Origin: a virus
Length of the DNA: 26,056 nucleotides
Reading direction: 5' to 3' (one strand)
Virus record (IMG/VR): IMGVR_UViG_3300017741_000042
Span: 1-26,056 of that record
Positions within the stretch are counted from its first letter, which is position 1, and every line of letters starts with the position of its first letter. Below are positions 1 to 26,056 of this stretch, piece by piece. The notes beneath the pieces were generated by a model. The model did no database searches and was not told the DNA's origin. It saw nothing but the letters and a program-made list of their open reading frames with translations. Made by a program: the position numbers and the translations under genes.

Positions 1-294
1 ATCAACACTATATAAGTTAGTTATATCGTGAACTAGTCCTGCTTTTATAGCATACCTAACTACATCATCTTTAAATGCTAGATCTTGATCTTTTATTTGT
101 TGGTAAGTTGCTTCATGTAATGAGTCAATATCAATGTGAGTTAATAAGTTTTTCCAACTACGATCACCTTCTTTAGCTTCAATATATTCATACGCAGTAT
201 CCATTCCATCATTACTTTTCCACCAAGCTTGAACAATAGTTCTTTCATTATTAGTAAAATGCGCTGATAAAAAATCATAACCTTCAATTGCCAT
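1..294 (-). CDS. Small charged protein after fibre tip gene, partial (paralogue of the 164-aa protein at 15133-15627)
   Basis: Only the first 98 codons are in the window; the 3' end lies beyond position 1. The ATG at 294 has a GGGAG ribosome site that sits in the last codons of the upstream 310-aa gene, with only 2 bases between stop and start. By eye about 54 of 98 residues match the 164-aa protein at 15133-15627, including NERT near residue 16, NLLTHI, LHEATY and the DQDxAF block. No signal peptide or membrane segment is visible and the protein looks soluble and acidic. In both places the gene directly follows a tip-like protein gene. By analogy with T4 gp38/gp57A or Tfa proteins, which follow fibre genes and assist their assembly or cap them, a fibre chaperone or adhesin cap is possible. 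I see no direct homology to those families, so function is unknown. Confidence 0.85.
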   Translation of the reverse strand, partial: MAIEGYDFLSAHFTNNERTIVQAWWKSNDGMDTAYEYIEAKEGDRSWKNLLTHIDIDSLHEATYQQIKDQDLAFKDDVVRYAIKAGLVHDITNLYSVD

Positions 295-296
295 TT

Positions 297-1229
297 TTAC
301 TCCCTGTTTATTTTCAATCGATATGTATTAGCAGTGGTTGCACTACCATTTGGAAATTCTTGTGCACGATAATCATTAGTATTAACAAATCTAGTTTGAC
401 GATTACCGCTGCCATTTAATATTGTATTGACCATACCAGAACCTCTGTTATTTCCGCTTCCATCAATATTATATCTTATTTTTGCGCCTGTAGTGTTAGC
501 TGCGTGATGTTTTACTTCGTTCAATAACATGGTATCAAAATCGCCTGAACTATATTCTTGTAAATTATTATCACCATCTACTTGCAACGGTATAGTGATC
601 GATGGTGCACTGCCTTGATCTGTTCGCATTAGATAGTAATTTGATATGGTGGTTGGTTGGTCTTGTGTTTCAGGAATACTACCTGCAGCATATGCACCAG
701 TGTTTGCACGTGTATCAGTAAAAACGGCCGTACTTGATATCAATGTATGACCCGATAAAGAAGTTGCTGTATGTATTCTGAATGTACCATCTCTATCATT
801 TCCATCTACCAGTGTATCGATAGCTTGTGTGATAAATGTATCATACAGATCAGTAGCTGTCATCGCTTGAATAGTTCCAGATCCATCATAATAAACTGGG
901 TACAATTTAGCATTAGTGTCTGTTGGAGTACTAAGGGACGCAACAGTTTGGCTGATTCTATCATAAGTCACCGTGACTGTGCTTGGTTCTCCGGTTTCAC
1001 TTTCTGTAGCAAATCTATCTACTCTTGTTACTGATGCACCGGCCTGTAGCCTTGTGTCATTCATACCAGAAGATATGTTACCGCTACTTGAAACTTGAGA
1101 AACTGTAACACTTGGATCACCGCCGTATACATACACGACTCGATTTTGTATCTCCGTTATCATTGAAGATGTCATCTCTTGGAGACAGTTATCTGTACTG
1201 TTCCAGTATAAAGGAGTTCTCGCTGTCAT
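297..1229 (-). CDS. Putative tail-fibre tip / receptor-binding structural protein (310 aa, copy 2)
   Basis: A paralogue of the 307-aa protein at 15631-16554; by eye somewhat over half of residues are identical along the whole length. Shared blocks include PLYW near the N-terminus, VTYDR, KLYPVY, ILVDGNDR-like (here TLVDGNDR), GTFRIHT, DTRANTGAY, DQPT, GDNNLQEY and DYRAQEFPNG near the C-terminus. Composition is Ser/Thr/Asn/Gly rich without Cys, typical of a beta-rich virion protein. The ATG at 1229 lies two bases after the stop of the 1027-aa fibre gene; its ribosome site is in the GCAGGTGC that encodes the end of that fibre. Position immediately after a long fibre gene suggests a distal tip or adhesin assembled on that fibre, but this is inference from synteny. 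It could also be a neck or whisker-like decoration protein. Confidence 0.85.
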   Translation of the reverse strand: MTARTPLYWNSTDNCLQEMTSSMITEIQNRVVYVYGGDPSVTVSQVSSSGNISSGMNDTRLQAGASVTRVDRFATESETGEPSTVTVTYDRISQTVASLSTPTDTNAKLYPVYYDGSGTIQAMTATDLYDTFITQAIDTLVDGNDRDGTFRIHTATSLSGHTLISSTAVFTDTRANTGAYAAGSIPETQDQPTTISNYYLMRTDQGSAPSITIPLQVDGDNNLQEYSSGDFDTMLLNEVKHHAANTTGAKIRYNIDGSGNNRGSGMVNTILNGSGNRQTRFVNTNDYRAQEFPNGSATTANTYRLKINRE

Positions 1230-1231
1230 TA

Positions 1232-4200
1232 TTAAGCACCTGCGCCATGTACTGTTTTAAGAGTACTTCCACTACTATTTTTAATCAACAAGGTTGATAA
1301 AGTTTTTAATTCTGCGGAACCTACCGCATCATTTGCTATTTTTGCTTCTGTGATTTGATCATCTGCAATATGAGCAGTATCAATAGAACCATCTGTATAG
1401 TGTTCTGAATTGATTGCATCATCCGCTATTTTTGCTCCAGTGACAGCATCGCCATTTATCATTGCAGTTTCTACAGCATTATTAGCTATTGTAACCGCTC
1501 CAGTGTTTGCCATTGTGACATCGCCTGATAATGCTGCAGCTGTAAAGCCTGTTCCATCACCTATTAATATTTGTGTGTCTGTAACTGCTTTTGCAGATAA
1601 GACACCTGAACTATTAGCATCTCTTACTATTACGGTATTTGCAGCTGCGTTAGCTATCTTTGCCAATGTGACCTGTGCATCTGCAATATGTGCAGTATCA
1701 ATGGAACCGTCAGTGTAATGTTCAGAGTTAATCGCATCATCTGCAATTTTATCTCCGTTGATGGCATCTCCTGCAATCATTGCAGTTTCTACCGCGGTAT
1801 TAGCTATTGTAACTGCACCGTTAGCCGCTATAGAAATATCACCTGATACTGCTACAGGATTAAAATTAGTTCCATCTGCAACCATGATGTGACCACTTGT
1901 ATTTGTGCCCATGGTAAGATCATCACCGGATATTGTAAGGTCTCCAGTAATTGTAACATTATCTGCAAATGTAGCTCCACCTGCCGCAATGTCAGCTAAG
2001 TCATAACCAGTACCACCGGTATTAACAGTAGTGCCCGGCTCTGCTTGTAAATCATCAAAGAATGTGAAAGGGTCACCTGAAACGCTTTGGTCTCTAAATA
2101 TACCTGCGAACTTAGCAGTTCCACCTACTCCGTATTGACCATAGAATCCAAAGTCCACATCGTCTGCACTAGTACCTTGGTCTTTTGCAAGTTTTAATAA
2201 TGAGTCTGCTATAGCAACCGTTGTAGAGGCTACAGTTGTTGTTGTTCCACTTATAGTTAAATCACCACCGACAACCACATCACCATTAAAGGTAGCTTTA
2301 CCCGCTAACGCCATATCAATATCAAGAGCGGTAATAGCAGAAGAACCGTCTGTTCCGTTAATTGTAAAGTTTTTATCAGCAGTAGGAACGGTTAATACAG
2401 CATCTCCACTATTTGCATTAGTGAGAGATATTAAATTTACGTTATTTCCATAAAAGTGAATTTCATTGGCAGTTTCAAAATCTATTTTTGTTTGATCATC
2501 TTCTCCAATTTTAATGTCAGCAGCTAATAAACTTGTTATTCCAGTTTGTGCTGCATCTACATTTAAAGTGTTTGTAGATAAAGTGATACCAGTTCCTGCT
2601 ACCAAAGCAGTTTTAGATACTGCAATGTTTGCACCAGATGCCACACTTGCATCTACAACTGCATCGGATGCTAGTTCGTCTGCACCTACTGCATCGTTAG
2701 CAAGATGTTCATTATCAATACTTCCTGCCGCATAATGCTCTGAATTAATAGTATCGTCTGCTATCTTTGCTCCAGTTACTGCATCGGCCGCAATCTTTGC
2801 TGTAGTAACTTGAAGATCAGCTATATGAGCTGTATCAATTGATCCATCCGTATAGTGCTCAGAATTAATTGCGTCATCCGCAATCTTATCTCCTGTAACT
2901 GCGTCAGCTGCTAATTCAGCTGTTACAACACCACCGTCTTTAATTGTTACTGCACCGCTTGATACCGCAAAATTGTCTCCACTAAATGAAGCAATACCTT
3001 TATTAGAAGTTGTAGCGTCTTCACCTGAAATTTCTCCAGATGATATATCAATACCTTCACCTGCAGTAATATGTGCTCTTACTTCGGCAGCGGATGGTCC
3101 AGTGTATGTAAATACACCTGTGCTACTATTATATGCAAATGATCCGTCACCACCGGCATCTGTTGCAGATACTGCGTTCTTTGCATCACTGTCAGCTCGT
3201 GCTGTAGTAAAATATTTATTAGTACCTTCAGATAAATCAGATGTACTTGCAGAATCGATTGCAACATTAAAGTCACTATCAAAGTTTGCTTTAGTATAAA
3301 CGCTTTCTACATCAAAGCTAAATTGACCGGTGCCAGAGTTATATGATAAGTCTCCAGCCGCAGAGAACATACCTCTTACGTTGGCTGAGTCAATATTAAA
3401 CTCACCTGATGATACACTTAAACCTTTATTGGCAGTTAAATGTGCTCGTACTTCTGATGCACTTGGTCCTGTGTAAGTCATTACACCTGAAGCAGAATCA
3501 TAAGTGAATGAACCATCTCCGCCTGCATCAACTCCTAATAGAGCTCTTTTTGCATCTGAATCAACTCTTGCTGTAGTATAGTATAAATTAGTTCCTTCAG
3601 TTAAACCGCCTGTATTATGATTTGATAATGTACTTACTTGACCTGTTACGTTTCCAGTTACATTACCTTCAATGTTAGCTAACATTGTTCCAGTTGTTAC
3701 TGAAAGATTACCTGTTGCATCGGCAGTAGCTGTGGTAGTACCAACAAGAAACTTATCTTCTGATTCATCAAATCCCATAAACGCGTTGTTACCTGTGGAT
3801 CCACGTTCCATCAAAATACCAAGATCATTAGAGTTTGAGCCAGATAAGCCGCTGCTTAATTCAATTAAATGGTCTGCAATTTTTGTATTGGTTGATGAAA
3901 CCGTTGTTGTAGTACCGCTTACAGTTAAGTTACCTGCAATTGTAACATTGTCTGGTAAACCTAATGTGAATTTTCCTGAACTTTCATTAACCTCTACTTC
4001 ATTAGCTGTTCCTATGACAGTTACTGTTCCACCTAATGCTATTGCTGTTGAAGTAGAACTATCGGATACTGTGATCGATGAATTACTTAATGATGAATTA
4101 CCGATGTTTGATAAGGTGTTTGAAGCACCTGATATTGTTTTATTAGTTAATGTTTGACTTGACGAGACGTTTACTAATGCAGTTCCACCAGCAGTCGAAC

Positions 4201-4315
4201 TATCATGCACTCGTAACGTATCGAGGGTGGTGTCTACTGATATTTCGCCAGATCCACCCGTAAAGGAGTTATTCTGTGATGTGGTACCCCTTCTGAATTT
4301 AATAGTTGTTGGCAT
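1232..4315 (-). CDS. Long tail-fibre protein with repeats (1027 aa)
   Basis: Residues 1-45 resemble the small N-terminal attachment domain of phage fibres such as the Bordetella phage major tropism determinant: IKFRRGTTSQNNSF followed by a GEISVDTT segment. The rest is built of modules common in fibres of marine T4-like phages: SQTLTNKTI, LTVSGTTTTVSS and LTISGTTTTVAS units, LYYTTARVDSDAK, GDGSFTYDSASG and TYTGPSASEVRAH. Four copies of a 23-residue unit (consensus DDAINSEHYTDGSIDTAHI) fall near residues 478-500, 519-541 (imperfect), 857-879 and 963-985. The last ~30 residues, ending in HGAGA, match the end of the 247-aa fibre at 16557-17300. The ATG at 4315 has an AGGGG ribosome site 10 bases or fewer upstream. 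It belongs to the baseplate/fibre apparatus and probably trimerises. No autoprotease or intramolecular chaperone domain is recognisable at the C-terminus. Confidence 0.9.
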   Translation of the reverse strand: MPTTIKFRRGTTSQNNSFTGGSGEISVDTTLDTLRVHDSSTAGGTALVNVSSSQTLTNKTISGASNTLSNIGNSSLSNSSITVSDSSTSTAIALGGTVTVIGTANEVEVNESSGKFTLGLPDNVTIAGNLTVSGTTTTVSSTNTKIADHLIELSSGLSGSNSNDLGILMERGSTGNNAFMGFDESEDKFLVGTTTATADATGNLSVTTGTMLANIEGNVTGNVTGQVSTLSNHNTGGLTEGTNLYYTTARVDSDAKRALLGVDAGGDGSFTYDSASGVMTYTGPSASEVRAHLTANKGLSVSSGEFNIDSANVRGMFSAAGDLSYNSGTGQFSFDVESVYTKANFDSDFNVAIDSASTSDLSEGTNKYFTTARADSDAKNAVSATDAGGDGSFAYNSSTGVFTYTGPSAAEVRAHITAGEGIDISSGEISGEDATTSNKGIASFSGDNFAVSSGAVTIKDGGVVTAELAADAVTGDKIADDAINSEHYTDGSIDTAHIADLQVTTAKIAADAVTGAKIADDTINSEHYAAGSIDNEHLANDAVGADELASDAVVDASVASGANIAVSKTALVAGTGITLSTNTLNVDAAQTGITSLLAADIKIGEDDQTKIDFETANEIHFYGNNVNLISLTNANSGDAVLTVPTADKNFTINGTDGSSAITALDIDMALAGKATFNGDVVVGGDLTISGTTTTVASTTVAIADSLLKLAKDQGTSADDVDFGFYGQYGVGGTAKFAGIFRDQSVSGDPFTFFDDLQAEPGTTVNTGGTGYDLADIAAGGATFADNVTITGDLTISGDDLTMGTNTSGHIMVADGTNFNPVAVSGDISIAANGAVTIANTAVETAMIAGDAINGDKIADDAINSEHYTDGSIDTAHIADAQVTLAKIANAAANTVIVRDANSSGVLSAKAVTDTQILIGDGTGFTAAALSGDVTMANTGAVTIANNAVETAMINGDAVTGAKIADDAINSEHYTDGSIDTAHIADDQITEAKIANDAVGSAELKTLSTLLIKNSSGSTLKTVHGAGA
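1361..1429 (-). repeat. 23-residue fibre repeat, copy A
   Basis: Encodes IADDAINSEHYTDGSIDTAH plus IAD at residues 963-985 of the 1027-aa fibre. Protein identical to copies at 1679-1747, 2816-2884 and 16836-16904, but DNA differs at 10-12 of 23 codons, all synonymous. Confidence 0.9.
1679..1747 (-). repeat. 23-residue fibre repeat, copy B
   Basis: Residues 857-879 of the 1027-aa fibre. Twelve of 23 codons differ from copy A without changing the protein. Confidence 0.9.
2693..2761 (-). repeat. 23-residue fibre repeat, diverged copy
   Basis: Residues 519-541 of the 1027-aa fibre; reads DDTINSEHYAAGSIDNEHLA, so several residues differ from the consensus while INSEHY and GSID are kept. Confidence 0.85.
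2816..2884 (-). repeat. 23-residue fibre repeat, copy C
   Basis: Residues 478-500 of the 1027-aa fibre. Same protein as copy A; 11 of 23 codons differ synonymously. Confidence 0.9.
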
Positions 4316-4325
4316 ATTTTTTCCC

Positions 4326-4580
4326 CTATAACGCTCCTAAATCGTATTGCTTAATTTCTACTACTGGATCTAAACAATCATAATCTGAGTTATTTATTAC
4401 ACTCACACCGAATGCATCTGGATTAACTAAGCCTCTAGGAGTAGCTCCTACGGCAGTTGATTCGTCTGCATTCAAATCAATATTAGTACTATTTATAACA
4501 TTTACAAACCCAATATCACTGGCAGAGACACCACTTTTTATAAATCCTACTAATTTGTGATTTGCCAGTCTTTTTATCAT
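4326..4580 (-). CDS. Small structural-operon protein (84 aa), function unknown
   Basis: Not recognised. The protein starts with a basic patch (IKRLANHK), contains SGVSASDIGFVNVINS, and ends in an acidic segment (DPVVEIKQYDLGAL); no Cys-pair motif, no transmembrane helix and no signal peptide are visible. The ATG at 4580 overlaps the TGA stop of the upstream 797-aa fibre gene (ATGA, 4 bases) and has a GGAG ribosome site 7 bases upstream, so translational coupling is likely. The downstream 1027-aa fibre starts 10 bases after its stop. Lying between two fibre genes it may be a fibre joint or attachment protein, as T4 gp35 links fibre halves, but nothing in the sequence proves that. It is supported as a real gene by spacing and ribosome site rather than by family membership. 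Confidence 0.7.
   Translation of the reverse strand: MIKRLANHKLVGFIKSGVSASDIGFVNVINSTNIDLNADESTAVGATPRGLVNPDAFGVSVINNSDYDCLDPVVEIKQYDLGAL
4490..4497 (-). promoter_or_regulatory. Possible internal late promoter
   Basis: Exact TATAAATA on the minus strand within the 84-aa gene, about 175 bases before the 1027-aa fibre start. It could give extra transcription of the distal fibre genes. It encodes part of VINS in the gene, and a chance match is about equally likely. Confidence 0.25.
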
Positions 4581-6970
4581 GATATAGCTCCAGCGTCTAT
4601 TGCTTCTAATCTTCCTCGTGGTTCCATGTTATCATATACATCACGCTGTAATACACCAAATGCATCATTAGTTGATAGAGTAACTGCTCCACCGTCAATC
4701 GAAGTCAATCCATTAAGTGTGCTAATTGTAAAAGTATTTGTTTCATATCCAATTACATCAAATGCTATAAGATCTAATATCGTGGAAGAATCAAGTCCAA
4801 CACTACTAGTTGCTAATCTTTCGTCAAAGGAAGAATCAAATCTTGCATCAAATGAACTATCTGTCCTTGCTTGAGTGTAATATAAATTATTACCTTCACT
4901 TAAATCGGTAGTACTAAATGGATTTAAATTAATTGAATCTGTTAATTCAGTTCCAGCAGAAGTAGAAATTGTCAATAGACCACTTGAAGAGTCAAATGCA
5001 ACTCCAGTCACACCTGCGATTGAAACATTTGATGCACTAGTAATTTGACCTTGTGCATTGACTGCAATCTGTGGTACTTGTGATGCAGATCCATATGTTG
5101 CGGCAGATACACCTGTGTTTGTAATGTTGATTACACCTGAAGATGAATCGTGTGTTATACCTGTTCCACCTAATAATGCGGCTTTTGCTGCGCTATCTGC
5201 ACGTGCCGTTGTATAGTATAGATTAGTACCTTCACTTAAATTAGTAGTACTAAATGGATTTAAATTAACTGAATCAGTAAATGAGCTTCCGTCTGCAGTT
5301 GTGATTGTAAGTAATCCACTTGAAGAATCATACGTTAAGCCAGTTACGCCGGCAACTGCAACTGATCCTGCAGAATCTATCTGGCCTTGTGCATTAATTT
5401 TAAGTACTGGTATTTGAGAAGCAGAACCATAGGTTGCAGAATCAACACCTGTGTTTGTAATACTAACTGCGCCTGTGGTTGAATTATAAGTAATTCCTGT
5501 GCTACCTGATAAATAACCTCTAATAGTTTGTGTAGAATTAGATCTTCCTAATGCGGAATCAAAGTCAGAATCAAATCCTAAGTATTGACCTTGAAATGGT
5601 TTATTAAATACAAACTTATCACCAGTTGCAGCATAGGTTAATGTGGCACTTGCACCATTGATTGTAATACCTGCGCCATCGGCAGCTGCAGCGTTTGAAG
5701 CAGAATCTGCTAATACGAGATTCTTATCGTTTAAGCTTACAGTTGTTGAATTAATTGTTGTGGTAGTACCTTCAACTTGTAAGTTACCAAGTATTTGTAC
5801 GGTACCGGTATTATCACCTACAGTTGCAGGATCGATAACAAAGCTTGCAGGACCTCTTACTGAATTAAATGTTACGTCATCAGAAGTTCCAACGGCTTGA
5901 CCGATTGCGATGACACCGGTTGATGAATCGTATGTTACACCTGTTCCACCAAGTAAGGCCGCCTTTGCTGCACTATCTGCTCTTGCAACAGTATAATAAA
6001 GATTAGTGCTTCCTTCACTTAACTTATCCGTAGTTGCAGAGTCAAGATTTTTATCAAAGTCTGAATCACTTCTTGCCACTGTATAGTATAAATTATTAGA
6101 ACCTTCAGATAAGTCATTTGTAGTGGCAGAATCTATAGCAACATTAAAGTCACTATCAAAGTTTGCCTTGGTGTATACCTCCTCAACATCAAATGTAAAT
6201 TGGCCAGTTGCTGAATTGTATGATAAATCACCACCAGCACTAATCGCTCCACGTATCTCGGTAATACGATCGTCTGAATCATGAAGAGTTGTAGAGAACG
6301 TTCCACCGTCAGCAGTATTGATTGTAAACACACCTGTGGCAGAATCATAACTTGTGGACGATACACCTGCAACTGAAACGGTACCTGCAGAATCAATTTG
6401 TCCTTGTGCATTAATTTTAAGAACTGGTACAAGAGATGCTGAACCGTATGTTGCTGCAGTAACTCCCGTATTGGTAATACTTATTGTATCGGTTGCAGAA
6501 TCGTAGGTGATACCTGTTCCACCGTCAAGTGCGGCACCTAAATCTGAATCAAAGTTTGCCTTTGTATATACTGATTCTACATCAAAACTAAATTGTCCTG
6601 AGGAAGAGTCATAACTTAAATCGCCGGAAGCGCTAAAGAATCCTCGTATCTGAGAAGTTGATGCAGACAGATCCATATTAACAGGAGAATTTGCCGAGTC
6701 AGTTACAAGGAATTGAGTTCCAGAATCTTTGAGTTTTAATCCGCCAAGGAAAATTGTACTTCCACTTAGATGTATGTCTTTAAACCTATGAGCGCTATCG
6801 CCAATAGATCTAGTTCCGTCACTATCTGGAATTATATTGCCAAAGGTTGTAGTTGTACCAGTGACTCTTATACCACCTGCACTATCTCTCACATTATTTA
6901 ACGATGCGGCATTAACAGCACGTACGGGTGTTCCTAAGACAATCTTTTTAATAAACGTTGTGCCAGCCAT
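4577..6970 (-). CDS. Long tail-fibre protein with repeats (797 aa)
   Basis: A repeat-built fibre. The N-terminal ~60 residues (TFIKKIVLGTPV, then DSDGTRSIGDSAHRFKDI) resemble the attachment part of marine T4-like fibres, where an RSIGS-type segment precedes FKDLHLSG. It is followed by QFSFDVESVYTKANFDSD modules, also present in the 1027-aa fibre; four LSEG(S/T/N)NLYYT-type units; two nearly identical blocks around SINLNPFSTTDLSEG; and a TTTTINSTTVSL unit. The C-terminal part (ILDLIAFDVIGYETNTF onwards) is less repetitive and may be the distal contact. Asp-Ser dipeptides are exceptionally frequent. The ATG at 6970 has an AGGGGT ribosome site and lies 8 bases after the stop of the 117-aa gene. 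It forms part of the external fibre set; which fibre section it corresponds to in T4 cannot be assigned. Confidence 0.88.
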   Translation of the reverse strand: MAGTTFIKKIVLGTPVRAVNAASLNNVRDSAGGIRVTGTTTTFGNIIPDSDGTRSIGDSAHRFKDIHLSGSTIFLGGLKLKDSGTQFLVTDSANSPVNMDLSASTSQIRGFFSASGDLSYDSSSGQFSFDVESVYTKANFDSDLGAALDGGTGITYDSATDTISITNTGVTAATYGSASLVPVLKINAQGQIDSAGTVSVAGVSSTSYDSATGVFTINTADGGTFSTTLHDSDDRITEIRGAISAGGDLSYNSATGQFTFDVEEVYTKANFDSDFNVAIDSATTNDLSEGSNNLYYTVARSDSDFDKNLDSATTDKLSEGSTNLYYTVARADSAAKAALLGGTGVTYDSSTGVIAIGQAVGTSDDVTFNSVRGPASFVIDPATVGDNTGTVQILGNLQVEGTTTTINSTTVSLNDKNLVLADSASNAAAADGAGITINGASATLTYAATGDKFVFNKPFQGQYLGFDSDFDSALGRSNSTQTIRGYLSGSTGITYNSTTGAVSITNTGVDSATYGSASQIPVLKINAQGQIDSAGSVAVAGVTGLTYDSSSGLLTITTADGSSFTDSVNLNPFSTTNLSEGTNLYYTTARADSAAKAALLGGTGITHDSSSGVINITNTGVSAATYGSASQVPQIAVNAQGQITSASNVSIAGVTGVAFDSSSGLLTISTSAGTELTDSINLNPFSTTDLSEGNNLYYTQARTDSSFDARFDSSFDERLATSSVGLDSSTILDLIAFDVIGYETNTFTISTLNGLTSIDGGAVTLSTNDAFGVLQRDVYDNMEPRGRLEAIDAGAIS

Positions 6971-6978
6971 TTCTACCC

Positions 6979-7332
6979 CTATTTAGTCACTGAAGGCGTT
7001 ACTTGGAGTCTTCCTTCCAAAATTCTTTCAACAATGGTAGTACTATCGCTGTCCTGAAAGGAAATTTCTACGTCATAAACGTATCGTCCTGCTTTAAGAA
7101 TATCAGTGGTAGCATTTGGTAATGTAAGCTGTATGATTCCTGCAGTAGTCGGAGAATTTATAGAAGTTGTAAAAGAGTGTGTATCTGAGCTATCGCTGTT
7201 ATAATTCTTTTTCAATTTTGCATTAACAGCAAATCCTGCTAGATTTTTTTGATCTCCATTTTCATCTGTGCAATGAATTTTAATTGTTACGTCAGAACCC
7301 TGATCAATGGTGAATTCTTCATATTGGGCCAT
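6979..7332 (-). CDS. Small beta-sandwich virion protein (117 aa)
   Basis: Begins MAQYEEFTIDQGSDVTIKI and contains the pattern DQGS...LAGFAVNAKLKKNY...IINSP-like TAGIIQLTLPNATTDILKAGRYVYDVEI...VERILEGRLQVTPSV. This pattern is widespread in small structural proteins of marine T4-like phages and resembles the N-terminal beta-sandwich of baseplate upper proteins. I chose the ATG at 7332 rather than the in-frame ATG at 7377: a GGAG site lies about 7 bases upstream of 7332, the family pattern begins there, and an exact late promoter at 7386-7393 would start transcripts near 7380, leaving almost no leader for the longer form but about 45 bases for this one. It heads the second fibre block and is probably a fibre-attachment or baseplate accessory protein; exact role unknown. 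Confidence 0.82.
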   Translation of the reverse strand: MAQYEEFTIDQGSDVTIKIHCTDENGDQKNLAGFAVNAKLKKNYNSDSSDTHSFTTSINSPTTAGIIQLTLPNATTDILKAGRYVYDVEISFQDSDSTTIVERILEGRLQVTPSVTK

Positions 7333-7385
7333 GAAATACTCCAGTTGATTTCTTTGTCGGACTTCCGTCCCTGCCATCTTTTACT

Positions 7386-7393
7386 TATTTATA
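7386..7393 (-). promoter_or_regulatory. T4-type late promoter upstream of the second fibre block
   Basis: The minus strand reads TATAAATA exactly, the T4 late-promoter -10 element recognised by the gp55 sigma-like factor. Predicted transcription start is about 6 bases downstream, near 7380, giving a leader of about 45 bases to the ATG at 7332, which has a GGAG ribosome site. It is the only non-coding stretch ahead of the 117-aa/797-aa/84-aa/1027-aa/310-aa gene run, which is where a promoter for that run is expected. Confidence 0.7.
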
Positions 7394-7407
7394 CAATTTC
7401 AAATCTT

Positions 7408-7415
7408 GATAAATA
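7408..7415 (+). promoter_or_regulatory. Possible late-type promoter for the plus-strand island (one mismatch)
   Basis: GATAAATA differs from the T4 late element TATAAATA at one base and lies only 5 bases before the ATG at 7421. If used with normal late-promoter geometry, transcription would begin at or next to the start codon, giving a leaderless message; no Shine-Dalgarno sequence is visible upstream of that ATG. No convincing sigma-70 -35/-10 pair with 16-18 base spacing was found on the plus strand of 7333-7420, so this is a weak candidate. Confidence 0.3.
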
Positions 7416-7420
7416 CATTT

Positions 7421-8251
7421 ATGAAATTAAATATTATTTGCACAAGTAGACCGTGCGATGGTTTATTTTATTATAGTTATGAATACACACAATATTTAAA
7501 TTTGTGTGGAATCAAGACTCAAATGATTGTTATAACACATCCTCATTTTACCTCTGAAGATTACATTAATTCTATTAATCAAAAATACATCTCATTTAAA
7601 AATGTAGTGTTTGATGACTTTGATGATGATTCGACATGCAATTTAATCATGGGTAGAAGTATGTTGACTCTACCTTGGCTTGATCGTAAATCATATACAC
7701 AAGATCAATTAATGATATTGCATCTTCTTTTTAAAAATAAAATTATATCAGTATATTCTGAAAACCATAAGACGAGATACTATAAGGCTTTACAATATTT
7801 TCAACCTGAAGAAGTCATAGACTTATGCGATCATGATGTATATCCAAATGGAATAGGCAAACATTTTGAAAAAAAGATATTCTTTGATATACATAAACCA
7901 GTTACAGAAAATTATCAATTTGAACATCTTTTTATTGGTACAAATAGAACTTACTACGATGCTGCTAAAAAATTAGCTTATAAATATAAATCTCATGGCA
8001 TAATAATATACGATAATTATGATCATGATTCTAATTTAAATAATGTGATTGCGCCTGTTGAAAATTTATTAGGAATATTTAAAAAATACATATATACTAA
8101 AGGCACGGTAGATCCTGCGCCTAGGCTTATTCAAGAGTGCAAATATCACAATAAAGAAATTATATATGAAGCTTCAAACACTGGAGCAGAAGCGTATAAA
8201 AATAGAACTATAGAAAAACCAAATGTAGAGAGTATAATAAATGAATTATGA
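7421..8251 (+). CDS. GT-B-like putative glycosyltransferase (276 aa)
   Basis: First gene of the plus-strand island. The N-terminus KLNIICTSRPCDGLFYY, a beta-strand followed by a Gly-containing loop and helix, suits a Rossmann-like half. A second half near residues 165-250 has FIGTNRTYYDAA, then YIYTKGTVDPAPRLIQEC (about 223-240), where the KGTxDPAPRLIQEC stretch resembles the donor-binding region of phage glycosyltransferases. I start at ATG 7421; the upstream in-frame TTG at 7406 has no better ribosome site and adds five unremarkable residues. Its end overlaps the next gene by 11 bases. Likely role is sugar transfer in the glycan pathway encoded by this island; acceptor and donor unknown. 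It has no DxD motif in a GT-A context. Fold assignment is an inference from pattern, not an alignment. Confidence 0.75.
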   Translation: MKLNIICTSRPCDGLFYYSYEYTQYLNLCGIKTQMIVITHPHFTSEDYINSINQKYISFKNVVFDDFDDDSTCNLIMGRSMLTLPWLDRKSYTQDQLMILHLLFKNKIISVYSENHKTRYYKALQYFQPEEVIDLCDHDVYPNGIGKHFEKKIFFDIHKPVTENYQFEHLFIGTNRTYYDAAKKLAYKYKSHGIIIYDNYDHDSNLNNVIAPVENLLGIFKKYIYTKGTVDPAPRLIQECKYHNKEIIYEASNTGAEAYKNRTIEKPNVESIINEL

Positions 8252-9296
8252 AGGTTGGGACCAAGACTATCTTGAAAATGAATTACTATATTTAAATTTA
8301 TTTAATGATGCAATTCAAAAAGACAATGAAAAAAACGTAGAATTTTTAGAAAAAAAGATTTCTAAATATATTGGACGTAAACATGGAATCGCAATTAATA
8401 GTGCAACGGACGCATTGTATTATTCACTTAAATGTTATGATATTGGTCCAGGAGATGAAGTGTTAGTAAGTGATTTTTCTTGGATATCTTCTGCATCTTG
8501 TATTCTTATGGCTGGTGCAACTCCTGTATTCTGTGACATCGATTTAAATTCTTATCATATGTCATTTGATGAGATTAAAAAGAAAACTACAAGTAAAACT
8601 AAAGCAATCATTTACACTCATCTCTTTGGTAATATGACTGAAACACAAGAGATAGAAAACTATTGTAAACAAAATAATATAACATTTATTGAAGATGCTG
8701 CTCAATCACTTGGCTCAAAATACAAAGATAAATATGCAGGAGCAATTGGTGATATCAGTTCTTTTAGTTTTAATCACAATAAAGTTATATCAGGAATATC
8801 TGGTGGAGGCATGATATTTACTGACATAGATTCAACTGCAGAATATTTACGCAAGATAAGAAAACACGGTAAAGGCAAAGATTATGAAACTCTCGGTTAT
8901 AATTCAAAAATGTTTTATATGAATGCAGCATATATTGAAATGAGATTTGATAGAATGAATGAATTACAAATGCGTAGAGTACGAATAGCTCATAAATATC
9001 AAGAAGAGTTAGAAGATTTACCTGTTGTAACTCAAGTAGCTGATAATAATTTAGTGCACAATTATCATAAATACGTAGTAAGATTTGAAAGTAAAGAAAT
9101 AAGAGATGAAGTAAAAAATACTCTAAAAGCAAAAATTCATTATGATTCGCCGATATCAAAAAATAGCATGTTTAATCTAACGCCATGTCCTAATGCACAA
9201 ATAGCAAGTGACACTGTACTTTCTTTACCTTGTCATCCATACGTAACTGATGAAGAAATAAGCCAAACTTGCATGACTATAGGAATTATAGCGTGA
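8241..9296 (+). CDS. DegT/DnrJ/EryC1/StrS family PLP sugar aminotransferase (351 aa)
   Basis: Fold-type I PLP enzyme that transfers an amino group, usually from glutamate, to a keto-sugar nucleotide. Visible family features in order: GIAINSATDALYYSL (about 49-63), GPGDEVLVSDFSWISSA (69-85), AGATPVFCDID (91-101), EDAAQSLGSKY (151-161) with Asp152 expected to contact the PLP ring nitrogen, and SSFSFNHNKVISGISGGG (173-190) with Lys181 as the Schiff-base lysine. The C-terminal domain has the KYVVRF strand and ends LPCHPYVTDEEI, typical of the family. Length is slightly short for the usual ~370-390. The ATG at 8241 has a GAGAG ribosome site inside the previous gene. A keto-sugar-forming dehydratase is not in the window, so the substrate must come from the host or from elsewhere in the phage. 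Confidence 0.93.
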   Translation: MNYEGWDQDYLENELLYLNLFNDAIQKDNEKNVEFLEKKISKYIGRKHGIAINSATDALYYSLKCYDIGPGDEVLVSDFSWISSASCILMAGATPVFCDIDLNSYHMSFDEIKKKTTSKTKAIIYTHLFGNMTETQEIENYCKQNNITFIEDAAQSLGSKYKDKYAGAIGDISSFSFNHNKVISGISGGGMIFTDIDSTAEYLRKIRKHGKGKDYETLGYNSKMFYMNAAYIEMRFDRMNELQMRRVRIAHKYQEELEDLPVVTQVADNNLVHNYHKYVVRFESKEIRDEVKNTLKAKIHYDSPISKNSMFNLTPCPNAQIASDTVLSLPCHPYVTDEEISQTCMTIGIIA

Positions 9297-10108
9297 ACAT
9301 TAACGAAATTGATGTATTTAAAATAAGAGCAATAGATTTTTACTTGTCAAAATCTTGTAATAAATCTTGTCACTACTGTACTGCTTGGACATTAGAGATG
9401 AGAAACTTAACAGTTGACATGGATTTTTTAAGTAAAACTTTAAAATGGCTTTCACCTTATGTTGTTAGAATACAACTACTCGGTGGAGAACCGGGTCTCA
9501 TAAAAAATTTAGATGAAGTTCTTAATGAAATTAAAAAATATCCAAACTTAATACCTACTATTTTATCCAATTCATTTGTAAGAAAACGATATCCTCACGT
9601 GCTTGATGATCCTAATATACTTTACCAAGAACACTTAGTTCTTGATTTTCATGAAGATAGAATAGAAAAGTTAGGTAACTTTGATTTCTTTGAAGAGAAC
9701 GATAAAAATAACTATAACATTATTATTATGACTCCAAATTATTTTAAATACAGAGAAAATCATGATTTAACTAGAGTCGATCATAAAAATACTCAATTAA
9801 AAAAATTTAATTCAAGATCTCCTAATTTTATAGACATGGAACAAGCACCAGAATTTGATAGAAGAATATGTGCTGCCTTTCCAAAGGTTCCTGTAGTAGA
9901 TTTTGAGTTGCAGAGAATAAGACACTGCAGTAAAAAAGTAATAAATGGTTCGAGAAGATATGAAGTAACAGAAGAAAATATTAATAAGATGATGAACTAT
10001 GAACTTTTTGCGTTTGAAGAGTATTGCAAAAAATGCTTTGAGCCGATTGATAAAAGATCACAAGAACAGATACTTGATATAGTTGCCGTAGGAAAAGTAA
10101 TGCAATGA
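9293..10108 (+). CDS. Radical SAM enzyme with C-terminal cysteine cluster (271 aa)
   Basis: Contains the radical SAM cluster motif CNKSCHYC (Cys22, 26, 29; CxxxCxxC) and the GGEP SAM-binding motif at 64-67, following a predicted beta strand. Four further cysteines lie at about 193, 212, 245 and 248 (RRICAAF, IRHCSKK, EYCKKC), an arrangement resembling the Twitch/SPASM auxiliary iron-sulfur region. I start at GTG 9293, which overlaps the TGA of the aminotransferase gene and has an AGGA site about 8 bases upstream; the longer TTG start at 9269 has no such site. The stop overlaps the next ATG (ATGA). Twitch/SPASM proteins include peptide-modifying enzymes and aminoglycoside-type sugar dehydrogenases/epimerases. 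Next to an aminotransferase and glycosyltransferases, a sugar substrate is the more likely reading, but a virion protein or peptide substrate cannot be excluded. Confidence 0.88.
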   Translation: MNINEIDVFKIRAIDFYLSKSCNKSCHYCTAWTLEMRNLTVDMDFLSKTLKWLSPYVVRIQLLGGEPGLIKNLDEVLNEIKKYPNLIPTILSNSFVRKRYPHVLDDPNILYQEHLVLDFHEDRIEKLGNFDFFEENDKNNYNIIIMTPNYFKYRENHDLTRVDHKNTQLKKFNSRSPNFIDMEQAPEFDRRICAAFPKVPVVDFELQRIRHCSKKVINGSRRYEVTEENINKMMNYELFAFEEYCKKCFEPIDKRSQEQILDIVAVGKVMQ

Positions 10109-10794
10109 AAAAAATATTATTAGTAAGTGGTTGTAGTTTTACAACACGTGAATATAAATCTCATCAGCACCCAGAAAAAGATTTTGCTTCATATGATAAA
10201 TGGCCAGAGATGCTTGCAGAAAAACTTAATATGCAATGTGTCAACTTGGCAAAGTCAGGAGCCGGAAATGAATTTATTTCTAATACTATTATTGATTACA
10301 TAGAAACAACGGATAAGTCAAAAATTGGATTAGTTATACCTGCTTGGTCTCAATGTCGCAGAAGAGATTATCAAACGTATTCCACTAGATCAAAAAGTAC
10401 TAGATGGAGATTTGAAATGTATGATCTTTTTGGTGATACTAGATATTGGATAAGGAAAAGTCTTAAAACTTATTATTTTTTTCAAATATATTGCGATTAT
10501 TATAATATACCTTACAAACAAGTTCAAATGATAGAATTATTTAAAGACAATATTGAAATTGATTTTAATGAAGAAAAGAAAGAAATGGATGATTTTACAA
10601 TAGATGAAATGTATTATAAAAAGCTTAAAAACTTTATAGGAGAAACTACACCTATTTTAAGTTTACAAGATGCTTTAACTGGTAATAGAAGAGACAAAGA
10701 AAAAATTAAAGAATTTTGTATATCTTCAGAAGACTGGCATCCAAGTAAAAATGGACATCGCTGGATGACGGAGTATATCTATGAAAATATTTAG
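10105..10794 (+). CDS. SGNH/GDSL hydrolase-like protein (229 aa)
   Basis: Opens with KKILLVSGCSFTTREY, a beta strand followed by the nucleophile loop (Ser11 in GCSFT). SGAGNEF at about 51-57 matches the Asn/Gly blocks of the SGNH fold, and DWHPSKNGHRW at 210-220 supplies the Asp/His pair near the C-terminus (DxHPxxxGH as in many phage members). SGNH enzymes deacetylate or transacetylate glycans and lipids. In this operon a role in removing or adding an O-acyl group on the glycan is plausible. The ATG at 10105 overlaps the stop of the radical SAM gene by 4 bases. The middle region (95-170) is rich in aromatic and charged residues and not diagnostic. No signal peptide, so it should act in the cytoplasm. 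Confidence 0.75.
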   Translation: MKKILLVSGCSFTTREYKSHQHPEKDFASYDKWPEMLAEKLNMQCVNLAKSGAGNEFISNTIIDYIETTDKSKIGLVIPAWSQCRRRDYQTYSTRSKSTRWRFEMYDLFGDTRYWIRKSLKTYYFFQIYCDYYNIPYKQVQMIELFKDNIEIDFNEEKKEMDDFTIDEMYYKKLKNFIGETTPILSLQDALTGNRRDKEKIKEFCISSEDWHPSKNGHRWMTEYIYENI

Positions 10795-12310
10795 TGCATC
10801 ATTTAGTCCACACGATCACAATACGTATGATGGTGAGTGGCATAATCAAAGAGAAAGATATACTCGTAGAAAACACAACATCCCTTGGCATTTTGACGCG
10901 TATCCACAATACGACACAGCAAGTAAAATGAATTCAGATGATAATAGTGCTGGTATAAAATTTTATGAAGAATATTGGAATCCTAAAAGTCATGACATGT
11001 ACGCATTTACTACTACTGTAGGTGGAATGAATAAAATACCTCAACTACAAGTGTTTAAAGATGATATTGATTGGTACCCTAAAAACCTATGGGATTATAA
11101 AATGCTTGACAACAACTTGTATTACATAGATCATCATCAATCGCATGCAGCATACGCTTACTTACTATCTGAGTATGAACAGTCTGACATATTAGCTATA
11201 GACGGAAGAGGATGGAAATACAATTGTATTTTTATTGACAAAGAAAATAATATAACTGATTTATCCGAAGAAATGAATATAGGCACGTTATGGAATTATG
11301 TATCTAAAGAACTTGGATTTGGAAATCTAGGTGCAAGTAAAGTGATGGGTCTTGCCGCTTATGGCTCATATAGAGATGACATTCACATGATATTAGATGG
11401 ATATTGGGATGACGTTAATGAATTTAAACGAAGTTTCGAAAAGATACAAGAAAAACAAGTCATGCAAGAAAGAATAAAACAAAGCGGATGGAAGTGTGAT
11501 GTTGCTCATACTTTACAGGTTGCCACAGAAGAAAAAATAAGAGATCACATATATCCATTAAAAACATGTGATAATATCTGTGTGGCTGGTGGTGTTGCTT
11601 ATAACGGATATGTTAATGAAATGTTATATGAAAATTGGTCCAGCGTATATGTACCACCTGCACCCGGTGATGAAGGACAATCCATTGGAACATATATGCA
11701 CGCTAATTATGTTTTAAATAAAGAAATACATAAACCTTCTGTTTATGCTGGTAAAGAATATAGCTATGAAGGATCAAAGGAAGTAAACTTAAAAGAAGTT
11801 GCACAAGCAATTGCTGACGGCAAAATTGTAGGTTGGTTTCAAGGGAAATCAGAAAGTGGCCATAGAGCGCTAGGTAACAGAAGTATTCTTGCAGATCCTC
11901 GTAATCCAAATATTAAAGATATTATTAATAAAGAAATAAAATTAAGAGAAGACTTTAGACCTTTTGCTCCTTCTGTTTTAGAAGAGTGTTATAAATTATG
12001 GTTTGATACACCTGAACCAAGTCCTTATATGTCACGTATTGTAAAAGTTAAAAGGCCTGAAGAAGTTCCAGGGATAACTCATGTTGATGGAACTGCTCGT
12101 ATTCAAACTGTTAATAGAAAGCAAAATAAAAAATACTATGATTTAATAAATGAGTTTTACAATATTACAGGTGTGCCAATGCTTCTCAATACAAGCTTTA
12201 ACTGTAGAGAGCCAATAGTAGAAACTCCTAGAGAAGCTATAAATACTTTTAACAATACAGAATTAGATATGGTGATAATAAATGAATATTGTATGTCTAA
12301 AGTGGGGTGA
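10781..12310 (+). CDS. NodU/CmcH/TobZ family carbamoyltransferase (509 aa)
   Basis: Enzymes of this family make carbamoyl-adenylate from carbamoyl phosphate and ATP in a Kae1-like domain and pass the carbamoyl group to a sugar or antibiotic hydroxyl. Visible landmarks: HDHN at 11-14, HHQSHAAYAY (118-127) with the metal-binding His residues, LAIDGRG around Asp141, GASKVMGLAAYG (184-195), CVAGGVAYNGYVNE (267-280), GKSESGHRALGNRSI (355-369), REDFRPFAPSVL (389-400) and LLNTSFNCREPIV (468-480). Both the Kae1-like N-terminal and the YrdC-like C-terminal parts appear complete. The ATG at 10781 has a GGAG site and overlaps the SGNH gene by 14 bases. This is the strongest indication that the island builds a decorated sugar. 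The carbamoyl phosphate would come from the host. Confidence 0.94.
   Translation: MKIFSASFSPHDHNTYDGEWHNQRERYTRRKHNIPWHFDAYPQYDTASKMNSDDNSAGIKFYEEYWNPKSHDMYAFTTTVGGMNKIPQLQVFKDDIDWYPKNLWDYKMLDNNLYYIDHHQSHAAYAYLLSEYEQSDILAIDGRGWKYNCIFIDKENNITDLSEEMNIGTLWNYVSKELGFGNLGASKVMGLAAYGSYRDDIHMILDGYWDDVNEFKRSFEKIQEKQVMQERIKQSGWKCDVAHTLQVATEEKIRDHIYPLKTCDNICVAGGVAYNGYVNEMLYENWSSVYVPPAPGDEGQSIGTYMHANYVLNKEIHKPSVYAGKEYSYEGSKEVNLKEVAQAIADGKIVGWFQGKSESGHRALGNRSILADPRNPNIKDIINKEIKLREDFRPFAPSVLEECYKLWFDTPEPSPYMSRIVKVKRPEEVPGITHVDGTARIQTVNRKQNKKYYDLINEFYNITGVPMLLNTSFNCREPIVETPREAINTFNNTELDMVIINEYCMSKVG
12238..12245 (+). promoter_or_regulatory. Possible internal late promoter
   Basis: Exact TATAAATA on the plus strand, inside the last codons of the carbamoyltransferase gene. 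It would start transcripts near 12251 and give a ~30-base leader to the glycosyltransferase at 12282. Exact matches of an all-A/T octamer are expected about once in 8 kb of sequence this AT-rich, so this may be coincidental. Confidence 0.25.
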
Positions 12311-12986
12311 TAAATTTAGTCATGAGCATGTCAATCGGCTATATCGAATGGTATGCAAGAATTTTAAACATGACTTTAAATTTATTTGTCACACTGAAAA
12401 TGGAAACAATATAGATGATAATATAATTATACAACCATTACCAGATTATGGTTTAGAAAAATGGTGGCCAAAGCTTACATTGTTTGAACATCCTGCTGAT
12501 GTACCTAATATATTTTTTGATTTAGATGTTGTGATACAAAATGATATTACTCACTTTAAAGATTATTTTATTAAAGATAAACTATGTATGATAAAAGCGT
12601 ATTGGAAGCCTTATCAACTCGTAGAATTTGATACTAATCTCAATTCATCAATTATGATATGGTATGGTGACAACACAAACATTTGGAAAGAGTTTGAGTC
12701 AAACATGGAATATTACATGTTGAAATATAAAGGCATTGATGGTTACTTAGATCATAACCAGTCTGACAAACTTTTTTATCTACCAAAAGGTGAGGTATAT
12801 TCTAGGCTTTACGGTATAGGCGAAAATAATTACTGGAGAGCAGGCACTGATATTAAACCAAAATATTTTTATGAACCTAATTACAATGTATGTATTTTTA
12901 ATGGTTGGAAAAGAACAGACGAATGGACTGGAGAATATGAACTAGATGATGAGGGATATAATGGATTCGAACATTACTGGAATTGA
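12282..12986 (+). CDS. GT-A-like glycosyltransferase with DxD motif (234 aa)
   Basis: N-terminal pattern MNIVCLKWGDKFSHEHVNRL followed by FKFICHTEN and KWWPKLTLFE, then NIFFDLDVVIQNDIT with the Asp80-Leu-Asp82 metal and sugar-nucleotide motif, as in GT8-like and related phage glycosyltransferases. NSSIMIW (around 116) fits the strand lining the active site. A C-terminal CIFNGWKRTDEW segment is followed by an acidic tail. The gene overlaps the carbamoyltransferase by 29 bases and the methyltransferase by 26. The start ATG at 12282 has GGTG as a modest ribosome site, and a TATAAATA octamer lies at 12238-12245 upstream inside the previous gene. It likely transfers a sugar in the island's glycan pathway; donor and acceptor unknown. 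Soluble, no membrane anchor. Confidence 0.82.
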   Translation: MNIVCLKWGDKFSHEHVNRLYRMVCKNFKHDFKFICHTENGNNIDDNIIIQPLPDYGLEKWWPKLTLFEHPADVPNIFFDLDVVIQNDITHFKDYFIKDKLCMIKAYWKPYQLVEFDTNLNSSIMIWYGDNTNIWKEFESNMEYYMLKYKGIDGYLDHNQSDKLFYLPKGEVYSRLYGIGENNYWRAGTDIKPKYFYEPNYNVCIFNGWKRTDEWTGEYELDDEGYNGFEHYWN

Positions 12987-13599
12987 ACCTGCTATACACG
13001 ATAGCTTTAACAAGGCTTGTAAACTTGGAATTGATTTTTATCATTTTCTCGATAGTTTCTCTCAGTCTCAAGTAGAATCTAAAACTTGGTTAGTTGATTC
13101 ACTATCACTCATAACCGACCAAGCGACATATAAAATAGGTGCTCGTATTCAATTGTTTGGAGGATGGAATGGCATCTTAATTACGAGACTACTTACTCAA
13201 AATATATCAAACATAAAAAGAATTCATAATATAGATCTTGATGAAAAATCAATTAAGGTGTTCAGACGATATAGAGAATTTACAAATGATAATAGATTAG
13301 AATCAACCTGTGGAGATGTAAGAACACCTCATAAGTTCGACCGCGGCGCTGATATTGTTATCGACACATCGTCTGAACATATGCCTAATCTACCAGAGAT
13401 GATAAAAGACAAACAATACAAACCTGAATGTTTATTTGCTTTGCAAAGTAATAACATGTTTCACGTTGAAGATCATATTAATTGTGTTAATAGTGAACAA
13501 GAACTAATAGAAAAATCTGAGTTATCAAAAGTAGTGTATAGAGGATCTTTAGATATGCCAAACGGTTATAAAAGATTTATGGTTATTGGATATGTCTAG
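12961..13599 (+). CDS. Class I SAM-dependent methyltransferase-like protein (212 aa)
   Basis: Shows a Rossmann-type methyltransferase layout: IQLFGGWNGILITRLL (63-78) as a variant of the glycine-rich motif I, then IHNIDLDEKSIKVFRR (88-103) with the acidic residue that binds the SAM ribose, CGDVR (117-121), and ADIVIDTSSEHM (130-141) as motif IV. Motif I is unusual, with GGWNG in place of the common GxGxG. I use the ATG at 12961 because GAGGG lies 5 bases before it; the ATG pair at 12946 has no such site. It overlaps the preceding gene by 26 bases and the following one by 8. In this setting it could O- or N-methylate a sugar, or a protein or small molecule; nothing in it fixes the substrate. 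Confidence is moderate for fold, low for substrate. Confidence 0.7.
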   Translation: MDSNITGIEPAIHDSFNKACKLGIDFYHFLDSFSQSQVESKTWLVDSLSLITDQATYKIGARIQLFGGWNGILITRLLTQNISNIKRIHNIDLDEKSIKVFRRYREFTNDNRLESTCGDVRTPHKFDRGADIVIDTSSEHMPNLPEMIKDKQYKPECLFALQSNNMFHVEDHINCVNSEQELIEKSELSKVVYRGSLDMPNGYKRFMVIGYV

Positions 13600-14368
13600 A
13601 GTAATTTATAGTTTTTATATTGACATACAAAATCCTGTATCTCATTTCGAAAATCAAGGTAAGTTTAATAATAATTTAAATTGGCTACTCGACAAACAAA
13701 AGAAATATGCCGAGTTATGTGGAGCTGATTATCTGCATTTCGTTTACGATGATAAGTACATAGAATTCAGTAAACAGTTTGGACCTGAAGTATCAGAATA
13801 TAATATCATAAATTTTTATAAGATGCATCTATTGTATCAGCTTGATTATGATGAGATACTTTATTTAGATATAGATGTCGTTCCGGTTACTAAACATAAC
13901 TTTTTTGAAGTATGGGATTTAAAAAAAGGCATAGCGATAATGTCTGAAGAGTGGGGCATAAAAGACAATAATAGAGATAAGCATTGTGTAAGATCTCCTC
14001 TCGCAAAGTACTGGAATGCGCAGGCTTTATTAGGCTATGCTAAAGAAGTATTTAATACTGGAATTATAGGCGCTAATCAAAAATCATTGAAAGAATTAGA
14101 TTACTTTAAAGACTTTCATGAAACTTTAGCAGAAATGAAAAGATTAACTGAAGATGATTTTTGGCCTGATGATATTCGTAATCTTTTTGGTTACGATAAT
14201 GAGACTATATTTGCTTGCAGAATAAATGAATATCAACAACTTTATAAAACTGGTTGGCACTTTTTTATGGACAGATGGAGTTTTATACCAGAACATGCAA
14301 AGCTTGTGCACTGCATTAACAAAGATTTTGATTACGTGAGAAAATGGTGTGAAAAGAATAATATTTAG
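13592..14368 (+). CDS. GT-A-like glycosyltransferase with DxD motif (258 aa)
   Basis: Starts SRVIYSFYIDIQNP, followed by KQKKYAELCGADYLHFVYDD (36-55), KMHLLYQLDYDEILYLDIDVVPVT (78-100) with the Asp93-Ile-Asp95 motif, and a VFNTGIIGANQKSL strand (around 150). The C-terminus has LVHCINKDF, where His may complete the metal site, as in GT8-type enzymes. The next gene shares the same architecture and several blocks (YCGADYF/LCGADYL, DxDVxPxTKxNxFE, HCINKDF/HQVNKDF), so the two are paralogues. I start at ATG 13592, two codons after an in-frame TTG at 13586. It overlaps the methyltransferase gene by 8 bases and the next gene by 20. Expected to transfer a sugar from a nucleotide sugar; donor and acceptor unknown. 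Confidence 0.8.
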   Translation: MSRVIYSFYIDIQNPVSHFENQGKFNNNLNWLLDKQKKYAELCGADYLHFVYDDKYIEFSKQFGPEVSEYNIINFYKMHLLYQLDYDEILYLDIDVVPVTKHNFFEVWDLKKGIAIMSEEWGIKDNNRDKHCVRSPLAKYWNAQALLGYAKEVFNTGIIGANQKSLKELDYFKDFHETLAEMKRLTEDDFWPDDIRNLFGYDNETIFACRINEYQQLYKTGWHFFMDRWSFIPEHAKLVHCINKDFDYVRKWCEKNNI

Positions 14369-15158
14369 TATTTGGTCAGATTTGACCTCAGATCATATTT
14401 CTGCTCCAGACTGGAAGAAAGAGTCTTTTCGTAAGTTTAAAGACAAACTAGTTGAAAGACAAAGACAATACGCACAGTATTGTGGCGCAGACTATTTTAC
14501 CTTCGTACCAAGATCTACGGATTATGTAGACGTACAATTTGATAAGATATTAAAATTTGAAGAGCTGACAAAAGAATACGATCAAGTAGTATATTTTGAT
14601 TTAGACGTAATACCAATAACTAAAACAAATATATTTGAACAGTTTGATTTTGATTATCCATGTGTTTATGATATTGATGTAAATAAACACGCTCAAGATG
14701 AAGAATGGAAGACGTGGTTAAGATGGCAATATAAAGAAAAAAATATCATAGATCCTATGAGTCTATATTCTAAAGCAGCCGCCAAAAAGGCTATGTTACT
14801 AATAGAAGACATTGTCAGTAATGATCGTATTTGTAATACTGCAGTTATCTGTGGAAACCAAAATGCTGCAAATCTATTAAAGTTTAGCGAAAGAATATCA
14901 GATATCGATAAAACTTTACTAGAAGCAAAAAACGATGGTTTATATCCAAGAGAATATTCAGAAGGTTGGGTAAGAAATAACGAAGTTTATTTTTCTTTTA
15001 TATTGGAAAGATATAATATTAAATATACTAACATAGGAATTCAATGGAATTACATATTAGATGAATTTATGTCAGAATTTACTTATGGGGTTCATTTAAT
15101 ACATCAGGTAAATAAAGATTTTGAAAAAACCTTTACTCGTCTAGAATCTCAAGAGTAG
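14349..15158 (+). CDS. GT-A-like glycosyltransferase with DxD motif (269 aa), paralogue of the preceding gene
   Basis: Opens with KRIIFSIWSDL, parallel to the RVIYSFYIDI start of its neighbour, then RQRQYAQYCGADYFTFVP (37-54), QVVYFDLDVIPITKTNIFE (79-97) with Asp84-Leu-Asp86, a CNTAVICGNQNAANL strand (around 162-176), and LIHQVNKDFEKTF near the end. The GTG at 14349 is the start that aligns with the paralogue; the ribosome site is weak, so coupling to the upstream gene (20-base overlap) is likely. Its 3' end runs 26 bases into the convergent 164-aa gene on the minus strand, marking the right edge of the island. Two consecutive paralogous transferases suggest successive addition of similar sugars in one glycan chain, which is inference. 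Confidence 0.8.
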   Translation: MKRIIFSIWSDLTSDHISAPDWKKESFRKFKDKLVERQRQYAQYCGADYFTFVPRSTDYVDVQFDKILKFEELTKEYDQVVYFDLDVIPITKTNIFEQFDFDYPCVYDIDVNKHAQDEEWKTWLRWQYKEKNIIDPMSLYSKAAAKKAMLLIEDIVSNDRICNTAVICGNQNAANLLKFSERISDIDKTLLEAKNDGLYPREYSEGWVRNNEVYFSFILERYNIKYTNIGIQWNYILDEFMSEFTYGVHLIHQVNKDFEKTFTRLESQE

Positions 15159-15627
15159 CCTTAATAGCATCCATTAAACTTTCAGCTTTTCTCAGTTTTG
15201 CTTTTATTTCTCTATTTGATGATTTCTTTATTTTATCAACTTCAAATAATTTAAGCTTAAACATAAAAAGTTTTTCTTTATCTTTTTCTGGATCAAATGG
15301 TCCAAAAATAAAATCCACTATTAACTTCATTGTCTCAACGTCATTCAAGTTAGTTAAATCGTGAATTAATCCTCTTTCTTTAGCTATCTTAATAACGTCT
15401 TCTCTAAATGCCATATCTTGATCATGCATTTGTTTGTAAGTTGCTTCATGTAACTTTTCGAGACTAATGTGAGTTAATAAGTTTTCCCAATTAGGATCGC
15501 CGGTTTTAGCCTCAATATGTTCTACTCTTGTTTCTAATCCATCAGGTGTTACCCAATATACTTCGACATTTGTTCTTTCATTATCAGAAAAATGTGCTGT
15601 TAAAAATTCATGTCCTGGAAGTGCCAT
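15133..15627 (-). CDS. Small charged protein after fibre tip gene (164 aa), function unknown
   Basis: Full-length form of the protein whose start lies at 294-1. The N-terminal ~100 residues carry HEFLTAHFSDNERTNVEVYW, NLLTHISLEKLHEATY and DQDMAFREDV; a hinge FIFGPFDPEKDKEKLF (around 108-124) leads to a Lys/Glu-rich, probably helical or coiled-coil tail ending in EILDE. No membrane segment or signal peptide. It starts 3 bases after the 307-aa tip gene, with a GGTTAAA-type weak ribosome context (AAAGG upstream). Its last 26 bases overlap the convergent glycosyltransferase gene. Because it follows the tip gene in both cassettes, a dedicated fibre-assembly factor or tip-associated protein is the most economical guess. 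The TLE/KLEEL-like charged tail could dimerise. I do not recognise a named family. Confidence 0.85.
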   Translation of the reverse strand: MALPGHEFLTAHFSDNERTNVEVYWVTPDGLETRVEHIEAKTGDPNWENLLTHISLEKLHEATYKQMHDQDMAFREDVIKIAKERGLIHDLTNLNDVETMKLIVDFIFGPFDPEKDKEKLFMFKLKLFEVDKIKKSSNREIKAKLRKAESLMDAIKATLEILDE

Positions 15628-15630
15628 AAT

Positions 15631-16554
15631 TTAACCTTTCGTTATCCTTAAAAACCATGTTTCAATTGTTGTTGCAGTACCATTCGGAAACTCTTGCGCT
15701 CGATAATCATCAACACCTACAAATCTTTGTTGATAATTACCGTTGCCGTTTAATTTAGTGTTAACTATACCAGAGCCTTTATTGTTTCCGGTTCCATTTA
15801 CACTATATACTATCAGTGATCCTGAAGTGTTGACTGTATGATGCCTTAATTCTTCGAGCAACATTGAGTCTAATGTTGTGCTGGTGTATTCTTGTAAATT
15901 ATTATCGCCGTTTATTTGTAAAGGTGCGGTATATGAAGGCGCTGTACCTTGACTTGTTCTAAACAAATAATAGTTGTTAATAACCGTTGGCTGGTCTAGT
16001 GTTTCTCCAATTCCATCTTGAGTATATGCACCAGTATTTGCACGTGTATCTTGAAAGACTGGAGTAGACGATGATAATACGTGTCCAGCAAGAGATGTTG
16101 AAGTGTGTATTCTAAACGTACCTGATCTATCGTTTCCATCAACGAGAATATCAATAGCAGGACTTATAAACGTATCATGAACATCAGTAGCGTTCATTGC
16201 TCGAATATTACTACCAGTCCAATATACTGGATATAATTTATTATTTGTATCTGTTGGAGTATTAACAGTCGCATTTGATTGACTCATTCTATCGTAAGTG
16301 ACTGTAGCTTCTCCGGGTTCTGCTGTAGTTGCTTCATTTGGTGTTGCAGTTGTGCTTGTTGAGACAGCTCCAGCCGTCATTCTTGTATCAACCATGCCTG
16401 GTGATATAGTTCCACTGCTGCTAACAACTGTCACTGTTGCACTAGGATTAGCTCCATATGAATATACAGCCCTATCAACAAGTCCGCTGACCATAGAAGA
16501 TGACATTTCTCGTAAATTTGTGCCATCCCAATATAAAGGGACCCTGACCGTCAT
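15631..16554 (-). CDS. Putative tail-fibre tip / receptor-binding structural protein (307 aa, copy 1)
   Basis: Paralogue of the 310-aa protein at 297-1229, collinear from PLYWDGTN to the C-terminal DDYRAQEFPNGTATT. Most divergent regions are residues ~60-90 (Thr/Ala rich in this copy, charged in the other) and ~195-260, with highly conserved blocks LVDGNDRSGTFRIHTST and DTRANTGAYTQDGI between. It lacks Cys and is Ser/Thr/Asn rich, as expected for a beta-structured virion protein. The ATG at 16554 follows the stop of the 247-aa fibre by 2 bases, with the ribosome site in GCAGGTGC, exactly as in the other cassette. Likely assembles on the short fibre; receptor-binding is inferred from position and from duplication with divergence. 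Confidence 0.85.
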   Translation of the reverse strand: MTVRVPLYWDGTNLREMSSSMVSGLVDRAVYSYGANPSATVTVVSSSGTISPGMVDTRMTAGAVSTSTTATPNEATTAEPGEATVTYDRMSQSNATVNTPTDTNNKLYPVYWTGSNIRAMNATDVHDTFISPAIDILVDGNDRSGTFRIHTSTSLAGHVLSSSTPVFQDTRANTGAYTQDGIGETLDQPTVINNYYLFRTSQGTAPSYTAPLQINGDNNLQEYTSTTLDSMLLEELRHHTVNTSGSLIVYSVNGTGNNKGSGIVNTKLNGNGNYQQRFVGVDDYRAQEFPNGTATTIETWFLRITKG

Positions 16555-16556
16555 AG

Positions 16557-17300
16557 TTAAGCACCTGCGCCGTGTATAGTTTTAACCGTTGATCCTGATG
16601 AATTTATAATTAAAAGTGTTGATAATGTTTTTAACTGTGTTGAACCTATAGCATCATCGGCCATATTGGCTTCAGCTACTGTATCAGCTGCAATCTTAGC
16701 ACCTGTAACTTGAGCATCGGCAATATGTGCAGTATCTATTGATCCATCAACATAATGCTCAGAGTTAATTACGTCATCTGCAATCTTAGCTGCTGTAATA
16801 GCATCTGCAGCTATTTTTGCAGTTGTCACCTGTAAGTCAGCTATGTGAGCCGTGTCAATAGAACCATCAGTGTAGTGTTCTGAATTAATTGCATCATCGG
16901 CTATTTTAGCGCCGGTGACAGCATCTGCTGCTAATTTGTCTGTTGTAATTGCAGAAGTTTCAATCATACTAATATTGACTGTGTGAGGTGGAATAAAGAA
17001 TCGACCTTCAGAAGAATCTAATCCGATTCCGTTTGCACTATCTTTTTGTAAAAGCGATGTAATACCTGATGTTGTGTTTGTAGTTTGTCTTGCTTGTACG
17101 TATGCTGAATCAATAAGAGTAGTAACATCACCGGAGCTGTCTTTACTAGTCATTAGAAAATTTATTGCTTGTACTAAATCAGAATCGTTTGTACTGCCAA
17201 CATTTAATGATGTTATATCGCCTATATGACTCGATATTGTATTGGTCTTAGTTACAAGAGTTGATACAGGATCTGATAAATTTATTATTGTTTTAGCCAT
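16557..17300 (-). CDS. Short tail-fibre protein (247 aa)
   Basis: The N-terminal part (IINLSDPVSTLVTKTNTISS, SHIGDITSLNV, DLVQAINFL, LIDSAYVQAR) is an attachment region seen in fibres of marine T4-like phages. Then the protein switches to the same repeat as the 1027-aa fibre: 23-residue INSEHYTDGSIDTAHIAD units at 133-155 and 173-195, joined by AKIAADAVTGAKIA-type linkers. The last ~30 residues (LKTLSTLLIINSSGSTVKT then HGAGA) match the end of the 1027-aa fibre almost residue for residue. The gene overlaps the end of the 70-aa gene by 8 bases. It looks like a minimal fibre: attachment, two repeats and a shared distal cap on which the 307-aa protein may sit. Confidence 0.88.
   Translation of the reverse strand: MAKTIINLSDPVSTLVTKTNTISSHIGDITSLNVGSTNDSDLVQAINFLMTSKDSSGDVTTLIDSAYVQARQTTNTTSGITSLLQKDSANGIGLDSSEGRFFIPPHTVNISMIETSAITTDKLAADAVTGAKIADDAINSEHYTDGSIDTAHIADLQVTTAKIAADAITAAKIADDVINSEHYVDGSIDTAHIADAQVTGAKIAADTVAEANMADDAIGSTQLKTLSTLLIINSSGSTVKTIHGAGA
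16716..16784 (-). repeat. 23-residue fibre repeat, near-identical copy in the short fibre
   Basis: Residues 173-195 of the 247-aa fibre; reads DDVINSEHYVDGSIDTAHIA, two substitutions from the consensus. Confidence 0.85.
16836..16904 (-). repeat. 23-residue fibre repeat in the short fibre
   Basis: Residues 133-155 of the 247-aa fibre. Protein identical to copies A-C of the long fibre; 10 of 23 codons differ from copy A. Confidence 0.9.
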
Positions 17301-17505
17301 CGAGCTTCTCTACTATTTTGGTTAACATTTTCTTTATATCACTTACTTCATTTTTTAATTCAAACAATTCATTGTCTTTATTTAGTCTATCGGCCTTACG
17401 TCTTTTTGCTGCTTCAATTTCTTCATTGTTAGTATTTAAGACAGCACCAGTTCTCTTGTCTTTAACATAACCACTATGGCCATCAATATTGGCGTAATAA
17501 CTCAT
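17293..17505 (-). CDS. Small coiled-coil protein (70 aa)
   Basis: Starts SYYANIDGHSGYVKDKRTGAV, a short polar head, followed by a Lys/Glu/Asn-rich helix EIEAAKRRKADRLNKD and a heptad-like ELKNEVSDIKKMLTKIVEKL, typical of a coiled coil. Its ATG at 17505 overlaps the stop of the 526-aa gene (TAATG) and its 3' end overlaps the fibre start by 8 bases, so expression is coupled to both. Such short coiled-coil proteins occur between baseplate and fibre genes in T4-like marine phages; a linker, adaptor or trimerisation role is possible. No enzyme motif, membrane segment or signal peptide. Confidence 0.78.
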   Translation of the reverse strand: MSYYANIDGHSGYVKDKRTGAVLNTNNEEIEAAKRRKADRLNKDNELFELKNEVSDIKKMLTKIVEKLDG

Positions 17506-19085
17506 TACACACTCAATGCTATAATTCTTAAATCTTTAATTTTTGGCACCTTTGCACTATTAGTACTTCTAAAAACAATCTTTATTTGAAATTTTGTAAA
17601 AGCTGGCAACACTCCGTTTTGTCCACCTATAAGATATCTATACTCTCGATAAACGTTTCTATTTTCATCTGTAGGCAATGTTGTTTCTGCTGCTTTCAGT
17701 GTGTAATTGTTATCAGATAATATTTCATCAGAAGTTGCTGTTCTAAAATATAATTCAAAGTCCGTACCATTAGGTCTATTTGCGCTTAACAACACATTAA
17801 GTCCTACCGCATCGTTTTCTAATGTTATAGCTCTAGTGATATGTTTAGCAGCAGAACTTCCACCTTTTGGACTTGTTTCATTTATAAAGCTTAAAGGAGC
17901 ATTAAAATTACCGGGGCTTGAGGTTGATGAATCATATTGTCTATCAATAACGTTATCAATTAAAGAAGCAGACATTCTTTGCAAGTCTATCATAGGTGAT
18001 ACATCTGAATCTATCGACTGCATCAGTATTCTCATATCTAGTGATTTATTACCTGCACCTAGCTCGGCTGTTTCAGCACTATCGAATGCTACTAAGTATG
18101 GTTCTAGTGCTTCATTATTTTGATTTAACTTTACAGCCTGAAAATCTGTTTGTTTTTGAAAAGATGTTTCGTTACCTGCGAAAGATTTACCAGTGGTTCC
18201 TTTAATTGATGCACCAATAGCAGTGTTAACTGGTTCAATTTTTGTAACGTGTGGATAAATTATACTAAAAGGAATATTCTTTGTCGCAAGAACGTTTGCT
18301 CCTCCAGCAATAGCATCTGAATCTGCTGCAGAATCTGCTTCAAACTTATAACCAGTAAAATCAACCGCGGTAATTGTTCTTCTACCATTAATGCTGGATG
18401 CATTCATACCGCCAGTAGCTGTTGCACCACTTATTTCAATCGCATTACCTATCTGTAATCCATGACCAATATGTCTTGTAGTTACTGTAGCATCGGCCGC
18501 AGTAACGGTAAATGGATTATTTTTTAATTTAGCTTTTGGTAGTGACGCATTTTTTAACATCATTGTTGCGGATGTATGTTTAAACTTTGCTTGATGAATT
18601 ACAAAAGATAAGTCTTGATTCTGAGCAGCGGTCCAAGTAACACCATTTTGAGAATAAAATAAGCTTCCAAGATCAGGCTGTTTTTGTACTCTTTTTTCAG
18701 TTGAGCCGAATAAAAAGTCATTTATCTCTGCTATGTAAATCTGATAATCTTTTGAGTCTGCAATAACAACTAGTGCGTAATCTTCTTGTCCTTGAAGAAA
18801 TACTGGTTCATCAAATTCAAACGAGGTGGCTGTAAGATCCGGCCCGCTAGTGTCTACATTGACACTACTTGCAGGTAAAACTTTTATAGTCCCTGGTATA
18901 ATCTTAGTTGATGAAGGAAATCCGTTAACCATAGGTCTTATTTGTACTTGCACCGGTAAAGCTGTATCTTTTGTCGAAAAGAAGAGATCTACTTTTGTAC
19001 AGTATATTCCGCTAAGAGAATTTATATAAAATGATTGCGCTATTGGCTGTTTATTAAGTTGATAGCCTTTTGATGTTAATGCCAT
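17505..19085 (-). CDS. Baseplate/tail structural protein, partner of the 1341-aa protein (526 aa)
   Basis: Residues ~12-130 contain QPIAQSFYINSLSGIYCTKV, DLFFSTKDTALPVQVQIRP, VNGFPSST, FEFDEPVFLQ, YALVVIADSKDYQIYIAEI and GSLFYSQNGVTWTAAQNQDL, a beta-rich domain known from large tail proteins of marine T4-like phages, where it may be fused to a DUF4815-type protein. Here it is a separate gene whose ATG overlaps the stop of the 1341-aa gene by one base (TAATG), consistent with a split of one large protein or co-assembly. A middle HIGHGLQIGNAIEISGATAT segment and a C-terminal jelly-roll-like half (FELYFRTATSDEIL, YLIGGQNGVLPAF, FQIKIVFRSTN) suggest further beta domains. The ribosome site is GAGAGG. 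Probably a baseplate-peripheral protein to which fibres attach. Confidence 0.82.
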   Translation of the reverse strand: MALTSKGYQLNKQPIAQSFYINSLSGIYCTKVDLFFSTKDTALPVQVQIRPMVNGFPSSTKIIPGTIKVLPASSVNVDTSGPDLTATSFEFDEPVFLQGQEDYALVVIADSKDYQIYIAEINDFLFGSTEKRVQKQPDLGSLFYSQNGVTWTAAQNQDLSFVIHQAKFKHTSATMMLKNASLPKAKLKNNPFTVTAADATVTTRHIGHGLQIGNAIEISGATATGGMNASSINGRRTITAVDFTGYKFEADSAADSDAIAGGANVLATKNIPFSIIYPHVTKIEPVNTAIGASIKGTTGKSFAGNETSFQKQTDFQAVKLNQNNEALEPYLVAFDSAETAELGAGNKSLDMRILMQSIDSDVSPMIDLQRMSASLIDNVIDRQYDSSTSSPGNFNAPLSFINETSPKGGSSAAKHITRAITLENDAVGLNVLLSANRPNGTDFELYFRTATSDEILSDNNYTLKAAETTLPTDENRNVYREYRYLIGGQNGVLPAFTKFQIKIVFRSTNSAKVPKIKDLRIIALSV

Positions 19086-22000
19086 TATCTACCTCTCTTA
19101 TTAGAATTTTTCACAATATTACCCGCTAAGTATACAATCGGATGTATTATCTTACAGAATACATTACCTATTATACTGTCTTTTGTTTTACCTTTTGTTA
19201 AAACGTGTTTCAAGTGTTTTGTTCTTTCCATTGCGAGATAGGCACCTAATTTTGTTACTGAATTACTTCTTTTCATACCTTCAACAAAAGGCTTAAATAA
19301 CCAATGATAACCTATTTCATGAACAGGTGTTAAATACTTTTTCTGATATATGTACCAAACTTTCATGGCTTTAGTCCAGTCTTCTAACTGTGTTTGTCTA
19401 TACATCTCAGTACATACTATTTTTGAATCACCAGGGTTATCTGCACCAGCCATGTGTCCATCAATACCGGATTTTGCATCAGGAGTTCTTCCAACGTTGG
19501 CTGTAGTTTCATGGCCATTAATACCATTGACACTATTACTGAAACTACCATTACCAAGACTTGTGCTGCTGCTTATTGTTGTGCCAGGGCCATGATTGTG
19601 CTCACCATCGCTACTTGTTTGATACTTAGCATTATCTCTTAACCTTACACCTTGTACATTTAACACTCTCGTTGACTTATATTGGCTTTCTACAGTGTCT
19701 AAATAACCAGTGGCAGTATATGAAGCTTTTGCAATGACTGCTGCATCTATTTCTTTGTTTGCACTTATATCAAGTATTTTAAACTCTCTTGTTCCAACTC
19801 TAAATTTTAGCGTATCATTATTTGGAATTATAAAAGAACCAGCTATTGATCCGTTTGCATCGGTAGTTAAGTTTGACGAGGTGTCTGGATGAGTAGTGGC
19901 ACCTTTCAATGTATTACCAAAATCTGAGTCTCCATCACCATAGAATTGAAATGTTTCGCTTTTTGTAAAAGTTGATATATCTGTACCGTCAAAGAAAGGA
20001 AATACACGAGTATTTGGTCTTAATCCTTCAGATTTAAAAAATACTTTTCTGGATCGCATGAAAGGTAAGAGAGCTGTTTGAATTACTCTATCTTCAACAA
20101 ATTCTATCACTGTTTCTTCGCTAACAACTTTATTTACTGTTCCAGAAATATTTTGTGTTTGATTTCCAACAACTAACTGTTCTGTTGGTATTCCGCCCCA
20201 GTTCCAAGACCAATTGTTCCAGTTGTAAGCTTGAGTTGTACTTAGTCTCGATCCACCTGTTATAGTTCTATCGGCCACTTTGGCAACGTCTCTCCATTCG
20301 TCTGAAGAAGGAGATAATGTAGTAACACCCTCATATATGACAACGTTAAAAGGATTAATACGAATAGCTTTACTTGCAAGATTTTGATTAATATAAGGTG
20401 CTTCATCGAATGCAATATAAACGTTATCGCCCTTACGAATAGTATTAGTTGAAGTTGCTGAATCATATATTAATCTAATGTTGTCTTCAGTAAAAGTAGG
20501 TCTTATTAAATTATGGACAGGATCTAGTGCTGCTCTGTACTCAGCAACATTACCAGTTAAATCAGAAAAGGTATGATCAGTAAAATTATCTACTACAAAT
20601 CCAGATTTTGTTCTGTCGTTACCAGATGAATCTAATACTTGAAAATGTTTAGTATCAACTTCTAAAGCACTTAAAGTTGCGAATTCTTCTAGTTTATCGA
20701 GTCTTTTTTCTAAAAATCCAATATCTTTCATAGTAAAACGTTTGTGTTCTATTTTATTCATGAATATATCAGAATCATTAAGAGTATTTGCACGTAATTC
20801 AATATCATATAAACCAAGAGTATTATCAGGTTTATCTGGCATAGCCGGTGTGAAGCCTGAAGCACCAAATATAATCCTTATTACTCCTTCTCTATCAATA
20901 ACAAGTTTTGCAGCTTTACCTTGAAAATAAGTAACATCTGCAGTAACTAAAGATGTAGGCTGTGGTAGCTCAATAGCTCTTGCACCTTTACCTGAATTAC
21001 TAAACTCTCCTGCAGAATCCATAACAGATCTGAAGTCTAAGTAATTAAATAAATTAATTCTAGATCCATCTGAAAACGTGTATTTAGGTATTTGATCATA
21101 ATCAACTTGTCCTGTGTATGAGTTTACAGCAAAGAAATCACCTGAAACACCGTGATCAAAGTGTCTGTAATTTATGAATATGCTGCCTGAAGGCGCTGAT
21201 TGTCCAGATTTAAGTAGCAGTCTTCCAAGTGCATAGTGATTATCTCTTTGTCCATTATCAAGATCAAACCTATTAGCATAGCTAATGTTACTATCGCCAC
21301 CTTTTAATATATCTTGAACATCAAAGATATCTGCTATATTAAGTGGTAAAAATTTCTGGCCATTACCGTCTGAGTCAATGCTGACAGTAATTGCTTTTTG
21401 TGTTAAAGTTTTGGTTTTAATTGTAGCTGAGCTCTTATTAACGTAACCTAATATTTCAACGGCCTGACTTGCTGGTAACCCAGTCAAAGTTGCCGATGTA
21501 CTACCAGTTCCTGATATTGATGCATTTAAATATACATCACTATCTGTTCCTACAATCCAATCATCGGTGTTAGTAAATGTTTCTCCTGTAGCAGAAAGAG
21601 ATATTGATGCTTGACCAGAACCATTTGATGTTGCAGTAAAACGTCTTTGTGCTGCAAAAGAAATATCAGTTAAAGCTTGAGGTCTTGGACGTGGTAGTGG
21701 AAATAATGATGTGTTAACACTAGTTTCTTTCAACACCGCTTTTGAGTTTTCTAAAGTAGGTCTAAAATAGCTTGAGGTGCTTGTTCCTATACTTTTTACA
21801 CTTCTAAAAGCTGAACCACTATTCATTTGTACATCAAATAAATGATACCTCAGTTTAGTACCGTCTTCGTTTATAGCTTTAACCCTTGCAGTACCAATGG
21901 TATTGCCAGTGTAATCTAAATTGTCTTTTAAATCTAACTTTTCAAATACGTTAATGTTTGGTATACCAAAAGAAGCAGAGTCACCGAACGTTCCATTATC

Positions 22001-23110
22001 TACAAAAACATAGTTACCAAAGTCTGTGCCAACTACATCATTATTAATGGCAATTGTATCAGTAGCTTTTTCTATTCTTAAAGTTGTCGGAAACGGTCTT
22101 GCTGCTCTAAAACCTTCCACGACTGCTATTCCAGGGCTTACTTCAAGATTTAAGTGAGTGGATGCAGAATCTAAATTAAACTTTGCAATAAAAGGTTTTA
22201 CGAAATAGTCTCCAGAATTTTCATGTATTCTTCTTGCCACAACTTGGTTTGGAATATTATATGCGTTTCTTTCATCAACTGCGCTATATATTACGCCTTC
22301 TTTAATTGTAGCGATATGAATAAAGTTTTCATCTGAATCAACATCACTTTCTTCTACTATGGTTAATTGTATTTTATATCTATCGGCGCCAGGTGCTGTA
22401 AGGTTAGGCACAGCCCCTTGATTATCAAATAATGTTTGATCATCTATAGAAGCTACGACGGATTCTACAGCCTTAAACCCGATGTTTGTGTCAACATCAT
22501 CAGAGTACTTTGATATTATTTTTGACTGATCTTCTGTAAATACAAAGTGGCCTCTTGCGTAGTAAATTCCAGACAACAACGTTATAAGAACACCGACACC
22601 TGTAGCAGGATTTGTTGCAGTATTTGTTGTTTGAACTGTTAACGTTACTGATCCGTTGTTTACATCCTCACCGGCTGACATACGTATAGTAGAAATTCCT
22701 GATGATCCAGAACTTGTATTGGTGTATTGAACATAAAGAGTATCAGGATCTGATCCAGTTGCAGCAACAACTTGTAAGACTTTAACTATGACGCCTGAAG
22801 TTTGACCAGTGAATGACGTACCTACAAGCGTAGATGTATCAGCTGGAAGTGTATTAACTGTAGTATTTAATTTTATAAACTCATACTTTTGATTTATAGT
22901 CGCACCGCCGGGTTTAACCACAGCACCTTCTTTAAATATATTATCGCCAAATCTTTGTATTTGATTTTGTAATATTGTTTGAAGCTGCGTTAACTCACGA
23001 GCTTGAAGAGCTTTTCCAGAGTTGAAAAGTATCTTGTGAAATCCAGCACTGTCAGCAAAATCATCTTTATAAGTACTTGGAAAGGTGGTTTCAGTTAAAT
23101 TAGTTGCCAT
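19085..23110 (-). CDS. Giant baseplate-associated protein, DUF4815-like N-terminus (1341 aa)
   Basis: The N-terminus TFPSTYKDDFADSAGFHKIL, LFNSGKALQARELTQLQTIL and FGDNIFKEGAVVKPGG is the hallmark of the DUF4815-type start of large structural proteins in marine T4-like phages. Further along are a long beta-rich body, FMRSRKVFFKSEGLRPNTRV with FPFFDGTDIS (about 1010-1040), and a TFQFYG...GSFIIPNNDTLKFRVG-type segment. A Gly/Asn/His-rich linker (HNHGPGTT, GINGHE, GIDGHM) precedes a helical C-terminal domain with a HEIGYH motif at about 1264-1269 and a basic tail SNKRGR. Related cyanophage proteins have been annotated as VrlC-like. The ribosome site AAGGA is followed by ATG at 23110, 10 bases after gp8. 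It likely forms the outer baseplate in place of T4 gp10-type proteins. Confidence 0.85.
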   Translation of the reverse strand: MATNLTETTFPSTYKDDFADSAGFHKILFNSGKALQARELTQLQTILQNQIQRFGDNIFKEGAVVKPGGATINQKYEFIKLNTTVNTLPADTSTLVGTSFTGQTSGVIVKVLQVVAATGSDPDTLYVQYTNTSSGSSGISTIRMSAGEDVNNGSVTLTVQTTNTATNPATGVGVLITLLSGIYYARGHFVFTEDQSKIISKYSDDVDTNIGFKAVESVVASIDDQTLFDNQGAVPNLTAPGADRYKIQLTIVEESDVDSDENFIHIATIKEGVIYSAVDERNAYNIPNQVVARRIHENSGDYFVKPFIAKFNLDSASTHLNLEVSPGIAVVEGFRAARPFPTTLRIEKATDTIAINNDVVGTDFGNYVFVDNGTFGDSASFGIPNINVFEKLDLKDNLDYTGNTIGTARVKAINEDGTKLRYHLFDVQMNSGSAFRSVKSIGTSTSSYFRPTLENSKAVLKETSVNTSLFPLPRPRPQALTDISFAAQRRFTATSNGSGQASISLSATGETFTNTDDWIVGTDSDVYLNASISGTGSTSATLTGLPASQAVEILGYVNKSSATIKTKTLTQKAITVSIDSDGNGQKFLPLNIADIFDVQDILKGGDSNISYANRFDLDNGQRDNHYALGRLLLKSGQSAPSGSIFINYRHFDHGVSGDFFAVNSYTGQVDYDQIPKYTFSDGSRINLFNYLDFRSVMDSAGEFSNSGKGARAIELPQPTSLVTADVTYFQGKAAKLVIDREGVIRIIFGASGFTPAMPDKPDNTLGLYDIELRANTLNDSDIFMNKIEHKRFTMKDIGFLEKRLDKLEEFATLSALEVDTKHFQVLDSSGNDRTKSGFVVDNFTDHTFSDLTGNVAEYRAALDPVHNLIRPTFTEDNIRLIYDSATSTNTIRKGDNVYIAFDEAPYINQNLASKAIRINPFNVVIYEGVTTLSPSSDEWRDVAKVADRTITGGSRLSTTQAYNWNNWSWNWGGIPTEQLVVGNQTQNISGTVNKVVSEETVIEFVEDRVIQTALLPFMRSRKVFFKSEGLRPNTRVFPFFDGTDISTFTKSETFQFYGDGDSDFGNTLKGATTHPDTSSNLTTDANGSIAGSFIIPNNDTLKFRVGTREFKILDISANKEIDAAVIAKASYTATGYLDTVESQYKSTRVLNVQGVRLRDNAKYQTSSDGEHNHGPGTTISSSTSLGNGSFSNSVNGINGHETTANVGRTPDAKSGIDGHMAGADNPGDSKIVCTEMYRQTQLEDWTKAMKVWYIYQKKYLTPVHEIGYHWLFKPFVEGMKRSNSVTKLGAYLAMERTKHLKHVLTKGKTKDSIIGNVFCKIIHPIVYLAGNIVKNSNKRGR

Positions 23111-23120
23111 AGTTTATTCC

Positions 23121-24527
23121 TTATAGTGATATTACAACTTTAATATCTTCTTGTTGATTTGCTGCTCTTGTAACTGGTGCTCTATTTTCTATATATAAAA
23201 TACTTCCAGAAAGTTTATCTACATCATCTCTAGTGAAAGCATCACTGTCAGCATCTACACCTGCAGCTACGAGTGCACCTGATGTACCACCACCAGTTAT
23301 CGTTTCACCTTCAGCAAATGCTTTAAATCCAGTAGTTTCAGTCTGATGAAAATATAACCTATCACTATCAACCTCATCAACTAAAGCTTGAGCTCCAGAC
23401 GTTCCGCCTGTTATTGTTACATCTAAGAAATTTGCGTTTGCCGCTGCAGTGAGTTTTAAGAATCTTAAAGCTTTACCACTTGATGTAGTAAAAGCCGGCC
23501 CATCAGCTGCACTATCTGAAGTGTGTGTTGGATCTCTTATCAATGCTACTTGTCTGAAATCTTGACCTACTATAAAATTACTGTCTTCTATTCCGTTTGG
23601 TTTTGCGTTAAACATTAATGAAGTTGATTTTAAATCATCTCTTGCATCATTGCCTAAACCTTCCTCAGGTCCTAGTATAGCTCTTGCTTCTGCACCGCTT
23701 CCACCGCCTGAGATTGCTATACTCGCAAAATTATAACCTTGACCCATAGCTATTGCGCTGTCTGTACTTGAATCAAGTTCAATTTTTGTAACAGCTCCAC
23801 CTGAAACTGTAGCGGTTGCTGCAGCTCTAATACCATCACCATTAATAGTTACTGTTGGTGGACTAGATGGATCATAACCAGATCCGCCTGCAGTGACGTT
23901 AATACCTACGATTTGTCCAGGAACAGCAGAGTCTTGAACTAGAGCTTGTGTAATTTCTAGTGCTGTTAACGTTGTAGTTCCAGTTAAGTCATTAACTCTT
24001 GCAGAGTCTAGAATTTTTTCAACCGGTATAAAGTTTGCTGATAAAAAGGCACTTGCTCTTGCAGCCGACAAAGAATATAAAAACTTCCAAACATATCCAT
24101 CTGAAGTTTTAAAAGGTTTTGTAGTAGTTCCGGTTGGTTTTATTGTAGAAGTTGTTGCAGTTCCTGCATCGTTTTTAGCTTGTTGTAGAACAATGTAAAC
24201 CTGATTATCTTCTGTCAAAACTGCATAAGGATTTGTATCTGGTATGCTAGTAAGATCATCGTCATAAGCTTGATATATAGATCCAGATGACCAGTTATAT
24301 CTTGGTATAACATATGATACGTCACTTGCAGATTTTATTGATTGTAAACCCGCTCTTACGTTTCTAATAGTTCTTGGAGCGTCTGTTGGAGTTGGCACAG
24401 TTTCTGTACTATCCCAAGATTCTGACCTTCCGATTCCTATATAATACCTGTTAGTATTGTTCGTAACTTCATTAAAAACAGTTTGAGTGATTTGTTTTTT
24501 AAACGGGTCTGTAATTATTGCTGACAT
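23121..24527 (-). CDS. gp8: Baseplate wedge subunit, T4 gp8 homologue (468 aa)
   Basis: Matches T4 gp8 at diagnostic places: RYYIGIGRSESWDS (27-40), VIPRYNW (73-79), SDGYVWKFLYSL (142-153), FRQVALIRDP in the middle-to-late part, and the C-terminus SILYIENRAPVTRAANQQED (442-461), which parallels the YMENRPP...DQTEEI end of T4 gp8. gp8 forms part of the six baseplate wedges. At 468 aa it is longer than T4 gp8 (334 aa). The extra length is largely Gly-rich beta-repeat sequence around 205-290 (GGSGYDPSSPPTVTINGDG, ISGGGSGAEARAIL) and a second such unit (TGGTSGAQAL, TGGGTSGALV) at about 370-420. The ribosome site AAGGA lies 8 bases before ATG 24527, within the same ATAAGGAATA decamer seen before the next gene. 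Confidence 0.9.
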   Translation of the reverse strand: MSAIITDPFKKQITQTVFNEVTNNTNRYYIGIGRSESWDSTETVPTPTDAPRTIRNVRAGLQSIKSASDVSYVIPRYNWSSGSIYQAYDDDLTSIPDTNPYAVLTEDNQVYIVLQQAKNDAGTATTSTIKPTGTTTKPFKTSDGYVWKFLYSLSAARASAFLSANFIPVEKILDSARVNDLTGTTTLTALEITQALVQDSAVPGQIVGINVTAGGSGYDPSSPPTVTINGDGIRAAATATVSGGAVTKIELDSSTDSAIAMGQGYNFASIAISGGGSGAEARAILGPEEGLGNDARDDLKSTSLMFNAKPNGIEDSNFIVGQDFRQVALIRDPTHTSDSAADGPAFTTSSGKALRFLKLTAAANANFLDVTITGGTSGAQALVDEVDSDRLYFHQTETTGFKAFAEGETITGGGTSGALVAAGVDADSDAFTRDDVDKLSGSILYIENRAPVTRAANQQEDIKVVISL

Positions 24528-24537
24528 ATTCTATTCC

Positions 24538-25479
24538 TTATGATACCGTTACTTCGCCTTGGTTTCCTACTAAGAACCAGTTTGATCCGTCCCATATACA
24601 AGTACAACCATCGTTCTGTGCTAGAACAAATTTAGTACCTTGAGCAAAACTTGCAGGTGTAACATGCATTGCACCTGCACCTTTATTTGTAAAAATTTTA
24701 TATTCACCTACAGTTGTTCCATTAGCTAATGATACATCTAGTTGAGAACCTTTGTTGCCTATTATTAATGTTGCTGCTGTACTTGCTGCGCCATTTGCAG
24801 TTATTGTAGAAGAACTAAAAGCTGCTTTATTTAATTCAACTGAACCTGTTCCTTTTGGTGTCATTATTATGTTTAAATTAGTTCCACCTCCTGTTGCAGA
24901 AAGTGTTGGTCCAGTAGTTGATGCACCGTTTGCGATTGTTAATTCATTAACCGCACTACCTGTTGTTGTAAATTTAATAAATTCGTTTGCATTAGCATCA
25001 TTTAAAGAAGTACCTATGACCGGTGTATTTATTATTGGTGATGTTAGTGTCTTGTTAGTTAACGTTTGTGATGCTGCTATAGTTGCAATTGTTCCGGCAC
25101 CACTTGGTATAGTGACTGTTCCACCATTTGTAATTGACGCTATTGTTGGAGTTGTTAATGTCTTATTAGTTAATGTTTGAGTTGCAGTATCTAATACTAC
25201 GTTACCTCCAGCATCCGGTAAAGCAATAGTTCTATCTGCTGTGGCATTGGTTGCAATCAACTTAGTTTCGTGACTGTCTGCGGATGTTCCTTCAAATAAA
25301 ACTACACCTGTGCTTGAAGAATCAATTAATTTTACAAGTGTACTTAGTGTTGAACTATCACCTCCAAGTTGTGTGTACAACTCTTTAAAGTTTGCATTTA
25401 TTTTAGTACCAGCACCACGTAAGGTATCTCCTGTACCGTCGTTTGCTGATGAACCTACATTTATATTTTGTCTTGTCAT
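24538..25479 (-). CDS. Repeat-rich tail-fibre-like virion protein (313 aa)
   Basis: Begins TRQNINVGSSANDGTGDTLR then AGTKINANFKELY, the common N-terminal signature of fibre and virion proteins in T4-like marine phages (INxGxxxNDGTGDxLRxxFxKINxNFxELY). It continues with RTIALPDAGGNVVL, two QTLTNKTLT units also found in the 1027-aa fibre, and GTGSVELNKAAF. The C-terminal domain (YKIFTNKGAGAMHVTPASF, then CTCIWDGSNWFLVGNQG) resembles the small beta caps of these proteins. It is preceded by an exact late promoter at 25498-25505 and an AGGA ribosome site before ATG 25479. It lies directly ahead of gp8, so it probably forms a baseplate-attached short fibre. Its stop is 10 bases before gp8. Confidence 0.85.
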   Translation of the reverse strand: MTRQNINVGSSANDGTGDTLRGAGTKINANFKELYTQLGGDSSTLSTLVKLIDSSSTGVVLFEGTSADSHETKLIATNATADRTIALPDAGGNVVLDTATQTLTNKTLTTPTIASITNGGTVTIPSGAGTIATIAASQTLTNKTLTSPIINTPVIGTSLNDANANEFIKFTTTGSAVNELTIANGASTTGPTLSATGGGTNLNIIMTPKGTGSVELNKAAFSSSTITANGAASTAATLIIGNKGSQLDVSLANGTTVGEYKIFTNKGAGAMHVTPASFAQGTKFVLAQNDGCTCIWDGSNWFLVGNQGEVTVS

Positions 25480-25497
25480 TTTAAATCCTAATAAGTC

Positions 25498-25505
25498 TAT
25501 TTATA
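25498..25505 (-). promoter_or_regulatory. T4-type late promoter
   Basis: Exact TATAAATA on the minus strand, ending 18 bases before the ATG at 25479 and starting directly after the stop of the upstream gene. With late-promoter geometry transcription would begin near 25492 and keep the AGGA ribosome site in a short leader. It likely drives the 313-aa protein, gp8 and the following baseplate genes. Confidence 0.7.
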
Positions 25506-26056
25506 CTAGAAAGATGAGTCACTTACTCTTCTAGCAAATATTTCGTTATCCATTGTTTCTAATACTATTGAGAAGTCTGGTGTTGCATTTTCATCACTAT
25601 CTCTAATTGAGCTATCATCAAATGTAAATGAGTTTGGAGTTACCACTTGTCTTAAAGTGTGATAAGTTGTATTAAGTTGTGATAGAGTGATGTCTTGATA
25701 CTCACTTACTAACTCATTTAAATTAGATCTAACATTACCACCACCCGAATCTATCAACACAGTTGATTGTACAAACGGTAATGAGAACACTGCAGCCGCT
25801 TGAGAAACGATTGTCGGTCCAGGTGATGAGTCTTCGATCGATAATGGAGCAGTAAGATTAAGAGAACCTACTGTATCTGAAACTACCTCGCCTGCAAAAA
25901 AGAATCCTGCTGGATGAACAAACTTTTTATACAACTCTGTCCATTTAGATGTGTCAATTCCAGTTTTAACTAATAATCCAAATGTTTGAAAAATCTCGTT
26001 GTTTTGCAAAAATTTTAATGAGTCAACACCTATTTGACTTGCAGAATCTCCAACAT
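25506..26056 (-). CDS. Virion structural protein, C-terminal 182 residues (5' end beyond the window)
   Basis: The reading frame is open to position 26056, so this is the 3' part of a longer gene. An in-frame TTG at 26009 is inside it and is not a convincing start. The visible part reads FGLLVKTGIDTSKWTELYKK, FVHPAGFFFAGEVV, then a Ser-rich beta section and a helical C-terminus (LNELVSEYQDITLSQLNTTY). The W...VHPAGFxxxGEV pattern is familiar from C-termini of large structural proteins upstream of gp8 in marine T4-like phages. Gene order in T4 (gp7 before gp8) makes a gp7-position baseplate protein possible, but I cannot confirm homology. TAG stop at 25506-25508, immediately followed by a late promoter. 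Confidence 0.75.
   Translation of the reverse strand, partial: VGDSASQIGVDSLKFLQNNEIFQTFGLLVKTGIDTSKWTELYKKFVHPAGFFFAGEVVSDTVGSLNLTAPLSIEDSSPGPTIVSQAAAVFSLPFVQSTVLIDSGGGNVRSNLNELVSEYQDITLSQLNTTYHTLRQVVTPNSFTFDDSSIRDSDENATPDFSIVLETMDNEIFARRVSDSSF

Follow-up and report, generated by a model that had tools for sequence, protein, structure and literature searches.

The results of our sequence and fold analyses suggested that a nine-gene island in a 26,056-nucleotide stretch of viral DNA (IMG/VR record IMGVR_UViG_3300017741_000042, positions 1 to 26,056; here called the window) was a late-expressed locus for glycan synthesis and transfer, and that its main target was probably the phage's own tail fiber and/or the 307/310-aa adhesin-like protein. 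Three elements of this reading were observed directly: the enzyme families encoded by the island, the conserved linkage of the island to a fiber cassette, and the enrichment of late promoter motifs.

The window came from a T4-like marine phage, and the island was located between two duplicated fiber cassettes on the minus strand. As the earlier note on this DNA had proposed, the ORF map contained nine plus-strand ORFs (217 to 509 aa) with head-to-tail overlaps, which spanned positions 7421 to 15158 in a window that was otherwise minus-strand coding. The G+C content of the island was 0.28 to 0.34, compared to 0.34 to 0.40 outside it, and the sign of the skew flipped at both island ends. A nearest-DNA search with window bases 1 to 25000 yielded no DNA-level match among 50,697 phage records. 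All nine island ORFs had relatives in other contigs, and codon position 3 was the most diverged position in all nine. The island genes (g1 to g9) were as follows.

7421 to 8251, plus strand: g1, 276-aa predicted glycosyltransferase with a compact GT-B fold (structure model)
8241 to 9296, plus strand: g2, DegT/DnrJ/EryC1/StrS (sugar-type) aminotransferase (PF01041, 6.9e-83)
9269 to 10108, plus strand: g3, radical SAM enzyme (PF04055, 9e-7)
10105 to 10794, plus strand: g4, SGNH/GDSL-like hydrolase or acyl/acetyl-transferase, optional (Lipase_GDSL_2 matches in relatives)
10781 to 12310, plus strand: g5, O-carbamoyltransferase of the NodU/TobZ family (PF16861, Carbam_trans_C, 1.1e-66; PF02543, 6.8e-21)
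12282 to 12986, plus strand: g6, GT-A-type glycosyltransferase with a DLDV motif (phrog_1962, 6.9e-12)
12946 to 13599, plus strand: g7, class I SAM-dependent methyltransferase (fold model and MTase matches)
13586 to 14368, plus strand: g8, GT8-type glycosyltransferase (PF01501, 8.5e-9)
14349 to 15158, plus strand: g9, putative glycosyltransferase and diverged g8 paralog (27% identity to g8)

Family matches, folds, or paralogy were found for all of the enzymes that had been claimed for the island (an aminotransferase, a radical SAM enzyme, an SGNH hydrolase, a carbamoyltransferase, four glycosyltransferases, and a methyltransferase), with the SGNH protein best described as SGNH-like. In the case of g2, the PDB matches were 7b0d (2.8e-59) and WbpE and QdtB (about 1e-43), and the PLP-site lysine was aligned; none of the NCBIfam equivalog cutoffs was reached, so no substrate could be assigned. 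In a 28-sequence alignment of g3, the cysteines of the CxxxCxxC motif (C30, C34, and C37) were invariant, as were Cys 201, 220, 253, and 256. Relatives of g3 were found in viral contigs (130) and in 1 of the 50,697 phage records, and a profile scan of the genome collection identified no cellular donor, only two small MAG contigs that may represent phage DNA grouped into bacterial bins. The family match of g4 alone was weak (0.056), but Lipase_GDSL_2 was found in 8 of 14 g4 relatives (best, 4.4e-5), and a Gly, a Ser, an Asp, and a His were invariant in the alignment; a g4 profile yielded nothing convincing among solved structures. The g5 protein matched TobZ at 1e-49. It resembled NodU/TobZ O-carbamoyltransferases in having both the N and C domains and the metal-site motifs (HxxxH...D...D), of which HHxxxH and both Asp motifs were invariant, but it fell far under the NodU equivalog cutoff (137 versus 1000 bits). 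The g5 relatives in islands formed a compact clade with 55 to 68% identity to the g5 of the window. The g7 model (pLDDT 91) had a class I methyltransferase fold, MTase matches reached 2.7e-8, and the motif NTSxEHM was conserved. A 2OG-oxygenase family search across the window found none.

The four glycosyltransferases were identified as g1, g6, g8, and g9 because of family matches, the paralogy of g8 and g9, and the GT-B fold of g1. The g1 protein matched no Pfam, PHROG, or NCBIfam family. Its model (pLDDT 94) best matched PimA over the whole length (Z 16.0, rmsd 3.8, 246 residues aligned), and almost all of the fold matches listed were glycosyltransferases. Thus, g1 is a predicted GT-B glycosyltransferase, recognized only by its fold, whose two Rossmann-like domains were matched whole-length. 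Residues D80 and D82 of g6 and D95 and D97 of g8 were invariant, and g6 was fused to g7 in L002, L003, and other contigs. The g9 protein was 27% identical to g8 over 279 columns (2e-19) and kept the DLDV motif. Profile searches of solved structures found no sequence relative for g6 or g8/g9.

The following features flanked the island.

1 to 294, minus strand: cut copy of the 164-aa gene, left cassette (complete in contig L009, which is nearly identical to the window; identity to the 164-aa gene, 56%)
297 to 1229, minus strand: 310-aa paralog of the 307-aa protein, left fiber cassette (62% identity)
1232 to 4315, minus strand: 1027-aa tail fiber with an Mtd_N start, left cassette (phrog_892, 1.8e-34; PF18454, 2.9e-7)
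4577 to 6970, minus strand: 797-aa fiber-region structural protein (phrog_697 structural protein, 2.5e-19)
6979 to 7377, minus strand: 132-aa gene, left island boundary (phrog_3304 L-shaped tail fiber assembly, 1.2e-14)
15133 to 15627, minus strand: 164-aa gene, right island boundary (boundary position in relatives)
15631 to 16554, minus strand: structural protein of 307 aa, adhesin-like and a candidate acceptor (420 relatives among viral contigs)
16557 to 17300, minus strand: 247-aa tail fiber, right cassette (phrog_892 tail fiber, 9.7e-25)
17505 to 23110, minus strand: 526-aa and 1341-aa genes for VrlC-like baseplate proteins (phrog_358, 1e-120 and 1e-241)

The duplication of the adhesin modules that the earlier note described was evident in the 307/310-aa proteins (62% identical), the fiber segments (66 to 71%), and the 164-aa copy (56%). 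The 797-aa protein and the 1027-aa fiber also had a segment in common. Family searches with the 307-aa protein found no match. At its 3' end, g9 shared 26 bases with the 164-aa gene, which converges on it, and the right boundary was located exactly at the 164-aa gene in 17 of the 19 fiber-type islands with a visible right boundary. In phage C48C1, a similarly placed gene after the fiber matched tail fiber assembly families, and the 164-aa protein is probably a fiber-assembly chaperone.

To examine linkage across relatives, we used the 307-aa protein, which is independent of the island genes, as bait. A four-sequence alignment recovered the 420 relatives, a single sequence recovered only two loci, and 48 distinct usable loci were counted. 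Module genes were found within eight genes downstream of the 307-aa gene, just past the next fiber-cassette gene, in 46 of the 48 loci and upstream in none; a glycosyltransferase was found downstream in 45 loci and g7 in 36. These counts supported the view of a dedicated system linked to fibers. Further support came from nucleotide-sugar and transferase genes inside the fiber operon of relatives. In 25 of 61 loci, an epimerase gene of the nucleotide-sugar type (PF01370, to 8e-27) separated the 307-aa gene from the 164-aa gene, and in most of these 25 it overlapped the latter. The reverse orientation of the island held for the window and for 34 of the bait loci, but it was not a fixed feature, as module and fiber were on the same strand in 12. 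In the same-strand variants, g6 was coupled to the 164-aa gene with spacings of -29 to +26, and the transferase genes were apparently cotranscribed with the fiber cassette in some relatives. This linkage is an association, and the fiber or adhesin would be the acceptor that it points to.

The nine genes did not behave as a unit, as had been supposed. The smallest islands that were complete from the 164-aa gene to the 132-aa gene (L101, L109, and L161) contained g6 to g9 and one radical SAM gene. In contrast, g1, g2, g3, and g5 were missing from some fiber-linked islands and were also present in a second phage group, in which the fiber was 9 to 24 kb away and not clearly nearer than chance (P 0.056), so that fiber distance in this group was not counted as evidence for linkage. 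Thus, the transferase half was bound to the fiber cassette, and the sugar-making half was optional there and also occurred in other phages. Among 58 distinct islands, g5 was present in 57, g2 in 55, g7 in 48, and g1 in 44. Just one isolate, a Pelagibacter phage, combined the 307-aa protein with g1, g3, and g7.

Late promoter-like motifs were located at three positions.

7408 to 7415, plus strand: GATAAATA, motif resembling a T4-type late promoter, 5 bases ahead of the g1 ATG
7386 to 7393, minus strand: TATAAATA, motif match before the divergent 132-aa fiber-region gene
12238 to 12245, plus strand: TATAAATA, motif match and candidate internal late promoter, 36 bases upstream of g6

The 5-base gap between GATAAATA and the g1 ATG would leave a promoter little room for a leader, and the motif upstream of g6 is a possible internal late promoter that carries little weight on its own. 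The exact TATAAATA count in the window was no higher than chance, and the case for promoters therefore depends on where the motif is located in related phages. Of 10 distinct island spacers in the clade of the window, 7 contained NATAAATA (expected, 1.45; 0 of 2000 shuffles). In phage Mosig, the motif was found for 11 of 29 late structural genes versus 1 of 35 early genes.

In the pathway that we propose from these genes, g2 and g3 would turn a nucleotide-sugar of the host into an uncommon amino/deoxy sugar; the carbamoyltransferase g5, the methyltransferase g7, and perhaps the SGNH-like protein g4 would decorate it; and g6, g8, g9, and the GT-B enzyme g1 would attach and extend it on the acceptor during virion assembly. 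Substrate, order of steps, acceptor, and the glycan itself are all inferred here. The division of labor between g2 and g3 would resemble that of the DesI/DesII pair in desosamine synthesis, a type of pathway that pairs DegT and radical SAM enzymes and adds a methyltransferase and glycosyltransferases. The island contained the same pairing and the same additional classes, but g2 was below the DesI equivalog cutoff (140 versus 650 bits), and an equivalog-level search did not find DesII orthology for the island radical SAM enzyme. A bolder version, which we put forward tentatively, is that a phage-only radical SAM/aminotransferase/carbamoyltransferase pathway makes a sugar unknown in cells, which fiber-locked glycosyltransferases place on adhesins at assembly. 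Receptor-binding chemistry would then depend both on fiber sequence and on sugar-maker cassettes that can be swapped.

The main rival, which we regard as less likely, is that the island products alter the surface glycan of the host cell (LPS/O-chain) during infection, which would shut out competing phages or, at a late stage, keep progeny from sticking to cell debris. The host recognition cluster sugar genes of pelagimyophages, including GT8 enzymes, are taken as O-chain modification genes in the available text of PMC7029224. The nearest annotated g2 relatives included the LPS/surface-sugar enzymes WbpE, ArnB, and PseC, UDP-glucose dehydrogenase and epimerase genes were present in relatives, and late timing would also be compatible with late remodeling of the host surface. 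However, late-type promoter motifs are ill-suited to early exclusion, host-surface remodeling does not predict glycosyltransferase and epimerase genes within a fiber operon, and family searches recognized no flippase or serotype-conversion family among the nine ORFs. The earlier note had offered fiber glycosylation and host-surface recoding as equals; the late promoter motifs and fiber-operon membership favor fiber glycosylation.

It is improbable that the island works like a natural-product cluster whose product is a small molecule, either diffusible or carried on a peptide. NodU/TobZ-type carbamoyltransferases do tailor antibiotics, and relatives were rich in radical SAM, nitroreductase-like, and PP-loop genes, with PP-loop/radical SAM fusions, but family searches recognized no precursor peptide, NRPS/PKS, or exporter among the nine ORFs, and the number of glycosyltransferases (as many as four in one island) and the strict linkage to fibers argue against it. 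Modification of phage DNA, with carbamoylated or glycosylated bases protecting against restriction, seems very unlikely. A phage-borne carbamoyltransferase that co-occurs with a thymidylate-synthase homolog does make 5-carbamoyloxymethylcytosine from 5-hydroxymethylcytosine (PMC8670742), and T4 alpha-glucosyltransferase was among the g1 fold matches listed (Z 14.3). That carbamoyltransferase belongs to the same superfamily as the island enzymes, but it is only 22 to 24% identical to them, and they form their own clade. The thymidylate-synthase family PF00303 was found in 2 of 20 island contigs (lacking in 18, although most records are incomplete) and was absent from a 262-kb contig and from Mosig (141 kb), which has ThyX instead; in addition, the module is linked to fibers. 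Least credible is the view that the island is hypervariable cargo with no set role, maintained through recombination at a hotspot between fiber genes, which would fit the low island G+C, the hypervariable locus class, and the strong gene-content variation among relatives, but not the 56 to 86% identity of g3 between very different contigs, the protein-level constraint in the codon patterns of all nine ORFs, or the retention of g5 in 57 of 58 islands.

Sugar genes of ocean phages are usually read as host-altering tools, and the fiber-locked transferases described here point to the virion. If fiber glycosylation is correct, a widespread group of marine T4-like phages (related ocean viruses with the 307-aa-type protein number in the hundreds) adds a carbamoylated sugar made by radical SAM chemistry to the parts that bind receptors, which would help explain the hypervariability of the locus and why fiber sequence alone may not predict host range. 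The analysis also suggests functions for misannotated or unannotated genes such as g1. The fiber-glycosylation claim is directly testable because the core module is present in a phage that is in culture with its host, Pelagibacter phage Mosig EXVC030M on HTCC1062; in this phage, Mosig_00097 is the homolog of the 307-aa protein, and a TATAAATA precedes Mosig_00082.

Phage-encoded glycosyltransferases, as g6 and g8 are predicted to be by family and g1 by fold, are known to decorate capsid and tail-tube subunits of mycobacteriophage virions, on which the glycan has been demonstrated (Freeman et al. 2023, as cited in the available part of PMC12619734). The system proposed here differs in its occurrence in T4-like marine phages, its linkage to fiber/adhesin genes, and its added radical SAM and carbamoyltransferase genes. 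The closest known locus is the pelagimyophage host recognition cluster, which, in the available text of Zaragoza-Solas et al. (2020; PMC7029224), is hypervariable, is located beside VrlC, is bounded by neck genes, and contains tail fibers, GT8 glycosyltransferases, and radical SAM cassettes. The window likewise contained tail fibers, GT8 glycosyltransferases, and VrlC-like genes (positions 17505 to 23110), the 1341-aa gene matching Mosig VrlC; beyond the left cassette in L009 was a head-tail adaptor gene (phrog_211), whose family also includes a Mosig neck protein. The locus is therefore not a new class. In contrast to that cluster, the island contained a carbamoyltransferase and an aminotransferase, neither of which is named in PMC7029224 (0 occurrences), and the available text mentions neither a conserved module nor linkage to an adhesin cassette nor a late promoter. 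Relative to that text, what was already known in pelagimyophages is the hypervariable locus and its GT8 and radical SAM genes; what is new is the module, together with its linkage and its predicted late timing.

As the earlier note had described, the segment from 7421 to 15158 carried nine plus-strand ORFs (g1 to g9) that followed one another without gaps, and the rest of the record was coded on the minus strand. The G+C content of this island was 0.28 to 0.34 versus 0.34 to 0.40 outside it, and the sign of the skew flipped at each end. All nine ORFs had relatives elsewhere and changed most at codon position 3 in pairwise codon comparisons, which indicated that they are translated genes. Two related cassettes flanked the island, each consisting of a fibre, an adhesin-like protein of 307 (right) or 310 (left) amino acids (aa), and a 164-aa-type gene. 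Identity was 62% between the 307- and 310-aa proteins and 66 to 71% between the fibre segments, and the left 164-aa-type copy, truncated in the window and full-length in the near-identical contig L009, showed 56% identity; these values confirmed the proposed duplication of modules on either side.

The following island genes, all on the plus strand within 7421-15158, were placed in enzyme classes.

g2: sugar-type DegT aminotransferase, PLP lysine present
g3: radical SAM protein, CxxxCxxC plus four more invariant cysteines
g4: SGNH-like, assigned via relatives only
g5: NodU/TobZ carbamoyltransferase, two domains, metal-site motifs kept
g6: glycosyltransferase, match to a phage glycosyltransferase family
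g8: GT8 glycosyltransferase, GT8 family match
g9: putative glycosyltransferase, diverged g8 paralogue

The extra cysteines of g3 suggested an auxiliary cluster. Structures were predicted for g1 and g7, the genes without a convincing family: the g1 model (pLDDT 94) had a GT-B fold across its whole length (PimA, Z 16), and the g7 model (pLDDT 91) had a class I methyltransferase fold. None of the island enzymes reached substrate-level (equivalog) cut-offs. For a g1 family member in Pelagibacter phage Mosig (L007:15412-16278, Mosig_00083; 53% identical), the existing annotation names a molybdenum cofactor biosynthesis enzyme, which is likely wrong given the GT-B fold modelled for the family. The window's g6 and g7 were separate genes with a 41-base overlap; several relatives carried them as a single 440- to 490-aa protein (L002:8657-10024 and others). 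In L064:2378-3598 and L083:2491-3705, g1 was joined to a cysteine-rich domain. This domain resembled a small gene that in other loci is paired with rSAM222, a radical SAM gene; together, the small gene and rSAM222 may form a split SPASM/twitch enzyme.

The link to fibres had originally been drawn from position, and we examined it using the 307-aa protein, which is encoded outside the island, as an independent bait. The best 80 of its 420 IMG/VR relatives yielded 62 distinct copies, 48 of them usable (164-aa gene present and sufficient sequence beyond it). Within this sample of contig fragments, with genes assigned by BLAST at 1e-4, island-type genes lay no more than eight genes past the 164-aa gene in 46 of 48 loci, with a g6/g8/g9-type glycosyltransferase in 45 and g7 in 36, and in none of the 48 were they upstream (baseplate side) of the 307-aa gene. 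The link to fibres thus goes beyond position in a single contig. The two remaining loci look like left-cassette copies running on into other genes. Reverse orientation held less generally, since the module was on the opposite strand in 34 of these loci but on the same strand in 12. The smallest complete islands (L101, L109, and L161) contained g6 to g9 and one radical SAM gene. The part tied to the fibres is therefore the transferases, and g1, g2, g3, and g5 make up an optional sugar-making part. In 25 of 61 loci, also drawn from the best 80 relatives, the 307-aa gene was directly followed by a nucleotide-sugar epimerase gene (PF01370), which in most cases overlapped the 164-aa gene, and in same-strand variants g6 and the 164-aa gene overlapped or almost touched. 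Sugar genes are thus part of the relatives' fibre operon.

The g3 family was nearly confined to phages: it had 130 relatives in IMG/VR, one among 50,697 phage records (Mosig), and two small MAG contigs among 84,980 genomes. The best 80 of the 130 loci gave 58 distinct islands, on contigs that are fragments and with genes assigned by BLAST at 1e-4; g5 was found in 57, g2 in 55, g7 in 48, and g1 in 44. The expectation that the same set always sits beside fibres was borne out in part. In 22 islands, the borders and gene order were as in the window, with the right border at the 164-aa gene in 17 of the 19 where it was visible. The other 36, in different phages, comprised g3-g5-g7 with g1/g2, lacked g8 and g9, and had g6 in one case only. 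An Mtd_N fibre was found in 17 of their contigs, the nearest at a distance of 9 to 24 kb, which is not clearly closer than random placement would give.

Common island partners were nitroreductase-like and PP-loop proteins, further radical SAM proteins, UDP-glucose dehydrogenase, and epimerase. Apparent PP-loop/radical SAM fusions of 743 to 769 aa (L033:6380-8611, L072:4829-7063, and L087:6541-8850; radical SAM confirmed by Pfam in L033, the others assigned by sequence start and size) suggest that the two domains work together. In one viral contig of 262 kb, which also had a gp23-type capsid gene, an apparent ABC transporter including a solute-binding protein (PF13416) adjoined the module (L088:15531-19005). 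Mosig had a second, minus-strand block adjoining its island (L007:8551-14804), which encoded Asp/Arg hydroxylases, a TauD-like dioxygenase, a peroxiredoxin, an aminotransferase, and a fatty acid desaturase. Cyanophages S-CAM8 (L089:11920-13530) and S-MS29 (L090:5242-6873) carried a lone carbamoyltransferase, about 36% identical to g5 and inverted among minus-strand genes about 5 kb from a tail fibre gene, a layout that recalls the window.

In the case of timing, Mosig has a gene for a late sigma factor, and NATAAATA preceded 11 of its 29 late structural genes versus 1 of 35 early genes. With duplicates removed by eye, the motif was present in 7 of 10 distinct spacers before fibre-type islands (1.45 expected) and in 7 of 16 before the other islands (1.79 expected). 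The window had GATAAATA at 7408-7415, hard by the g1 ATG.

The analysis showed the enzyme classes, fibre linkage, and motif enrichment. These features are best read as a locus whose enzymes would make a sugar late in infection and attach it to the fibre/adhesin proteins. For this pathway we infer the substrate, step order, and acceptor. Remodelling of the host surface, the reading published for this locus class (PMC7029224), is possible, particularly in a late variant. DNA carbamoylation by island products is unlikely, because the proven 5hmC enzyme was 22 to 24% identical and fell outside the island carbamoyltransferase clade and just 2 of 20 island contigs had the required thymidylate-synthase homologue. 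One island-bearing contig of 123 kb had, close to its end, a thymidylate-synthase-like match with two internal stop codons (G006:C1:120747-121409). Separately, Synechococcus phage S-SCSM1 had four annotated carbamoyltransferase ORFs immediately past its thymidylate synthase gene (L091:7522-11772), the arrangement linked to 5-carbamoyloxymethylcytosine, and this is a candidate DNA-modification locus.

In the open-licence papers found, a set that may miss earlier work, there was no account of the module, its fibre-cassette linkage, the in-cassette epimerase, or the putative late promoters. Already known are the hypervariable locus, including its GT8 and radical SAM genes (PMC7029224), and virion glycosylation in mycobacteriophages (PMC12619734).
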